From Streptomyces sp. NBC_01707 (GTDB lineage: Bacteria; Actinomycetota; Actinomycetes; Streptomycetales; Streptomycetaceae): DNA of 64,000 nt. The notes below the pieces were generated by a model. That model worked only from the letters and a program-made list of their open reading frames with translations. It was not told where the DNA came from and did no database searches. The first letter of the stretch is position 1; every line of letters begins with the position of its first letter. Shown piece by piece: positions 1-64,000 of this stretch. Position numbers and translations under genes: made by a program. The stretch spans positions 4,526,001 through 4,590,000 of the forward strand of contig NZ_CP109190.1 in assembly GCF_041438805.1 (NCBI RefSeq), written 5' to 3'.

Positions 1-2
1 CG

Positions 3-149
3 TACCGCATCGGGCGGATGGTTGAGGAGGAGTGCGGCCTCGAAGGCTACGACTACGAAGTCGAGCAACCTGTCCGAACCGGCGATATCGACGTAGCGGC
101 AGCCAGGCTCGGTGGCATTGCCCGCTGGGCGCAGGAGACTCTCACCTGA
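3..149 (+). CDS. C-terminal end of an unidentified protein (cut by window edge)
   Basis: An open frame enters from the left edge and ends at TGA 147-149, giving the last 48 residues of a protein that finishes in RWAQETLT. The segment is acidic and I recognise no motif in it. Its start lies outside the window; an internal ATG at 18 is possible but has no convincing ribosome binding site. It precedes the leucine-rich-repeat gene by about 70 bases on the same strand. Function unknown, and the coding status rests only on frame and codon bias. Confidence 0.4.
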   Translation, partial: YRIGRMVEEECGLEGYDYEVEQPVRTGDIDVAAARLGGIARWAQETLT

Positions 150-219
150 CCGGTGAGAGGCTGTGCTCTCGTTTGCACAATCACTGGGACAGCCCACGGC
201 ACATCCGTATCTTGGCGCC

Positions 220-1023
220 ATGACGGACGAGAAAGCGCTGAGGCTCTACGTGAACCGCTGGGGCGACACATCGGATCCGGCCCCAGGTCGGCCCGGGTCC
301 TACAGGGAAATCTGCTCGTGCTTCGACCAGTCCAAGCCGCATCCGCGCGCCCGAGTCGGATTCCACACCGAACGGCAGAACACCTCCGCCCCGGGCTGGC
401 AGCACCTACTGGAACTGGTCGACGAGGCCGCTACCGACGGACGCGAAGAGTTCCGCCCCCTGATCGAGCTCAGCCCGGAAGAGCGGAGGCAGGTCATCAC
501 CCTGCCGCCGAGCATCGCCAGGCTCACAGCGGTCAAGCACCTCGTGCTCTACGGCAGCAACCTGGTCCGAATCCCGCCCGAGGTCGGGGCCATGACCAGC
601 CTCGAGGAGTTCACCCCCTACACCTCCTACCGGCTGCACTGGTTCCCCTACGAGATCACCCGATGCCGGAAGCTGACCCGCAGCACGGTGAGCACGCGCG
701 CATTGTTCGGCAACTACAAGGTGCGACCGCCCTTCCCACGGCTTCAGCCTCCCCTGGGCTCCGTCGCGGACCTTGATATGGGAAACCTGGATCCCCGGCG
801 CTGGGGGGCCACCGCCATGCACAGTTGCAGCGTCTGCGACCGCCCGCTCGAACAGGGCGGACTCCAACAGGTGTGGATCTCACTACGCGTGGCCACCGAC
901 GTACTGCCCCTGCTGGTCAGCGCCTGCTCATCGGCGTGTGTGGCCGCGCTGCCCGGCGGCGCTCGTGACTACGTCCCTTCACCCCACAAAGGTGGCCGAG
1001 TCGACCAGCCGGCGACTGACTGA
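220..1023 (+). CDS. Leucine-rich-repeat protein with C-terminal cysteine pairs
   Basis: 267 residues from the ATG at 220; an in-frame ATG at 163 adds 19 residues that look non-coding. Residues about 94-150 have the leucine-rich-repeat pattern (LPPSIARLTAVKHLVLYGSN, then VRIPPEVGAMTSLEEF), which usually forms a protein-binding surface. Near the C-terminus are Cys203/Cys206 (CSVC) and Cys236/Cys240 (CSSAC), spaced like a degenerate zinc site. There is no signal peptide or membrane segment, so it is probably cytoplasmic. It lies on the side of the tRNA-Tyr integrase that would be inside the integrated element, so it may be cargo. The partner is unknown; family level is likely, specific role is not. 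Confidence 0.7.
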   Translation: MTDEKALRLYVNRWGDTSDPAPGRPGSYREICSCFDQSKPHPRARVGFHTERQNTSAPGWQHLLELVDEAATDGREEFRPLIELSPEERRQVITLPPSIARLTAVKHLVLYGSNLVRIPPEVGAMTSLEEFTPYTSYRLHWFPYEITRCRKLTRSTVSTRALFGNYKVRPPFPRLQPPLGSVADLDMGNLDPRRWGATAMHSCSVCDRPLEQGGLQQVWISLRVATDVLPLLVSACSSACVAALPGGARDYVPSPHKGGRVDQPATD

Positions 1024-1176
1024 GACTGACCAGCCGAACAGCCTCCCTCCCCGCACGCCGCTCCCCGGAGAAGCGAACACGGCCAAGTACCTGAGGCTCG
1101 AACGCCTGAGGCCTGTTTCACAATTGGTGAGCCGGGCGACAAAGGGAGCGAAGGGCGCGCCCCCTATCCTCATGCC

Positions 1177-1412
1177 ATGCAGCTGCCTCGGGATCCCAAC
1201 GTCACCCGTGTCCTGGTGGCAGCGTTTCCGACCCATCTTGCCGGTGACGTGCAGAGCGTCCTGGCGGTCATGCCGGACGCCAGGCTCATGCCACTGCTGC
1301 CCTTCGAGGTTGAGGTGCAGGGCGAGACCGTCGCCATCCCCTAGCGGATCTACAACGAGGAGCCAGAGGCCGCCTGGGAGCGGTCACTGACCAGAACCCA
1401 GCAGATGATCTT
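1177..1412 (+). pseudogene. Broken small gene: in-frame TAG, then truncated by the IS element
   Basis: Reading from ATG 1177 gives 55 residues (MQLPRDPNVTRVLVAAFPTH...) up to TAG at 1342-1344. The same frame continues without another stop as RIYNEEPEAAWERSLTRTQQ until the IS inverted repeat at 1413. The flow across the stop (VAIP-stop-RIYNEEP) suggests a tyrosine codon became TAG by one base change. I recall small Streptomyces hypothetical proteins with an IPYRIYN-type segment followed by a QQ-rich helix, but cannot verify this. The missing 3' part is not found on the other side of the IS, where integrase sequence begins. Confidence 0.6.
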
Positions 1413-1441
1413 GGGTCTGATGCAGTGTCGGGTGACAGGTG
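1413..1441. repeat. IS3-element terminal inverted repeat (left copy)
   Basis: Pairs with 2648-2676 read on the opposite strand, with about 22 matches in 29 positions. The shared blocks are the outer GGGTCTGA and the inner GGGTGACA. The CDS of orfB stops only a few bases inside it, at 1445. Confidence 0.75.
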
Positions 1442-1444
1442 TGG

Positions 1445-2320
1445 TCACGCGGCCTGGTAGGCAGGTGTGGTCATGACGGTCTCGAATTCGACGGGGGTCA
1501 GTCGGCCGAGCGAGGCTTGTCTGCGGCGTCGGTGGTAGGTCTTCTCGATCCAGGTCACGATCGCGATCCGCAGTTCCTGTCGGGTGGCCCACTGTCGGCG
1601 GTCGAGGACGTTTTTCTGCAGCAGGCTGAAGAACGACTCCATGGCCGCGTTGTCGCCCGCCGCCCCGACCCTCCCTATCGAGCCGGCCATCTGGTGGCCG
1701 GCGAGTGCTCGGACGAACTTCCTTGACCGGAATTGCGATCCGCGATCGCTGTGGAGAATGCACCCGGCGACGTTGTCACGGCGGGCCACGGCGTTGTCCA
1801 GGGCCGCGACGGCCAGGCGGGACTTCATCCGATGGTCGATGGAGTAACCCACGATCCTCTTGCTGAACACGTCCTTGATTGCACGGAGATACAACTTCCC
1901 TTCGCTGGTGCGATGTTCGGTGATGTCGGTGAGCCACAGCCGGTTCGGACCGTCGGTCGTGAAGTCCCGGCGGACAAGGTCGTCATGCACCGGCGGGCCG
2001 GCCTTCTTGGTCCGCCCGCGCTTCTTCCCGAAGACGCTCCACCAGCGGTTGTCCCGGCAGATCCGCCACGCGGTCCGGTCGGCCATGCCCGATCCCACGC
2101 TGCGGGCTTCGTCGGCCAGGAAGCGGTAGCCGAACTCGGGGTCCTCGCGGTGAGCGTCGAACAATGCGTTCGCGCGAGCAGCCTGCTCGAACTCAGCATC
2201 GGTCACCGGTCGGTCGAGCCAGCGGTAGTAGGGCTGTCTGGCGAGCTTGAGGACCCGGCACGTCACCGTGACGGGCACCCCGTCGCCGGCCAGCTCTTTC
2301 ACGAGCGGGTAGATCCTTTT
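1445..2320 (-). CDS. IS3 transposase OrfB (catalytic part, made by -1 frameshift from OrfA)
   Basis: This frame carries the rve-type DDE integrase core. The acidic triad is visible in WLTDITEH, LHSDRGSQF and MESFFSLLQ, so catalysis appears possible. An N-terminal HTH_21-like helper region (YYRWLDRP, FGYRFLADEA) precedes it. There is no clear separate start; the frame joins OrfA at GGAAAAGG (2315-2322), where slippage on the lysine AAA codon of OrfA gives ...LPGKRIYPLVKEL. The product would be a fused OrfAB transposase that cuts and joins the IS ends. No internal stop is seen, so the element may be active. Confidence 0.85.
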   Translation of the reverse strand, partial: KRIYPLVKELAGDGVPVTVTCRVLKLARQPYYRWLDRPVTDAEFEQAARANALFDAHREDPEFGYRFLADEARSVGSGMADRTAWRICRDNRWWSVFGKKRGRTKKAGPPVHDDLVRRDFTTDGPNRLWLTDITEHRTSEGKLYLRAIKDVFSKRIVGYSIDHRMKSRLAVAALDNAVARRDNVAGCILHSDRGSQFRSRKFVRALAGHQMAGSIGRVGAAGDNAAMESFFSLLQKNVLDRRQWATRQELRIAIVTWIEKTYHRRRRQASLGRLTPVEFETVMTTPAYQAA

Positions 2321-2607
2321 CCCGGAAGATTCGCCTGGGACAGGTAGGCCGCGGCCCGGCGCAGGACCTCGTTCTCCTGCTCCAGCAGCTTGATCCGCCG
2401 ACGTGCTTCGCGGAGTTCCGCGCTTTCCTGGCTGGACGTTCCGGGCTTTGCCCCGTCGTCGATGCCGGCGCGGCGCATCCACTTCCATAGCGTCATCGAG
2501 TGGACTCCGAAGTCGGCAGCCACCTGCTCGACCGTGACGCCCGGGCCGCGGTTCCTCGCGACCCGCACGACATCCTGGCGGAACTCTTCCGGGTATGGCT
2601 TGGGCAC
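2299..2607 (-). CDS. IS3 transposase OrfA (DNA-binding part)
   Basis: 102 residues from the GTG at 2605-2607 (VPKPYPEEFRQDVV). The helix-turn-helix of HTH_Tnp_1 type lies around VTVEQVAADFGVHSMTLWKW, followed by a leucine-zipper-like coiled coil, REARRRIKLLEQENEVLRR, that mediates multimerisation. The gene ends at TGA 2299-2301, overlapping orfB, with the slippery A-AAA-G site about 6 codons before the stop. An upstream in-frame ATG at 2640 would add 11 residues that are poor in family character, so the GTG is preferred. Confidence 0.85.
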   Translation of the reverse strand: MPKPYPEEFRQDVVRVARNRGPGVTVEQVAADFGVHSMTLWKWMRRAGIDDGAKPGTSSQESAELREARRRIKLLEQENEVLRRAAAYLSQANLPGKGSTRS

Positions 2608-2676
2608 AGCGACATCCTTCCCACCTGCCCTACAGGACAAGCCAGTTCAGATGTCACCCAATCGTGCGTCAGACCC

Positions 2677-3312
2677 CTCGCTCTCCTCGACGCCGTGCAG
2701 GCACAGAGCGCCAGAGGCTGCCATTTGGTGGCGTTCTTCGGGTGCATGTACTACGCGGCTGCGCGGCCGGCCGAAGTGATCGGGCTCTCTACTGGGGACT
2801 GCGACCTCCCCCGGCACGGCTGGGGCGTGCTGCGGCTGCATGAGACCCGCCCCCGATCGGGTGCCGCTTGGACCGACAGCGGCACTGCCCACGACCGACG
2901 CGGGCTCAAGCATCGCCCCCGGAAAGCGGTGCGCTCCGTACCAATCCCGCCTGACTTGGTCGCCCTGCTGCGCTGGCACATCACCGCCTATGGAGTGGCC
3001 CCCGACGGACGGCTCTTCCGTACGCAGCGCGGTGGGCTGATCCAGGACACCGGGTACGGGGAGGTCTGGGCCGAGGCCCGTTCGCGAGTCCTGACGCCTG
3101 CCCAACGGAGTACTCCGCTGGCCAAGCGCCCGTATGACCTACGTCATGCAGCAGTCTCGACCTGGCTCAGTTCGGGTGTGGAGCCTCAGGTGGTGGCGCA
3201 ACGCGCCGGCCACAGCGTGGCCGTTCTCTTCCGCGTCTATGCCAAATGCCTGGAGGGTGCTGCAGCGACGGCGAATGCCCGGATCGAAGCGACGCTGCGG
3301 GGCGGAAGGTAG
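2677..3312 (+). pseudogene. Tyrosine recombinase (integrase), catalytic half only, 5' end lost at the IS
   Basis: The preserved part starts at LLDAVQAQSARGCHLVAFFG immediately after the IS end and runs to the stop at 3310-3312. Catalytic features are present: first Arg in YYAAARPAEVIGL, the box PYDLRHAAVSTWL (Arg with Tyr in place of the usual first His, common in actinobacterial integrases), AGHS, and the nucleophile Tyr in FRVYAK. The N-terminal core-binding and arm-binding domains are missing, and the upstream frame is IS sequence, so it should not recombine. It sits 160 bases from the 3' end of tRNA-Tyr, the usual place for the integrase of an integrative conjugative element. Confidence 0.85.
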
Positions 3313-3424
3313 CCCCTAAAGCTGCCCCACACCTGCCCCACACAGGCTGGTCACCACGCGGAATCCAGTGAGACAGAGTGGGATAAAGAACCCATAGAGA
3401 ACCACTGACGCCAGACAATGAAAA

Positions 3425-3462
3425 AGGGCCCGCGTGCAGCATTTCTGCTGCTCACGGGCCCT
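3425..3462 (-). terminator. Rho-independent terminator after tRNA-Tyr
   Basis: A 17-base stem with two mismatches (AGGGCCCG...GCAGCA pairing with TGCTGC...CGGGCCCT) and a four-base TTTC loop. On the minus strand the stem is followed by five T residues, so it is oriented to end the tRNA-Tyr transcript. It may also block transcription leaving the integrase remnant in the other direction. Confidence 0.8.
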
Positions 3463-3472
3463 CTCGTTCGTG

Positions 3473-3554
<82 letters not shown>

Positions 3555-3722
3555 TCGAACGACGCATTGGAACTCCGTTTGACTGGGGCTCCTTGGCGAC
3601 GACGTAAACGATACCTGATGACCGGGGGTGCTCCGCCACCTGATTGATCAGTGCTCGTGGCGGTCGGCGGTGGCTAGGCTTTGCCCTGTACCCACCGCAT
3701 ACGACGCAAGGAGCCACACGTC

Positions 3723-4211
3723 ATGGCCGACTCCAGTTTCGACATCGTCTCGAAGGTCGAGCGGCAGGAGGTCGACAACGCCCTCAACCAGGCCGCCAAG
3801 GAGATCTCGCAGCGCTACGACTTCAAGGGCACGGGTGCCTCGATCTCCTGGTCCGGCGAGAAGATCCTGATGGAGGCGAACGGCGAGGAGCGCGTGAAGG
3901 CGATCCTCGACATCTTCCAGTCCAAGTTGATCAAGCGGGGCATCTCGCTGAAGTCGCTGGACGCGGGCGAGCCGCAGCTGTCCGGCAAGGAGTACAAGAT
4001 CTTCGCCACGATCGAGGAAGGCATCTCCCAGGAGAACGCCAAGAAGGTGGCGAAGATCATTCGCGATGAGGGCCCGAAGGGTGTCAAGGCGCAGGTCCAG
4101 GGCGATGAGCTGCGGGTCAGCTCGAAGAGCCGGGACGACCTGCAGGCCGTGCAGGCGCTGCTGAAGGGGCAGGACTTCGACTTCGCCGTGCAGTTCGTGA
4201 ACTACCGGTAG
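3723..4211 (+). CDS. yajQ: YajQ-family nucleotide-binding protein
   Basis: 162 residues, the usual YajQ length, starting [19 protein letters not shown] with AAGGAG at 3708-3713 placed nine bases before ATG 3723. Family signatures include the YDFKGT motif and the C-terminal [20 protein letters not shown] segment. YajQ proteins have two ferredoxin-like folds and bind nucleotides; some proteobacterial members bind cyclic-di-GMP, but the role in actinobacteria is unsettled. A TAGGCT hexamer at 3674-3679 could be a -10 element. It is the first chromosomal gene beyond the tRNA-Tyr attachment site. Confidence 0.95.
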
Positions 4212-4387
4212 GTCTTTCGGCCGCCCGGCCGGGCGCGGGGGCGGGGCGGGGTGGCATGTGCCGGCCGGCCTCGCACCTCCGGGTGCGACGTCCGAATACC
4301 GCCGGTCGTAGGGGGCGGACGGGCGCAGACTTGTCCGTACGGAACGACGAATCGGGCGATTCGGGTGGCTCGGCGATCCGCCGCCTT

Positions 4388-4424
4388 GTACGGAGTCACT
4401 CTGTACGGAGTCGCCCGGTACGGA
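4388..4424. repeat. Three phased GTACGGA repeats upstream of the MGMT gene
   Basis: GTACGGA starts at 4388, 4403 and 4418, exactly 15 bases apart; the first two copies are longer matches (TGTACGGAGTC). The array ends some 20 bases before the MGMT start codon and overlaps its probable ribosome-binding region (GAGGAGAGGGA). It could be an operator array or an mRNA element; nothing in the sequence decides which. Confidence 0.55.
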
Positions 4425-4442
4425 TGAGGAGAGGGACCGGCC

Positions 4443-4952
4443 ATGACCATGTACGCGACCGTCGACAGCCCGCTGGGCGAACTGCTGCTGGTCGGCGAGG
4501 AAGCAGCTGACGAGGCGGGTGGTGTGGCGCTCGCGTCGCTCTCCATGCCCGGTCAGAAGGGTGCCGCGGTCGTCCAGGACGGCTGGATCCACGCGCCGGA
4601 GGCTTTCGCCGGGATCGCCGCCCAGCTGCGGGCGTACTTCGAGGGCCGGCTGACTCACTTCGACATCGCGTACGTGGAGGGGCAGGGCACCGAGTTCCAG
4701 CGCCGGGTCTGGAGTGCGCTGGACGCCGTCCCGTACGGGGAGACGGTGTCCTACGGACAGATTGCCGAGCGGGTCGGCTCGCCCGGAGCGGGCGTGCGGG
4801 CCGTGGGGACGGCGATCGGGCGCAATCCTCTGCTGGTCGTGCGCCCGTGCCATCGGGTGATCGGCGCGGACGGGGCACTGCGGGGTTACGCGGGCGGTCT
4901 GGAGCGCAAGGAGCGGCTGCTGGGACTGGAAGGTGCCCTGGTGGTGCGCTGA
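4443..4952 (+). CDS. ogt: Methylated-DNA--[protein]-cysteine S-methyltransferase
   Basis: 169 residues. It removes the alkyl group from O6-alkylguanine in DNA by transferring it to its own cysteine. The active-site motif PCHRV is intact (near residue 137), preceded by the wing and helix VPYGETVSYGQIAERVGSP that binds DNA, and followed by the GYAGGLERKERLL segment typical of Ogt/MGMT. The N-terminal half is the shorter, variable methyltransferase domain. There is no Ada-type regulatory domain. The AlkB gene follows 60 bases downstream on the same strand, which makes a small alkylation-repair unit. Confidence 0.95.
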   Translation: MTMYATVDSPLGELLLVGEEAADEAGGVALASLSMPGQKGAAVVQDGWIHAPEAFAGIAAQLRAYFEGRLTHFDIAYVEGQGTEFQRRVWSALDAVPYGETVSYGQIAERVGSPGAGVRAVGTAIGRNPLLVVRPCHRVIGADGALRGYAGGLERKERLLGLEGALVVR

Positions 4953-5012
4953 GGGGCCGCGTGCTGCATGGGTGTGCGCTGGGCGGCTGAGTACCGAATG
5001 GCGGTGTGCTGA

Positions 5013-5693
5013 ATGGCGGGTCTCTTCCCCAGACCGCGGACCGTTGTGGCGCCGGGGGCGGTGCACGTGCCGGAGTGGCTGTCGGTGGAGCGGCAGCGGG
5101 AGCTGGTCGAGGCGTGCCGGGGGTGGGCGCGGGGGCCCGTACCGCTGCGGCACACGGTGTTGCCGGGTGGCGGGGTGATGTCCGTGCAGTCGGTCTGCGT
5201 GGGCTGGCACTGGCAGCCGTATCGCTATTCGCGTACCGCGGATGACGTGAACGGTGCCCGGGTGGCCGAATTCCCGGACTGGTTGACGGAGTTGGGGCGG
5301 GAGGCGTTGGTCGAGGCCTACGGGGACGAGTACTCGGCCGAGACGTATGCGCCGGATACCGCACTGATCAACTTCTATGACGGTGCGGCAAGGATGGGCA
5401 TGCACCAGGACAAGGAGGAGCGGTCGGGCGCTCCGGTCGTCTCGCTCAGCATCGGCGATACGTGCGTCTTCCGCTTCGGCAATACGGAGGACCGTGGACG
5501 GCCTTACACGGATGTGGAATTGGCTTCCGGTGACCTGTTCGTCTTCGGTGGACCGTCACGCTTCGCCTTTCACGGCGTACCGAAGGTCCGTCCCGGGACG
5601 GCTGATCCTGCGACGGGTATGAGCGGTGGCCGGCTCAATGTGACGCTGCGCGAGACCGGGTTGGGCGGACCGGGCGCGGGTGGGCGTCAGTGA
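5013..5693 (+). CDS. alkB: AlkB-type alpha-ketoglutarate-dependent DNA repair dioxygenase
   Basis: 226 residues. It oxidatively removes methyl groups from 1-methyladenine and 3-methylcytosine using Fe(II), oxygen and 2-oxoglutarate. The iron ligands are visible as MHQDKEE (HxD) and the later FHGV histidine, and the 2-oxoglutarate-binding arginines are in GGRLNVTLRETG. NFYDGAARMGMHQD matches the AlkB core. The start is ATG 5013, with no strong ribosome binding site in the preceding bases; it may be translated by coupling to the upstream MGMT message. Its 3' end overlaps the convergent small membrane gene by seven bases. Confidence 0.93.
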   Translation: MAGLFPRPRTVVAPGAVHVPEWLSVERQRELVEACRGWARGPVPLRHTVLPGGGVMSVQSVCVGWHWQPYRYSRTADDVNGARVAEFPDWLTELGREALVEAYGDEYSAETYAPDTALINFYDGAARMGMHQDKEERSGAPVVSLSIGDTCVFRFGNTEDRGRPYTDVELASGDLFVFGGPSRFAFHGVPKVRPGTADPATGMSGGRLNVTLRETGLGGPGAGGRQ

Positions 5694-5959
5694 CGTTCCC
5701 GTGAGTTCCCGAAGAGCAGCCGGTAGATGATGAGCAGCACCAGTGAGCCGCCGATGGCGGAGATCCACGTCGTGGTGTCGTAGAAGTCGTTGGATATCGG
5801 ACGGTCGAGGAAGTGCGACGATATCCAGCCGCCGATGAAGGCACCGATGATCCCGATGAGGGTGGTGCCGACCAGCCCGCCGGGGTCGCGACCCGGGAGC
5901 AGGACCTTGGCAATGGCTCCGGCCAGCAGTCCGAGAATGATCCAACCGATGATGCTCAT
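5687..5959 (-). CDS. GlsB/YeaQ/YmgE-family small membrane protein
   Basis: 90 residues from ATG 5957-5959 (MSIIGWIILGLLAGAIAKVL). Three hydrophobic helices with glycine-rich packing and the PGRDPGGLVGTTLIGIIGA signature place it in the transglycosylase-associated (GlsB/YeaQ/YmgE) family. These are stress-associated inner membrane proteins of unproved biochemical role. An ATG 16 codons upstream (6007) gives a charged extension not seen in the family, so it is rejected. The gene is convergent with alkB and overlaps its last codons. Confidence 0.88.
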   Translation of the reverse strand: MSIIGWIILGLLAGAIAKVLLPGRDPGGLVGTTLIGIIGAFIGGWISSHFLDRPISNDFYDTTTWISAIGGSLVLLIIYRLLFGNSRERH

Positions 5960-6058
5960 GTTGCCGAACCTACCCTTCGCCTGGTTGTGAAACCCAAGAC
6001 GTCTCACAGGCCTGCGTGGTTGCCGGTCGAGCAGAAAGAGCGGCAGGTCACAGCGGGC

Positions 6059-6403
6059 TCAGATGCGGGCGTTGTAGTCCGGCCAGGGTTGCAGTTCGGG
6101 TGCGTCGTCGTCGGGGTCCTCCCCGTACCAGCCGGTTCGGTCCAGCAGGGCGACGAGGGACTGCTGTCCGGAGAGGGTGGGTCCGCCGGTGAGCGGCCGC
6201 GGCCCGTGTCCCGGGCCGAGGCCGCCGTCGGTGATGCGGCTACGGAGGACGGTGGGCAGTGGCGGCGGGGAGTAACCGGGGACCGCTGTCGCACGGGTGA
6301 CGTCTTCGGTGGTGGGGACTGCGGGGAGCGGGCGCTTCTCCCCTCGCGGGGCGGTGTGCGCTGTCTTCTCGGCCGCTGTCGACAACTGCTCGGTGTCGTT
6401 CAT
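6059..6403 (-). CDS. Hypothetical proline-rich protein
   Basis: 114 residues, starting MNDTEQLSTAAEKTA. Composition is rich in Pro, Gly, Thr and Asp, with no predicted membrane span or known motif; the C-terminus has a small acidic patch, WYGEDPDDDAPELQPWPDYN. It is probably largely unstructured. It sits between the GlsB-like gene and yccF with no overlap, and its codon bias agrees with a real gene, but I do not recognise the family. Confidence 0.5.
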   Translation of the reverse strand: MNDTEQLSTAAEKTAHTAPRGEKRPLPAVPTTEDVTRATAVPGYSPPPLPTVLRSRITDGGLGPGHGPRPLTGGPTLSGQQSLVALLDRTGWYGEDPDDDAPELQPWPDYNARI

Positions 6404-6503
6404 GGGTTCATGGTGGACGACGGCACTGACAGTGGGCCGTTGACGGGCGACGAGGTGGTCCTCGGTGGCTGCGCCGCCTCGCTGTCCGGTCGTCCGACCC
6501 GCC

Positions 6504-6896
6504 TCAGCGTCCGGCGAACGGCTGGTCCGTACGGACGATTTCCTTGCCGAAGGGCATGAGGGAGACCGGGATCAGCTTGAAGTTGGCGATGCCGAGTGGG
6601 ATGCCGATGATCGTGAGGCAGAGGAGGATGCCGGTGGTGATGTGGCCGAGGGCGAGCCACCAGCCGGCGAGGATCAGCCAGAGGACGTTGCCCACGCAGG
6701 AGGGCGCACCGGCGTCGCGGCGGTCGACGACCGTGTAGCCGAAGGGCCAGAGGGCGTAGATGCCGATGCGGAAGGCGGCCAGGCCGAACGGGATTCCGAT
6801 GATGGTGATGCAGAGGAGGAGTCCGGCGGCTATGTAGGCGAGGAACATCCAGAAGCCGCACAGGACCAGCCATATGACGTTCAGGATTGTCTTCAC
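6504..6896 (-). CDS. YccF-domain membrane protein
   Basis: 130 residues, two copies of the YccF domain (residues about 1-55 and 65-125), each with a hydrophobic pair ending in [20 protein letters not shown] and a WPFGY/MPFGK-like segment. YccF proteins are small inner membrane proteins of unknown function. The GTG start (6894-6896) overlaps the stop of htpX as GTGA, so the two genes are translationally coupled and YccF may take part in membrane protein quality control; that link is inference from position only. Confidence 0.88.
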
Positions 6897-7756
6897 GGGC
6901 GATGACCTGCCATCTGCTCGAGTCGGGCGATGCGCTCTGCCATGGGCGGATGTGTCGAGAACATCTTGGACATCCCCTGGCCGGGGCGGAACGGGTTCGC
7001 GATCATCATGTGGCTCGCGGTCTCGATCTTCGGCTCGGGGGGCAGGGGGAGCTGTTTTGTACCTGCGTCCAGTTTGCGCAGGGCGCTGGCGAGGGCCAGG
7101 GGGTCACCGGTCAGCCGGGCGCCCGAGGCGTCTGCTTCGTACTCCCGTGAGCGGCTGACGGCGAGCTGGATGACGGAGGCGGCGAGCGGGCCCAGGATCA
7201 TGATCAGCAGCATGCCGAGGATGCCGGGGCCTTCGTCGTCGTTGGATCGGCCCACGGGGATCAGCCAGGCGAAGTTCACCAGGAACATGACGACCGAGGC
7301 AAGTGCTCCGGCGACGGATGAGATCAGGATGTCGCGGTTGTAGACATGGCTGAGCTCGTGTCCGAGGACGCCGCGCAGTTCGCGTTCGTCCAGGATCTGG
7401 AGGATGCCATCGGTGCAGCAGACTGCCGCGTTGCGCGGGTTGCGTCCGGTGGCGAATGCGTTGGGTGCCTGGGTCGGGGAGATGTAGAGCCGTGGCATGG
7501 GCTGCCGGGCTGCCGTGGAGAGTTCACGGACCATTCGGTACAGCTGTGGTGCTTCGAACTCGCTGACCGGGCGGGCCCGCATGGCCCTGAGCGCGAGCTT
7601 GTCGCTGTTCCAGTAGGCGTAGGCGTTGGTCCCTACTGCTACGACGAGCGCGACGACGAGGCCGGTACGTCCGAAGAAGCTGCCGATGACGATGATGAGT
7701 GCTGACAGACCCCCGAGGAGTACGGCGGTTCTCAGCCCGTTGTGCCGGCGGTGCAC
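6893..7756 (-). CDS. htpX: HtpX-family membrane zinc metalloprotease
   Basis: 287 residues from the GTG at 7754-7756, which has GGAGGG nine bases upstream; in-frame ATG 7837 would add an atypical 27-residue leader. The zinc motif HELSH (in [16 protein letters not shown]) and the downstream glutamate ligand in [16 protein letters not shown] are intact. Two N-terminal and two mid-protein transmembrane helices anchor it in the membrane with the catalytic domain inside. HtpX degrades misfolded membrane proteins. The C-terminal [14 protein letters not shown] stretch is typical. It leads the htpX-yccF pair. Confidence 0.93.
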
Positions 7757-7977
7757 GGTACGCCCTCCAAGTGGTGCAGCAGGGGAACCCTTTGCTGTGG
7801 TGCTCCACTCCCCAGTGGAGCCTCCTGTACTGGTCAACGCCAGGCGAGGAGAGCTAGTTCCCTTGTGCGCGCGGCCGGAGGGCGGGCCGTGTCCGGCGGC
7901 TTGTCCGGCTGTCGGGGCCGGAGCAGGCGTTGGGCCGTACGGGTGTCGGGGGTCGCTGCGGGGCAGCGCCGGGTGGG

Positions 7978-8439
7978 TCAGCGCTGGGCGGGGAGCTTGG
8001 CGAGCGCGAGGGCCTCGGGGTCGGGCTCGACCTCGCTGGTGCAGTGGGCGCAGCGGGACGCGATGGCGGGGATCTCGGTGTAGCAGCGAGGGCAGTCGCG
8101 CAGGGCGGCCTTGATGTCGACCTTCTGGTCCTTGCTGGGCGCGAAGCGGTTCTGGACCTTGGTCATCGGGACGACGACGCAGAAGTAGAGCACCGCGGCG
8201 GTGATCAGGAAGGCGATGGCGGCGGCGAGGAACTTTCCGTACGGGAAGATGGCGCCCTCGACGGAGAACTGGGCCGTGCTGAAGTCGCCGACGGAGCCGG
8301 TGGCGAGGCCGATCAGGGGGGTGATGAAGGCGGTGCTGAAGCCGGTGACGACTGCGGTGAACGCGGCTCCGACGGCGAGTCCGATCGCCATGGAGATGAC
8401 GTTTCCACGCAGGATGAAGTCCTTGAACCCGTTCAGCAC
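7978..8439 (-). CDS. mscL: Large-conductance mechanosensitive channel MscL with C-terminal cysteine tail
   Basis: 153 residues from GTG 8437-8439, with AGAGGAG just upstream; longer in-frame starts give an unlike-family leader. The N-terminus [20 protein letters not shown] and the first helix [20 protein letters not shown] are classical MscL pore sequences, and the second helix is [20 protein letters not shown]. The channel opens under membrane tension to release solutes in hypo-osmotic shock. The tail contains two CxxC pairs (CPRC and CAHC, spaced 10), resembling a zinc ribbon, in place of the usual short helical bundle end. Confidence 0.93.
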
Positions 8440-8468
8440 TGCTCTCGCTCCTCTTCGCTGTGTGCGTG

Positions 8469-8503
8469 TGTGTCGTACGTCTGTGTCGTACGTCTGTGTC
8501 GTT
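8469..8503. repeat. 13-bp tandem repeat upstream of mscL
   Basis: The unit TGTGTCGTACGTC occurs at 8469-8481 and 8482-8494, followed by a partial copy, TGTGTCGTT. It lies about 30 bases upstream of the mscL start, in the gap after the ten-gene nuo cluster, and may affect the mscL promoter or be a slippage product. Confidence 0.7.
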
Positions 8504-8569
8504 GTGCGGGCATGACCCTGCCCTGTCCGGTCCGCCCGGGGCAAGCCGATCTTGGACGGGGGCGTGCGG

Positions 8570-10132
8570 TCAGAAGAGGTTGACCGCGGCGAACCGCAGA
8601 ACGATCTGCGGGGCTCCGGAGAGCACGATGCCGACTGCGGCGGTCAGGGCGATCGCGGCGGCGAGGGAGACGGGTGCCGCTACAGGTGCGCCCAGCGGCT
8701 GGACCGCCATCGCCGGGCCGTCGGCCAGGGCCGGGGTGGCCGGCTCGGCCTCCTCCGGGGCGCGGAACAGCGCCGCCGTCCACTGCAGGTAGTAGTAGAG
8801 CGCGATCACGACGTTCACGGCCATCACGACGGCGAGCCAGCCGAGTCCCGCGTCCACGGCCGAGGAGAAGACCGTGACCTTGGCGAAGAGGCCGACGATG
8901 CCCGGCGGGAGGCCGGCCAGGCAGAGCAGGAAGAAGCCCATCGCGAGGGCGGTGAGGGGGCGGGTTGCGTACAGGCCCCGGTAGTCGGAAAGGCGGTTGT
9001 CCGGCTTCGCGCGGGCGACAAGGGCGGCCACGGCGAACGCGCCGAGGTTCACGACGGCGTACATGAGGGCGTACGCGACGGTGGAGCCGATCTGTTCGTC
9101 GCTGGAGTAGGCGGCGGAGGCGATCGGCACGAGGAGGTAGCCGGCCTGGGCGATGGACGACCAGGCGAGCAGGCGTACGGCGCTGCGGGCGCGGGTGGCG
9201 GTCTGGCGCAGGGCGGCGACGTTGCCGACGGTCATGGTCAGGGCGGCGACGACGGCGAGGGCCGGTCCCCAGACGTCGGCGTACGACGGGAACGCGATCA
9301 CGGTGACGAGGATCAGCCCGGAGAAGCCGACGGCCTTGCCGACGACCGACAGATAGGCGGCGACCGGCAGCGGGGCGCCGACGTAGGTGTCGGGGACCCA
9401 GAAGTGGAACGGTGCGGCTGCCGTCTTGAAGGCGAAGCCGACGAGGGTGAGGGCGACGCCCGCCTTGGCGAGGGTGGCGAACTGGTCGGGGACGTCGTGG
9501 AGGCGGGTGGCGAGTTCCGTGAGGTGGAGGGTGCCGGTCGTGGCGTAGACGAAGCTGACGCCGAGGAGCATCACTGCGGTCGCGACGACGGAGGAGAGGA
9601 AGAACTTGAGGGCCGCCTCGGAGGAGCGCCGGTCGTCGCGCTTGATGCCGACGAGGGCGAAGGCGGGCAGGGATGCGACTTCGAGGGCGACGACGAGGGT
9701 GGCGAGGTCGCGGGCGGCAGGCAGGAGTGCGGCGCCTGCCGCGGAGGACAGGAGCAGGAACCAGAATTCGCCGGCGGGGAGTCTGCGCATGTCGCCGAAG
9801 GAGAGCAGCGCGGTGAGCAGGGCGCCGCCGAGGACGAGGACCTGGATGATCAGGGCGAAGTGGTCGGCGGTGTAGCTGCAGGCTCCGGTGCCGGTCCCCG
9901 TGGTGAGGCAGAAGGTGGAGCGATTGCCGTCGCGCAGCGGGATGAGGAGGGCCAGGGCGGCGACGAGGGCGGCGATGCTCGCCAGGCCGAGGAGCGGTTT
10001 GCGTTCCTCGGGGAGGAAGAGGTCGGCGACCAGGATGATCAGGGCGACCGTCGCGACGACGACGGGGGGCGCGATGGCCAGCCAGTCGACGGACTGGACG
10101 AGGCTGGTGGTGCTGTCGGCCGCTGTGATCAC
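8570..10132 (-). CDS. nuoN: Complex I proton-pumping subunit N, incomplete nuo cluster
   Basis: 520 residues from GTG 10130-10132. An antiporter-like membrane subunit that helps couple quinone reduction to proton translocation. About 14 hydrophobic helices, with the family block GVAFTLVGFAFKTAAAPFHFW-like segment (LVGFAFKTAAAPFHFWVPD) that holds conserved lysine and histidine residues, and SSIAQAGYLL in the broken helix region. Its start overlaps the stop of nuoM as GTGA. Last gene of the cluster; no clear terminator hairpin follows before the repeat region upstream of mscL. Divergent in sequence from the nuoN at 46.7 kb, so not a recent duplicate. Confidence 0.92.
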   Translation of the reverse strand: MITAADSTTSLVQSVDWLAIAPPVVVATVALIILVADLFLPEERKPLLGLASIAALVAALALLIPLRDGNRSTFCLTTGTGTGACSYTADHFALIIQVLVLGGALLTALLSFGDMRRLPAGEFWFLLLSSAAGAALLPAARDLATLVVALEVASLPAFALVGIKRDDRRSSEAALKFFLSSVVATAVMLLGVSFVYATTGTLHLTELATRLHDVPDQFATLAKAGVALTLVGFAFKTAAAPFHFWVPDTYVGAPLPVAAYLSVVGKAVGFSGLILVTVIAFPSYADVWGPALAVVAALTMTVGNVAALRQTATRARSAVRLLAWSSIAQAGYLLVPIASAAYSSDEQIGSTVAYALMYAVVNLGAFAVAALVARAKPDNRLSDYRGLYATRPLTALAMGFFLLCLAGLPPGIVGLFAKVTVFSSAVDAGLGWLAVVMAVNVVIALYYYLQWTAALFRAPEEAEPATPALADGPAMAVQPLGAPVAAPVSLAAAIALTAAVGIVLSGAPQIVLRFAAVNLF

Positions 10133-11703
10133 GACTTGCCTCCTGCGAGGAGCTTCTGCACGGCCGGGTCGGTGAGGCCGAGGAGGACGGCGGGCCACAG
10201 GCCGGCGAGGACGGTGAGGGCGGCGAGCGGGGTCCAGGCGGCGAACTCGTACGTCTGGATGTCTGCGATCCGGTGCGGTTCCTCGCGCTTCTCGCCCATG
10301 CAGACGCGGCGTACCACGATGAGCATGTATGCGGCGGTGAGCAGGGTGCCGAACGCGCCGATCGACATGAAGGTGAGGAAGGCCGGGCGGCTGAGGCCCT
10401 GGGCCGGGTCGAAGGCGCCGAACAGGGTGAGCATCTCGCCCCAGAATCCGGCGAGCCCGGGCAGGCCGAGCGAGGCGACGGCGGCGAAGGCGAGGAGGCC
10501 GCCGAGGCGGGGGGCGCGGCCGTAGAGGGCGGCTCCGGTGGCACCGGAGAGGGTGTCGAGGTCGGCGGTGCCGTACCGGTCCTTGACGGCGCCGACCAGG
10601 AAGAACAGCAGGCCGGTGATGAGGCCGTGGGCGATATTGGCGAAGAGCGCGCCGTTGACGCCGGTGGGGGTCATGGTCGCGATGCCGAGGAGTACGAAGC
10701 CCATGTGGCCGACGGAGGAGTACGCGATCAGGCGCTTCAGGTCGCCCTTGGAACCGGGGCGGGCCAGCGCCAGGCAGGCGAGCGATCCGTAGATGATGCC
10801 GACGACTGCGAACGCGGCGAGGTACGGCGCGAAGGTGTGCATTCCGTCGGGGGTGATGGGCAGCAGGATGCGGACGAATCCGTACGTGCCCATTTTCAGC
10901 AGGACGCCTGCGAGGAGCACCGAGCCGACGGTCGGGGCGGCGGTGTGGGCGTCCGGCAGCCAGCTGTGCAGCGGCCACATCGGGGTCTTCACGGCGAGCC
11001 CGACGCCGATCGCGAGTACGGCGATGACCTGCACGGACGAGGTGAGCCCACGGCCGTTGTCAGTGGCGAGTGCCACCATGTCGAAGGTGCCGCTCTTCAG
11101 CCCGATGAGGAGCAGGCCCAGCAGCATGATCACGGAGCCGAGCAGCGTGTAGAGGATGAATTTCCAGGCGGCGGCCTGCCTCTGTGCGCCGCCCCAGCGG
11201 GCGATCAGGAAGTACATCGGGATGAGGACCATCTCGAACGCCAGGAAGAACAGCAGCAGGTCGAGGACGGCGAAGGTCGCGAGGGTGCCGGACTCGAGGA
11301 CGAGGACGAGTGCGACAAAGGCCTTCGGGGAGGGCCCGTCGGGCATCTTGAAGTAGCTGTAGAGCGCGCAGAGGAAGGTCAGCAGCGCCGTCAGTACGAG
11401 AAGGGGGAGCGAGATGCCGTCGATGCCGAGGTGGATACGGACGTCGAGCGCGGGGATCCAGCTGATGTCGGTGGTGGCCTGCATCTTCGACGGGTGGTCG
11501 TGGTCGAAGCCTAGGGCCAGCACGATCGCGGCGACGAGGATCGCGCCCGTGACGGTCACGCCGTGGCGGAGCACGGCCTGGTCGGGGTTCTTTCCCCGCA
11601 GCCCGGGCGGGGCCGGCAGGAGGGCGGCGACGGCGCCGACGAGCGGGCCCACGACGATGAACGCGAGAAGGAACTGCATCACGGATGCGCTGATATCGAT
11701 CAC
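10129..11703 (-). CDS. nuoM: Complex I proton-pumping subunit M, incomplete nuo cluster
   Basis: 524 residues from GTG 11701-11703; an internal ATG nine codons later is an alternative start. The conserved glutamate of the first channel is in LLFFLAFEMVLIPMYFLI, and the lysine-bearing segments AVKTPMWPLHSWLPDAHTAA and DLKRLIAYSSVGHMGF are intact, so proton translocation looks possible. The protein is an Mrp-antiporter-like membrane subunit. It follows nuoL by three bases and overlaps nuoN by four, consistent with one long transcript. Confidence 0.93.
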   Translation of the reverse strand: MIDISASVMQFLLAFIVVGPLVGAVAALLPAPPGLRGKNPDQAVLRHGVTVTGAILVAAIVLALGFDHDHPSKMQATTDISWIPALDVRIHLGIDGISLPLLVLTALLTFLCALYSYFKMPDGPSPKAFVALVLVLESGTLATFAVLDLLLFFLAFEMVLIPMYFLIARWGGAQRQAAAWKFILYTLLGSVIMLLGLLLIGLKSGTFDMVALATDNGRGLTSSVQVIAVLAIGVGLAVKTPMWPLHSWLPDAHTAAPTVGSVLLAGVLLKMGTYGFVRILLPITPDGMHTFAPYLAAFAVVGIIYGSLACLALARPGSKGDLKRLIAYSSVGHMGFVLLGIATMTPTGVNGALFANIAHGLITGLLFFLVGAVKDRYGTADLDTLSGATGAALYGRAPRLGGLLAFAAVASLGLPGLAGFWGEMLTLFGAFDPAQGLSRPAFLTFMSIGAFGTLLTAAYMLIVVRRVCMGEKREEPHRIADIQTYEFAAWTPLAALTVLAGLWPAVLLGLTDPAVQKLLAGGKS

Positions 11704-11706
11704 GGC

Positions 11707-13707
11707 TCACGACCCGGCGTTGACGGTGGCAAAGACGACGGCGGCGATCGCCAGGACAAGGGAACCGGCGAGCAGTGCGCTGAGGTAGGTCTGCACATTG
11801 CCGGTCTGGGCGCGGCGGACGGCGGTGCCGAGCAGGCGTGCCCCGGTGCCGGAGCCGCGTACGTACGTGTCGACGACCTCGCGGTCCAGGAAGCGGACGA
11901 GGCTCGCCGCGGCCTGGACGGGGCGGACGAACAGTTTCGTGTAGAGGGCGTCCAGGTGGAAGCCGGTGGCGGCGTGGCGGTGCAGCGGGCCGAGCAGCAG
12001 ACGGCCCGGGTCGGCCGGGTCGGGGGCGCCCGGGGTGTCGCCGTAGCCGGCGGTGTGATGGGTCATGGCCTCGGCCTCGACGAGTGCGGGTTCGGCGTCG
12101 GGGTGGGCGACGACGGCGCCGACGGGGACGCGGGTGGCGAGGGCCGCGGTGTGGCGCCAGGCGGCGTAGGTGACGAGGCCGCCGACGAGGGCGACGCCTG
12201 TGGAGAGGACGGCGGTGGTCACGGTCGGGGTGAGGCTGTGGCCGTCGAACCAGTCGGTGATCACGCCGACGGTCAGTCCGAAGGCGATGGTGGGGACGGC
12301 CAGGACCCAGAGGACGGCGGTCATCGCGACGGGCTGCCTGCCGTGGTCGGGGACCTCGGCGCCGCGGCCACGGAAGGCGAGGAGCCAGAGGCGGGTGGCG
12401 TACGCGGCAGTGAGGACGGCGGCGAGCAGTCCGGCGACGAGGACGGTCCACCCGGCGGCGGCCGGGGCGACGTGCCGGTCGCCGAGCGCGGTGTGTTCGG
12501 CGGCGACGAGGACGGCTTCCTTGGAGAAGAAGCCGGCGAACGGCGGGATGGCGGCGAGCGCGAGGAGGGCGACGGTCATCGTCCAGTAGGCGTCCGGGAT
12601 GCGCTTGGCCAGTCCGCCCATGCGGGACATGGCGGCCAGTGAGTTGGTCCCGGCGGCGTGGATGACGACGCCCGCCGCGAGGAAGAGGACGGCCTTGAAC
12701 GCGCCGTGCGAGATGAGGTGGAAGACCGCGGCCCCGCGGTCGCCGACGGCCAGTGCACCGGACATGTAGCCGAGCTGGCCGATCGTCGAGTACGCGAGGA
12801 CGCGTTTGATGTCGTCCTGGGCGAGTGCTGCGAGGCCTGAGCCGATCATCGTGACCGCCGCCATCACGGCGAGGACGACGAGGGCGGCGCCGGATTCCGC
12901 GAAGACGGGGAGGAGCCGGGCCACGAAGTAGATGCCGGCGGCGACCATCGTCGCGGCGTGGATCAGCGCGGAGACGGGGGTCGGGCCCGCCATCGCGTCG
13001 GGCAGCCAGGTGTGGAGGGGGAACTGGGCGGACTTGCCGGCGACGCCTGCGAGGAGCAGCAGGGCGATGACGGTGGGGTGGTCCAGGCCGCCGTTGGCGA
13101 CGGCGCCGAGGATGCCGGTGATCCGGAAGGTGCCGGTGTCGGCGGCGAGCGCGAACAGGCCGATCAGGAAGGGGACGTCGCCGAGCTTGGTGACCAGGAA
13201 GGCCTTGAGGGAGGCGGCACGCGCTTCGGGTGTCTCCCAGTAGTGGCCGACGAGGAAGTACGAGCAGATGCCCATGATCTCCCAGCCGACCATCAGCACC
13301 ATCAGGTCGCCGGAGTAGACGACGAGCAGCATCGCGGCGGTGAACAGGGAGACGAGGGCCGCGTACGAGGGGTAGCGGGGGTCGTCGCGCAGGTAGCCGG
13401 TCGAGTAGATCTGCACGCAGGTCGCGACGAGCCCGACCAGGACGGCGACGAGGACCGCGAAGCCGTCGAGGTGGAGGGCGAGGTCGATCGGGACCGAGCC
13501 GGTGGGGGTGAGCCGGGTCGCGGCGTCGATGGCCGGGCCGCCACCCTGGCGTGCGGCGACCACGACGGCGAGTACGGCCGCGACGAGGGTGGGGAGGACG
13601 GCGAGGGGGCGTACGTAGCCGGGGGCGGTACGGCCGAGGAGCAGGCCGGCCACTGCGCCGAGGAACGGGAGGAGGGGGACGAGGACGGCGAGGGTCGTGG
13701 TGGTCAC
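11707..13707 (-). CDS. nuoL: Complex I proton-pumping subunit L, incomplete nuo cluster
   Basis: 666 residues from GTG 13705-13707, which overlaps the nuoK stop as GTGA. The longest antiporter-like subunit; the conserved blocks are [38 protein letters not shown] and [16 protein letters not shown], followed by [19 protein letters not shown] long C-terminal region would include the lateral helix and anchoring helix that brace the membrane arm. Ion-path lysine and histidine residues in the motifs above are present. The 3' end lies three bases from nuoM. Confidence 0.93.
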
Positions 13708-14099
13708 GCGGTGGCCTCTGCCTTCTTTGCCTTCCCTGCCGGAGCAGTGGCCTGGTCTTCGGTGCTGTCGCCGGGGAGGGCTTCGGCGGCGTCGGTTTCG
13801 GCGGTGTCGCGGAGGCGGTCGACGTCCGAGCTGCCTCGGTTGCGGTAGACGGCGAGGACGATGGCCAGGCCGATGCCGATCTCCGCCGCCGCGATGGCGA
13901 TGGTGAAGAGGGTGAGGGCCTGGCCGGAGTGCAGGGCGTCGCGGAGCCAGACGTCGAAGGCGACCAGGTTGAGGTTGACGGCGTTGAGCATCAGCTCGAC
14001 GGACATCAGGACCAGGATCGCGTTGCGGCGTGCGAGGACTCCGTACAGCCCGGTGCAGAAGAGGAGGGCGGCGAGCACGGCGGGATAGGCGAGGTGCAT
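13704..14099 (-). CDS. nuoK: Complex I membrane subunit K, incomplete nuo cluster
   Basis: 131 residues, three transmembrane helices. The conserved glutamates in the membrane lie in [19 protein letters not shown] and [20 protein letters not shown]. It is longer than the usual 100 residues because of a charged, Ala/Asp-rich tail ending [10 protein letters not shown]. The ATG start shares one base with the nuoJ stop (TGATG), and its own stop overlaps nuoL. Confidence 0.93.
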
Positions 14100-14659
14100 C
14101 AGCTCTGCTCCTTACTGCGCTTGCGGGACAGGACGATCGCGCCGACGAGGGCGGCGAGCAGCAGGACGGAGAGTGCTTCGAAGGGCAGGACCCAGTGCCG
14201 GAAGAGGAAGGCTCCGGTCGCCTCGGTGGACCCGTGGGCCGGTCCGTCCAGGTCGATCCAGGTGGTGCGGAAGGCGTCGACGACGACCCAGACGAGGGCC
14301 GCCGCGGCGGCGACCGCCACACCGAGGGCCGCCCAGCGGTTGCCGGAGTCGGCGTCCGGGGAGCGGCCGATGGGGGCCTTGGTGAGCATCAGCCCGAAGA
14401 GAAGGAGGACGACGACGGAACCGACGTAGATCAGCACCTGCACCCAGGCGATGAACTCGGCGGTGAGCAGGAGGTACTCGACGGCGAGGCCGCCGAGCGC
14501 GACGACCAGCCAGAGAGCGGCGTGGACCAACTGCTTGGTCGTGACGGTGATGAGGGCCGCTCCGAGGGTGGCGATGCCGACCAGGACGAAGGCGATCTCG
14601 ATGCCGGTCGGGGAGAGGAAGCCGGGGTGGGCCGTGGCCGCGGTGGCTGCGAGTGTCAC
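14099..14659 (-). CDS. nuoJ: Complex I membrane subunit J, incomplete nuo cluster
   Basis: 186 residues from GTG 14657-14659, overlapping the nuoI stop by four bases. Five hydrophobic helices; the conserved segment [20 protein letters not shown] and the pi-bulge region [11 protein letters not shown] are clear. NuoJ takes part in the conformational coupling between the quinone site and the proton channels. Upstream in-frame sequence belongs to nuoI in another frame, so longer starts are rejected. Confidence 0.92.
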
Positions 14660-15258
14660 TCCTCTCCCTCTTCCTCTTCGTGGGCCTGCTGGGACGGCTG
14701 GGCGGCTTCCTTGACCTGCTCGGCCTCTTGGGCGCGCTGGGCTTCGAGTTTCTCCGCCGTCTTGCGGGCGGCGGCGATCTCCTTCGGGTCCTCCGCGCCC
14801 GGGTCGAGCGCGGGCGGTTCGGGAACCGTCCACATCCATTCGCGGAGCTTGTCCCGCTCATGGGTGAGGTCGTGGATGTCCGTCTCCGCGTACTCGAACT
14901 CCGGCGACCAGAACAGCGCGTCGAAGGGACAGACCTCGATGCAGATGCCGCAGTACATGCAGAGCGAGAAGTCGATCGCGAAGCGGTCCAGGACGTTGCG
15001 GCTGCGCTCGCGTCCGCCCGGGGCGGCTGCGGGCACCGTCTCCTTGTGGGAGTCGATGTAGATGCACCAGTCCGGGCACTCACGGGCGCACAGCATGCAG
15101 ACCGTGCAGTTCTCCTCGAACAGCCCGATGACACCGCGGGAGCGGGGCGGGAGTTCGGGCTGGACGTCCGGGTACTGCGCGGTGACCGTCTTCTTCGTCA
15201 TCGTCCGCAGGGTGACGGCCAGGCCCTTGGCCAGGCCTGAGCCGGGGATCGGAGGCAT
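14656..15258 (-). CDS. nuoI: Complex I ferredoxin-like subunit I (two 4Fe-4S clusters), incomplete nuo cluster
   Basis: 200 residues from ATG 15256-15258, sharing one base with the nuoH stop (TAATG). Two cluster-binding motifs are complete: [12 protein letters not shown] and [12 protein letters not shown]. These carry clusters N6a and N6b, which pass electrons toward NuoB. The C-terminal 60 residues are a Glu/Gln/Ala-rich helix ([19 protein letters not shown]) ending in an acidic run, longer than standard. Since NuoE, F and G are absent from this cluster, NuoI would be the likely docking place for an electron donor such as ferredoxin; that is inference. Confidence 0.93.
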
Positions 15259-16226
15259 TAGTTGATCGCCACCTTCACGATGCCGGTGAGCGCGATCTGC
15301 GCGAGGGCGAGCGGGATGAGTGTGGTCCAGGCGAGCTTCTGCAGCTGGTCCTCGCGGAGGCGGGGGTAGCTCACCCGCAGCCAGATGACGACGAAGGCGA
15401 GGACCGCGGTCTTGAGGAGTGTCCAGACCCAGCCGAGTCCGTCGGCGCCGAGCGGGCCGTGCCAGCCGCCGAGGAAGAGGACGGTGGTCAGTCCGCAGAG
15501 GACGACGATGCCTGCGTACTCGGCGAGCAGGAACAGTGCGAACCGCAGACCGGTGTACTCGGTGTACGCCCCGAAGATGATCTCCGAGTCGGCGACCGGC
15601 ATGTCGAACGGCGGTCGCTGCAGTTCGGCGAGTCCGGCCACGAAGAAGACCAGGCCGCCGACGATCTGCCAGGGCAGCCACCACCACTCGAAGGCATTTA
15701 CGATGCCGGGGAGGGAGACGGTGCCGGCCGCCATCGCGACGGACGCCGCGGCGAGCAGCATCGGCAGTTCGTACGCGAGGAGCTGGGCGGCGGTGCGCAG
15801 GCCGCCGAGGAGGGAGAACTTGTTCGCCGATGCCCAGCCGGCCATCAGCGAGCCGAGCACGCCCACGCCCATGACGGCGAGCACGAAGAAGATGCCCGCG
15901 TCGACCACCTGGCCGACCGCGCCCTCACTCGGGCCGATCGGGATGGCGACGAGCACCAGGAGGTACGGGAGGAGGGCGACGGCCGGCGCGAGCTGGAAGA
16001 TACGCCGGTCGGCCTCGGCCGGGACGATGTCTTCCTTCTGGGCGAACTTCACACCGTCGGCGACGAGCTGGGCCCAGCCGTGGAAGCCACCCGCGTACAT
16101 GGGGCCGAGGCGGCCCTGCATGTGGGCCATCACCTTGTGCTCGGTCTGGCCCACGACGAGTGGGACGACCATGAACACCCCGAAGACGATGATGAGCCGG
16201 AGGGCGACGTCGAGTACGTCGTTCAC
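15258..16226 (-). CDS. nuoH: Complex I membrane subunit H (quinone-site heel), incomplete nuo cluster
   Basis: 322 residues from GTG 16224-16226, overlapping the nuoC stop by four bases. Eight or so transmembrane helices. Conserved family segments include [36 protein letters not shown] and [17 protein letters not shown], which line the quinone chamber and the E-channel. It lacks the long proline-rich tail of the nuoH in the other operon (474 residues). Confidence 0.93.
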
Positions 16227-17581
16227 GCGGTATCGCCTCCGGCGGGGGGGTTGGGGGTCGGCTCGGGTGCGGGGTCAGGGTTCGGGGTGTCGGGCTGCGC
16301 CGGGGGCTCCGGCTCGTCCGAGGTGCCGGGCCGCGCCGGAGGCTCGGGCTCGTCCGAGGTGTCGGGCCGTGCCGGAGGCTCGGGCTCGTCCGAGGCGTCC
16401 GGGGTGTCGGTGGCGGGGCCGCTGCGCGGGGCCTCTTCCCTGCCCGCCTCTTCCCGGACCGGGGGCTCCGCCCCGGGTCCCTCGCTCCTCGAGCGCCGGA
16501 GGGGCTGAGAGGTGCCCGGCTCCTGCGCGGTGCCCGGCTCCTGGGATGTGCCGAGGGGCTGGGAGACACCCGGCTCCTCGGTCCTGCCGACGGTCCGGGA
16601 GGAGTCCTCTTCCTGGGTCTCGTCGAAGGCCGGGCGGGCGTTGTGCCAGGGCGCGTCCGTGCTACGGGGGGCCGGTGCGGGTTCCGCAGGCGCCGGTGCG
16701 GGTTCCGCAGGCGCCGGTGCCGATTGCGTCGCTGCCGGTTCCGTCGCGGCCGGTTCCGTCGCTCCCCGCTGGGGCGCCGCCGTCTCCCCCAGCTGGCTCG
16801 CCGAGCCCTGGGACGCACTGCGGGTGCGGCGCGGGGGCGCGGTCGGGGGTGTCGTCTCCGTGCTCGCGGCGGGCGCCGCCGCCTCCGGCTGCTGGCTCGC
16901 CGAGCCGTCGCTCACGCTGCGGGCGCGGCGCACCGGACGCTCGCCCGCGGCCCTGGGGGTGCGGGCCGGGCGGGTCGGGGCGGGTGGGAGCTGGCCCTTG
17001 AGGGGGCCCCATTCGTTCGGGTCGGGGACGCCCGGCGGCAGCATCGTGCGCCGCTTCGGGCCGCCGTGTTCGGATTCGCCCGGCTCCTTGGCGCCCGGCC
17101 AGGCCTTGGCGACCCGGGCCGCCAGCACGAAGTCCTTGCGCAGCGGGTGCCCCTCGAAGCCTTCCGGCAGCAGCAGCGGCACCAGATGCGGGTGGCCTTC
17201 GAAGCCGATGCCGAACATCTCGTGCGTCTCGCGCTCGTGCCAGGCCGCGCCCGAGTAGACGCCGACGGCCGTGGGAAGGACGGCGGCGTCGTGCGGGACG
17301 GTCGTACGGATCAGGAGTCGGCGGACCTTGCCGTGCGCCGGGGCGGCGACGTGGGCACAGACACGGAAGCCGGTGCCCGGTTCGTCGACGGCGCTCAGCC
17401 AGTCGAAGTAGGTGCAGCCCAGCCGGTCGCGGGCCGTTTCGAGGGCGGCGATCCAGGCGGCGGCCGGGACGTCGACGGTCAGCAGGTCGTAGGCGTGCTC
17501 CGCCGTGGCGTCCTCGCCGAAGAGTTCGGTGACGGCGTCCGGCAGGCTGTCGTACGCGTCGGCGGCGGGAGTGCTGGTCAC
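16223..17581 (-). CDS. nuoC: Complex I subunit C with a very long repetitive tail, incomplete nuo cluster
   Basis: 452 residues from GTG 17579-17581. Residues 1-160 are a normal 30-kDa (NuoC) subunit, with the signature [18 protein letters not shown] followed by [15 protein letters not shown]. From about residue 195 the protein turns into a 250-residue low-complexity tail rich in Pro, Glu, Ala, Ser and Thr, with tandem motifs [12 protein letters not shown] (three copies near the end), PAPAE and GTSQEP. It is about twice the usual length and is likely disordered. The domain normally contacts NuoD, which this cluster does not encode. The start overlaps the nuoB stop as GTGA. Confidence 0.9.
16287..16394. 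repeat. Three 36-bp tandem repeats inside the nuoC tail
   Basis: Units at 16287-16322, 16323-16358 and 16359-16394 are near-identical and encode [12 protein letters not shown]. Other short repeats lie nearby in the same gene, for instance a 21-bp unit repeated twice around 16676-16718 (PAPAEPA). The length of the tail may therefore vary between strains by slippage. Confidence 0.8.
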
Positions 17582-18210
17582 TTACGGTCCTCCCCCGGTG
17601 CGGGCGGCGCGGCGACAAGGCCGCTGCGCAGTGCGGCCGTGGAGGGCCGGCTGCCGCCGCCCGTCGCGTACCGCTCACCCAGCGACTCGCGGGCGATCTT
17701 CTCCTGCAGCTTGAGAATGCCCTGGAGCAGGGCCTCCGGCCGGGGCGGGCAGCCCGGTACGTAGACGTCGACGGGGATGATCTGGTCGACGCCCTTCGTC
17801 ACGGAGTACGAGTCCCAGTAGGGGCCGCCGCAGTTCGAGCAGGCGCCGAAGGAGATGACGTACTTGGGCTCCGGCATCTGCTCGTACAGCCGCTTGACGG
17901 CCGGAGCCATCTTGTCCGTCACCGTGCCGGAAACGATCATGAGGTCGGCCTGGCGGGGGCCGGGGGCGAACGGGATCACGCCGAGCCGGATGAAGTCGTG
18001 CCGGGCCATGGACGCGGCGATGAATTCGATGGCGCAGCAGGCGAGGCCGAAGTTGAAGACCCAGAGGCTGTAGCGGCGCCCCCAGTTGAGGACCACCTTC
18101 ATCGGCTCCGGTGCGAGCCGGGACAGCACGCCGAGCCGTTTCGGCTCCGGCAGCAGTGTCGTTTCGGGCCGGGGCTGCGGCTCGGGGGTCTGCGGGCTCG
18201 TCACGTCCAT
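17578..18210 (-). CDS. nuoB: Complex I subunit B (cluster N2), incomplete nuo cluster
   Basis: 210 residues from ATG 18208-18210; it overlaps the nuoA stop by ten bases. It carries the N2 4Fe-4S cluster that reduces quinone: the cysteine ligands are in [20 protein letters not shown] and [11 protein letters not shown], all present. The middle loop reads [14 protein letters not shown] instead of the [13 protein letters not shown] of the second nuoB, so this is a distinct subfamily, of the kind also seen in ferredoxin-linked and group 4 hydrogenase-like complexes. The C-terminal extension ([14 protein letters not shown]) is unique to this copy. Confidence 0.93.
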
Positions 18211-18611
18211 TCGAGGACGCCCTTCTTCCATGCGTAGAGCAGTCCCACGGCCAGGAAACCGAGGAAGATGAACATTTCCACCAGCGTCGTCGCGCCGTAT
18301 CCGGGCGCGGCGAATACGGTCGCCCATGGAAACAGGAAGATCGAGTCGACGGCGAAGATCACGTACAAAAAGGCATAGACGTAATAACGGACCTGGGTAT
18401 GTGCCCATCCTTCACCCACGGGGTCCACGCCGCACTCGTACGTGAGGAGTTTTTCCGGTGTCGGTACCACGGGGCGCAGCAGTCGTCCGGCCCCGAAGGC
18501 CACGGCCACGAACAGCACGCCGATCAGTGCGAGCAGTCCGACCACCGAGTAGCTGTCGAAGTAGTCCGACGCGAGAACGGTCGATCCTGGCAGGTCCGCC
18601 ACGTAGGCCAC
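18201..18611 (-). CDS. nuoA: Complex I membrane subunit A, incomplete nuo cluster
   Basis: 136 residues from GTG 18609-18611, with a GGAGGGG ribosome binding site upstream. Three transmembrane helices; the conserved loop [20 protein letters not shown] and the helix [15 protein letters not shown] are clear. First gene of the ten-gene cluster A-B-C-H-I-J-K-L-M-N. The region upstream (18612-18781) is shared with the divergent sensor kinase; a possible -10 element TAGACT lies at about 18652-18657 on the minus strand with only a weak -35. The two may be co-regulated. Confidence 0.93.
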
Positions 18612-18706
18612 GTCCGCCCCTCCGCTCCCTCATACCTGTTCGACGATCTGTACGCACGGGAGTCTAGGCCCTGCTAAAGAGACGGTAAGCAGCCGCATCG
18701 GGCAAG

Positions 18707-18736
18707 GGGTGGGGTTATCCCTACTTCACCCCACCC
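18707..18736. promoter_or_regulatory. Inverted repeat between nuoA and the first sensor kinase
   Basis: GGGTGGGGT at 18707-18715 is perfectly repeated in inverted form as ACCCCACCC at 18728-18736, with a 12-base spacer. It lies 46 bases upstream of the kinase start, in the divergent interval. A similar GGGTGGGG block precedes the second kinase (20031-20039). It is a candidate site for the response regulator encoded at 21.8 kb. Confidence 0.45.
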
Positions 18737-18781
18737 ATGAACCCCATGGCGTGCGCAGGTCCGGCCCGGCAGGCTGGGCGT

Positions 18782-19999
18782 ATGACCATGAGCCCCCCGG
18801 TGCCCGACGACGACCGGCTGCCGCCCGCCCGCTTCGCCCTCGATCCGTGGACGTGGAAGGAGATCTCCTATCTCCTGTCCAACCTGCCGATGGCGCTCGC
18901 CGGGTTTGTTTACACAGTGTTCATGATCGGTGTCGGTGTGGGGCTTTCGGTCACGGTGATCGGTCTGCCGCTGCTGGCCGCCGGGCTGCAGGGGGCGCGG
19001 CTGCTCGGCCGGGCGGAGCGGGGCCGGGCCCGGGGGCTGCTCGGGATACGGATCGACGAGCCGAGCTCGGTGGCACTGACCCGTCACGACCAGGGCTTCT
19101 TTCCGTGGCTGTGGTCGAGCCTCAAGGATCCGGTGGGCTGGCGCGCGGTGCTGTACTCGTTCATCCGCCTGCCCTGGGGCGTGCTCACGTTCACGGTGAC
19201 GCTTGTGAGCCTGTTCGTTCTGTGGCCCGTGCTGCCCTTCACCGCGCGTCTGCTCACCAACGCGGACCGGGCGATGGCGCGCGGGCTGCTCTCGCCGTCG
19301 GACGAGCTGGAGCGCCGGATCGCCGAGCTGGAGTCGGACCGCGGGGTGGTCGTGGACACGGCCGCCGCGGACCTGCGACGCATCGAGCGCGATCTGCACG
19401 ACGGCGCCCAGGCCCGCCTCGTCGCCCTGGCGATGGGCCTGGGTCTGGCGAAGGAGAAGCTCACCGAGGACCCCGAGGCGGCCGCCCGCATGGTCGACGA
19501 GGCACACGGCGAAGTGAAGGTCGCCCTCCAGGAACTCCGCGACCTCGCCCGCGGCATCCACCCCGCCGTCCTCACCGACCGCGGCCTGGACGCCGCACTC
19601 TCCGCCATCGCCTCCCGCTGCACCGTCCCCGTGCGGGTGGGGGTGGACCTGCCGGGGCGTCCGGCGGAGGCGATCGAGGGCATCGCGTACTTCACCGTCT
19701 CCGAGCTGCTGCAGAACGTGAGCAAACACAGCGGGGCGCGCTCGGCGTCCGTCGAGGTCTGGCGGTCGGCGGAGCGGCTGCTGATCCGGGTCAGCGACGA
19801 CGGCCGGGGTGGGGCGCGGATGGACGGCGGTACGGGGATGTCGGGGCTGGCGGAGCGGCTGGGAGCGGTCGACGGGCTGTTCGTCCTGGACTCGCCGGTC
19901 GGCGGGCCGACGACGGTCACCGCGGAGCTGCCCTGGCGGGACCGCGACCAGGGGCGGGACCGGGGTCGGGACGGCGCGGGCGCCGCAGAACGCCATTAG
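18782..19999 (+). CDS. Two-component sensor histidine kinase (paralogue 1)
   Basis: 405 residues from ATG 18782. N-terminal 'Putative sensor' domain (PF13796 type) with hydrophobic hairpins around residues 30-75 and 120-165 in the membrane. The HisKA_3 helix contains the phosphoacceptor His in IERDLHDGAQARLV, and the HATPase_c domain has ELLQNVSKH (N box), DDGRGGA and GMSGLAERL (G boxes). No extracellular ligand-binding domain is seen. A 305-bp internal tract covering the HisKA_3 region is almost identical to the next gene. Likely phosphorylates the LuxR-type regulator at 21.8 kb. The ATG at 18737 would lengthen it by 15 residues. Confidence 0.92.
   Translation: MTMSPPVPDDDRLPPARFALDPWTWKEISYLLSNLPMALAGFVYTVFMIGVGVGLSVTVIGLPLLAAGLQGARLLGRAERGRARGLLGIRIDEPSSVALTRHDQGFFPWLWSSLKDPVGWRAVLYSFIRLPWGVLTFTVTLVSLFVLWPVLPFTARLLTNADRAMARGLLSPSDELERRIAELESDRGVVVDTAAADLRRIERDLHDGAQARLVALAMGLGLAKEKLTEDPEAAARMVDEAHGEVKVALQELRDLARGIHPAVLTDRGLDAALSAIASRCTVPVRVGVDLPGRPAEAIEGIAYFTVSELLQNVSKHSGARSASVEVWRSAERLLIRVSDDGRGGARMDGGTGMSGLAERLGAVDGLFVLDSPVGGPTTVTAELPWRDRDQGRDRGRDGAGAAERH
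19325..19629. repeat. 305-bp near-identical tract, copy 1 (within kinase 1)
   Basis: Matches 20906-21210 with 3 differences in 305 positions (GCG/GTG and GGC/GAT). It covers the HisKA_3 dimerisation and phosphotransfer region. The flanking sequences of the two genes are clearly diverged, and the tract uses C-ending codons more than its flanks. Best explained by recent gene conversion between the paralogues. Confidence 0.93.
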
Positions 20000-20010
20000 C
20001 CGCAGCGCCT

Positions 20011-20050
20011 AAGGGACAGCCCTTGGGCCGGGGGTGGGGAAAACCCCCGG
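20011..20050. promoter_or_regulatory. Two adjacent dyads between the kinase genes
   Basis: AAGGG-ACAG-CCCTT at 20011-20024 and CCGGGGG-N9-CCCCCGG at 20028-20050. The second is GC-rich with a hairpin potential that could end the first kinase transcript; the first resembles an operator half-site pair. The GGGTGGGG core at 20032-20039 is shared with the dyad upstream of kinase 1. Confidence 0.4.
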
Positions 20051-20170
20051 TCGAAGAGGGATACCGGCCTCATGGTGCCTCGTCCCGCAGAACAGCACCC
20101 TTGATGTGTCAGCCGCTGTACGGGCTGGACCGGACAAGACCACCGCCGAAAGAAGAAACGGACGGCACCC

Positions 20171-21526
20171 ATGGCCACGGCATACGGACCGGACACTCGG
20201 GACCATCAGCGGTCCGGTGCCGGCTCCGGGGACAACCCCCCGGTGAAGCACTTCTTCCCGGCGGTGCTGCGCGCGCCGCTGGAGGCGAGGACCTGGCGCG
20301 AGTTCGGCTATCTGCTGCTGAGTCTGCCGATCAGCGTGGTGCTCTTCAGCTTCGCGATCACCATGACGTCGCTGGGCGCGGGCCTGCTGATCACCTTTCT
20401 CGGCATCCCGGTCCTCGCCCTCGGTCTGGCGATGTGCCGAGGCTTCGGCGTGATGGAGCGGGCCCGGGCGCGGGGGCTGCTGAAGCTGCAGGTGGCGGAG
20501 CCGGCTCCGGTGCGCGGCAGGACGGGCGGCCTGATGTCGTGGGTGGGGGCGGTCCTGAAGAGCGGGGTGTCCTGGCGGCATCTGCTCTACGCGCTGCTGC
20601 ACTTCCCGTGGGCGGTCTTCGCCTTCACCGTGTCGTTGACGTTCTGGGCGTACGGGTGGGCGGCGTTCAGCTACCCGCTGTGGCAGTGGGTGTTCCCTGC
20701 GTACGCGGGGGTCGACGGCATTCAGCTGTACGGCGACGCCACGCACGACATCTATCTCGACTCGCCGTTCGAGCTGGCCGCGACCAGCGCGTTCGGTCTG
20801 GCACTCGTCCTCCTCACCCCGTGGATCATCCGCGGTCTGGCGTCCGTGGACCGGGTGATGGTCTACGGGCTGCTCGGGCCGTCGCGGCTGGCGTCTCGCG
20901 TCGTCGAGCTGGAGTCGGACCGTGGGGTGGTCGTGGACACGGCCGCCGCGGACCTGCGACGCATCGAGCGCGATCTGCACGACGGCGCCCAGGCCCGCCT
21001 CGTCGCCCTGGCGATGGATCTGGGTCTGGCGAAGGAGAAGCTCACCGAGGACCCCGAGGCGGCCGCCCGCATGGTCGACGAGGCACACGGCGAAGTGAAG
21101 GTCGCCCTCCAGGAACTCCGCGACCTCGCCCGCGGCATCCACCCCGCCGTCCTCACCGACCGCGGCCTGGACGCCGCACTCTCCGCCATCGCCTCCCGCT
21201 GCACCGTCCCGGTGACGGTCGAGGTGGATCTGGCGTCCCGGCCCGCGCAGGCCATCGAGGGCATCGCCTACTTCACCGTGTCCGAACTGCTGCAGAACGT
21301 CAGCAAGCACGCGCGGGCGACGCGCGCGACGGTCGACGTGTGGCGTACGGCCGACCGGCTGCTGCTCCAGGTCACCGACAACGGGCGGGGCGGCGCGAAT
21401 CTGTCGGCGGGCAGCGGCCTCGCCGGTCTGGCCGAGCGGCTGGACGCGGTCGACGGTGTCCTTGTCGTCGATTCCCCGGAAGGCGGCCCGACGAGGATCA
21501 CGGCCGAGCTCCCCTGGCGTGGCTGA
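20171..21526 (+). CDS. Two-component sensor histidine kinase (paralogue 2)
   Basis: 451 residues from ATG 20171. Same architecture as the upstream kinase: a 'Putative sensor' membrane region with helices at about residues 45-90 and 140-225, HisKA_3 with IERDLHDGAQARLVAL, then HATPase_c with SELLQNVSKHARA, DNGRGGA and GLAGLAERL. It is about 45 residues longer, in the membrane part. The extra segment (WVFPAYAGVDGIQLYGDATH) lies between helices and could face outside, perhaps as a sensing loop. Heterodimer formation with paralogue 1 is plausible because the dimerisation helices are nearly identical. Confidence 0.92.
   Translation: MATAYGPDTRDHQRSGAGSGDNPPVKHFFPAVLRAPLEARTWREFGYLLLSLPISVVLFSFAITMTSLGAGLLITFLGIPVLALGLAMCRGFGVMERARARGLLKLQVAEPAPVRGRTGGLMSWVGAVLKSGVSWRHLLYALLHFPWAVFAFTVSLTFWAYGWAAFSYPLWQWVFPAYAGVDGIQLYGDATHDIYLDSPFELAATSAFGLALVLLTPWIIRGLASVDRVMVYGLLGPSRLASRVVELESDRGVVVDTAAADLRRIERDLHDGAQARLVALAMDLGLAKEKLTEDPEAAARMVDEAHGEVKVALQELRDLARGIHPAVLTDRGLDAALSAIASRCTVPVTVEVDLASRPAQAIEGIAYFTVSELLQNVSKHARATRATVDVWRTADRLLLQVTDNGRGGANLSAGSGLAGLAERLDAVDGVLVVDSPEGGPTRITAELPWRG
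20906..21210. repeat. 305-bp near-identical tract, copy 2 (within kinase 2)
   Basis: Second copy of the tract described for 19325-19629, in the same frame and direction, 1,581 bases apart. The direct orientation would also allow deletion of the intervening DNA and fusion of the two kinases by recombination. Confidence 0.93.
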
Positions 21527-21620
21527 GGCGGAGCACCTCGCGGAGGCCTCGTCACACCCGAACATTGTCGCGCAACACATCTCGCACAGCACATCCATAC
21601 GCAGGTACGAATCGTCGTGC

Positions 21621-21645
21621 GGCGCCCGGATCCCGTCCGGGCGCC
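21621..21645 (+). terminator. Hairpin after kinase 2
   Basis: Perfect 10-bp inverted repeat GGCGCCCGGA / TCCGGGCGCC with a five-base loop, about 95 bases after the kinase stop and 135 before the regulator start. No T-tract follows, which is common for Streptomyces terminators. Confidence 0.6.
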
Positions 21646-21780
21646 TCCGTCGCGTCCCCCGCCGGCACACAAACGTCCGTCACAGCTCCCGTCCGCGGAC
21701 CGATGCTGGGATGCTGGGGGCACGAGGGACGGATCGGGTCGCGGTGGAGCCGACGGACAGCAACAGGGGGACAGGGCGTC

Positions 21781-22455
21781 GTGGTGGAGGACAGGGTGCG
21801 AGTGGTCATTGCCGAGGATTCGGTACTGCTCCGGGAGGGGCTCACCCGATTGCTGACCGATCTCGGGCACGACGTCGTCGCGGGGGTAGGAGACGCCGAG
21901 GCTCTGATCAAGACCGTGGGCGATCTTGCCGAGGGGGGCGAGCTGCCCGATGTGGTCGTCGCCGACGTGCGGATGCCGCCGACCCACACCGACGAGGGTG
22001 TGCGGGCTGCGGTGCGGCTGCGCAAGGAGTATCCCGGCATCGGGGTCCTGGTCCTCTCGCAGTACGTCGAGGAGCAGTACGCCACCGAATTGCTGGCCGG
22101 CAGCAGCCGTGGTGTGGGCTATCTGCTGAAGGACCGGGTGGCGGAGGTCCGTGAGTTCGTGGACGCCGTGGTCCGGGTGGCGCAGGGCGGCACGGCGCTG
22201 GACCCTGAAGTTGTGGCTCAGCTGCTGGGCCGAAGCCGTAAGCAGGACGTCCTGGCCGGGCTGACGCCGCGCGAGCGCGAGGTGCTCGGTCTGATGGCGG
22301 AGGGGCGGACCAACTCGGCGGTCGCGAAGCAGCTGGTGGTGAGCGACGGCGCGGTGGAGAAGCACGTCAGCAACATCTTCCTGAAGCTCGGCCTGTCGCC
22401 CAGTGAGGGGGATCACCGCCGCGTCCTGGCCGTTCTGACCTACCTCAACTCCTGA
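21781..22455 (+). CDS. LuxR/NarL-family response regulator
   Basis: 224 residues from GTG 21781; GTG 21796 (VRVVIAEDSVLL) is an alternative start five codons later with GGAGGA close upstream. The receiver domain has the acidic pair in IAEDS, the phospho-acceptor Asp in VVVADVRMPP and the lysine in LLKDRV. The C-terminal LuxR-type helix-turn-helix is LTPREREVLGLMAEGRTNSAVAKQL, with the recognition helix SDGAVEKHVSNIFLKLGL. It is almost certainly the target of the two adjacent kinases. Its targets are unknown; the nuo cluster, the kinases and korAB are the closest candidates. Confidence 0.93.
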   Translation: MVEDRVRVVIAEDSVLLREGLTRLLTDLGHDVVAGVGDAEALIKTVGDLAEGGELPDVVVADVRMPPTHTDEGVRAAVRLRKEYPGIGVLVLSQYVEEQYATELLAGSSRGVGYLLKDRVAEVREFVDAVVRVAQGGTALDPEVVAQLLGRSRKQDVLAGLTPREREVLGLMAEGRTNSAVAKQLVVSDGAVEKHVSNIFLKLGLSPSEGDHRRVLAVLTYLNS

Positions 22456-22479
22456 TTACCTGACACCCTGTCAGGTAAT
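22455..22479 (+). terminator. Perfect palindrome overlapping the regulator stop codon
   Basis: ATTACCTGACA and TGTCAGGTAAT, 11 bp each, separated by CCC. It begins on the last base of the TGA stop. The RNA would fold into a stable hairpin, so it probably ends the regulator mRNA; an operator role is also possible because the arms are AT-containing and exact. Confidence 0.55.
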
Positions 22480-22712
22480 GGCCGGTAGCCGTGCCCGGGC
22501 CGCGGAATACACGCCTGCGAGCGCCCGGCCACGCCGACGGACATCCCAGGGGGTTCGCGAAATATGGCAAAGCGGCACAAAAAGGCGTCTCATAGTGGCG
22601 TCCACCATGTGACCGGTCCGGGGAAGGCGACCCTTACCGACGTAGGGTGGGCCTTGGGACCGCCGGCGGGCCGGACGGTCCCGAGCCGCCGCCCCGAGGG
22701 AGGTCCAGTTCA

Positions 22713-24678
22713 GTGACCAGCCAGGTCAGTAGCCCAGCCGACCAGGCCGATGAGGCCAATGACGCCGATCAGGCCAGTGAGGCTGTTCTCGGGGAGCAGC
22801 GAGCCCCCCAGTCCGCAACGCCGGGCGCCGACGGGAAAGAGATCCGCCGCCTGGACCGGGTGATCATTCGCTTCGCGGGTGACTCCGGAGACGGTATGCA
22901 GCTCACAGGCGACCGGTTCACCTCCGAGACGGCGTCGTTCGGGAACGACCTGTCGACGCTGCCGAACTTCCCGGCCGAGATCCGGGCCCCCGCAGGCACC
23001 CTTCCGGGCGTCTCGTCGTTCCAGTTGCACTTCGCCGACCATGACATCCTCACGCCGGGCGACGCCCCGAACGTGCTGGTCGCGATGAACCCCGCCGCGC
23101 TCAAGGCGAACATCGGCGATGTGCCGCGCGGCGCCGAAATCATCGTCAACACGGATGAGTTCACCAAGCGCCCGATGGCGAAGGTGGGCTACGAGACCAG
23201 TCCGCTGGAGGACGGCTCGTTGCAGGCGTACAACGTCCATCCGGTGCCGCTGACGACGCTGACGATCGAGGCGCTGAAGGAGTTCGGACTCTCCCGCAAG
23301 GAGGCCGAGCGCTCGAAGAACATGTTCGCGCTCGGGCTGCTCTCCTGGATGTATCACCGGCCGACCGACGGCACCGAGGCGTTCCTGCGGGCGAAGTTCG
23401 CCAAGAAGCCGGAGATCGCCGAGGCGAACGTGGCCGCGTTCCGGGCGGGCTGGAATTTCGGTGAGACGACCGAGGACTTCGCGGTCAGCTACGAGGTGGC
23501 GCCCGCCTCGCACACCTTCCCCACCGGTACGTACCGGAACATCTCCGGGAACCTCGCCCTGTCGTACGGGCTGATCGCCGCGAGCCGGCAGGCGGATCTA
23601 CCGCTCTACCTGGGCTCGTACCCGATCACCCCGGCCTCCGACATCCTGCACGAGCTCAGCAAGCACAAGAACTTCGGCGTCCGCACCTTCCAGGCGGAGG
23701 ACGAGATCGCGGGCATCGGTGCCGCTCTCGGCGCGGCGTTCGGCGGCTCGCTCGCCGTGACGACGACGTCCGGGCCCGGTGTGGCCCTGAAGTCGGAGAC
23801 CATCGGTCTCGCCGTCTCGCTCGAACTGCCGCTGCTCGTCATCGACATCCAGCGCGGCGGCCCGTCCACCGGTCTGCCCACCAAGACCGAGCAGGCGGAC
23901 CTGCTCCAGGCGATGTACGGGCGCAACGGCGAGGCCCCGGTGCCGATCGTGGCGCCGAGGACCCCGGCCGACTGCTTCGACGCCGCGATCGACGCGGCCC
24001 GGATCGCACTGACGTACCGCACACCGGTGTTCCTGCTCTCGGACGGCTACCTCGCCAACGGCTCCGAGCCGTGGCGGATCCCGGACATCGACGAGCTTCC
24101 GGACCTGCGTGTGCAGTTCGCCACCGGGCCCAACCACGAACTGGCCGACGGCACCGAGGTGTTCTGGCCGTACAAGCGCGACCCGCACACCCTGGCCCGC
24201 CCGTGGGCCGTTCCCGGCACGCCCGGTCTCGAACACCGCATCGGCGGCATCGAGAAGCAGGACGGCACCGGCAACATCTCGTACGACCCGGCGAACCACG
24301 ACTTCATGGTCCGCACCCGCCAGGCGAAGATCGACGGCATCGAGGTCCCCGACCTCGAGGTCGACGACCCGGCCGGCGCCCGGACCCTGGTCCTGGGCTG
24401 GGGCTCCACGTACGGCCCGATCACCGCCGCCGTCCGCCGGCTGCGCGCGGGTGGGCATCCGATCGCCCAGGCCCATCTGCGCCATCTCAACCCCTTCCCG
24501 AGGAATCTCGGCGAGGTGTTGAAGCGTTACGACAAGGTGGTCGTCCCGGAGATGAACCTCGGCCAGCTGGCTGCGCTCGTCCGGGCGAAGTATCTGGTGG
24601 ACGCCCACAGTTACAACCAGGTCAACGGTATGCCGTTCAAGGCCGAGCAGCTCGCGACAGCTCTCAAGGAGGCCATCG

Positions 24679-24686
<8 letters not shown>
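22713..24686 (+). CDS. korA: 2-oxoacid:ferredoxin oxidoreductase, alpha subunit (gamma-alpha fusion)
   Basis: 657 residues from GTG 22713 with GGGAGG nine bases upstream. The first 55 residues are an acidic, low-complexity leader. Next comes the gamma domain (VIIRFAGDSGDGMQLTGDRF), then the alpha (pyrimidine-binding) domain with YPITPASDILHELSKH, QAEDEIAGIGAALGAAF and TTSGPGVALKSE. It acts with KorB to oxidise 2-oxoglutarate (or a related 2-oxoacid) to the acyl-CoA while reducing ferredoxin, a substitute for the 2-oxoglutarate dehydrogenase step. Eight bases overlap korB. Substrate choice is by family only. Confidence 0.93.
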
Positions 24687-25758
<1,072 letters not shown>

Positions 25759-25835
25759 GGCCTCGCTCCGGGATCGGCCCTCGGGCCGGCAGGATCCGCA
25801 GGAGATGCGCCGCGACGCGGACGGGCACACCGTAC

Positions 25836-25879
25836 GGGTGCCGGACCGGGGAGTCTTCACCGCTCCCGGCCCGGCACCC
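25836..25879 (+). terminator. Hairpin after korB
   Basis: GGGTGCCGG-A-CCGGG-GAG pairs with CTC-CCGG-C-CCGGCACCC around a short CTTCACCG loop. It lies between korB and the permease and ends eight bases before the permease start, so it may also act on translation of that gene. Confidence 0.6.
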
Positions 25880-25887
25880 GTTCTCAT

Positions 25888-27849
25888 GTGCCCATGGCCC
25901 TGGACCGTCCCGCGTACCGCATCAAACGGCATCTGCTCGGCAAGCCCCTCACCACCGAGCGCATCAGCGACGAGAAACTGAGCAACCGGACGGCGCTCGG
26001 GGTACTCGCCTCCGACTGCATCAGTTCGTCCGCGTACGGCTCCGAGGAGATGCTGCGGGTCCTCGTGCCCGTCGTCGGCGCGGCGGCCTTCACCCTGCTC
26101 ATGCCGGTGACCGGCGCGATCCTGTTCGTCCTGCTGCTCCTGACGCTCTGTTACAGCGATGTCGTCATGATCTACACCCGGGCGGGCGGTTCGTACGTCG
26201 TCGCCCGGGAGAACTTCGGGCCGAACATCGCGCAGATCGCCTCCGTGGCGCTGCTCGTCGACTACATCGTGACCGTCGCCGTCCAGGTGTCGGCCGGCAC
26301 GAACGCCCTCATCTCGCTCGCCCATCTGATCGGGGGCGGCTGGACCGGCCTGGACCATCTGCAGCTGCCGGTCTCCGTAGCGGTGATCGTGCTGCTCGCG
26401 TACGGCAATCTGCGTGGCATCCGCGAGGCGGGCCGGACGTTCGCACTGCCCGCCTATCTCTTCATGGCCGCGGTCGGTCTGGTGCTGGTCGTCGCCGCGG
26501 CGCGCGGGCTGACGGGCGGGCTGCCGCACGCCGATCTGCACGCGCCGGGGGTGGTGCCGCTGGGCACGCCGGGCAACGGCTGGCTCTACGGCGCCTCGCT
26601 CTTCATCGTGCTGCGGTCCTTCGCCAACGGCGGCTCGTCGCTCACCGGACTCGAAGCGATCTCCAACGGCATCTCCGCGTTCCGCGAGCCGCAGGGCCGC
26701 AACGCCCGCCGCACGCTCATCACCATGAGCTGTGTGCTGGGCGTCCTCGTCCTCGGCGTCTCCACCCTGGCGCATTTCACGCACGCCGTCCCGTACACCG
26801 ACGGCACGCCGACCGTCATCGCACAGGAGGCCCATCTCGCGTTCGGCAACGGTCCGTTGGGGATGGTCGGGCTGACCTTCGTACAGCTGGCGACCGCGCT
26901 GGTCCTCTATACGGGCGCCAACACGCCGTTCACCGGCTTCCCGTTCCTCGCCAGTTTCGTGGCCGCGGACCGGTTCCTGCCGCGGGTGCTCACCCGACGC
27001 GGGCACCGGCTGGCGTTCTCCAACGGGATCATCGCGCTGACCGTCGTCTCGCTGGCGCTGCTGGTGGTCACCGGCGCCAGCGTGGACAAGCTCGTGGCGC
27101 TGTACGCGATCGGTGTGTTCACCGCGTTCACCATGGCCGGGTCCGGCCTCACCGCGTACCACCTGCGCCGCCGCGAGCCGTACCGCCGGGTGAAGATCGC
27201 GGTCAACGGGCTGGCCGCGGTCATTTCGGCCGCCGTGGTGCTGATCTTCGCGGTCACCAAATTCACCGAGGGCGCCTGGCTGGTCGTGGTGGTCTTTCCG
27301 CTCGGCGTCTGGGCGCTGACGCGGATCAACCGCGAGTACCGGCGCGAGGCCGCCGCGCTGCAGAGCATCCAGGCACCGGGCGCCGACCGGCCACGGGTCC
27401 GGCGCCATCTGGTCTTCGTCCTCGTCGACACGCTCGACCTGGCGACGCTGAAAGCACTGCGGTACGCCCACGAGCTGCGTCCGGACGAGATCCGGGCGGT
27501 GCACTTCTCGATCGACGAGGCGCACGGCAGACGGCTGGCCGCCCGCTGGGAGGCGACGGCCGCGACGTCCGTGTCGCTGGAGCTGGTGGCGTGCCCGGAC
27601 CGGCGGCTGCGTCATGCGATGAAGGAACTCGCGACCCGGACCACAGCCGACGGGCGGACCTCGCTGACGGTGCTCGTGCCGCGGCGGCTGTACTCCAACG
27701 CGCTCGGGAAGATCCTGCACCGGGGTACCGGCGAGGCGATGGCCATCGCGCTGGAGCAGCTGCCGCACGTGGCGGTGACGATCCTGCCGTTCGACGTCTC
27801 GCGCGCACTGCGGGCGCTGGCGGAGGGGCGGGCCCCTCAACCCGACTGA
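25888..27849 (+). CDS. APC-superfamily permease with C-terminal cytosolic domain (KimA-like)
   Basis: 653 residues from GTG 25888 (ATG 25894 is equally possible; no ribosome binding site is evident, so the message may be leaderless or start-coupled). Twelve hydrophobic helices carry the APC glycine-rich first helix (LASDCISSSAYGSEEMLR) and later TGANTPFTGFPFLASF. The last about 150 residues are a soluble alpha/beta domain (RHLVFVLVDTLDLATLKALRYAHEL), as in the KimA/YdaO potassium importer group rather than simple amino-acid permeases. Potassium transport is thus a fair guess, but substrate is unproved. The preceding hairpin separates it from korB. Confidence 0.85.
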   Translation: MPMALDRPAYRIKRHLLGKPLTTERISDEKLSNRTALGVLASDCISSSAYGSEEMLRVLVPVVGAAAFTLLMPVTGAILFVLLLLTLCYSDVVMIYTRAGGSYVVARENFGPNIAQIASVALLVDYIVTVAVQVSAGTNALISLAHLIGGGWTGLDHLQLPVSVAVIVLLAYGNLRGIREAGRTFALPAYLFMAAVGLVLVVAAARGLTGGLPHADLHAPGVVPLGTPGNGWLYGASLFIVLRSFANGGSSLTGLEAISNGISAFREPQGRNARRTLITMSCVLGVLVLGVSTLAHFTHAVPYTDGTPTVIAQEAHLAFGNGPLGMVGLTFVQLATALVLYTGANTPFTGFPFLASFVAADRFLPRVLTRRGHRLAFSNGIIALTVVSLALLVVTGASVDKLVALYAIGVFTAFTMAGSGLTAYHLRRREPYRRVKIAVNGLAAVISAAVVLIFAVTKFTEGAWLVVVVFPLGVWALTRINREYRREAAALQSIQAPGADRPRVRRHLVFVLVDTLDLATLKALRYAHELRPDEIRAVHFSIDEAHGRRLAARWEATAATSVSLELVACPDRRLRHAMKELATRTTADGRTSLTVLVPRRLYSNALGKILHRGTGEAMAIALEQLPHVAVTILPFDVSRALRALAEGRAPQPD

Positions 27850-27890
27850 GCAACCACCTGCCCCCTGAGGCCGACTGCCTCCGTGCAGGC

Positions 27891-28280
27891 TCAGCCCGGC
27901 TGGTCCTGCGTGGCCTTCCGTGCGTCGTACGTCTCGCGGGCCGCGTGTACGACGTCGAGGCGCCGCTCGGTCCAGCGCGCCAGCCCCCACACCTGCTCGG
28001 CAGCCTCCTTGCCCAGCTCGGTGAGCGTGTAGTCCACCCGTGGCGGGATCACCGGCTTGGCGTCCCGGTGCACGAAGCCGTCGCGCTCCAGCGTCTGGAG
28101 GGTCTGGGCCAGCATCTTCTCGCTGACGCCGCCGACCTCGCGGCGCAGTTCGCTGAACCGGTACGAGCGCTCCAGCAGGGCGGCGAGGACGAGGACGCCC
28201 CAGCGGCTGGTGACGTGTTCGAGCACCAGCCGGGAGGGGCACATCTGCCGGTTCACATCCGGCACCTTGCTTACGCTCAT
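27891..28280 (-). CDS. HxlR-family winged-helix regulator
   Basis: 129 residues. The HxlR pattern is clear: CPSRLVLEHVTSRWGVLVLAALLE with the near-N-terminal Cys, then RFSELRREVGGVSEKMLAQTLQTLERDGFV for the DNA-recognition helix and wing. Such proteins often sense aldehydes or redox signals through that cysteine. It is divergent from the NAD(P)-binding oxidoreductase gene, which it most likely represses through the paired direct repeats at 28285-28317. Convergent with the permease gene. Confidence 0.92.
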   Translation of the reverse strand: MSVSKVPDVNRQMCPSRLVLEHVTSRWGVLVLAALLERSYRFSELRREVGGVSEKMLAQTLQTLERDGFVHRDAKPVIPPRVDYTLTELGKEAAEQVWGLARWTERRLDVVHAARETYDARKATQDQPG

Positions 28281-28283
28281 ATC

Positions 28284-28317
28284 AGTACCTTACTTCAGAG
28301 TGGGTACTTTCCCTCAG
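28284..28317. promoter_or_regulatory. Probable HxlR operator in the divergent promoter region
   Basis: Two direct repeats, GTACCTTACTTCAG (28285-28298) and GTACTTTCCCTCAG (28304-28317), with 11 of 14 identical and 19 bases offset; AGTACC and GGTACT (28284-28308) also form an inverted pair. It begins just a few bases upstream of the hxlR start, as expected for an autorepressed divergent pair. Confidence 0.6.
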
Positions 28318-28389
28318 TTAGTGCTGCCCCTAGGGTGAGCGACGGAGAGCCCGAACGAGGACCAGAGCATCCAAAGAGGAGAAACCCCC

Positions 28390-29250
28390 ATGAGCATCGT
28401 CGTCACCGGAGCCACCGGAGAGCTCGGCCGTCTCGTCGTCGACGAGTTGCTGGCCACCGTGCCCGCGAGCGAGATAGCCGCCGTCGTCCGCAACAAGGAG
28501 AAGGCCGCCGGCCTGGCCGCCCGCGGCGTCGAGCTGCGGATCGCCGACTACGACCGGCCCGAGACCCTCAGCGACGCCTTCAAGGCCGGGGACCGGGTCC
28601 TGCTCATCTCCGGCAACGAGGTGGGCAGGCGCGTGCCGCAGCACACCGCCGTCATCGACGCGGCCAAGGCGGCGGGCGTCGCGCAGCTCGCGTACACCGG
28701 CGTGCTGGGCGGCCCCGACGCCGACTTCCGGCTGGCCGCCGAGCACAAGGTCACCGAGCGGCTGATCCTCGACTCGGGTCTGCCCCACACCTTCCTGCGC
28801 AACGGCTGGTACACCGAGAACTACACGGCGAACCTCGCCCCCGTCCTGACGCACGGCGCCGTCGTCTCCAACGCGGGCGAGGGCCGGGTCGCCTCCGCCA
28901 CGCGCGCCGACTACGCAGCCGCGGCGGCCGCCGTACTGACCGGCGAGGGCCACCTCGGCAAGGCCTACGAGCTGAGCGGCGACGTCGCCTGGTCGCTCGC
29001 GGAGTACGCGGCCGAGGTGTCGGAGGCCACCGGCAAGGAGATCGCGTACAACGACGTCCCCGCCGCCGTGCACCAGGAGATCCTGGTCGGCGCCGGTCTG
29101 CCCGAGGAGTTCGCGGCGATCCTGGTCGACGTCGACGAGGCGATCGCGCGCGGGCTGCTCGCCGGGACCAACGGCGACCTGGCCCGCCTGATCGGGCGCC
29201 CGACGACGCCGCTCGCCGAGACGGTGGCCGCCGCGGTCGCCGCCGCTTAG
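28390..29250 (+). CDS. NmrA/QorB-like NAD(P)-dependent oxidoreductase
   Basis: 286 residues with AGAGGAG at the right distance before ATG 28390. The Rossmann fold starts with VVTGATGELGRLVVDEL (GxxGxxG), and the tail segment LPHTFLRNGWYTENY is typical of the atypical SDR group that contains quinone oxidoreductase QorB and NmrA-like redox sensors. The canonical YxxxK catalytic pair of classical SDRs is absent, as usual for this group. Paired with a divergent HxlR regulator, an arrangement common for quinone or aldehyde stress responses. Confidence 0.9.
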   Translation: MSIVVTGATGELGRLVVDELLATVPASEIAAVVRNKEKAAGLAARGVELRIADYDRPETLSDAFKAGDRVLLISGNEVGRRVPQHTAVIDAAKAAGVAQLAYTGVLGGPDADFRLAAEHKVTERLILDSGLPHTFLRNGWYTENYTANLAPVLTHGAVVSNAGEGRVASATRADYAAAAAAVLTGEGHLGKAYELSGDVAWSLAEYAAEVSEATGKEIAYNDVPAAVHQEILVGAGLPEEFAAILVDVDEAIARGLLAGTNGDLARLIGRPTTPLAETVAAAVAAA

Positions 29251-29386
29251 AGCGTTCCTCGACCGGGCTCGGCCCGGCGTCATGACCGTATCGCAATACG
29301 GGTATGACACCGGGCCCTCGTGGCGTTACCGTCGTGCAGTTGACGGTGCAGCCGAATGGCTGACGCGGAGGATGCCGGGAGGGCCC

Positions 29387-30388
29387 GTGGCGGGGACGAA
29401 TGAACAGCGGGCGGGCTTGCTGTCCGGCTTCGGCGCGTACGGCCTCTGGGGCCTCGTCCCGCTCTTCTGGCCGCTGCTGAAGCCGTCCGGGGCGATCGAG
29501 ATCCTCGCCCACCGCATGGTCTGGTCGCTCGCCGTCGTCGGCCTCGCGCTCCTCGCGCTGCGCCGCTGGGCATGGATCGGCGAGCTGGTACGGCAGCCGA
29601 AGAAGCTGGGACTGATCGCGATCGCCGCGGCCGTCATCACCGTCAACTGGGGTCTGTACATCTGGTCGGTGAACAACGGCCATGTCGTCGAGGCCTCACT
29701 CGGCTACTTCATCAACCCCCTGGTGACCATCGCCATGGGCGTCCTGCTTCTCGGCGAACGGCTGCGCCCGGTGCAGTGGGTGGCGGTCGGCACCGGCGTC
29801 GCGGCGGTGCTCGTGCTGGCGATCGGATACGGGCGCCCGCCGTGGATCTCGTTGACCCTGGCGTTCTCCTTCGCGACGTACGGCCTGGTGAAGAAGAAGG
29901 TCAACATGGGCGGCCTGGAGTCGCTCAGCGCGGAGACCGCGGTGCTGTTCGTGCCCGCGCTCGGATATCTGCTGTGGCTCGGGGCGCAGGGCGACGCGAC
30001 ATTCATGTCCGCGGGTGCGGGCCATGCGGCACTGCTCGCCGCGACGGGTGTCGTGACGGCCGCACCGCTGGTCCTGTTCGGGGCCGCGGCGATCCGCGTA
30101 CCGCTCTCCACACTGGGCCTCCTCCAGTATCTGGCGCCGGTCTTCCAGTTCGGCCTCGGCATCCTGTACTTCCACGAGGCGATGCCGCCGGAGCGGTGGG
30201 CCGGGTTCGCGCTCGTGTGGCTGGCGCTCACGCTGCTGACATGGGACGCGCTCCGGACGGCACGGCGGGCGAAGACACAGGCTGCGCAGCTTGCCGCGTC
30301 GGCACAGCCGCAGCCGCCGTCGCAGCGTCTCCCGCACCAGCTGCCGACCGACGGGCCTTCTTCCCCGTACGCAGCCCGAGGGCAGTGA
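29387..30388 (+). CDS. rarD: RarD-type EamA-family transporter
   Basis: 333 residues from GTG 29387 (VAGTNEQRAGLLSGFGAYGLWG); GGGAGGG lies only three bases upstream, so the start is uncertain, with ATG 29282 adding 35 residues. Ten transmembrane helices. The RarD signatures are present: WGLVPLFWPLL, AHRMVWSL, NWGLYIWSVNNGHVVEASLGYF and GLLQYLAPVFQFGLGI. RarD was named for chloramphenicol sensitivity in other bacteria; the true substrate is unknown. Proline/glutamine-rich tail at the C-terminus. Confidence 0.9.
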   Translation: MAGTNEQRAGLLSGFGAYGLWGLVPLFWPLLKPSGAIEILAHRMVWSLAVVGLALLALRRWAWIGELVRQPKKLGLIAIAAAVITVNWGLYIWSVNNGHVVEASLGYFINPLVTIAMGVLLLGERLRPVQWVAVGTGVAAVLVLAIGYGRPPWISLTLAFSFATYGLVKKKVNMGGLESLSAETAVLFVPALGYLLWLGAQGDATFMSAGAGHAALLAATGVVTAAPLVLFGAAAIRVPLSTLGLLQYLAPVFQFGLGILYFHEAMPPERWAGFALVWLALTLLTWDALRTARRAKTQAAQLAASAQPQPPSQRLPHQLPTDGPSSPYAARGQ

Positions 30389-30513
30389 TCGGTGCGCCCG
30401 GCGTCACCGTCGCCACCGGTGCGCCGGATCACGGTGGCGCCCGCCCGCCGCCCGCGACGCCCGGGCGATCACGACCGGCCAACAAATGTGACTCGGTTGC
30501 TTTTTTAACTTCG

Positions 30514-30545
30514 TTGCGTTTTCCTGGATGTCCACGGAAACGCAA
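30514..30545. promoter_or_regulatory. Imperfect inverted repeat upstream of the FAD monooxygenase
   Basis: TTGCGTTTTCC (30514-30524) faces GGAAACGCAA (30536-30545), complementary except for one bulged base, with an 11-base spacer. It lies just before the GAGGAG ribosome binding site (30548-30553) of the gene starting at 30559, in an AT-richer patch (TTGCTTTTTTAACTT), so it may be an operator or a 5'-UTR hairpin that hides the ribosome site. Confidence 0.45.
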
Positions 30546-30558
30546 TCGAGGAGTACCC

Positions 30559-32116
<1,558 letters not shown>

Positions 32117-32142
<26 letters not shown>

Positions 32143-32653
32143 AGGACAGCTTGGCGCCCTCCTTGAGCTGGGTGGCGTTGCGGTAGACGTCCGACTCGAC
32201 CTCGTACCAGACGTCGTCCTTGGTGGAGTTGCCGCCGACGTCGTCGAGTTCGACGCACCAGCGTGCCCGGCGCACGACACGGGTGTAGCTGGTGGTGCCC
32301 TGCTGGACCTTCTTGCAGTCCTTGTAGGAGTCGTCGCTGTACCAGGTCCGGGTCCTCTTCCGGCGGCCCGTGCCGCTGGTGGAGGTGTGCTTGACCTTTC
32401 TGACGCGGGTCGTACAGCGGTTGACCATGCGCGGACGGGTTCCCGTGGCGGTCCTCCGTGTGACGTGGCGGGTGTCGTCGCGCAGTCCCGAGACGGTGCG
32501 GTCGGGCGGGCTCGGCTCGGCCCCGTCGACCGCCCCCGAGCCGACAGCACCTGTGGGCGCGGCGTGGCCGCCGCGGCTGCCGGCCTCGTCGGGGCCGCTG
32601 CCGCAGGCGGTGAGCAGGGCGGCCAGGAGGACGGTGGCGAGAACCGGACGCAT
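32117..32653 (-). CDS. Secreted lipoprotein of unknown function
   Basis: 178 residues from ATG 32651-32653. The N-terminus MRPVLATVLLAALLTACGSG is a lipoprotein signal with lipobox LTAC, so Cys17 would be lipidated outside the membrane. After a Ser/Gly/Pro-rich linker, the mature part is basic, and four cysteines after residue 80 (NRCTTR, YKDCKK, RWCVEL, terminal RRGC) could form disulphides. I do not know the family. The 3' end overlaps the convergent monooxygenase gene, implying that one message would be antisense to the other. Confidence 0.75.
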
Positions 32654-33151
32654 ACGGATCCGACCGGTCGAGGTCCTGACGGACCGTATGGAATGGCTGC
32701 TGTCGGACGGGTTGGTCACAGGACGCCTGTTCTGGACGGCGGGAGCGGTGGGGGCTGTTGTCACCACTGGCTGACCTGCGCGAAGGTACCTCACGGCCGG
32801 CGGCGTGGGGCATCGCGGGCAACGGTCCGGACCGTCGGCCGGGGCGCGGGCGTCCCGGGTGAGCCCTGTCGGCACACCCGTCTCCTTCTCGATGACGGGC
32901 GCGGTGAGCCCGGACCTTGTGCCGGGTTCCGCACCAGGCCGGGCCGCGAGGTGTCGACGAACAGCAACTGGCAGTCGTGCGCGCGGCATTCACCGATGCC
33001 GCATGCAGCGATGCCGGGTCCGGTACGGGGCCGCCGCTCTGGGCAGTTCCTCCGGCTATGCCCCTGCCGGGTCGCGACCGCGCCCCGGACCCGGACCGTC
33101 CGTGCAGGTCAGGGCCGTACGACGGGAAGCGGATCTCCCTAGGCTTGGCCC
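32654..33151. other. Intergenic region without a supported gene
   Basis: About 500 bases between the lipoprotein start and the HAD phosphatase. Several frames are open in this GC-rich DNA, but none has a start, ribosome site and composition that convince me. Near the right end, TAGGCT (33140-33145) lies only seven bases before the phosphatase ATG, which suggests a -10 element for a leaderless message. Confidence 0.5.
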
Positions 33152-33958
33152 ATGCCCATCCCACCCGCATATGCACTTGTCGCGACGGACCTGGACGGCA
33201 CTCTGCTGCGCCACGACGACACCGTCAGCCCTCGTTCCCGTGCCGCGCTCGCCCTGGCCGCCGCGGCGGGCGCGCTCCATCTCGTGGTCACCGGGCGGCC
33301 GGTGCCGGGAATACGGAACCTGCTCACGGAGCTGGATTACCGGGGTCTCGCGGTCTGCGGCCAGGGCACGCAGCTGTTCGACGCCGGGACCGGGCGCATG
33401 GTGTACGCGGCCACGCTGGACCGGGACCTGGCCGACACCGCGCTCGGCAAGATCGAGGCCCAGGTGGGTCCGGTCTTCGCGGCCGTGGACCAGGACGGGC
33501 CCGACGGTCGGACGCTGATCGAGCCGGGCTACCTGATGCCGCACCCGGCACTGCCCGCCCAGCGGACCGGCCACCGGGACGAGTTGTGGGCCACCCCGAT
33601 CGTCAAGGTCCTCGTCCGCCACCCCGAGCTCACGGACGACGCGCTGGCCGCCGCGGCCCGCGCGGTCGTCGGCGATCTGGCCACCGTCACCCTGTCCGGC
33701 CCCGGCACGGTCGAACTCCAGCCGTACGGCATCGACAAGGGCACCGGGCTCGCGCTGGCCGCGGAGGCCCTGGGAGTGGATCCGGCTGCCACGATCGCGT
33801 TCGGGGACATGCCCAACGATCTGCCGATGTTCCGCCGGTCCGGGTACGGGGTCGCGATGGCCGACGCCCATCCGGCCCTGCGCGCGGCAGCGGACGAGGT
33901 GACGGCGTCGAACGGCGACGACGGGGTCGCGGTCGTGCTGGAGCGCGTGTTCGGCTGA
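33152..33958 (+). CDS. HAD-superfamily phosphatase, Cof/Hydrolase_3 type
   Basis: 268 residues. Motif I DLDGTLLRHDD holds the nucleophilic aspartates, TGRP is motif II, and IDKGTGLALAAEALG and AFGDMPNDLPMF are motifs III and IV. This fits a Cof-type sugar-phosphate or cofactor phosphatase; a specific substrate cannot be given. The ATG at 33152 has no ribosome binding site and TAGGCT ends seven bases upstream, so translation from a leaderless transcript is likely. Confidence 0.92.
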   Translation: MPIPPAYALVATDLDGTLLRHDDTVSPRSRAALALAAAAGALHLVVTGRPVPGIRNLLTELDYRGLAVCGQGTQLFDAGTGRMVYAATLDRDLADTALGKIEAQVGPVFAAVDQDGPDGRTLIEPGYLMPHPALPAQRTGHRDELWATPIVKVLVRHPELTDDALAAAARAVVGDLATVTLSGPGTVELQPYGIDKGTGLALAAEALGVDPAATIAFGDMPNDLPMFRRSGYGVAMADAHPALRAAADEVTASNGDDGVAVVLERVFG

Positions 33959-34035
33959 ACCGTCCCTGGAGCGGCATCCGTACAGCACACCGGAGCGGCG
34001 TCGGCCGGCGGAAGCGGCGTGTGCCCGTTCCCAAA

Positions 34036-34057
34036 ACTATATGCACACGCATATAGT
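34036..34057. promoter_or_regulatory. Palindromic operator upstream of the flavodoxin-fold reductase
   Basis: ACTATATGC-ACAC-GCATATAGT, 9-bp perfect arms, 48 bases before the start codon. This is one of the most AT-rich patches in the window. The exact symmetry suggests a dimeric repressor (MarR-, PadR- or TetR-like); the TetR-type gene at 34.7 kb is the nearest candidate. Confidence 0.65.
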
Positions 34058-34104
34058 GCAGGCGCACACAGTCGTAGCACGCAACCGTTCACGGGGGACC
34101 AGCC

Positions 34105-34656
34105 ATGACCACTCGTACGTTTCTGTTCCTGCTCGGCAGCAGCCGCACCGACGGCAACACCGAAGAACTCGCGCGGCTCGCCGCCGAACAACTGCCGCCC
34201 GAGACCGAGCAGCGCTGGCTGAACCTGAACGAACTGGCACTTCCCGACTTCGAGGACCTGCGCCACGACGGTGACGGCCGCTACCCCACCCCCACCGGCA
34301 ACGCCGCCACCCTGCTGGACGCGACGCTCGGCGCGACCGATCTGGTCCTCGCGTCACCGCTGTACTGGTACGCGATGTCCACCTCCACCAAGCGGTATCT
34401 GGACCACTGGTCGGGATGGATGCGGGTACCCGGCCTCGACTTCAAGCAGCGGATGGGCGGGCGGACCCTGTGGGGCGTCACGGCGCTGGCGACATCCGAT
34501 CACAGCGTCGCCGAACCGGCGACGGGGACGTTGCGGACCATCGCCTCGTACATGCGGATGGAGTGGGGCGGGATGCTGCTGGGAGTCGGCACCCGGCCCG
34601 GTGACGTACTGGGCGACACGGCCGCCGTCGCCCGCGCCAAGACCTTCTTCGGCTGA
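34105..34656 (+). CDS. NADPH-dependent FMN reductase-like protein
   Basis: 183 residues with a short purine-rich site upstream (GGGGGA). Flavodoxin-like fold: phosphate loop LLGSSRTDGNTEELARLAA at the N-terminus, ASPLYWYAMSTSTKRYLDHW in the middle. Such proteins reduce FMN or quinones with NAD(P)H; some detoxify electrophiles. The palindrome upstream suggests induction by a small molecule. It ends 12 bases from the convergent TetR-family gene. Confidence 0.85.
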   Translation: MTTRTFLFLLGSSRTDGNTEELARLAAEQLPPETEQRWLNLNELALPDFEDLRHDGDGRYPTPTGNAATLLDATLGATDLVLASPLYWYAMSTSTKRYLDHWSGWMRVPGLDFKQRMGGRTLWGVTALATSDHSVAEPATGTLRTIASYMRMEWGGMLLGVGTRPGDVLGDTAAVARAKTFFG

Positions 34657-34668
34657 CGGTGCCTCATC

Positions 34669-35259
34669 TCACGGCTCCGGTGCGCCCAGCGCCCGGAGCA
34701 CGTGCGTGACCAGTGCCGCGACCGTCGCCTCGTCCTGGCCCGGTTTGCGCAGCACATGGCGGTAGTAGACCGGCCCGTAGAGCATCTCCACGGCCAGTGG
34801 CAGATCCGCGCCCGGCGGGATCTGGCCCTGCTCCTGGGCTCGGCGCAACCGGGCCACCGCCGCGGCGAAACGGGGTTCGATCAGCTGGGTCCGGACCGTT
34901 TCGGCGAGTTCGTCGTCGTGGTGGAGTTCGGAGAGGATCCCTGCGTAGGCCGGGCCGAACGGAGGCGTGGAGAGCAGTCTCACCGCGCCTGTCACATGGG
35001 TACGGATGTCGGCGGCGATGTCGCCGGTGTCGACGAACGGCGTGGCGTCGACCAGTGCCTCCGTGAACGCCTCCAGCAGCACCGCGCTCTTCGACGGCCA
35101 CCAGCGGTAGATCGTCTTCTTACTGACGCCCGCCCGGGCCGCGATCGCCTCGATGGTGACGCGGCCGTACCCCTTCTCCGTGCACAGTGCGAGGGCGGCG
35201 TCCAGTGTCGCCCGTCGTGATCGCTCACTACGACGCAGCGAACTCGGCGATGTGATCAT
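34669..35259 (-). CDS. TetR-family transcriptional regulator
   Basis: 196 residues from ATG 35257-35259. The DNA-binding domain is standard TetR: RRATLDAALALCTEKGY and VTIEAIAARAGVSKKTIYRWW. The C-terminal domain resembles the TetR_C_11 type. Target unknown: candidates are the reductase gene with its palindrome and the ABC exporter genes transcribed toward it. The 197-bp gap to the ABC permease has no gene that I can support. Confidence 0.9.
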   Translation of the reverse strand: MITSPSSLRRSERSRRATLDAALALCTEKGYGRVTIEAIAARAGVSKKTIYRWWPSKSAVLLEAFTEALVDATPFVDTGDIAADIRTHVTGAVRLLSTPPFGPAYAGILSELHHDDELAETVRTQLIEPRFAAAVARLRRAQEQGQIPPGADLPLAVEMLYGPVYYRHVLRKPGQDEATVAALVTHVLRALGAPEP

Positions 35260-35456
35260 TCGGTGAGCATAGGGGTGTTGAGTCCATTCCTTGTTGACAG
35301 GGCGTCGTCAGAAGTCGAACAATACAGAGGCAGAAACGGAACGTACCGTGTCGTTCCTGCTGTTCGCACCGTTCGTGCCGTTCGTGCCGCGACGAGCCGA
35401 TCGGGGGACGGCTCGCCCGGCCGACGGCACGGGCGGAACCGCGAACGCCCCGCCGC

Positions 35457-36341
35457 TCAGGCCGTGATGTCCTTCGCCGTGAACCGCGCCCAGGCGGCCG
35501 AGCCGAACACCGCCGCGTACAGCCCCTGCAGGCCCAGGTTCTTGACCATGTCGTCCCAGTAGACGGGGTCGCGCAGCAGGTCCGCGAAGGACAGCCAGTA
35601 GTGCGGGAACAGATACGGGTGCATACCGCTCAGCTGCGGGATCGAGTCCAGGATCTGCACCGTGATCAGCACCCCGACCGTCGTGGCCATCGCCGCGATC
35701 CCGCTGCCGGTGAGCGTCGAGATGAACAGCCCGAGCGCCGCGAACCCGATGAGCGACGCCGCCACCGCCACCGCGATCAGCCCGGCCCGCAGCAGCCCCT
35801 CGCCGAAGCCGATCTGCGTCCCGGAGATCGTCGTGACCTCGCCGACCGGGAACAGCAGCGCACCGACGGCCAGTGCCGACGCCGCCACGACCACCGTCGC
35901 GACCAGGCAGAACACCAGCGTGGAGGCGTACTTGGCGAGCAGCAGCCGGGTCCGGCCCGCGGGCGCGACCAGCAGATAGCGCAGGGTGCCCGCACCGGCC
36001 TCGCCCGCGATCGAATCCCCCGCGACGACGCCGACGGCCATGGGGAGGAAGACCGGCAGGGTCACGGAAAGTGCGGCGAAGACCAGGAACAGGCCGTTGT
36101 TGGTCACCTGGGAGAGAAACGCCGGGCCGCCCCCGCCCGAGCCTGCCGGCGAGCCGTCGCTCGTCTCGATCCTCACCGCGATCCCGATCAGCACGGGGAC
36201 GGCGGCCAGCACCCCGAGGAGCGCCAGCGTGCGCCAGCGGCGCAGCGTCGTGGTCAGTTCGGAGCGGAGGATCCCGAAGGTCCACAGCGGGTTGCGGGAC
36301 CGGCCCGCCCCCGCCGGTCCGACTGCTTCAGCCTGCGACAT
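35457..36341 (-). CDS. ABC transporter permease
   Basis: 294 residues from ATG 36339-36341, which overlaps the ATPase gene by 14 bases; ATG 36368 is a longer option. Six hydrophobic segments of the ABC-2/NatB type; EAGAGTLRYLLVAPAGRTRLLLAKY is the cytoplasmic loop that couples to the ATPase. Together with the next gene it forms a two-component exporter, as found for antibiotics or lipids; cargo unknown. Confidence 0.9.
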   Translation of the reverse strand: MSQAEAVGPAGAGRSRNPLWTFGILRSELTTTLRRWRTLALLGVLAAVPVLIGIAVRIETSDGSPAGSGGGGPAFLSQVTNNGLFLVFAALSVTLPVFLPMAVGVVAGDSIAGEAGAGTLRYLLVAPAGRTRLLLAKYASTLVFCLVATVVVAASALAVGALLFPVGEVTTISGTQIGFGEGLLRAGLIAVAVAASLIGFAALGLFISTLTGSGIAAMATTVGVLITVQILDSIPQLSGMHPYLFPHYWLSFADLLRDPVYWDDMVKNLGLQGLYAAVFGSAAWARFTAKDITA

Positions 36342-37314
36342 CGAAACCCTCTCCGGTGAGTGCGACAAAGGCGTCCTCCAGCGAGGCCCGCTCGACGCCG
36401 AACGACCGTACGCGCACCCCGTGGCGGACCAGCGCCCCGTTCAGGTCCGCGAGTTCGACGTCGGCCGGCGGGGCCTCGGCACTCACCCGGTCACCGTCGG
36501 CGGTGATGCCGGTGACGCCGAGCTCCTTGAGGACGCGGGCGGCGTCGCCCGGGTCGGGGGTGGTGACGGTGAGCCGGCCACGGGTGCCCGCCGCGAGGTC
36601 GGCGACCGGGCCCTGGGTGATCAGCCGGCCCCGGGCCATCACCGCGGCGTGCGTACAGACCTGCTCGATCTCGTCGAGGAGGTGGGAGGAGAGGAAGACC
36701 GTGGTGCCGTCCGCCGCCAGTTCCCGGACCAGTGCGCGGATCTCGCGCATCCCCTGCGGGTCCAGTCCGTTGGTCGGCTCGTCCAGCACGAGGAGGCGGC
36801 GCGGCTGGAGCAGGGCAGCGGCCAGGCCGAGGCGCTGCTTCATGCCCAGCGAGTACGCCTTCGCCCTCTTGCCTGCCGCCGCGCCGAGGCCGACCCGGTC
36901 CAGCGCGGTCGCGACCCGTGCCCGGCGGGTGCGTGGATCGGCGGTCGGGTCGGCGGAGTCGTAGCGCAGGAGATTGTCCCGGCCGGTCAGGAACCCGTAC
37001 AGCGCGGGCCCTTCGATCAGCGCTCCGACCTGTGGGAGTACGGTTCGGGCGGCGCCCGGCATGGGGTGGCCGAGGACCCGGGCGGTGCCGGACGTAGGGT
37101 CGATGAGGCCCATCAGCATCCGGATCGTGGTGGTCTTCCCGGAGCCGTTGGGCCCGAGGAAGCCGAAGACGCTGCCGCCCGGGACGCTGAGGTCGAGGCC
37201 GTCGACGGCGAGCTGGCCACCGCGGTACCGCTTGGTGAGACCGCGGGTCTCGATCACGGCCGTTCCGGTCCGGGGCACCGCCTCGGACTCGATCACGGCG
37301 CCGGTCTCTGTCAT
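36328..37314 (-). CDS. ABC transporter ATP-binding protein
   Basis: 328 residues. Walker A GPNGSGKTTT, the signature YSLGMKQRLGLA (a G-M variant of LSGGQ), Walker B LLVLDEPTNGLD and the switch His in FLSSHLLDEIEQV are all present. The C-terminal 90 residues are the family's DUF4162-like tail. Pairs with the downstream permease by a 14-base overlap. The strong 18-bp hairpin upstream isolates it from the LolA-like gene. Confidence 0.93.
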   Translation of the reverse strand: MTETGAVIESEAVPRTGTAVIETRGLTKRYRGGQLAVDGLDLSVPGGSVFGFLGPNGSGKTTTIRMLMGLIDPTSGTARVLGHPMPGAARTVLPQVGALIEGPALYGFLTGRDNLLRYDSADPTADPRTRRARVATALDRVGLGAAAGKRAKAYSLGMKQRLGLAAALLQPRRLLVLDEPTNGLDPQGMREIRALVRELAADGTTVFLSSHLLDEIEQVCTHAAVMARGRLITQGPVADLAAGTRGRLTVTTPDPGDAARVLKELGVTGITADGDRVSAEAPPADVELADLNGALVRHGVRVRSFGVERASLEDAFVALTGEGFDVAG

Positions 37315-37341
37315 GCGTGACTCCCCATGGGGTCGGATAAC

Positions 37342-37380
37342 CGACCGCCCCGCCGTACGGAGCGTACGGCGGGGCGGTCG
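37342..37380 (-). terminator. 18-bp perfect hairpin between the LolA-like gene and the ABC operon
   Basis: CGACCGCCCCGCCGTACG (37342-37359), GAG loop, then the exact complement to 37380. One of the strongest hairpins in the window; it lies 52 bases after the stop of the LolA-like gene and directly before the ABC genes. Confidence 0.85.
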
Positions 37381-37431
37381 CGCAGTGCGGGATGTGCGGG
37401 TCGTCCGGGCGGTACGGGTGGGGCCGGGGCG

Positions 37432-38697
37432 TCAGTTGGCGCTGTTGGCCGCCCTGACGAGCGCGTCCTTGGTGACCAGCCCGACGTAGACCTTGCCGTC
37501 GTCCGTCATCAGTGCGTTGACCAGGCGGGTCTTGAAGACCGTGCCCGAGCCGAACTTTCCGGTGACCTTGTCGCCGAACGAGTCCAGGAACTGCTGTGCC
37601 GCAGGCGGCACATCCCCGGACTTCGGCGACGTCGGGACCGCCCGGCCGCCCGGCGCCTCGATCTCCGCGACCGCGCTCCAGCCCTCGCCGATCACCTTCA
37701 TCCCCTTGCCGCCGGCCAGTCCGTCCAGCCCGGCCGGTTCACCCGGCACCTTGAACTCCGGTGCCTGCTTCCCGGCTTGCCGCTGCGCCTTCGCGTCGTC
37801 GGCCTCGGTCACCTTGGCGCCCTTCGGCGGGGTGAACGTGAACGAGGAGCCCGCGGGCTTCGCGAAGTCGACGCCGGTGAACCCGGCGTCGATCACGGCC
37901 TTGCCGCCGCTGCTCGGGGAGAGTGTGAACTTCAGCGGTACGCCGTTCTTCGCGTCGACCGCGATCGTGATCGCACCGATCGTCGAGCCGCCTTGCTTGG
38001 GCTTGATGACCAGCTTGTACGCGTCACGTCCGGCGACCTGCGCCGTGCCGTCGACCGTCACCGACGTGGTGGGGCCGGCCGTCTTCAGCGCCTCTTCGGC
38101 GAACGCCTTCGGCGTGGTCGGCACACCGTCCGGGACCGTGGCCTCGCCACGCTTCTCCGCGTGACCCGAAGCCTTGTCGCCGGTCGCGTGGTACGCCTGG
38201 TTGGACTTGCTGTCGTACGCCCAGACCTGGTCACCGTTGCGGATCACGCTGTACTCGGCGGCGCTGTCCAGTATCGAGACGCGCTGCTTGTCGGGGCCGT
38301 CGGCGGCCACCCGCAGCGTGTGCGTGCCGGAGGCGAGCTCCGTCAGCTTCTCCTGCGGGTCGGCGCTCGAGCCGCCGTGCGCTCCGTCGCCCTGCGCCAG
38401 CGAGCCGGCGAGCCCGCCCAGCGACGGGATGCCGAGGTCCGTGCTGATCTTCACCGTGCCGGAGAGCTGCTCGGTGTCCGACGCGGCGATCTTCTCGATG
38501 AGCTGCTGTGCGGTGATCTTCGGCAGATCGGGGTCACCGGAGTCCGCGAGCGCCGGGACCAGCCCGATCGTCGCGGCCGCCACCCCCGCCACCGCGACCG
38601 GAACCACGTACCGCGCCGCCCTGCGGCGGCCGGCCATGGTGCCGGTGGCCTCGTCCGCGGCGTCGCCGGTGGTCTCTGCGCTGTCGTTCGGTGCCAT
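37432..38697 (-). CDS. Membrane-anchored LolA-like protein
   Basis: 421 residues from ATG 38695-38697, with GGAGGT upstream. After a 30-residue charged leader there is one hydrophobic segment (YVVPVAVAGVAAATIGLVPALA) as anchor or signal. The outside part has the LolA/LppX-type half-barrel character: KISTDLGIPSLGG, NGDQVWAYDSKSNQAYHAT, VAGRDAYKLVIKPKQGG. Gram-positives lack an outer membrane, so the ligand is probably a lipid or a regulator of envelope stress; some actinobacterial homologues affect sigma factor signalling. The role here is unknown. Confidence 0.85.
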   Translation of the reverse strand: MAPNDSAETTGDAADEATGTMAGRRRAARYVVPVAVAGVAAATIGLVPALADSGDPDLPKITAQQLIEKIAASDTEQLSGTVKISTDLGIPSLGGLAGSLAQGDGAHGGSSADPQEKLTELASGTHTLRVAADGPDKQRVSILDSAAEYSVIRNGDQVWAYDSKSNQAYHATGDKASGHAEKRGEATVPDGVPTTPKAFAEEALKTAGPTTSVTVDGTAQVAGRDAYKLVIKPKQGGSTIGAITIAVDAKNGVPLKFTLSPSSGGKAVIDAGFTGVDFAKPAGSSFTFTPPKGAKVTEADDAKAQRQAGKQAPEFKVPGEPAGLDGLAGGKGMKVIGEGWSAVAEIEAPGGRAVPTSPKSGDVPPAAQQFLDSFGDKVTGKFGSGTVFKTRLVNALMTDDGKVYVGLVTKDALVRAANSAN

Positions 38698-38882
38698 GTG
38701 TGCCCTACCTCCGTGGTCGGCGGCTTCCGTCCGGATGCACTCGTCCACTCCGTGCCGCCATTCTCACCCGTTTTGGTCAGGAGTGGTTGTTCTCCATCTG
38801 ACCAAATTCGAGGTGGCGAAGCGTCAGCCCGCGGGAGCAACTCCGCATACCTCTGCGGTATGACACCACCCGGCCCGGCCTC

Positions 38883-38904
38883 CCCCGACCCGTAGGGGTC
38901 GGGG
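38883..38904 (-). terminator. Terminator after the polyprenyl synthase
   Basis: CCCCGACCC and GGGTCGGGG with a four-base GTAG loop, about 25 bases beyond the stop of the minus-strand synthase gene. Confidence 0.65.
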
Positions 38905-38926
38905 TGCGCGGCACGTCTGCCGGGGC

Positions 38927-39937
38927 TCAGCCCGCGCGGTGCACCACGGCGTCGCACAGCTCTTCCAGCGCTGCCTTCGCGTAGCACTCGGGCAGCGGCG
39001 CCAGCGTCGCCCGCGCCTCCTCGGTCCACCGGATGGTGTCCCGCCGGGCCTGCTCCAGCGCCGGGTGCGCGCGCAGCCGGCAGAGCGCCTCGGCGAGCCG
39101 GGCGTCGTCGCTGAGGTCGCCGTCCAGCAGCTTCAGCAGCTCCAGGTCCTCCGGCTTGCCGTCGGCCGCCGCCTGCGCCCGCAGGTGCAGTACGGGGAGC
39201 GTCGGGATGCCTTCGCGCAGGTCCGTGCCGGGGGTCTTGCCGGACTCGTGGGAGTCGGAGGCGATGTCGAGTACGTCGTCCGCGAGCTGGAAGGCGACAC
39301 CGAGGCGCTCCCCGTACTGGGTGAGGATGTCGACGGCCGACTCGTCGGCGCCGGCCATCATCGCGCCGAACCGGCAGGCGACGGCGATCAGCGAGCCGGT
39401 CTTGCCGCGCATCACGTCCAGGTAGTGCTCGACCGGGTCGCGGCCGTCGCGCGGCCCCGCGGTCTCCAGGATCTGGCCGGTGACCAGGCGCTCGAACGCC
39501 TCCGCCTGGATGCGTACGGCCTCCGGACCGAGGTCGGCCAGTATGTGCGAGGCGCGGGCGAAGAGGAAGTCGCCGGTCAGCACGGCCACCGAGTTGCCCC
39601 AGCGGGTGTTGGCGCTGTCGACTCCGCGGCGTACGTCCGCCTCGTCCATGACGTCGTCGTGGTACAGCGTGGCGAGGTGCGTCAGCTCGACGACCACGGC
39701 GGACGGCACGACACCCGGCGCGTCCGCGTCACCGAACTGGGCGGACAGCATCGCCAGCAGCGGCCGGAAACGCTTGCCCCCGGCCCGTACGAGATGCTGC
39801 GCAGCCTCCGTGATGAAGGGGACTTCGCTCTTGGTGGCATCGAGCAGCCCCGCCTCGACAGCTGCCAAACCGGTCTGGACATCGGCCTCAAGAGCCTGGT
39901 CCCGCACGCTCAGTCCGAACGGCCCGACGACGGTCAC
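38927..39937 (-). CDS. Long-chain polyprenyl diphosphate synthase
   Basis: 336 residues from GTG 39935-39937 with AGGAGA upstream. The chain-lengthening motifs are GGKRFRPLL, first aspartate-rich motif HDDVMDEAD, GKTGSLIAVACRFGA and second motif QLADDVLDIASD. It condenses isopentenyl diphosphate into a C35-C45 chain, most likely the menaquinone side chain (hepta- to nonaprenyl). Menaquinone is the electron acceptor of the two complex I enzymes encoded here. The exact chain length cannot be read from the sequence. Confidence 0.92.
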   Translation of the reverse strand: MTVVGPFGLSVRDQALEADVQTGLAAVEAGLLDATKSEVPFITEAAQHLVRAGGKRFRPLLAMLSAQFGDADAPGVVPSAVVVELTHLATLYHDDVMDEADVRRGVDSANTRWGNSVAVLTGDFLFARASHILADLGPEAVRIQAEAFERLVTGQILETAGPRDGRDPVEHYLDVMRGKTGSLIAVACRFGAMMAGADESAVDILTQYGERLGVAFQLADDVLDIASDSHESGKTPGTDLREGIPTLPVLHLRAQAAADGKPEDLELLKLLDGDLSDDARLAEALCRLRAHPALEQARRDTIRWTEEARATLAPLPECYAKAALEELCDAVVHRAG

Positions 39938-40378
39938 GAGGGGATCTCCTGTCTGCTGACGATCACACGGAATGTCGATGTGTCGCTGTCATCACTCAAG
40001 TCAGCGTATCCGGTCCCCTTTGGATCACCGTGGGCGCCTTCCCGCCACCGCCGGTATGTTCGGGTTGTCCAGGAGCACCCGCCGCAGCCGGACGGACCCG
40101 GCCGCCTCCCGGCGACGCCGGGCCCTTTCCGGCCGGCCGGGGCTCACGCCCCTGTCCGGCCGCGAGCCCCGGGTGGCGGCCGCCGTCGGGATGACGCCCG
40201 GCCCGATCCGGTACGTGCCGTCCGGCGTCACCTGGCCGGGCGCAGCCACGGCGCCGGGTCCCCCGTCGCCCCGGAGTCACACCGCACGGCCGATCCTCGG
40301 AGGTGCGGTCCAGGCCACCGCCGGCGCCGCCGCACCCCCGACCAAGCGCCCCATGCCCTCCGTCCACCGAGGTACGCC
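39938..40378. other. Intergenic region, no supported gene
   Basis: 440 bases between the divergent synthase and hydrolase genes. Small frames are open in both strands, none with convincing start and ribosome site. It must hold the promoters of both genes. Confidence 0.5.
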
Positions 40379-42373
40379 ATGCACATCCGCACCCGGTTCC
40401 CCTACGACACGGCCCACGAGGATGTCTGGATCCCGCTCCCGGACGGCACACGGCTCCACGCCCGGATCTGGCGGCCGATCACCGACGAACCCGTACCGGC
40501 GCTCCTGGAGTACCTGCCGTACCGGCTGAGCGACTGGACGGCGCCGCGCGACCGGCAGCGCCACCCCTGGTACGCGGGTCACGGCTACGCCTCCGTACGC
40601 GTCGATGCCCGTGGGTACGGCAACAGTGAGGGACTGCCGGGCGACGCGTACGACGCGACCGGGCCGGCCGACGGGGTCGCCGTCGTCCGCTGGCTGGCCG
40701 GGCAGGAGTGGTGCACCGGCCGGGTCGGCATGTTCGGCATCTCCTGGGGCGGCTCCGTCTCGCTCCGGATCGCCGCGCTCGCCCCCGAGCCGCTGAAGGC
40801 GATCGTCACGGTCTGCTCGACCGACGACCGCTACGACAACGACGCGCACTACATGGGCGGCTCGGTCCTCGCCGTCGGCATGCACGCCCGGGCGGCCACC
40901 ACGCTGGCCTTCGCAGCCCGGCCACCGGACCCGGCGCACGTCGGCGACGGGTGGAAGGCCATGTGGCTCAAGCGGCTCGAAGCGGTCGACCCGCCCGTCC
41001 ACACCTGGCTGGCGCACCGGACCCGCGACGCCTACTGGGCCCACGGCAGCGTCTGCGAGGACTACTCCGCCATCGAGGCGCACGTGCTCGCGGTGGGCGG
41101 CTGGCACGACCCGTACCGCGACACCGTGCTGCGGCTCGTGGCACACCTCGACCCGGCGAAGGTGCGCGGACTGATCGGGCCGTGGTCGCACCAGTACCCG
41201 GACCGCGGCCTGCCGCCGGGGCCCTCGATCGGCTTCCTCCAGGAGACGCTGCGCTGGTGGGACCAGCATCTGAAGGGCGAGGAGACCGGCGTCATGTCCG
41301 AGCCACTGCTGCGGTCCTGGATCAGCCGGTCGCACCGGCCCGCGACGGTGTACGAGACACTTCCCGGCCGGTGGGTCGGCGACACCGGCTGGCCGTCGAG
41401 GAACGTCGCGACGGTCGCGTACGCCCTCCAGGGGGGCCCGCAGACCGTGCGCTCGCCGCAGCAGACCGGGCTGGACGCCGGGCGCTTCGTCCCGTTCGGC
41501 AACGACGCCGATCTGCCACCCGACCAGCGGGACGAGGACGCCAAGTCGGTCTCGTTCGAGTTCCCGGTCGTGGACGCCCCTCTCGAGATCCTGGGCCGCC
41601 CACGGGTGAAGCTCCGGATCCGGATGGACGTACCGCGCGGCCAGGTGATCGTCCGGCTCTGCGAGGTCACACCCGAAGGGGCCTCCACGCTCGTCACCCG
41701 CGGCGCCCTCAACCTGTCCGCCCGGCACGGCCGCGACCGGTCCGACGACTGGACGCCCGGCGCGACCGAGGACGTCACCTTCGAGCTGAACGGCATCGGG
41801 CACGCCTTCTCGCCCGGCCACCGGATCAGGCTCGCCGTCTCGTCCTCGTACTGGCCGTGGATCTGGCCGCAGGCCGGTTCGGCGGGGTTCACCCTGGACG
41901 CGGACGGCAGCCTCCTCGAACTGCCGGTGCGCCACCGCGCCGAGGAACCGTCGATCACGTTCGAGGAGCCGGAGCAGGCGGAGCCGCTCCTCGTCGTCCT
42001 CCCGGTGACGCTCGACGAGCCGCGCCCCGAGCGGCTGGTGGTCCGCGACGTCGCCAAGGGCGAATGGCGGCTGGAGGTCGACCCGCGCTACGGCGGCACA
42101 CGCGTGCACCCGGACGGCCTCGAATTCACCGAGGACGGGGTGGATGTGTACACGATCCAGGAGAACGACCCGCTGTCGGCACGCACCCGCTCCGACCGGA
42201 CGATCAGGCTCCACCGGCCGGAGACGGCCTGGGACGTGAAGATCGAGACGCGGTCCGAGATCGGTGGGGACGAGCACGACTTCCTCACCTCCGACGAGAT
42301 GGTGTGCAAGGACGGCGACGAGATCGTCTTCCACCGCACCTGGGTGAAGCGGATCCCCCGCACGGCGGGCTGA
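40379..42373 (+). CDS. CocE/NonD-family hydrolase (X-Pro dipeptidyl-peptidase type)
   Basis: 664 residues from ATG 40379, GAGG seven bases upstream. The N-terminal alpha/beta-hydrolase holds the nucleophile elbow GISWGGS, with VDARGYGNSEG before it; the acid is probably in VGGWHDPYRD and the histidine in IGPWSHQYPD. The C-terminal beta domain (PRVKLRIRMDVPRGQ and the jelly-roll) is that of PepX_C. These enzymes cleave esters or X-Pro peptides; the substrate here is not known. No signal peptide, so it acts in the cytoplasm. Confidence 0.92.
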   Translation: MHIRTRFPYDTAHEDVWIPLPDGTRLHARIWRPITDEPVPALLEYLPYRLSDWTAPRDRQRHPWYAGHGYASVRVDARGYGNSEGLPGDAYDATGPADGVAVVRWLAGQEWCTGRVGMFGISWGGSVSLRIAALAPEPLKAIVTVCSTDDRYDNDAHYMGGSVLAVGMHARAATTLAFAARPPDPAHVGDGWKAMWLKRLEAVDPPVHTWLAHRTRDAYWAHGSVCEDYSAIEAHVLAVGGWHDPYRDTVLRLVAHLDPAKVRGLIGPWSHQYPDRGLPPGPSIGFLQETLRWWDQHLKGEETGVMSEPLLRSWISRSHRPATVYETLPGRWVGDTGWPSRNVATVAYALQGGPQTVRSPQQTGLDAGRFVPFGNDADLPPDQRDEDAKSVSFEFPVVDAPLEILGRPRVKLRIRMDVPRGQVIVRLCEVTPEGASTLVTRGALNLSARHGRDRSDDWTPGATEDVTFELNGIGHAFSPGHRIRLAVSSSYWPWIWPQAGSAGFTLDADGSLLELPVRHRAEEPSITFEEPEQAEPLLVVLPVTLDEPRPERLVVRDVAKGEWRLEVDPRYGGTRVHPDGLEFTEDGVDVYTIQENDPLSARTRSDRTIRLHRPETAWDVKIETRSEIGGDEHDFLTSDEMVCKDGDEIVFHRTWVKRIPRTAG

Positions 42374-42508
42374 ACACCGCCGTACCCCGTCCGACGTGGG
42401 GGTACGGCGGAACTTTCCGGGAATGCGGCGAAGTTGGGGCACTGCCGCGCGGTGGCCACACCGACGTAACGTGTCCCCCAAGCGACCTGGAAAGCGAGGC
42501 AGCACCAC

Positions 42509-43738
42509 ATGCCCGAGCAGAGCAGCCCGCTCGATCTGGCCGAGGGCGATCCCTTCGGTCCGCACAACCTTCCGTACGGCGTGTTCTCCATGACCGGCCA
42601 CCCCGCCGAGCGCCGTGTCGGTGTCCGCATCGGCAACCATGTGCTGGACGCCGGAGCCGCGGCGCATGCGCTCGGCTCGCCCTACGCGCAGCTCCTCGCC
42701 CAGCCGGACCTGACCGCGCTGCTGTCGGCCGGCCGCACCGCCTGGCGGGACGTCCGGCGGGCGCTGACCGCATGGCTGACGGTCCCGGCGCACCGTGCGG
42801 ACATCGAGCCGCTGCTGCACCCCGTCGAGTCGGTGACCCTCCATCTCCCGTACCAGGTCGCGGACTACGTCGACTTCTACGCGAGCGAGAACCACGCCAC
42901 CAACGTCGGAAGGATCTTCCGCCCGGACGGCGAGCCGCTCACCCCCAACTGGAAGCACCTCCCGATCGGCTACCACGGCCGGTCCGGCACCGTCGTCGTC
43001 TCCGGTACGGATGTGGTGCGCCCCGCCGGCCAGCGCAAGGCGCCCTCCGACGCCGCCCCGGTCTTCGGCCCCTCGGCCAAGCTCGACATCGAGGCCGAGG
43101 TCGGCTTCCTCGTCGGCGTGGGGTCCGAGCAGGGCCGGCCGGTCGCGCTCGGCGACTTCCGCGACCACGTGTTCGGGCTCTCGCTGCTCAACGACTGGTC
43201 GGCGCGGGACATCCAGGCGTGGGAGTACGTCCCGCTGGGCCCGTTCCTCGGCAAGTCCTTCGCCACGTCCGTGTCGGCGTGGGTGACCCCGCTCGAAGCT
43301 CTGGAAGCGGCCCGCATCGCACCACCCGCCCGGGACTTCCCGCTCCTCCCCTATCTGGAGGACGCGGGCGAGGAGGAGCCCGGCGGCCTCGACCTGCGGA
43401 TCGCCGTCGCGATCAACGGACAGCTGGTCGCCGAGCCGCCGTTCGCCACCATGTACTGGACGGCGGCGCAGATGCTGGCTCAGATGACGGTGAACGGCGC
43501 GTCGCTGCGTACCGGCGACCTGTACGGCTCCGGCACGGTCAGCGGCTCCGAGGCGGGCCAGCGCGGCTCCCTGCTGGAACTCACCTGGAACGGACGCGAC
43601 CCGCTGGACCTCCCGGACGGCAAGCGGACGTTCCTGGAGGACGGTGACACGGTGACGCTGACGGCCTGGGCTCCGGGCCCGCACGGCACGCGGGTGGGTC
43701 TCGGCGAAGTGACGGGCCGAATCGTCCCGGCGCCATGA
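42509..43738 (+). CDS. fahA: Fumarylacetoacetase
   Basis: 409 residues. Last step of tyrosine/homogentisate breakdown: it cleaves fumarylacetoacetate to fumarate and acetoacetate. Metal-binding and active-site segments are visible: YVDFYASENHATNVGR, the EAEVGFLVG glutamates, LLNDWSARDIQAWEY and FLGKSFATSVSAWV. The N-terminal SH3-like domain is present, so this is the full FAH type rather than the short bacterial FahD. Its TGA overlaps the ATG of the next gene (ATGA). Confidence 0.93.
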   Translation: MPEQSSPLDLAEGDPFGPHNLPYGVFSMTGHPAERRVGVRIGNHVLDAGAAAHALGSPYAQLLAQPDLTALLSAGRTAWRDVRRALTAWLTVPAHRADIEPLLHPVESVTLHLPYQVADYVDFYASENHATNVGRIFRPDGEPLTPNWKHLPIGYHGRSGTVVVSGTDVVRPAGQRKAPSDAAPVFGPSAKLDIEAEVGFLVGVGSEQGRPVALGDFRDHVFGLSLLNDWSARDIQAWEYVPLGPFLGKSFATSVSAWVTPLEALEAARIAPPARDFPLLPYLEDAGEEEPGGLDLRIAVAINGQLVAEPPFATMYWTAAQMLAQMTVNGASLRTGDLYGSGTVSGSEAGQRGSLLELTWNGRDPLDLPDGKRTFLEDGDTVTLTAWAPGPHGTRVGLGEVTGRIVPAP

Positions 43739-44421
43739 CCGCGGATCGGCCGGGACTCACGCTCCCCGAGGAACTGCTGCTGCTCGCACTGGACCCGCAG
43801 CGGGGCAGGCCGTACTGCCGCAACCGCTTCCTGGAGTACGGGATGGCGGGCGCGGTTCTCGCGGAGCTGGAGCTCCAGGGCCGGATCACCGAGCAGCTCG
43901 GCCGGATACGGGTGATCAACCCGCTGACTCCCCAGGACCCGCTCCTCGCACAGGTTCTGGGGAGTCTGCCGGCCCCGGACAAGGGCAGCTTCGCGGGCGG
44001 CGTCAGCGCGAAGCGGTGGATCCGGCGGACCGGCCGGCACGTCGAGGAGCTGTGCCTGGGCCACCTGGTCGACCGCGGGGTCCTGCGCAGGGAGACCCAC
44101 CGCTTCCTCGGCCTGCTGCCGTACCACCGCCACCCGGCGGCGACCCCGGACCTGCCCGCCTCGGTCCGGGAACGCTTCACGGAGGCCCAGGCGGCCGGCT
44201 TTCCGGACCGGCACAGCCGCACGCTGGCCGCGCTGGTCTCGGCCGTCGGCCTGTCCGGCGCGGTGGCGCAGGGCGGCTGGAGAGCCCGTTCGGAGATGCG
44301 TGGCCTCGTACATCAGGAGTGGACCGCGCACGCGGTGCACCAGAACGTCCGTCAGGACAAGGCGAACAGGAGCGGCGGGAGCGTGCGCGTCGCCGGCGGA
44401 GGAAGCGGCGGCGACGACTGA
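43735..44421 (+). CDS. GPP34/GOLPH3-like protein
   Basis: 228 residues. LTLPEELLLLALDPQRGRP is the hallmark N-terminus of the GPP34 family, known in eukaryotes as a phosphatidylinositol-4-phosphate binder of the Golgi. Many actinobacteria have such genes; their role is not established. The C-terminus has a Gly/Ser-rich tail. It overlaps fahA by four bases and is cotranslated, although a functional link to tyrosine breakdown is not evident. Confidence 0.88.
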   Translation: MTADRPGLTLPEELLLLALDPQRGRPYCRNRFLEYGMAGAVLAELELQGRITEQLGRIRVINPLTPQDPLLAQVLGSLPAPDKGSFAGGVSAKRWIRRTGRHVEELCLGHLVDRGVLRRETHRFLGLLPYHRHPAATPDLPASVRERFTEAQAAGFPDRHSRTLAALVSAVGLSGAVAQGGWRARSEMRGLVHQEWTAHAVHQNVRQDKANRSGGSVRVAGGGSGGDD

Positions 44422-44534
44422 CCGGGGGCGGCCGACCGCGGCCCGAGGCGGTCAGCCGCAGCCGGGGCCGATCCGGTTTCCGGCGCGCACTCCGTGGACG
44501 GCCGCGAGGCTGTCCACCACGGCTCGGCCCGGGC

Positions 44535-46547
44535 TCACTCGTACTCGGGCGGCTCCTCGTCCCAGCCGAACTCCGGGTCCGCTTCCGGGACCGTGGCTGC
44601 GACCGGTCGCGGGGCCGCCGGCTGACGGGTGGGCTCCACCGCAGGCGCGGCCGGCTCCCCGTCGCCCGGCGCGGGCGCCCCGGTCTCCCCGAACGACGTG
44701 AGCACCTCCAGCACCCCCTCGCCGTACGTCGCCAGCTTCTTCTCGCCGAGGCCACTGATCGTGCCCAGCTCGGTCAGGGAGCCGGGGCGCACGGACGCGA
44801 TCTCCCGCAGCGTCGCGTCGTGGAAGATGACGTACGCCGGGACGCCCTGCTCCTTCGCCTGGGCGCCGCGCCAGGCGCGCAACGCTTCGAAGACCGGTAC
44901 GGCCTCCGGGGCCAGCTCGGCAACGGCCGCAGCCGCCTTCGTGCTCCGCTCACCCTTCGAGGAGCGCGACGCGGGCTTCGGCGCCTCCTTGCGCAGCCGT
45001 ACCTCCCGTTCCCGGCCGAGCACCGAAGCGCTCTGCTCGGTGAGCACCAGCGTGCCGTACTCGCCCTCGACCTCCAGCAGGCCCTGGGCCAGCAACTGCC
45101 GCACCACGCCCCGCCACTCCGCCTCGGACAGCTCCTCGCCGATCCCGAACACCGAGAGCTGGTCGTGATCGAACTGGATGACCTTCGCGGTCTTGCGGCC
45201 CAGCAGGATGTCGATGATCTGGCCGGCGCCGAACTTCTGGCCGCGCTCCCGCTTCAGCCGCACCACGGTGGACAGCAGCTTCTGCGAGGCCACCGTGCCG
45301 TCCCAGGTCTCGGGCGGGGTGAGGCAGGTGTCGCAGTTGCCGCAGGCCGCCTTCTGCGGCTCCTGGCCGAAGTACGTCAGCAGCCGGGCGCGACGGCAGT
45401 CGGCGGTCTCGCACAGGGCCAGCATCGCGTCGAGGTGGGCGCCGGCGCGACGGCGGAACGCCTCGTCGCCCTCGCCGCCCTGGATCAGCTTGCGCTGCTG
45501 CACGACGTCCTGGAGGCCGTACGCCATCCAGGCCGTGGACGGCAGCCCGTCACGGCCCGCGCGGCCGGTCTCCTGGTAGTAGCCCTCGACGGACTTCGGC
45601 AGGTCGAGGTGGGCGACGAACCGCACGTCCGGCTTGTCGATGCCCATGCCGAACGCGATCGTCGCCACGACGACCAGGCCGTCCTCGCGCAGGAACCGCG
45701 CCTGGTGGCGCGCCCGCGTCCCGGCGTCCAGACCCGCGTGGTACGGGACGGCCTCGATGCCGTTGCGACAGAGGAACTCGGCCGTCTTCTCCGTCGAGTT
45801 GCGCGACAGGCAATAGACGATGCCGACGTCCCCGGCGTGCTCCTCCTTCAGGAAGGACAGCAGCTGCTTCTTCGGGTCGGACTTCGACACGATCCGGTAC
45901 TGGATGTTGGGCCGGTCGAAGCTGGCGACGAAGTGCTTCGCGTCGGGCATGCCGAGGCGCTGGGTGATCTCGTGGTGCGTGGCGTTCGTCGCCGTCGCCG
46001 TCAGGGCGATCCGCGGTACGTCGGGCCAGCGCTCGCCGAGCACGGACAGGGCCAGGTAGTCCGGACGGAAGTCGTGGCCCCACTGGGCGACGCAGTGCGC
46101 CTCGTCGATGGCGAAGACGGAGATCTTGCCCCGCGCCAGCAGATCGAGGGTGGAGTCCAGGCGCAGCCGCTCCGGCGCCAGATAGAGCAGGTCGAGCTCA
46201 CCGGCGAGAAATGCGGCCTCCATCACGCGGCGCTCGTCGAAGTCCTGCGTGGAGTTGACGAACCCGGCGCGCACACCGAGCGCCCGCAGTGCGTCCACCT
46301 GGTCCTGCATGAGGGCGATCAGCGGGGAGATCACAATGCCCGTACCGGGTCTGACCAGGGCCGGGATCTGGTAGCAGAGGGACTTTCCGCCACCGGTCGG
46401 CATCAGGACGACGGCGTCACCGCCCGCCACCACATGGTCGACGACCGCTTCCTGCTCGCCGCGGAACGCCTCGTAGCCGAACACCCGATGCAGCGTCCGC
46501 AATGCGTCGCTCTCGGTCACACCCATGGTCACGCCCGTCCCGCTCAT
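44535..46547 (-). CDS. recQ: ATP-dependent DNA helicase RecQ
   Basis: 670 residues from ATG 46545-46547 (a further ATG, MGVTESD, lies seven codons on). Helicase motifs: MPTGGGKSLCYQ (Walker A), IDEAHCVAQWGHDFRPDY (DEAH with the aromatic-rich RecQ loop), YYQETGRAGRDG (motif VI). The RQC zinc-binding cysteines are in CRRARLL, FGQEPQKAACGNCDTC, followed by a winged helix and an HRDC domain (YVIFHDATLREIASVRP). RecQ unwinds recombination intermediates and stalled forks. The tail is acidic and proline-rich. Confidence 0.95.
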   Translation of the reverse strand: MSGTGVTMGVTESDALRTLHRVFGYEAFRGEQEAVVDHVVAGGDAVVLMPTGGGKSLCYQIPALVRPGTGIVISPLIALMQDQVDALRALGVRAGFVNSTQDFDERRVMEAAFLAGELDLLYLAPERLRLDSTLDLLARGKISVFAIDEAHCVAQWGHDFRPDYLALSVLGERWPDVPRIALTATATNATHHEITQRLGMPDAKHFVASFDRPNIQYRIVSKSDPKKQLLSFLKEEHAGDVGIVYCLSRNSTEKTAEFLCRNGIEAVPYHAGLDAGTRARHQARFLREDGLVVVATIAFGMGIDKPDVRFVAHLDLPKSVEGYYQETGRAGRDGLPSTAWMAYGLQDVVQQRKLIQGGEGDEAFRRRAGAHLDAMLALCETADCRRARLLTYFGQEPQKAACGNCDTCLTPPETWDGTVASQKLLSTVVRLKRERGQKFGAGQIIDILLGRKTAKVIQFDHDQLSVFGIGEELSEAEWRGVVRQLLAQGLLEVEGEYGTLVLTEQSASVLGREREVRLRKEAPKPASRSSKGERSTKAAAAVAELAPEAVPVFEALRAWRGAQAKEQGVPAYVIFHDATLREIASVRPGSLTELGTISGLGEKKLATYGEGVLEVLTSFGETGAPAPGDGEPAAPAVEPTRQPAAPRPVAATVPEADPEFGWDEEPPEYE

Positions 46548-46618
46548 CGCTCTGTCCCCCGGGGTCTGCCCTGTTCTGTCCGGCACCGTCCCTGCCACGA
46601 TAAGCGCCGCCTACGACA

Positions 46619-46656
46619 ACGCCGGACGGGCTTGACTTCTGGGGCCCGTCCGGCGT
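46619..46656 (-). terminator. Terminator of the nuoA-N operon
   Basis: Perfect 13-bp arms, ACGCCGGACGGGC and GCCCGTCCGGCGT, with a 12-base loop, 19 bases after the nuoN stop on the minus strand. It closes the 14-gene transcript before recQ. Confidence 0.85.
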
Positions 46657-46674
46657 CTGCGTGGTCTCTGCGCG

Positions 46675-48339
46675 TTACCGCACGAACACTCCCGCCTGGC
46701 TCGCCAGGTCGAGGAAGTACTGCGGGGCCAGGCCCAGCACCAGCGTGACCGCGACGCCGACCGCGATCGTCGTCATCGTCAGCGGCGACGGCACGGCGAC
46801 CGTCGGGCCGTCCGCCTTCGGCTCGCTGAAGAACATCAGCACGATGACCCTGATGTAGAAGAACGCGGCGATCGCGGACGAGATCACACCGACCACGACC
46901 AGACCGCCGGCCCCGCCCTCCGCCGCCGCCTTGAAGACCGCGAACTTTCCGGCGAAGCCCGAGGTCAGCGGGATACCGGCGAAGGCCAGCAGATACACCG
47001 CGAAGACCGCGGCGACCAGCGGCGAGCGTCGGCCGAGCCCGGCCCACTTCGACAGGTGCGTGGCCTCGCCGCCCGCGTCGCGCACCAGGGTGACGACGGC
47101 GAACGCGCCGACCGTCACGAAGGAGTACGCGCCCAGGTAGAAGAGCACCGAGGAGATGCCGCTGGGGGTCGTCGCGATGACACCGGCGAGGATGAAGCCG
47201 GCGTGCGCGATGGACGAGTAGGCCAGCAGTCGCTTGATGTCGGTCTGGGTGATGGCGACGATCGCGCCGCCCAGCATCGTGACGATCGCGACGGCCCACA
47301 TGACCGGTCGCCAGTCCCAGCTCAGGCCCGGCAGCACCACGTACAGCAGGCGCAGCAGCGCACCGAACGCGGCGACCTTCGTGGCCGCGGCCATGAAGCC
47401 GGTGACCGGGGTCGGGGCGCCCTGGTAGACGTCCGGGGTCCACATGTGGAACGGGACGGCACCGACCTTGAAGAGCAGCCCGGTCAGGATCATCGCGCCG
47501 CCGATCAGCAGCAACACGTCGTTGCCCATGGTGTCGGCGAGCGCCGGGTCGATCTGGGTGACCGAGCCGTCGACCACGTCGGCGACGGCCGCGTACGAGA
47601 CGGAGCCCGCGTACCCGTACAGCAGGGCGATCCCGAAGAGCAGGAACGCCGACGAGAAGGCACCGAGCAGGAAGTACTTCACCGCGGCCTCCTGCGACAT
47701 CAGCCGCTTGCGGCGGGCGACGGCGCACAGGAGGTAGAGCGGGAGGGAGAAGACCTCCAGGGCCACGAAGAGCGTCAGCAGGTCGTTGGCCGCCGGGAAG
47801 ACCAGCATGCCGGCCACCGAGAAGAGGAGCAGCGGGAAGACCTCGGTGGTGGTGAAGCCCGCCTTGACCGCGGCCTGCTCGCTCTCGCTGCCGGGGACGG
47901 ACGCGGCCTGCGCGGCGAACGAGTCGACGTGGTTGCCGTGCGCCACGGGGTCGAGCCGGCGCTCGGCGAACGTGAAGACCGCGACCAGCGACGTCAGCAG
48001 GATGGTGCCCTGCAGGAACAGGGCGGGTCCGTCGACGGCGATGGCACCCATCGCGGCGATGTGGGCCTTCGTCGTGCCGTACCCCCCGGCCGCGAGACCG
48101 ACGACCGCGGCGAACGCGGCGGCGAGGGCGACGACGGTCAGGAAGACCTGCGTGTAGTAGCGGGCCCGGCGCGGCACGAAGGCCTCGACGAGTACGCCGA
48201 CGACGGCGACACCGATCACGATGAGGACCGGGGTCAGCTGGGCGTACTCGATGACCGGTGCGTTGAACTTCTCTTTCGGGGCGGCCGATGTCACCCCGCC
48301 CGCCATTGTCCACAGGCTGTGGACAGCTGTTGCGCTCAC
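46675..48339 (-). CDS. nuoN: Complex I subunit N, 14-gene operon
   Basis: 554 residues from GTG 48337-48339, sharing GTGA with nuoM. Antiporter-like membrane subunit next to NuoK/J; conserved blocks LLTLFVALEVFSLPLYLL, LLFKVGAVPFHMWTPDVYQG and DIKRLLAYSSIAHAGFIL carry the channel glutamate, lysine and histidine. Sequence similarity to the other nuoN is only moderate, so the two sets are old. Confidence 0.95.
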   Translation of the reverse strand: MSATAVHSLWTMAGGVTSAAPKEKFNAPVIEYAQLTPVLIVIGVAVVGVLVEAFVPRRARYYTQVFLTVVALAAAFAAVVGLAAGGYGTTKAHIAAMGAIAVDGPALFLQGTILLTSLVAVFTFAERRLDPVAHGNHVDSFAAQAASVPGSESEQAAVKAGFTTTEVFPLLLFSVAGMLVFPAANDLLTLFVALEVFSLPLYLLCAVARRKRLMSQEAAVKYFLLGAFSSAFLLFGIALLYGYAGSVSYAAVADVVDGSVTQIDPALADTMGNDVLLLIGGAMILTGLLFKVGAVPFHMWTPDVYQGAPTPVTGFMAAATKVAAFGALLRLLYVVLPGLSWDWRPVMWAVAIVTMLGGAIVAITQTDIKRLLAYSSIAHAGFILAGVIATTPSGISSVLFYLGAYSFVTVGAFAVVTLVRDAGGEATHLSKWAGLGRRSPLVAAVFAVYLLAFAGIPLTSGFAGKFAVFKAAAEGGAGGLVVVGVISSAIAAFFYIRVIVLMFFSEPKADGPTVAVPSPLTMTTIAVGVAVTLVLGLAPQYFLDLASQAGVFVR

Positions 48340-49907
48340 TTGGCGGCCTCCACCTCAGGCTGGGGGTCCTTCTTCTGGACGTCCGACATGGTGTGCTGCA
48401 CCGCCGGATTGACGATCTCCGTCAGCGGCTTCGGATAGACACCCAGGAAGATCAGCAGCGCGATCAGCGGGAGGACCACCACCAGCTCCCGGGCCTTGAG
48501 GTCGGCCATGCCCTGGACCCCGGCCTTCACCGGGCCCGTCATCGTCCGCTGGTAGAGGACGAGGACGTAGAGCGCGGCGAGCACGATGCCGGTGGTGGCG
48601 ACGATGCCGGCCGCCGGGTAGGCACTGAACGTGCCGACCAGCACCAGGAATTCGCTGACGAACGGCGAGAGTCCGGGCAGCGACAGGGTGGCGAGCCCGC
48701 CGATCAGGAAGGTGCCGGCCAGGACCGGCGCCACCTTCTGCACTCCGCCGTAGTCGGCGATGAGCCGCGAACCACGCCGGGTGATCAGGAAGCCGGCCAC
48801 CAGCATCAGCGCGGCAGTCGAGATGCCGTGGTTGACCATGTAGAGCGTGGCGCCCGACTGCCCCTGGCTGGTCATCGCGAAGATGCCCAGGATGATGAAG
48901 CCGAAGTGCGAGATCGACGCGTAGGCGATCAGCCGCTTGATGTCGCGCTGGCCGACGGCGAGCAACGCCCCGTACACGATGCTGATCAGCGCCAGGACCA
49001 GGATCACCGGCGTCGCCCACTTGCTTGCCTCCGGGAACAGCTGGAGGCAGAAGCGGAGCATCGCGAACGTGCCGACCTTGTCGACGACCGCGGTGATCAG
49101 GACGGCGACCGGGGAGGTCGCCTCCCCCATGGCGTTGGGCAGCCAGGTGTGCAGCGGCCAGAGCGGGGCCTTCACCGCGAAGGCGAAGAAGAACCCGAGG
49201 AACAGCCACCGTTCGGTGCTGGTCGCCATGGAGAGCGACCCGTTGGCGCGGGCCTCGGCGATCTCGGAGAGCGAGAAGGTTCCCGCGACGACATACAGAC
49301 CGATGACGGCGGCCAGCATGATCAGCCCGCCGACCAGGTTGTAGAGGAGGAACTTCACGGCCGCGTAGGAGCGTTGCGCCGCGGCGTTCTCGTCGCTGCC
49401 GGTGTGGGCCCGGTCCCCGAAGCCGCCGATGAGGAAGTACATCGGGATGAGCATGGCTTCGAAGAGGATGTAGAAGAGGAAGACGTCGGTGGCCTCGAAG
49501 GAGAGGATCACCATCGCTTCGACCATCAGGATCAGTGCGAAGAAGCCCTGTGTGGGGCGCCAGCGCGAGGACTTCGTCTCCAGGGGGTCGGCGTCGTGCC
49601 AGCCGGCCAGGATGACGAACGGGATCAGCAGGGCGGTGAGCGCCATGAGCGCCACCCCGATGCCGTCCACCCCGAGTTCGTACCTGACGCCGAAGTCCTT
49701 GATCCAGGCGTGTGATTCGGTGAGCTGATAGCGGGCGCCGCCGGGCTCGAAGCGGGCAAGAGCGACGCCCGCCAGCACGAGTGTGGCCAGCGAGAAGAGC
49801 AGCGCCAGCCATTTGGCCGCGGTGCGCCGGGCGGCCGGGACGGCTGCGGTGGCGATCGCGCCGATCGCCGGGAGCGCCGCCGTCGCTGTCAGGAGGGGAA
49901 AGGACAT
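48336..49907 (-). CDS. nuoM: Complex I subunit M, 14-gene operon
   Basis: 523 residues from ATG 49905-49907. Proton-pumping antiporter-like subunit. The channel Glu is in FLFYILFEAMLIPMYFLI; the lysine segments AVKAPLWPLHTWLPNAMGEA and DIKRLIAYASISHFGFI are conserved. It starts five bases after nuoL ends. Confidence 0.95.
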   Translation of the reverse strand: MSFPLLTATAALPAIGAIATAAVPAARRTAAKWLALLFSLATLVLAGVALARFEPGGARYQLTESHAWIKDFGVRYELGVDGIGVALMALTALLIPFVILAGWHDADPLETKSSRWRPTQGFFALILMVEAMVILSFEATDVFLFYILFEAMLIPMYFLIGGFGDRAHTGSDENAAAQRSYAAVKFLLYNLVGGLIMLAAVIGLYVVAGTFSLSEIAEARANGSLSMATSTERWLFLGFFFAFAVKAPLWPLHTWLPNAMGEATSPVAVLITAVVDKVGTFAMLRFCLQLFPEASKWATPVILVLALISIVYGALLAVGQRDIKRLIAYASISHFGFIILGIFAMTSQGQSGATLYMVNHGISTAALMLVAGFLITRRGSRLIADYGGVQKVAPVLAGTFLIGGLATLSLPGLSPFVSEFLVLVGTFSAYPAAGIVATTGIVLAALYVLVLYQRTMTGPVKAGVQGMADLKARELVVVLPLIALLIFLGVYPKPLTEIVNPAVQHTMSDVQKKDPQPEVEAAK

Positions 49908-49911
49908 GTGA

Positions 49912-51807
49912 TCAGACCGCCCTCATCAGCAGGGTCGCGGCGATGACGACCGCCGTACCGCCGAACATCGAGACCGCGTAGGTGCGGGCATAGCCGTTCT
50001 GCAGCTTGCGCAGCCGGCCGGAGAGCCCGCCCATCGACGCGGCCGTGCCGTTGACGACGCCGTCGACCAGGGTGTGGTCGACGTACACCAGGGAGCGGGT
50101 GAGGTGCTCACCGCCGCGGACCAGGACCACGTGGTTGAAGTCGTCCTGCAGGAGGTCGCGGCGGGCGGCCCGGGTGAGCAGCGAGCCGCGCGGGGCGACG
50201 ACCGGTACCGGCCGGCGCCCGTACATCGTCCAGGCGATGGCGACGCCGATGACCAGCACCACCATGGTGGCGGCGGTGACCGTCGCGGCGCTGACGGGCG
50301 AGTCGCCGTGGCTGTGGCCGGTGACCGGCTCCAGCCAGTTCAGGAAACGGTCACCGATGGAGAAGAAGCCTCCGGCGAAGACCGAGCCGAACGCAAGGAC
50401 GATCATGGGGATCGTCATCGACTTCGGGGACTCGTGCGGATGCGGCTCATGGCCTTCCGCGTCGGGCTGCCACCGCTTCTCGCCGAAGAACGTCAGCAGC
50501 ATCACGCGCGTCATGTAGAACGCGGTGATCGCGGCGCCCAGCAACGCGACGCCGCCGAGGATCCAGCCCTCGGTGCCGCCCTTGGCGAACGCCGCCTCGA
50601 TGATCTTGTCCTTGGAGAAGAAGCCGGACAGGCCGGGGAAGCCGATGATCGCCAGATAGCCGAGGCCGAAGGTGATGAAGGTGACCGGCATGTACGTGCG
50701 CAGGCCGCCGAACTTCCGCATGTCGACCTCGTCGTTCATGCCGTGCATGACCGAACCGGCGCCGAGGAAGAGCCCGGCCTTGAAGAAGCCGTGCGTCACC
50801 AGGTGCATGATCGCGAAGACGTAGCCGATCGGGCCGAGCCCGGCGGCCAGGATCATGTAGCCGATCTGCGACATCGTCGACCCGGCGAGGGCCTTCTTGA
50901 TGTCGTCCTTCGCGCAACCGACGATCGCACCGAAGAGCAGCGTGACCGCGCCGACCACCACGACGACCAACTGTGCGTCCGGCGCGGCGTTGAAGATCGC
51001 GCCGGAGCGTACGATCAGGTAGACGCCCGCGGTGACCATGGTGGCGGCGTGGATGAGGGCGGAGACCGGGGTCGGGCCCTCCATCGCGTCACCGAGCCAG
51101 GACTGCAGCGGCACCTGGGCCGACTTGCCGCAGGCGGCGAGCAGCAGCATCAGGCCGATCGCCGTCAGCTTGCCCTCGCTCGTCCCCCCGGTCGATGCCA
51201 GGACCGGTCCGAAGGCGAACGTGCCGAACGTGGTGAACATCAGCATGATCGCGATCGACAGGCCCATGTCGCCGACCCGGTTGACCAGGAACGCCTTCTT
51301 GGCGGCGGTGGCCGCACTGGGCTTGTGCTGCCAGAAGCCGATCAGCAGGTACGACGCCAGACCGACGCCCTCCCACCCGACGTACAGCAGCAGGTAGTTG
51401 TCGGCGAGGACCAGCAGGAGCATCGCCGCGAGGAACAGGTTCAGGTAGCCGAAGAACCGGCGCCGACGCTCGTCGTGCTCCATGTAGCCGATCGAGTAGA
51501 TGTGGATCAAGGTGCCCACACCGGTGATCAGCAGTACGAACGTCATCGACAACTGGTCGAGCTGGAAGGCCACATCGGCCTGGAAGCCCTCGACCGGGAT
51601 CCAGCTGAACAGGTACTGGTGCAGCGCCCGGTGCTCGGCGCCCTTACCCAGCATGTCGGCGAAGAGCACCGCACCGATGACGAATGAAGCGGCGGCGAGC
51701 AGCGTGCCGATCCAGTGTCCGAAGCGGTCCAGCCGACGGCCTCCGCAGAGCAGGACGGCCGCTCCGAGCAGGGGCGCCGCGACGAGCAGCGCAATGAGGT
51801 TGTCCAC
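49912..51807 (-). CDS. nuoL: Complex I subunit L, 14-gene operon
   Basis: 631 residues from GTG 51805-51807. [37 protein letters not shown] and [18 protein letters not shown] are the standard NuoL blocks, and the long C-terminal lateral helix region follows. Distal proton pump of the membrane arm. Confidence 0.95.
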
Positions 51808-51821
51808 GATTCAGCGTCCCC

Positions 51822-52121
51822 TTACAACTTCATCAGGCTGGCGTCGTCGACCGAGGCCGAGTGGCGGGAACGGAACAGCGACACGATGATCGCGAGCCCG
51901 ACCACGACCTCGGCGGCGGCGACGACCATCGTGAAGAAGGCGATGATCTGGCCGTCGAGGTTGCCGTGCATCCGGGAGAAGGTGACGAACGCGAGGTTGC
52001 AGGCGTTGAGCATCAGCTCGACGCACATGAACACCACGATCGCATTCCGCCTGATCAGCACCCCGGACGCACCGATGGTGAACAACAGAGCGGCGAGATA
52101 GAGGTAGTTGACCGGGTTCAC
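51822..52121 (-). CDS. nuoK: Complex I subunit K, 14-gene operon
   Basis: 99 residues, the canonical length, from GTG 52119-52121 overlapping the nuoJ stop. Membrane glutamates in [17 protein letters not shown] and [17 protein letters not shown] are present. Confidence 0.95.
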
Positions 52122-52942
52122 TTGGCGGCCCCCTCTTCTTCGTTGTCACGGCCGAGCCGCTCCTCGGAGCGCTGCTCCAGGGCCTTGAGCTGGGCGAGCG
52201 ACTCGTTCGACACGTCGCGGATCTGGCCGCGCTTACGCAGCGTCTGCATGACGGTCAGCTCGGACGGGGTGCCGTCCGGGAGCAGACCGGCGATGTCCAC
52301 CGCGTTGTGCCGGGCGTAGACGCCGGGGGCGGGCAGCGGCGGCAGGTGCTTGCCGCGTACGCGCTCCTCGGACATCTCCCGCTGGGTCTTGGCCCGTTCG
52401 GTGCGCTCGCGGTGGGTGAGCACCATCGCGCCGACCGTCGCCGTGATCAGCAGGGCGCCGGTGATCTCGAAGGCGAAGACGTACTTGGTGAAGATGAGGC
52501 TGGCCAGCCCCTCGACGTTCCCGCCGTGCGCGGCGTTGGCGGTGCCGAGTCCGTTGAAACTGTTCAGGGACGCGTGGGCGATGCCCGCGATCAGCAGGAC
52601 ACCGAAGCCGAGTCCGCACCCCGCAGCCAGCCAGCGCTGGCCCTTGAGGGTCTCCTTCAGTGAGTCCGCCGCCGTGACACCGACGAGCATGACCACGAAG
52701 AGGAACAGCATCATGATCGCGCCGGTGTAGACGACGATCTGGACGACACCCAGGAAGTACGCGCCGTTGGCGAGGTAGAAGACCGCCAGGACGATCATGG
52801 TCCCGGCCAGGCTCAGCGCGCTGTGCACGGCCTTCTTCATCAGTACGGTGGACAGCGCGCCGATCACGGCGACCGTGCCGAGCAGCCAGAACTGGACGGC
52901 CTCCCCGGTCGACGTGAGGGAGGCTGCGGCGAGGCCGGTCAT
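52118..52942 (-). CDS. nuoJ: Complex I subunit J, 14-gene operon
   Basis: 274 residues from ATG 52940-52942, overlapping the nuoI stop as ATGA. Five membrane helices ([32 protein letters not shown]). The 90-residue charged C-terminal extension is absent from E. coli NuoJ but usual in actinobacteria. Confidence 0.94.
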
Positions 52943-53568
52943 GCGTCCACCTCCTGGCCCGCGCCGTTGTTCTCGTTGTCGCCGTCGGACGGCTTCTCGC
53001 CCTTGGAGACCGCGACCTGACGCTCCGTGCCGGGCGATGCTTCCGTCACCAGGCCCCGGTAGTAGTCCTGCTCGTCCATCCCCGGGAAGATCGCGTGCGG
53101 GGTGTCGACCATGCCTTCCTCCAGGCCCGCGAGCAGCTCACTCTTGGTGTAGATGAGGCTCTCGCGGGTGGTGTTGGCGAGCTCGAACTCATTGGTCATC
53201 GTCAGCGCCCGGGTGGGGCAGGCCTCGATGCACAGTCCGCAGAGAATGCAGCGCGCGTAGTTGATCTGGTAGACGCGGCCGTAGCGCTCACCCGGGGAGT
53301 AGCGCTCCTCGTCGGTGTTGTCCGCGCCCTCCACATAGATGGCGTCGGCCGGACAGGCCCAGGCGCACAGCTCGCAGCCGACGCACTTCTCCAGACCGTC
53401 GGGGTGACGGTTGAGCTGATGCCGGCCGTGGAAGCGCGGCGCCGTCACCTTCCGCTGTTCCGGGTACTGCTCGGTCAGCCGCTTCTTGAACATGGCCTTG
53501 AAGGTCACGCCGAAGCCGGCCACAGGGTTCTGGAACTTCTCCCCCGAGGGTTCCGATGACTCAGGCAC
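52939..53568 (-). CDS. nuoI: Complex I subunit I (two 4Fe-4S clusters), 14-gene operon
   Basis: 209 residues from GTG 53566-53568 with a perfect AGGAGG site nine to fourteen bases upstream, inside the end of nuoH. Cluster motifs [12 protein letters not shown] and [12 protein letters not shown] are complete. An in-frame ATG at 53661 lies deep in nuoH and is rejected. Confidence 0.95.
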
Positions 53569-54985
53569 CGTCAGCCTCCTTTCCGTCACTCGGACTTGCG
53601 CCCATCTGACTGCCGTCACTCTGAGTATCCGGACCGCCACTGACAACGAGCTCCCGCTCATGCCGCGGCCCGCGGCGCGGTACCGGCGGGAGGGTCTGCC
53701 CGGGCAGCGGTGGCACCGGGAATCCGCCCGCCATCGGATCGAACGCGGGTCCTGGTTCCGGTGCCGGTTCCGCCCCGGCCCCCTTGGCCGAACGGTCCCG
53801 GAAGATGTCGACGACGAAGGAGATCAGCAGGATCGCGATCACGGCGCCCGCCACGGACAGCAACAGCGTGTTGAAGTCGTAGCCGTCGTTGCGCAGCGCC
53901 CGCACGGTCGCGACCAGCATCAGCCAGACCACGGAGACCGGGATCAGGATCTTCCAGCCGAGCTTCATCAGCTGGTCGTAGCGGACGCGGGGCAGGGTGC
54001 CGCGCAGCCAGATGAAGAAGAACAGCAGCAGCTGGACCTTGACGACGAACCACAGCATCGGCCACCAGCCGTGGTTCGCCCCCTCCCAGAAGGTGCTGAT
54101 CGGCCATGGGGCCCGCCAGCCGCCCAGGAACAGGGTCGTGGAGACCGCGGAGACGGTGACCATGTTGACGTACTCGGCGAGCATGAACATCGCGAACTTG
54201 ATCGACGAGTACTCGGTGTTGAAGCCGCCGACCAGGTCGCCCTCGGACTCCGGCATGTCGAACGGGGCACGGTTGGTCTCGCCGACCATCGTGACGATGT
54301 AGATGATGAACGAGACCGGCAGCAGGAGGATGAACCAGCGGTCGTGCTGCGCCTCCACGATCTTCGAGGTCGACATCGACCCGGAGTAGAGGAAGACGGA
54401 GGCGAACGCCGCGCCCATCGCGATCTCGTACGAGATCATCTGCGCGCACGAGCGCAGGCCGCCGAGGAGCGGGTACGTCGACCCGGACGACCAGCCGGCC
54501 AGCACGATGCCGTAGATCCCGACCGAGGCGACCGCGAGGATGTAGAGCATCGCGATCGGCAGGTCGGTGAGCTGCATCGCCGTACGGTGTCCGAAGATCG
54601 AGACCTCGTTGCCGGACGGGCCGAACGGGATCACCGCGATCGCCATGAACGCCGGTACGGCGGCGACGATCGGCGCGAGGACATAGACGACCTTGTCCGC
54701 CCGCTTGACGATGACGTCTTCCTTCAGCATCAGCTTGATGCCGTCGGCGAGCGACTGGAGCATGCCCCAGGGGCCGTGCCTGTTGGGGCCGATGCGCAGC
54801 TGCATCCAGGCGACGACCTTGCGCTCCCACACGATGGAGAAGAGCACGGTCACCATCAGGAACGCGAAGCAGAACACCGCCTTGATGACGACGAGCCACC
54901 AGGGGTCGGTGCCGAACATCGACAGATCCTCGGCGGCGAGTACGGCACGGTCGGGTGCCGCGGCCAGTTGAGCGAGGGCAGTCAC
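53561..54985 (-). CDS. nuoH: Complex I subunit H, 14-gene operon
   Basis: 474 residues from GTG 54983-54985. The membrane part has [20 protein letters not shown] and [20 protein letters not shown], which shape the quinone entry. An unusually long Pro/Gly-rich cytosolic tail (about 80 residues, [15 protein letters not shown]) follows the last helix. Confidence 0.95.
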
Positions 54986-57489
54986 GCTCGCACCTCCGGT
55001 GTGACGTCGGGAGTACCCGGTGCGGCGGGACCGATCCGGACCAGGCCGCCGGGGTGGGCACCGGTGTCGGCCGGCACGCCCCGCCCGACGGAGTTCAGCG
55101 GAACCCAGACCACCCGGTCCGGCATGTCGGTGACCTGCAGCGGGAGTTCGACGCTGCCGGACGGGCCGGTGACGGCCAGCAGGTCGCCGTCCTTCACCCC
55201 CGTCTCGGCGGCGGTGACGGCGGAGAGCCGGGCGACCGCGGCATGCCGGGTGCCGGCCAGCGCGGCGTCGCCCTCCTGGAGCCTGCCCTGGTCGAGCAGG
55301 AGCCGGTGGCCCGCGAGGACCGCCTCGCCGTCGCCGGCCCGGGGCAGCGGCTGCGCCGCCCCCTGCGGGTCGGAGGCGTACGTGCCGGTCCAGCCGCCGA
55401 GCCGGTCCAGCTCACGGCGTACGGACTTCATGTCCGGCAGCGCGAAGTGGACGTCCAGCGCGTCGGCCAGCATGTGCAGGACCCGGGCGTCCGTCGGGGC
55501 GGGCGTCCGCGTCAGCTGCTCGGGCTTGAGCGCGGCCTCGAACATCCGCGCCCTGCCCTCCCAGTTGAGGAAGGTGCCGGCCTTCTCGGCCACCGCGGCG
55601 ACCGGGAACACCACGTCGGCCCGCTCGGTGACCTCGCTGGGCCGCAGCTCCAGCGAGACGAGGAAGCCGACCTGGTCCAGTGCCTCCAGCGCGCGTGCCG
55701 GGTCCGGCAGGTCGACGGCCTCGACACCGGCGACCAGCAGCGCGCCCAGTTCGCCGGTGGCCGCCGCCTCGATGATCTGGCCGGTGTCGCGACCGAAGCG
55801 GGCGGGGAGTTCGGCGACGCCCCACGCGGCCGCCACCTCGTCCCTGGCCCGCGGGTCGGTGGCCGGACGGCCGCCGGGCAGCAGCGACGGGAGCGCGCCC
55901 GCCTCCACCGCACCGCGCTCGCCGGCCCGGCGTGGGATCCACACCAGGCGGGCCCCGGTCGCGGTCGCGGCCCGTACCGCGGCGGTCAGCCCGCCCGGTA
56001 CCGCGGCCAGTCGCTCGCCGACCACGATCACGGCGCCCTCGCCGCGCAGCGCCTCGGCGGCAGCGGCCCCGTCGCCGTCGAGTCCGACGCTGCCCGCGAT
56101 CGCGTCCAGCCACTCGGTCTCGGTGCCGGGTGCGGCGGGAAGCAGCGTGCCACCCGCCTTCGTCAGTCCGCGGGTGGCGTGCGAGGCGACGGCGAAGGTG
56201 CGCTGACCGTGCTTGCGGTTGGCCTTGCGCAGCCGCAGGAAGACGCCGGGGGCCTCCTCCTCGGACTCGAAGCCGACCAGCAGTACGGTCGACGCCTTCT
56301 CCAGCGTGGTGTACGTGAGGCCGGTCCCGTCCAGGTCACGTCCGCGTCCTGCGACACGGGCGGCCAGGAAGTCGGCCTCCTCGCTGCTGTGCACCCGGGC
56401 CCTGAAGTCGATGTCGTTCGTGTCGAGGGCGATCCGGGCGAACTTGCTGTACGCGTAGGCGTCCTCGACGGTCAGCCGGCCGCCGGTGAGGACAGCGGTC
56501 CTGCCGCGTGCGGCGGTGAGCCCTGCGGCCGCGGCCTCCAGCGCCTCGGGCCAGCTCGCCGGTGCGAGGACGCCCTCCTCGTTGCGTACCAGCGGAGTGG
56601 TGAGCCGGTCCCGCTGCTGTGCGTAACGGAACCCGAAGCGGCCCTTGTCGCAGACCCACTCCTCGTTGACCTCGGGGTCGTTGGCGGCGAGCCGCCGCAT
56701 GACCTTGCCGCGCCGGTGGTCGGTGCGGGTCGCGCAGCCGCCCGCGCAGTGCTCGCAGACCGACGGCGACGACACCAGGTCGAAGGGCCGGGAGCGGAAT
56801 CGGTAGGCCGCCGAGGTCAGCGCGCCGACCGGGCAGATCTGGATGGTGTTGCCGGAGAAGTACGACTCGAACGGGTCGCCCTCGCCCGTACCGACCTGCT
56901 GAAGCGCGCCGCGCTCGATCAGCTCGATCATCGGGTCGCCCGCCACCTGGTTGGAGAACCGGGTGCAGCGCGCGCAGAGCACGCACCGCTCACGGTCCAG
57001 CAGCACCTGGGTGGAGATCGGGACGGGCTTCTCGTACGTCCGCTTCTTTCCGTCGAACCGGGAGTCCGGGTCGCCGTGCGACATCGCCTGGTTCTGCAGC
57101 GGGCACTCGCCGCCCTTGTCGCAGACCGGGCAGTCCAGCGGGTGGTTGATCAGCAGCAGCTCCATCACCCCGCGCTGCGCCTTGTCGGCGACCGGTGAGG
57201 TGAGCTGCGACTTGACGACCATGCCGTCGGTGCAGGTGATGGTGCAGGACGCCATCGGCTTGCGCTGGCCCTCGACCTCGACGATGCACTGCCGGCAGGC
57301 GCCGGCCGGGTCGAGGAGCGGGTGGTCGCAGAAGCGCGGGATCTCGATCCCGAGGAGTTCGGCGGCCCGGATGACCAGGGTGCCCTTGGGCACGCTGATC
57401 TCGATGCCGTCGATCGTCAGCGTGACAAGGTCCTCGGGCGGGACCGCCGCCTCGCCGCCCCCGGAGGGCGCACTTGTGGTGACTGTCAT
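54982..57489 (-). CDS. nuoG: Complex I subunit G, 14-gene operon
   Basis: 835 residues from ATG 57487-57489. Iron-sulphur motifs in order: 2Fe-2S N1b ([16 protein letters not shown]), N4/N5 ([23 protein letters not shown]), and CEHCAGGC-N27-C, which matches the extra N7 cluster motif of some bacteria. The second half is the molybdopterin-like fold that no longer binds molybdenum. Passes electrons from NuoF to NuoI. Confidence 0.95.
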
Positions 57490-58868
57490 GCGTTCACCCC
57501 CTGGTGAGCGTTCTTGTCGTCGGCCCAGGCGGTCGACTTGGCGGGATCGAAGGGGCAGCCCTTGCCGGTGATGTGCTGCTCGTACTCGTCACGGAAGTAC
57601 TTCAGCGACGAGAAGATCGGCGAGGCGGCGCCGTCGCCGAGAGCGCAGAAGGACTTGCCGTTGATGTTGTCCGCGATGTCGTTCAGCTTGTCGAGGTCGG
57701 CCATCTGCCCCTTGCCGGCCTCGATGTCGCGGAGCAACTGGACGAGCCAGTAGGTGCCTTCGCGGCACGGCGTGCACTTTCCGCAGGACTCGTGGGCGTA
57801 GAACTCGGTCCAGCGGGTGACGGCCCGCACCACGCACGTCGTCTCGTCGAAGCACTGGAGCGCCTTGGTGCCGAGCATGGAGCCGGCGGCGCCGACACCC
57901 TCGTAGTCGAGGGGCACGTCGAGGTGCTCGTCGGTGAACATCGGGGTGGAGGAGCCGCCCGGGGTCCAGAACTTCAGCCGGTGGCCGGGGCGCATGCCGC
58001 CGCTCATGTCGAGCAGCTGGCGCAGCGTGATGCCGAGCGGCGCCTCGTACTGACCGGGGCTGGCGACATGCCCGCTGAGCGAGTACAGCGTGAAGCCCGG
58101 GGACTTCTCGCTGCCCATCGACTTGAACCAGTCCTTGCCCTTGCTCAGGATCGCGGGAACCGACGCGATGGACTCGACGTTGTTCACCACGGTGGGGCAG
58201 GCGTACAGACCGGCGACCGCGGGGAAGGGGGGCCGCAGCCGGGGCTGGCCACGTCGCCCTTCGAGCGAGTCGAGCAGCGCGGTCTCCTCACCGCAGATGT
58301 ACGCGCCCGCGCCCGCGTGCACGGTGAGTTCCAGGTCGAGCCCCGAGCCCAGGATGCTCGTCCCGAGGTAGCCCGCCTCGTAGGCCTCGCGCACGGCCTC
58401 GTGCAACCGCCGCAGTACGGGGACGACTTCACCGCGCAGATAGATGAAGGCGTGCGAGGACCGGATCGCGTAGCAGGCGATCACGATGCCCTCGATGAGG
58501 CTGTGCGGGTTGGCGAAGAGGAGCGGGATGTCCTTGCAGGTCCCGGGCTCCGACTCGTCGGCGTTGACCACCAGGTAGTGCGGCTTGCCGTCTCCCTGCG
58601 GGATGAACTGCCACTTCATGCCGGTGGGGAAGCCGGCACCGCCGCGGCCGCGCAGTCCGGAGTCCTTGACGTACGCGATGAGGTCGTCCGGCGACAGGGC
58701 GAGGGCCTTGCGCAGCCCCTCGTAGCCGCCGTGCCGCCGGTAGGTGTCCAGGGTCCAGGACTCGGGCTCGTCCCAGAAGGCGGAGAGCACGGGCGAGAGC
58801 AGCTTCTCGGGGCTCGCCCCGCTGCCGTTGCCGCCCCCGTCGTTGATTTCGGCTGCCAATGTCATCAC
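57486..58868 (-). CDS. nuoF: Complex I subunit F (FMN, NADH site), 14-gene operon
   Basis: 460 residues from GTG 58866-58868 (or ATG 58863-58865); either start overlaps the nuoE stop. [10 protein letters not shown] (FMN loop), [19 protein letters not shown] (NADH-binding) and [13 protein letters not shown] (N3 4Fe-4S cluster, with a later Cys in KSFCALG) are intact. This is the NADH-oxidising subunit that the other nuo cluster does not have. Confidence 0.95.
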
Positions 58869-59725
58869 TCCCCCTCCTCAGCTGCGGGACCGGCCGGGTG
58901 CTCCGGGTCCGACGCGGAGGTCTGCTGCGGTGCGTCGTGGGAGCTGAGGTGCTCGGCGCCCGGCTGCGGACGGTCCTGCGGAGCTTCCGCGCGGGCTGCC
59001 TCGCCTCGCGGAGCGACGACCTTCGGGTGCAGCTCCTCACCCTTCGCCAGCCGGAGGCCGACGAGCGAGGCGGGGCCCGCGCCGCCGGTGGCCTCGACGG
59101 CGCCGGGACGCTGGTCGGGGAAGCCGGCCAGGATCCGGGCCGTCTCCTTGTACGAGCAGAGCGGGGCGCCGCGGGTGGGTTCGACGGTGCGCCCGGCGAT
59201 CAGGTCGTCGACGAGCTGTGTCGCGCTCTCCGGCGTCTGGTTGTCGAAGAACTCCCAGTTGACCATCACGACGGGTGCGAAGTCGCAGGCCGCGTTGCAC
59301 TCGATGTGTTCGAGGGTGACCTTGCCGTCCTCGGTCGTCTCGTTGTTGCCGACGCCGAGGTGCTGCTTGAGCTGGTCGAAGATGGCGTCGCCGCCCATCA
59401 CCGCGCACAGCGTGTTGGTGCAGACGCCGACCTGGTAGTCGCCGCCCGGCCTGCGCCGGTACATCGAGTAGAAGGTGGCGACCGCGGTGACCTCGGCGGT
59501 GGTGAGGTCGAGCAGCTCGGCGCAGAACGCCATGCCCGTACGGGAGACGTACCCCTCCTCGGACTGCACCAGGTGCAGCAGCGGCAGCAGCGCGGAGCGG
59601 CTGTCGGGGTAGCGGGCGATCACCTCCTTCGCGTCCGCTTCGAGCCTGGCGCGTACCTCGGCCGGGTAGGCGGGGGCGGGGAGCTGCGGCATCCCCAGAC
59701 TGACTTCCTGACGTACTTCGGTCAC
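58865..59725 (-). CDS. nuoE: Complex I subunit E (2Fe-2S), 14-gene operon
   Basis: 286 residues from GTG 59723-59725, overlapping the nuoD stop. Thioredoxin-like fold with the 2Fe-2S ligands in [10 protein letters not shown] and ECNAACDF (cluster N1a). The C-terminal extension beyond residue 200 is Pro/Ala/Glu-rich and absent from shorter homologues. Confidence 0.95.
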
Positions 59726-61044
59726 CGGTCGACGCCTCCCATCACGGGGTCGATGGACGCGACGGCGACGATGACGTCGGCGACCTGGCCGCCCTCGCAC
59801 ATCGCCGCCATGGCCTGAAGATTGGTGAAGGACGGGTCGCGGAAGTGGACCCGGTAGGGGCGGGTTCCGCCGTCCGAGACGACATGCACGCCGAGCTCGC
59901 CCTTGGGCGACTCGACGGCGGTGTACGCCTGGCCGGCCGGGACCCGGAAGCCCTCGGTCACCAGCTTGAAGTGGTGGATCAGGGCCTCCATGGAGGTGCC
60001 CATGATCTTCTTGATGTGGTCGAGCGAGTTGCCGAGCCCGTCGGGTCCGAGCGCGAGCTGCGCGGGCCAGGCGATCTTCTTGTCGGCGACCATCACCGGT
60101 CCCGGGGCGAGCCGGTCGATGCACTGCTCGATGATCCGCAGCGACTGGCGCATCTCCTCGAGACGGACGAGGAAGCGGCCGTAGGCGTCGCAGCTGTCGG
60201 CGGTGGGGACGTCGAACTCGTAGTTCTCGTATCCGCAGTACGGGTCCGTCTTGCGCAGGTCGTGCGGGAGCCCGGCGGAGCGCAGGATCGGACCGGTGGC
60301 GCCGAGCGCCATGCAGCCGGTCAGGTCCAGGTAGCCGACGTCCTGCATGCGGGCCTTGAAGATGGGGTTGCCGGTGGCGAGCTTGTCGTACTCCGGCAGG
60401 TTGTTCTTCATGGTCTTCACGAACTCGCGCAGCTGGTCGACCGCGCCCGGCGGCAGGTCCTGGGCGAGTCCGCCGGGCCGGACGAACGCGTGGTTCATCC
60501 GGAGCCCGGTGATCAGCTCGAAGAGATCGAGAACCAGTTCACGATCGCGGAACCCGTAGATCATGATCGTGGTGGCGCCGAGCTCCATGCCACCGGTGGC
60601 GATGCACACCAGGTGCGAGGAGATCCGGTTGAGCTCCATCAGCAGGACGCGCAGGACGCTCGCCCGGTCCGGGATCTGGTCCTCGATGCCGAGCAGCTTC
60701 TCGACGCCCAGGCAGTACGCCGTCTCGTTGAAGAACGGCGTCAGGTAATCCATGCGCGTGACGAACGTGGTGCCCTGGGTCCAGTTCCGGAATTCGAGGT
60801 TCTTCTCGATGCCGGTGTGCAGGTAGCCGATGCCGCAGCGGGCCTCGGTGACGGTCTCGCCGTCGATCTCCAGGATCAGCCGCAGCACGCCGTGCGTGGA
60901 CGGGTGCTGGGGCCCCATGTTGACGATGATGCGCTCGTCGTCGGACTTGACCGCCGACTCGACGACCTCGTCCCAGTCGCCGCCGGTGACTGTATATACA
61001 GTCCCCTCGGTCGTGGCCCGGGGCGTTGCGTGTGGAGTAGACAT
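59722..61044 (-). CDS. nuoD: Complex I subunit D (quinone site), 14-gene operon
   Basis: 440 residues from ATG 61042-61044, sharing one base with the nuoC stop. [15 protein letters not shown] near the N-terminus forms the quinone-binding loop, and the C-terminal [19 protein letters not shown] and DPVMGGVDR are typical. It is the only nuoD in the window; the other cluster has none. Confidence 0.95.
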
Positions 61045-61754
61045 CAGGAGTACGACCTCCGCTGGTCCGGAGCCGGGATCTGGGCGCCCTTGTACTCGAC
61101 GGCGATGCCACCGAGCGGGTAGTCCTTGCGCTGCGGGAAGCCCTGCCAGTCGTCCGGCATCATGATCCGGGTGAGGGCCGGGTGCCCGTCGAAGATGAGC
61201 CCGAAGAAGTCGTAGGCCTCACGCTCGTGCCAGTCGTTGGTCGGATAGACCGCGACGAGCGACGGGATGTGCGGGTCGCTGTCCGGGGCCGAGACCTCCA
61301 GCCGGATCAGTCGGCCGTGCGTGATCGACCGCAGGTGGTAGACGGCGTGCAGCTCCCGGCCCTTGTCGCCGAGGAAGTGGACACCGCTCACCCCCGTGCA
61401 GAGCTCGAAGCGCAGGGCCGGGTCGTCGCGCAGGGTTCGAGCCACGGTGGGCAAGTGCTCGCGGGCGATGTGGAAGGTGAGTTCACCGCGGTCGACGACG
61501 GTCTTCTCGATGGCGTTCTCGGGAAGCAGGTCCTGTTCCTCCAGGGCCCCTTCGAGTTCGTCGGCCACCTCGTCGAACCAGCCGCCGTACGGCCGGGACG
61601 TGGCGCCCGGCAGCGTCACCGTGCGAACGAGGCCGCCGTAGCCGGAGGTGTCACCGCCGTTGTTGGCGCCGAACATGCCCTTCCGTACGCCGATGACCTC
61701 GCCGGTCTCGTCCCGCGGCGCGGGTACGCCGTTGCTGTTCTGCTCGTCGCTCAC
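61044..61754 (-). CDS. nuoC: Complex I subunit C, 14-gene operon
   Basis: 236 residues from GTG 61752-61754, overlapping the nuoB stop. The 30-kDa signature reads [18 protein letters not shown] followed by [19 protein letters not shown]. Normal length, no repetitive tail, in contrast with the nuoC at 16.2 kb. Confidence 0.95.
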
Positions 61755-62305
61755 CGCAGCAGCCCCTTCATCTCGATCAGGGGAAGCGCCTTGAGTGCCG
61801 CGTCCTCCGCCTCGCGGGCGGCCTCCTCCGCGTTGACCCCGAGCTTGGAGCTCTGGATCTTCTGGTGGAGCTTGAGAATGGCGTCCATCAGCATCTCGGG
61901 ACGCGGCGGGCAACCCGGCAAATAGATATCGACCGGGACAATGTGATCAACACCCTGCACAATGGCATAATTGTTGAACATTCCACCGGATGATGCGCAA
62001 ACCCCCATGGAGATCACCCACTTGGGATTCGGCATCTGGTCATAGACCTGCCTCAGGACGGGCGCCATCTTCTGGCTGACCCGCCCTGCCACGATCATCA
62101 GATCCGCCTGCCGCGGCGATCCGCGGAAGACCTCCATCCCGAAACGGGCCAGGTCGTAACGCCCGGCTCCGGTCGTCATCATCTCGATGGCGCAGCAGGC
62201 GAGGCCGAAGGTGGCAGGGAATACGGAGGACTTCCGCACCCAGCCGGCGGCCTGCTCGACAGTGGTCAACACGAAGCCGCTGGGCAGCTTCTCTTCGAGT
62301 CCCAT
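61751..62305 (-). CDS. nuoB: Complex I subunit B (cluster N2), 14-gene operon
   Basis: 184 residues from ATG 62303-62305. N2 ligands: [23 protein letters not shown] and [12 protein letters not shown]. The [15 protein letters not shown] stretch is that of canonical NADH-linked complex I. Confidence 0.95.
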
Positions 62306-62323
62306 GGTGTGCCCCTCAGCCCC

Positions 62324-62683
62324 TCAGTCCCATTCCAGGCCGCCGCGACGCCATACATACGCATAGGCGACGAAGACGGTGAGCACGAAGAGCAGCATCT
62401 CGACGAGCCCGAAGATCCCCAGGGCGTCGAAGGTGACCGCCCAGGGATAGAGGAAGACGATCTCGATGTCGAAGACGATGAAGAGCATCGCCGTCAGGTA
62501 GTACTTGATGGGGAAGCGGCCGCCTCCGGCTGGAGTGGGGGTGGGTTCAATACCGCACTCGTACGCTTCGAGCTTTGCTCGGTTGTATCGCTTCGGGCCG
62601 ATAAGCGTGGCCATGACCACGGAGAAGATCGCAAACCCTGCCCCGAGGGCGCCGAGCACGAGGATGGGCGCGTAGGCATTCAC
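62324..62683 (-). CDS. nuoA: Complex I subunit A, 14-gene operon
   Basis: 119 residues from GTG 62681-62683, with GGAAGGAG upstream. Three helices; YECGIEPTPTPAGGGRFPIKYY and FDIEIVFLYPWAV are characteristic. First gene of the A-N operon; the Rex-type operator lies 80 bases upstream. Confidence 0.94.
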   Translation of the reverse strand: MNAYAPILVLGALGAGFAIFSVVMATLIGPKRYNRAKLEAYECGIEPTPTPAGGGRFPIKYYLTAMLFIVFDIEIVFLYPWAVTFDALGIFGLVEMLLFVLTVFVAYAYVWRRGGLEWD

Positions 62684-62763
62684 GCTCCTCGCTCCTTCCA
62701 GTCGTCCTTGACCGTTGGACCGCATCGGGCGACCGGCTCGCCACCTCACCAAGATCGTGCACA

Positions 62764-62779
62764 TGTGAGGCAGTTCACA
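62764..62779. promoter_or_regulatory. Rex-like redox operator of the nuo operon
   Basis: TGTGA-GGCAGT-TCACA, and on the nuo strand TTGTGAACTGCCTCACAT, close to the known Rex consensus TTGTGAA-N6-TTCACAA. It is 80 bases upstream of nuoA. Rex senses the NADH/NAD+ ratio, and I recall control of nuoA-N by Rex in S. coelicolor. The core is also compatible with CRP-type sites. Confidence 0.7.
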
Positions 62780-63191
62780 AGCCCGACTGCCCCGCATCCT
62801 ATGCCTGCCGCCCTGTGATCTGCGACACGGGGTGCTACACCGGCTTTGTGATCTCCACCACCAGGCGAAGGATCATGAAGCCGGATGAGAGGTGATCTTC
62901 GTACGCAAAGCGGCCGGGTGATCACGAGACGTGACATGTGATGTTGTTACCGCTGGTCAAAGCGATGTTCCTCTAACAATCAGACGCCTCGACATGCAAA
63001 TTGGCAATGGACGACGGGGAGTGATAAGAGGATCCGTCCCGGTCCGGACTCACCCGCGCGAGGGGTTCATGGGGCGCGAAGTGGACGCGTGCGCACATTC
63101 GCGATCTTCCAGACGAAAGCCCACCCGCCCGGTGCCGCCGACGGCGCCGGGCGTGCCGGCCGCTCGTATGCCCACCACGTAACAGTCATGC

Positions 63192-63207
63192 TGTGACCTG
63201 CGTCACT
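63192..63207. promoter_or_regulatory. CRP-like site upstream of the NLP/P60 gene
   Basis: TGTGA-CCTGCG-TCACT, one base from the CRP consensus arms, about 240 bases upstream of the cell-wall hydrolase gene. Streptomyces CRP affects germination-related hydrolases, which makes the assignment reasonable but not proved. Confidence 0.45.
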
Positions 63208-63444
63208 CCACTTGGCCTTCAACAAAAGCGGGCTTGGCCATTGGTGTGAACGGATGGTAAGTGGCGGGCAATTCGGGCGAATTCACGAAAGACCGTGATC
63301 ACAGCGGTGATCACCCATGCCCGTTTTGCCCGTTACGGCGTCAATAAGGGCCGCCAGAAAGCGGATTCACAGATTCCGTACGTAACTGTGTCGCAACACA
63401 CGTTTCTTGAAGGGACCCCTGAGGCCCTGATAGCGCTAGTACTC

Positions 63445-64000
63445 ATGTCCCACACCGCTCACATACCCAGCCACCGGAAGCCCCGCCGAAACGCCTCGAA
63501 GACGGCGCTGCGAGCCGGAGTTGCCGGTGGCGTCCTCAGCACCATCGCGGTCGCCGCGGCCGCCGGTACGGCCCAGGCCGAGCCGGTGACCCAGACCATC
63601 GAGATGCCCACCCTCACCACCGGGCTCTCCACCGCCGTCGCCGCATCCGCCGAGGCCACGCAGCAGGTCGCCCTGGACCTGGAGACGCAGGCCCACGAGG
63701 ACGCCGCCGCCACCACCGCCGCCAAGGCCGCCAAGACGGCCAAGGCCGAGGCCGTACGCAAGGCGGAGGCCAAGAAGAAGGCGGAGGCGGCCGCCAAGGC
63801 CAAGGCCGAGGCCGCCCTGCGTGCCTCCCGCTCCGAGGCCCGTACGACGCTCAGCGCCACCTCCGGATCCGCCTCCGTCGCCTCCTCGTCGAGCGCCACC
63901 GGCTCCGCCGCTTCGGTCATCTCGTTCGTCAAGGCGCAGGTCGGCGACGCGTACGTGTCCGGCGGCACCGGCCCCAACTCCTGGGACTGCTCCGGCCTGG
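63445..64000 (+). CDS. Secreted NLP/P60-family peptidoglycan hydrolase (cut by window edge)
   Basis: First 185 residues, from ATG 63445; the frame is open to the window end. A basic N-terminus and hydrophobic stretch (ALRAGVAGGVLSTIAVAAAA) ending GTAQAEP form a Sec signal peptide. Next is an Ala/Lys/Glu-rich coiled coil (about residues 65-125, KAEAVRKAEAKKKAEAAAK), then the start of the NlpC/P60 domain, VISFVKAQVGDAYVSGGTGP, with the catalytic Cys in SWDCSGL. It cleaves D-glutamyl-diaminopimelate type cross-links in the wall. The remaining His and polar residue lie outside the window. Confidence 0.9.
   Translation, partial: MSHTAHIPSHRKPRRNASKTALRAGVAGGVLSTIAVAAAAGTAQAEPVTQTIEMPTLTTGLSTAVAASAEATQQVALDLETQAHEDAAATTAAKAAKTAKAEAVRKAEAKKKAEAAAKAKAEAALRASRSEARTTLSATSGSASVASSSSATGSAASVISFVKAQVGDAYVSGGTGPNSWDCSGL

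Follow-up and report, generated by a model that had tools for sequence, protein, structure and literature searches.

Ten consecutive nuo genes and their neighbours

The window, i.e. the whole stretch of 64,000 nucleotides analysed here, carries on its minus strand ten genes in the order nuoA-B-C-H-I-J-K-L-M-N, all ten of which give Pfam matches above the gathering score. We refer to them as set 2, and to the canonical 14-gene operon of the same window, used for comparison, as set 1. The features are as follows.

6893..7756, minus: htpX (NF002839, E=1.2e-151)
8570..10132, minus: nuoN2, 520 aa (TIGR01770, E=1.6e-95, just below cut-off, on a longer ORF)
10129..11703, minus: nuoM2, 524 aa (TIGR01972, E=7.2e-167)
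11707..13707, minus: nuoL2, 666 aa (PF00361 and PF00662, on a longer ORF)
13704..14099, minus: nuoK2, 131 aa (PF00420, E=1.6e-29; Glu35 and Glu73 kept)
14099..14659, minus: nuoJ2, 186 aa (PF00499, E=6.1e-36, on a longer ORF)
14656..15258, minus: nuoI2, 200 aa (PF00037 and NCBIfam NuoI models, on the longer ORF 14656-15687)
15258..16226, minus: nuoH2, 322 aa (PF00146, E=1e-99; tree)
16223..17581, minus: nuoC2, 452 aa (PF00329, E=5.8e-32, residues 36-156)
17578..18210, minus: nuoB2, 210 aa (PF01058, E=7e-29; start chosen by GC3)
18201..18611, minus: nuoA2, 136 aa (PF00507, E=1.8e-32)
18782..22455, plus: two sensor kinases and a response regulator, divergent from nuoA2 (Pfam Sensor, HisKA_3)
22896..24686, plus: korA, 2-oxoacid:acceptor (ferredoxin) oxidoreductase alpha (TIGR03710, E=6.8e-190)
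24679..25758, plus: korB, 2-oxoacid:ferredoxin oxidoreductase beta (TIGR02177, E=1.3e-72, below cut-off)
46675..62683, minus: canonical nuoA1-N1 operon (ORF prediction), with NuoB1 at 61751-62305 and NuoD1 at 59722-61044

An NCBIfam search of the ten ORFs returned the same kinds of subunit, many of the models scoring below their cut-offs. Neighbouring ORFs overlap by 1 to 10 bases, except nuoL and nuoM, which lie 3 bases apart. Pfam finds no D, E, F or G family among the ten ORFs and ORF prediction no further gene-like ORF inside the cluster, confirming the order, the tight overlap and the loss of D-G as a block that had been described from the sequence alone. The 452-residue "NuoC" was considered as a possible NuoD and rejected, its sole match being PF00329. 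E, F and G are absent both from the ten-gene cluster and from the 11-gene operons read (see below); lacking this NADH module, set 2 is not a canonical 14-subunit NADH:quinone oxidoreductase. Two further NuoF-domain matches occur elsewhere in the genome.

As to the flanks, htpX is a frequent downstream neighbour of set 2 and korA its divergent neighbour in many relatives. By position, the kinases and regulator are of the AbrC1/C2/C3 type of S. coelicolor, as described in passages of PMC9739823.

A separate NuoD and the distribution of set 2

A second NuoD gene, nuoD2, lies about 1.1 Mb from the cluster (G000:C1:5644285-5645427, minus strand). It encodes a full-length protein of 380 aa, is the only PF00346 match in the genome besides NuoD1, and adjoins a gene for a MidA/NDUFAF7-type methyltransferase. 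Presence lists typed by hand, with E-value and coverage thresholds of our own setting and two partial matches included (G021, G097), place NuoD2 in 99 of 246 sampled genomes. It is present in 50 of 50 good genomes that have a NuoH2-type NuoH; overall, NuoH2 stands without it in 2 of 61, both MAGs, 72% and 80% complete. The two proteins occur together in all 22 same-genus genomes (this one included), in agreement with the sequence-only reading, which places a similar cluster in other Streptomyces. The same reading had the quinone site completed perhaps by the NuoD of the 14-gene operon, which is not supported, a dedicated nuoD2 being present; a separate nuoD always accompanying the set, named beforehand as an observation that would count against it, was looked for and found. 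Decay of the set in other strains, named likewise, is not supported in Streptomyces, where dN/dS over the set-2 genes in three pairs of Streptomyces ranges from 0.05 to 0.51, with the highest value in NuoK2.

The methyltransferase matches PF02636 with 59.7 bits (cut-off 23.3), and a 13-row profile of it matches the solved NDUFAF7 homologue 5ztz (E=2.5e-15); as a single sequence it matched no chain among the solved structures. Among the 246 genomes, 86 have both MidA and NuoD2, 5 MidA only and 142 neither; the 13 with NuoD2 only gave no PF02636 match (13 of 99). Of 30 NuoD2 loci, 25 have MidA within the flank that was fetched (up to ~10 kb). In human complex I, NDUFAF7 methylates the NDUFS2 arginine beside cluster N2, according to passages of PMC3829151. 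By analogy, the enzyme encoded next to nuoD2 probably methylates NuoD2.

In Acidimicrobiia and other deep Actinomycetota, set 2 forms a single operon, ABCDHIJKLMN, with nuoD2 in the normal place. The operon is complete, D2 included, in 11 loci (L150-L158, L160, L162) and cut off in L161 and L163-L165; the MidA gene directly follows nuoN2 in L153 and L156. In the ten-gene loci nuoD2 lies elsewhere, usually with the methyltransferase gene, and in Fodinicola (L133) D2 and MidA adjoin the ten genes. In the D tree, NuoD2 forms one clade (SH-aLRT 100) with the operon rows at its base; in the H tree, a check proposed with the sequence-only reading, ten-gene and operon rows join (SH-aLRT 99) away from set 1. 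These are quick trees with SH-aLRT as the sole support measure; the pump-less rows include long branches and, for H, short rows were dropped. The rows were hand-picked (20 of ~59 genomes with NuoH2 and NuoD2, 37 pump-less, 12 operon and 16 others), and L241, from G190 with no second NuoB, was left out. Judged by sequence comparison, the set-2 subunits exist, share an evolutionary history separate from that of the 14-gene operon, and are encoded together with nuoD2 in a single operon in deep Actinomycetota.

In some 37 of the 246 genomes set 2 is reduced to B, C, I and D2, with B, C and I forming a tight triplet in 33. NuoD2 occurs without NuoH2 in 40 genomes, which means that the ten-gene form is not its sole user; in 35 of these a single stretch contains B2, C2 and I2, the stretches of G016, G229 and G070 end at contig ends, a second NuoB is absent in G190 and none was found in G097. 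These pump-less forms are an electron wire without a pump, under purifying selection.

Residues of cluster N2, the quinone site and the membrane arm

The window's NuoB2 carries the N2 cysteines C58, C59, C124 and C154, kept in all 84 NuoB2. Its loop, GGPYWDSY, singled out in the sequence-only reading as a different middle loop, is by alignment a family signature: Pro, Tyr and Trp stand there in 84/84 set-2 NuoB, whereas 17/17 canonical actinobacterial NuoB have Met, Phe and a gap. The arginine beside N2 is supplied by NuoB in set 1 and by NuoD in set 2. NuoB2 has Thr96 where T. thermophilus Nqo6 has Arg83, and at the partner site NuoD1 has threonine and NuoD2 arginine, the latter in 87/87 NuoD2 and the former in 7/7 actinobacterial NuoD1. 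Across 59 distinct co-located NuoB/NuoD pairs, counted without the duplicate and the non-adjacent set-2 pair of the window, R/T occurs 24 times, T/R 34, R/R once and T/T never. Passages of PMC8042128 give a structural basis for the stabilisation of N2 by this arginine.

The quinone-site tyrosine is replaced by tryptophan in all 87 NuoD2 read; the count for the quinone-site histidine comes from one MAFFT alignment. The D139-site residue was rejected as a set-2 marker, since Glu occupies this site in actinobacterial NuoD1 as well. Two conserved Glu positions of NuoH are Val and Asp in NuoH2; in NuoA2, Ala and Asp stand in place of Asp and Glu. With the tryptophan and these altered acidic residues, quinone reduction and coupling may or may not be normal. 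The ion-path residues, which looked intact in the sequence-only reading, are mostly but not wholly so: among charged residues that do not vary in set 1 or in other phyla (short rows dropped), those kept in at least 90% of set-2 rows number 3/4 in NuoK, 16/26 in NuoL, 13/16 in NuoM, 5/13 in NuoN, 20/25 in NuoH and 2/4 in NuoA. The window's own copies retain some residues scored as lost across set 2.

NuoI2 has two 4Fe-4S motifs, and every row read has 9 or 10 Cys across the region of the two clusters. Its N-terminal stretch is retained only in loci that also retain the membrane genes. NuoC2 consists of a C domain (residues 36-156) and, as anticipated, an extra tail, a Pro/Ala/Glu-rich low-complexity stretch of ~290 residues. 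The tail, measured from a motif and hence approximate, spans 166-394 residues in 9 Streptomyces loci and 41-147 in 12 other ten-gene loci; by this comparison it is a Streptomyces-type expansion.

A probable eleven-subunit enzyme, its alternatives and its relatives

Very probably, set 2 encodes an 11-subunit complex I without NADH module, an old-type respiratory proton pump. This reading rests on the co-occurring nuoD2, the deep operons and the matched N2 arginine, from which we infer that D2 joins the cluster products in one complex. A hybrid complex I in which the ten products borrow NuoD1, alone or with E, F and G, from the 14-gene operon would fit the loss of D-G as a single block and the presence of both operons inside 64 kb, and hybrid machinery is suggested in passages of PMC9239103. 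We nevertheless consider it very improbable: the genome has its own nuoD2, which co-occurs with the set, deep relatives hold set 2 and D2 in a single operon, and a NuoB2-NuoD1 hybrid, with threonine on both sides, would be without the N2 arginine, a pairing seen in 0/59 natural cases; in Yarrowia, R121M/K abolishes both the N2 signal and the reduction of quinone (passages of PMC8042128). Equally hard to credit is that NuoL2 and NuoM2 serve the canonical complex as alternative antiporter subunits, in the way known from the NDH-1 isoforms of cyanobacteria, even though passages of PMC3765725 propose subunit exchange for Streptomyces and report a conserved antisense RNA at nuoM2-nuoL2. Subunit exchange explains neither why B2, C2, D2 and I2 are retained together and carry an N2 signature of their own nor the complete 11-gene operons. 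An F420H2 dehydrogenase of the Fpo type, which also does without E, F and G, is the least credible: NuoD2 scores 312 bits against the FpoD model, far below its cut-off of 600, and PF04432, the FrhB-type C-terminal domain, has no match anywhere in the genome, whereby F420 input was rejected. Set 2 is not of the [NiFe] hydrogenase or Ech-Mbh type either, NuoD2 being without CxxC and scoring 20 bits against PF00374 (cut-off 25.8).

With no NADH module in the set, the donor would be of ferredoxin type or another kind, and ferredoxin is the likeliest. Of the earlier suggestion of a ferredoxin-linked or shared-module pump, the first half is thereby supported, while sharing of NuoD1 gives way to nuoD2. 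A low-potential carrier, likeliest ferredoxin, would feed the two [4Fe-4S] clusters of NuoI2, from which electrons would pass to N2 in NuoB2. Menaquinone would be reduced in a NuoB2/D2/H2 pocket with tryptophan for the usual tyrosine, driving proton transfer through H2, K2, L2, M2 and N2. MidA would be the counterpart of human NDUFAF7 and methylate the NuoD2 arginine, part of an HRG motif, that lies next to cluster N2.

Reduced ferredoxin could plausibly come, among other sources, from KorAB. That KorAB, and not the general ferredoxin pool, is the dedicated donor of the 11-subunit enzyme is a tentative and rather doubtful extension. A divergent korA lies within 2.5 kb of nuoB2 in 23/37 pump-less genomes (hand count; G093 inferred from the korB position), and passages of PMC2773412 describe mycobacterial KorAB as having no known physiological acceptor. 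However, 13/37 pump-less genomes have no korA within 2.5 kb and one more, G194, has only degraded pieces, and korAB keeps company with htpX and/or yajQ within ~8 kb in 12/12 B2-less control loci (chosen for KorB; nuoN1 in view in 9/12); these two observations lowered our estimate of KorAB as a dedicated partner. In addition, KorB matches occur in 197/246 genomes, against 99 for NuoD2, and the fetched flanks (0.1-10 kb upstream) of the 11-gene operons contain no korAB.

For the pump-less genomes, we see an even chance that set 2 shed its whole membrane arm in many Actinomycetota, by about three separate losses from complex I, leaving a soluble NuoB-C-D-I module with the NuoI clusters, N2 and the NuoD pocket, and with no proton pump, NADH module or NuoI membrane stretch. 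Such a module would be an enzyme of a new kind, probably an oxidoreductase that depends on ferredoxin and whose substrate is soluble or bound to a surface; if true, complex I has an electron-transfer core able to exist alone.

Under the 11-subunit reading, a partial cluster of antibiotic producers that lacked an explanation becomes a definite enzyme whose subunit list can be tested, and a possible donor, KorAB with ferredoxin, stands near a member of a class whose donor is unknown. Two sets in one cell would also be a natural experiment on which subunit gives the N2 arginine, on the role of its methylation and on what tryptophan allows at the quinone tyrosine position.

The names nuo2 and nuoD2 are already known in Streptomyces: by content and neighbours, the set described in PMC3765725 and PMC8388888 is most likely the same, with nuoD2 noted as separate. 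The passages concerned make no mention of nuoC2, midA, an 11-gene operon, the Arg/Thr switch, the tryptophan or pump-less forms, and the remainder was not found in the literature searched; a term search of the complex I review PMC4859585 gave nothing on Actinobacteria. Set 1, in the same genome, has homologous A-D and H-N subunits, its NuoB1 being closest among solved chains to 8e9g_B, but differs in having E, F and G, NuoB Arg with NuoD Thr and the quinone tyrosine, and in its separate place in the D and H trees. Mitochondrial NDUFS2-NDUFS7 with NDUFAF7 (passages of PMC3829151 and PMC8042128) shares the NuoD HRG arginine, the NuoB threonine and a MidA/NDUFAF7-family methyltransferase, whereas set 2 has the tryptophan, a bacterial 11-subunit set and only putative methylation. 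The closest parallel in subunit list, once nuoD2 is counted, is Desulfitobacterium hafniense (passages of PMC11238625), whose enzyme also lacks the NADH module and whose donor, likewise unknown, is proposed to be ferredoxin. Compared by description only, set 2 differs from it in an unlinked nuoD2, usually near midA in ten-gene genomes, in the tryptophan, the GGPYWDSY loop and the altered NuoH2 and NuoA2 acidic residues, and in the pump-less B-C-I(+D) forms.

The ten-gene cluster and the distant nuoD2

Ten minus-strand ORFs between 8570 and 18611 match NuoA, B, C, H, I, J, K, L, M and N in Pfam, with NCBIfam matches of the same kind, and Pfam finds no D, E, F or G among them. These matches bear out the sequence-only reading, which had described an A-B-C-H-N set devoid of D to G. 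Neighbouring ORFs overlap by 1-10 bases, and L and M are spaced 3 bases apart. We call this cluster, together with a remote nuoD2, set 2, and the canonical operon set 1. The surroundings are as follows:

Upstream of the cluster, divergent: two sensor kinases and a regulator
Upstream, beyond these, divergent: korA, then korB (KorAB, 2-oxoacid:ferredoxin oxidoreductase)
Downstream of the cluster: mscL and htpX; farther out, yajQ
About 46675-62683: the 14-gene operon of set 1

The C-terminal part of nuoC2 (gene at 16223-17581) is of low complexity, varies in length in Streptomyces and has repeated arginine-serine stretches; it is possibly a docking or regulatory tail. A conserved antisense RNA lies opposite nuoM2-nuoL2 (10129-13707) in three Streptomyces, according to an excerpt of PMC3765725. 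At 1445-2302, an ORF gives the impression of an IS3-type transposase.

The NuoD family is matched twice in the whole genome: by NuoD1, encoded in the 14-gene operon, and at C1:5644288-5645037 (C1 being its contig), inside an open frame of 380 residues that matches PF00346 at E=1.7e-70. This second site is 1.1 Mb away from the cluster. The location of nuoD2 apart from the Streptomyces nuo2 operon is already in print (excerpts of PMC3765725 and PMC8388888). The nuoD2 gene is adjoined by a PF02636-family gene, here called midA. A profile built from 13 MidA proteins hits 5ztz, a solved homologue of NDUFAF7, at 2.5e-15, with 4f3n and 1zkd, both uncharacterised chains, scoring above it; Arg85 of NDUFS2, the mitochondrial NuoD, is the methylation target of NDUFAF7 (excerpt of PMC3829151).

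One panel of 246 genomes of the class, 221 of them good, was queried with NuoD2, NuoH2, NuoB2, KorB and PF02636, the presence calls resting on thresholds that we set. NuoD2 was found in 99 genomes and NuoH2 in 61, both together in all 22 genomes of the same genus (our own included). NuoH2 without NuoD2 occurs in 2 of the 61, both incomplete MAGs, and in none of 50 among the good genomes. The search for the NuoD partner thus went against a borrowed subunit: a separate nuoD2 goes with NuoH2 in 50/50 good genomes. MidA and NuoD2 are both present in 86 genomes, NuoD2 only in 13 (in one of which, G128, the family search overlooked a MidA-like neighbour), MidA only in 5 and neither in 142. The two genes lie within 1.5 kb of each other in 20/22 same-genus loci, and MidA is inside the fetched flank of nuoD2 in 25 of 30 wider loci, being absent there in L067, L074, L075, L077 and L079. 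In locus L057 (genome G028, 2924-10251), what looks from its sequence like an Mrp-type antiporter operon directly follows nuoD2, probably by chance.

Common ancestry and the residues around N2

Among 80 loci kept, of more, from a scan of named genomes with a NuoB2 alignment, a full A2-B2-C2-D2-H2-I2-J2-K2-L2-M2-N2 operon occurs in at least 11 (L150-L158, L160, L162); L161 and L163-L165 have copies that are cut off. The carriers are Acidimicrobiia, Ilumatobacter, Candidatus Actinomarina and other Actinomycetota records. D2 stands between C2 and H2. The operon is immediately preceded by set-1 genes in L153, L158, L160 and L165, and the nuoN2 gene is followed by midA in L153 and L156. Fodinicola (L133), where D2 (seen as two pieces) and midA adjoin the ten genes, resembles an intermediate stage. 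The D tree has 85 rows; all NuoD2 make up a single clade in it (SH-aLRT 100), with the operon rows basal and the 57 separated NuoD2 rows in one inner clade (100). In the H tree (56 rows), ten-gene rows (100) and operon rows group together (99), away from set 1, and the I tree (70 rows, many weak branches) splits off set 1 and other phyla (99). From these trees we infer that the remote nuoD2 and the in-cluster nuoH2 have one common history.

The quinone pocket of set 2 differs: Trp is found in 87/87 NuoD2 and Tyr in 16/16 other NuoD, the latter corresponding to the known quinone-binding tyrosine, Tyr87 of T. thermophilus Nqo4 (see also PMC8042128). Pro-Tyr-Trp stands in the NuoB2 loop after the third cysteine of N2, the cluster in NuoB, in 84/84. 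Two conserved Glu positions are altered in ten-gene-type NuoH2, carrying Val or Ile and mostly Asp, and NuoA2 has Ala and Asp replacing the Asp and Glu retained in 11-gene operons. In K2, L2, M2 and N2, the lysines and glutamates on the usual proton path are largely retained.

The sequence-only reading had suggested that NuoD of the 14-gene operon perhaps completes set 2, and a 2022 paper (PMC9239103) reports nuo2 to be without NuoCDEFG and L, calls its function unclear and considers it perhaps part of a hybrid machinery. The residues beside N2 speak against NuoB2 working with NuoD1. According to excerpts of PMC8042128, Arg121 of Yarrowia NuoD (human Arg85) adjoins N2, and neither quinone reduction nor the N2 signal survives its replacement by M or K; T. 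thermophilus has Thr at that site, and a NuoB arginine (Nqo6 Arg83) occupies the same space. Sites were placed by alignment to T. thermophilus chains, with residue numbers counted by hand on these. Set 1 has NuoB Arg and NuoD Thr; set 2 has NuoB Thr and NuoD Arg. The NuoD residue is Arg in 87/87 NuoD2 and 9/9 proteins from other phyla, and Thr in 7/7 NuoD1; the NuoB residue is Thr in 84/84 NuoB2 and Arg in 17/17 NuoB1. Of 63 NuoB/NuoD pairs listed, 61 were readable (R/T 25, T/R 35, R/R 1, T/T 0); one duplicates set 1 of the window and one is its non-adjacent set-2 pair, and the remaining 59, many of them near relatives, give R/T 24, T/R 34, R/R 1 and T/T 0. Combining NuoB2 with NuoD1 in a hybrid would give T/T, a pairing absent from all 59, and set 2 has a nuoD2 of its own. 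We therefore consider the hybrid very improbable.

Pump-less relatives and the electron donor

Whole-genome search found NuoD2 and a second NuoB, without NuoH2, in 37 of the 246 genomes, here called pump-less. In 33 of them B2, C2 and I2 sit together as a tight triplet in which C and I are less than 200 bases apart, and the stretch read shows no membrane gene of set 2:

33 loci (e.g. L083-L086, L088, L204-L206, L211-L215), plus named records L148, L159 and L166: B2-C2-I2 triplets, no membrane subunits

The triplets are flanked by korAB or nuoN1 on one side and htpX/yajQ on the other, nuoD2 lying elsewhere in the sampled genomes. In G161, C2 and I2 are 4.2 kb apart with unrelated minus-strand genes between; in G016 and G229 the set-2 stretch ends at contig ends. 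G030 (L080) retains A2 and, between C2 and I2, a shortened nuoH2 remnant (10804-11301, 165 codons between stops), which is membrane-arm loss in progress. On the D tree, the membrane state requires three changes: in G161 with G016, in G030, and in one clade of 34. The N2 cysteines are retained in 40/40 pump-less NuoB2, and dN/dS of 0.03-0.34 (five pairs; D2, B2, C2 and I2; one value undefined) indicates purifying selection. The electron wire is thus retained where the pump is lost. The quinone-site His is lost in 6/37, every case pump-less. An N-terminal stretch of NuoI ending in YP is found in 26/26 rows of full or operon type (3 of these recognised by eye where the script pattern failed) and in the L080 remnant, and is absent in 35/35 pump-less rows, named records included; in L082 the helical part of this stretch is gone. 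This loss favours a module that would be free in the cytosol rather than docked on the canonical arm.

The electron donor of 11-subunit enzymes in general is unknown, according to an excerpt of PMC11238625. No F420 input of the FrhB type was found in the genome. A divergent korA lies within 2.5 kb of nuoB2 in 23/37 pump-less genomes (counted by hand, G093 inferred from korB), which might suggest that KorAB is a special, dedicated donor of set 2. This is doubtful, since korAB occupies the same neighbourhood in 12/12 control loci lacking B2 (nuoN1 in view in 9), 13 of the 37 have no korA within 2.5 kb, and G194 has degraded kor pieces only. Taken together, these data make ferredoxin the likely donor of set 2 and KorAB a possible electron source. 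In G194 (L223), the korA/korB fragments, at 4145-4497, lie beside an intact-looking B2-C2-I2 triplet.

Comparison with known complexes I

The 11-subunit complex I is a known kind of enzyme, and nuo2 and nuoD2 are also already known to exist. Our literature search, outside which most subscription journals lay, did not find the midA link, an actinobacterial 11-gene operon, the Arg/Thr argument for the set-2 NuoB/NuoD pair, the NuoD2 quinone-site Trp or the pump-less forms. The canonical actinobacterial complex I (L044, L178, L180, L183, L199 and others) has NuoB Arg and NuoD Thr, as in T. thermophilus, an arrangement unlike that of nearly all other phyla read.
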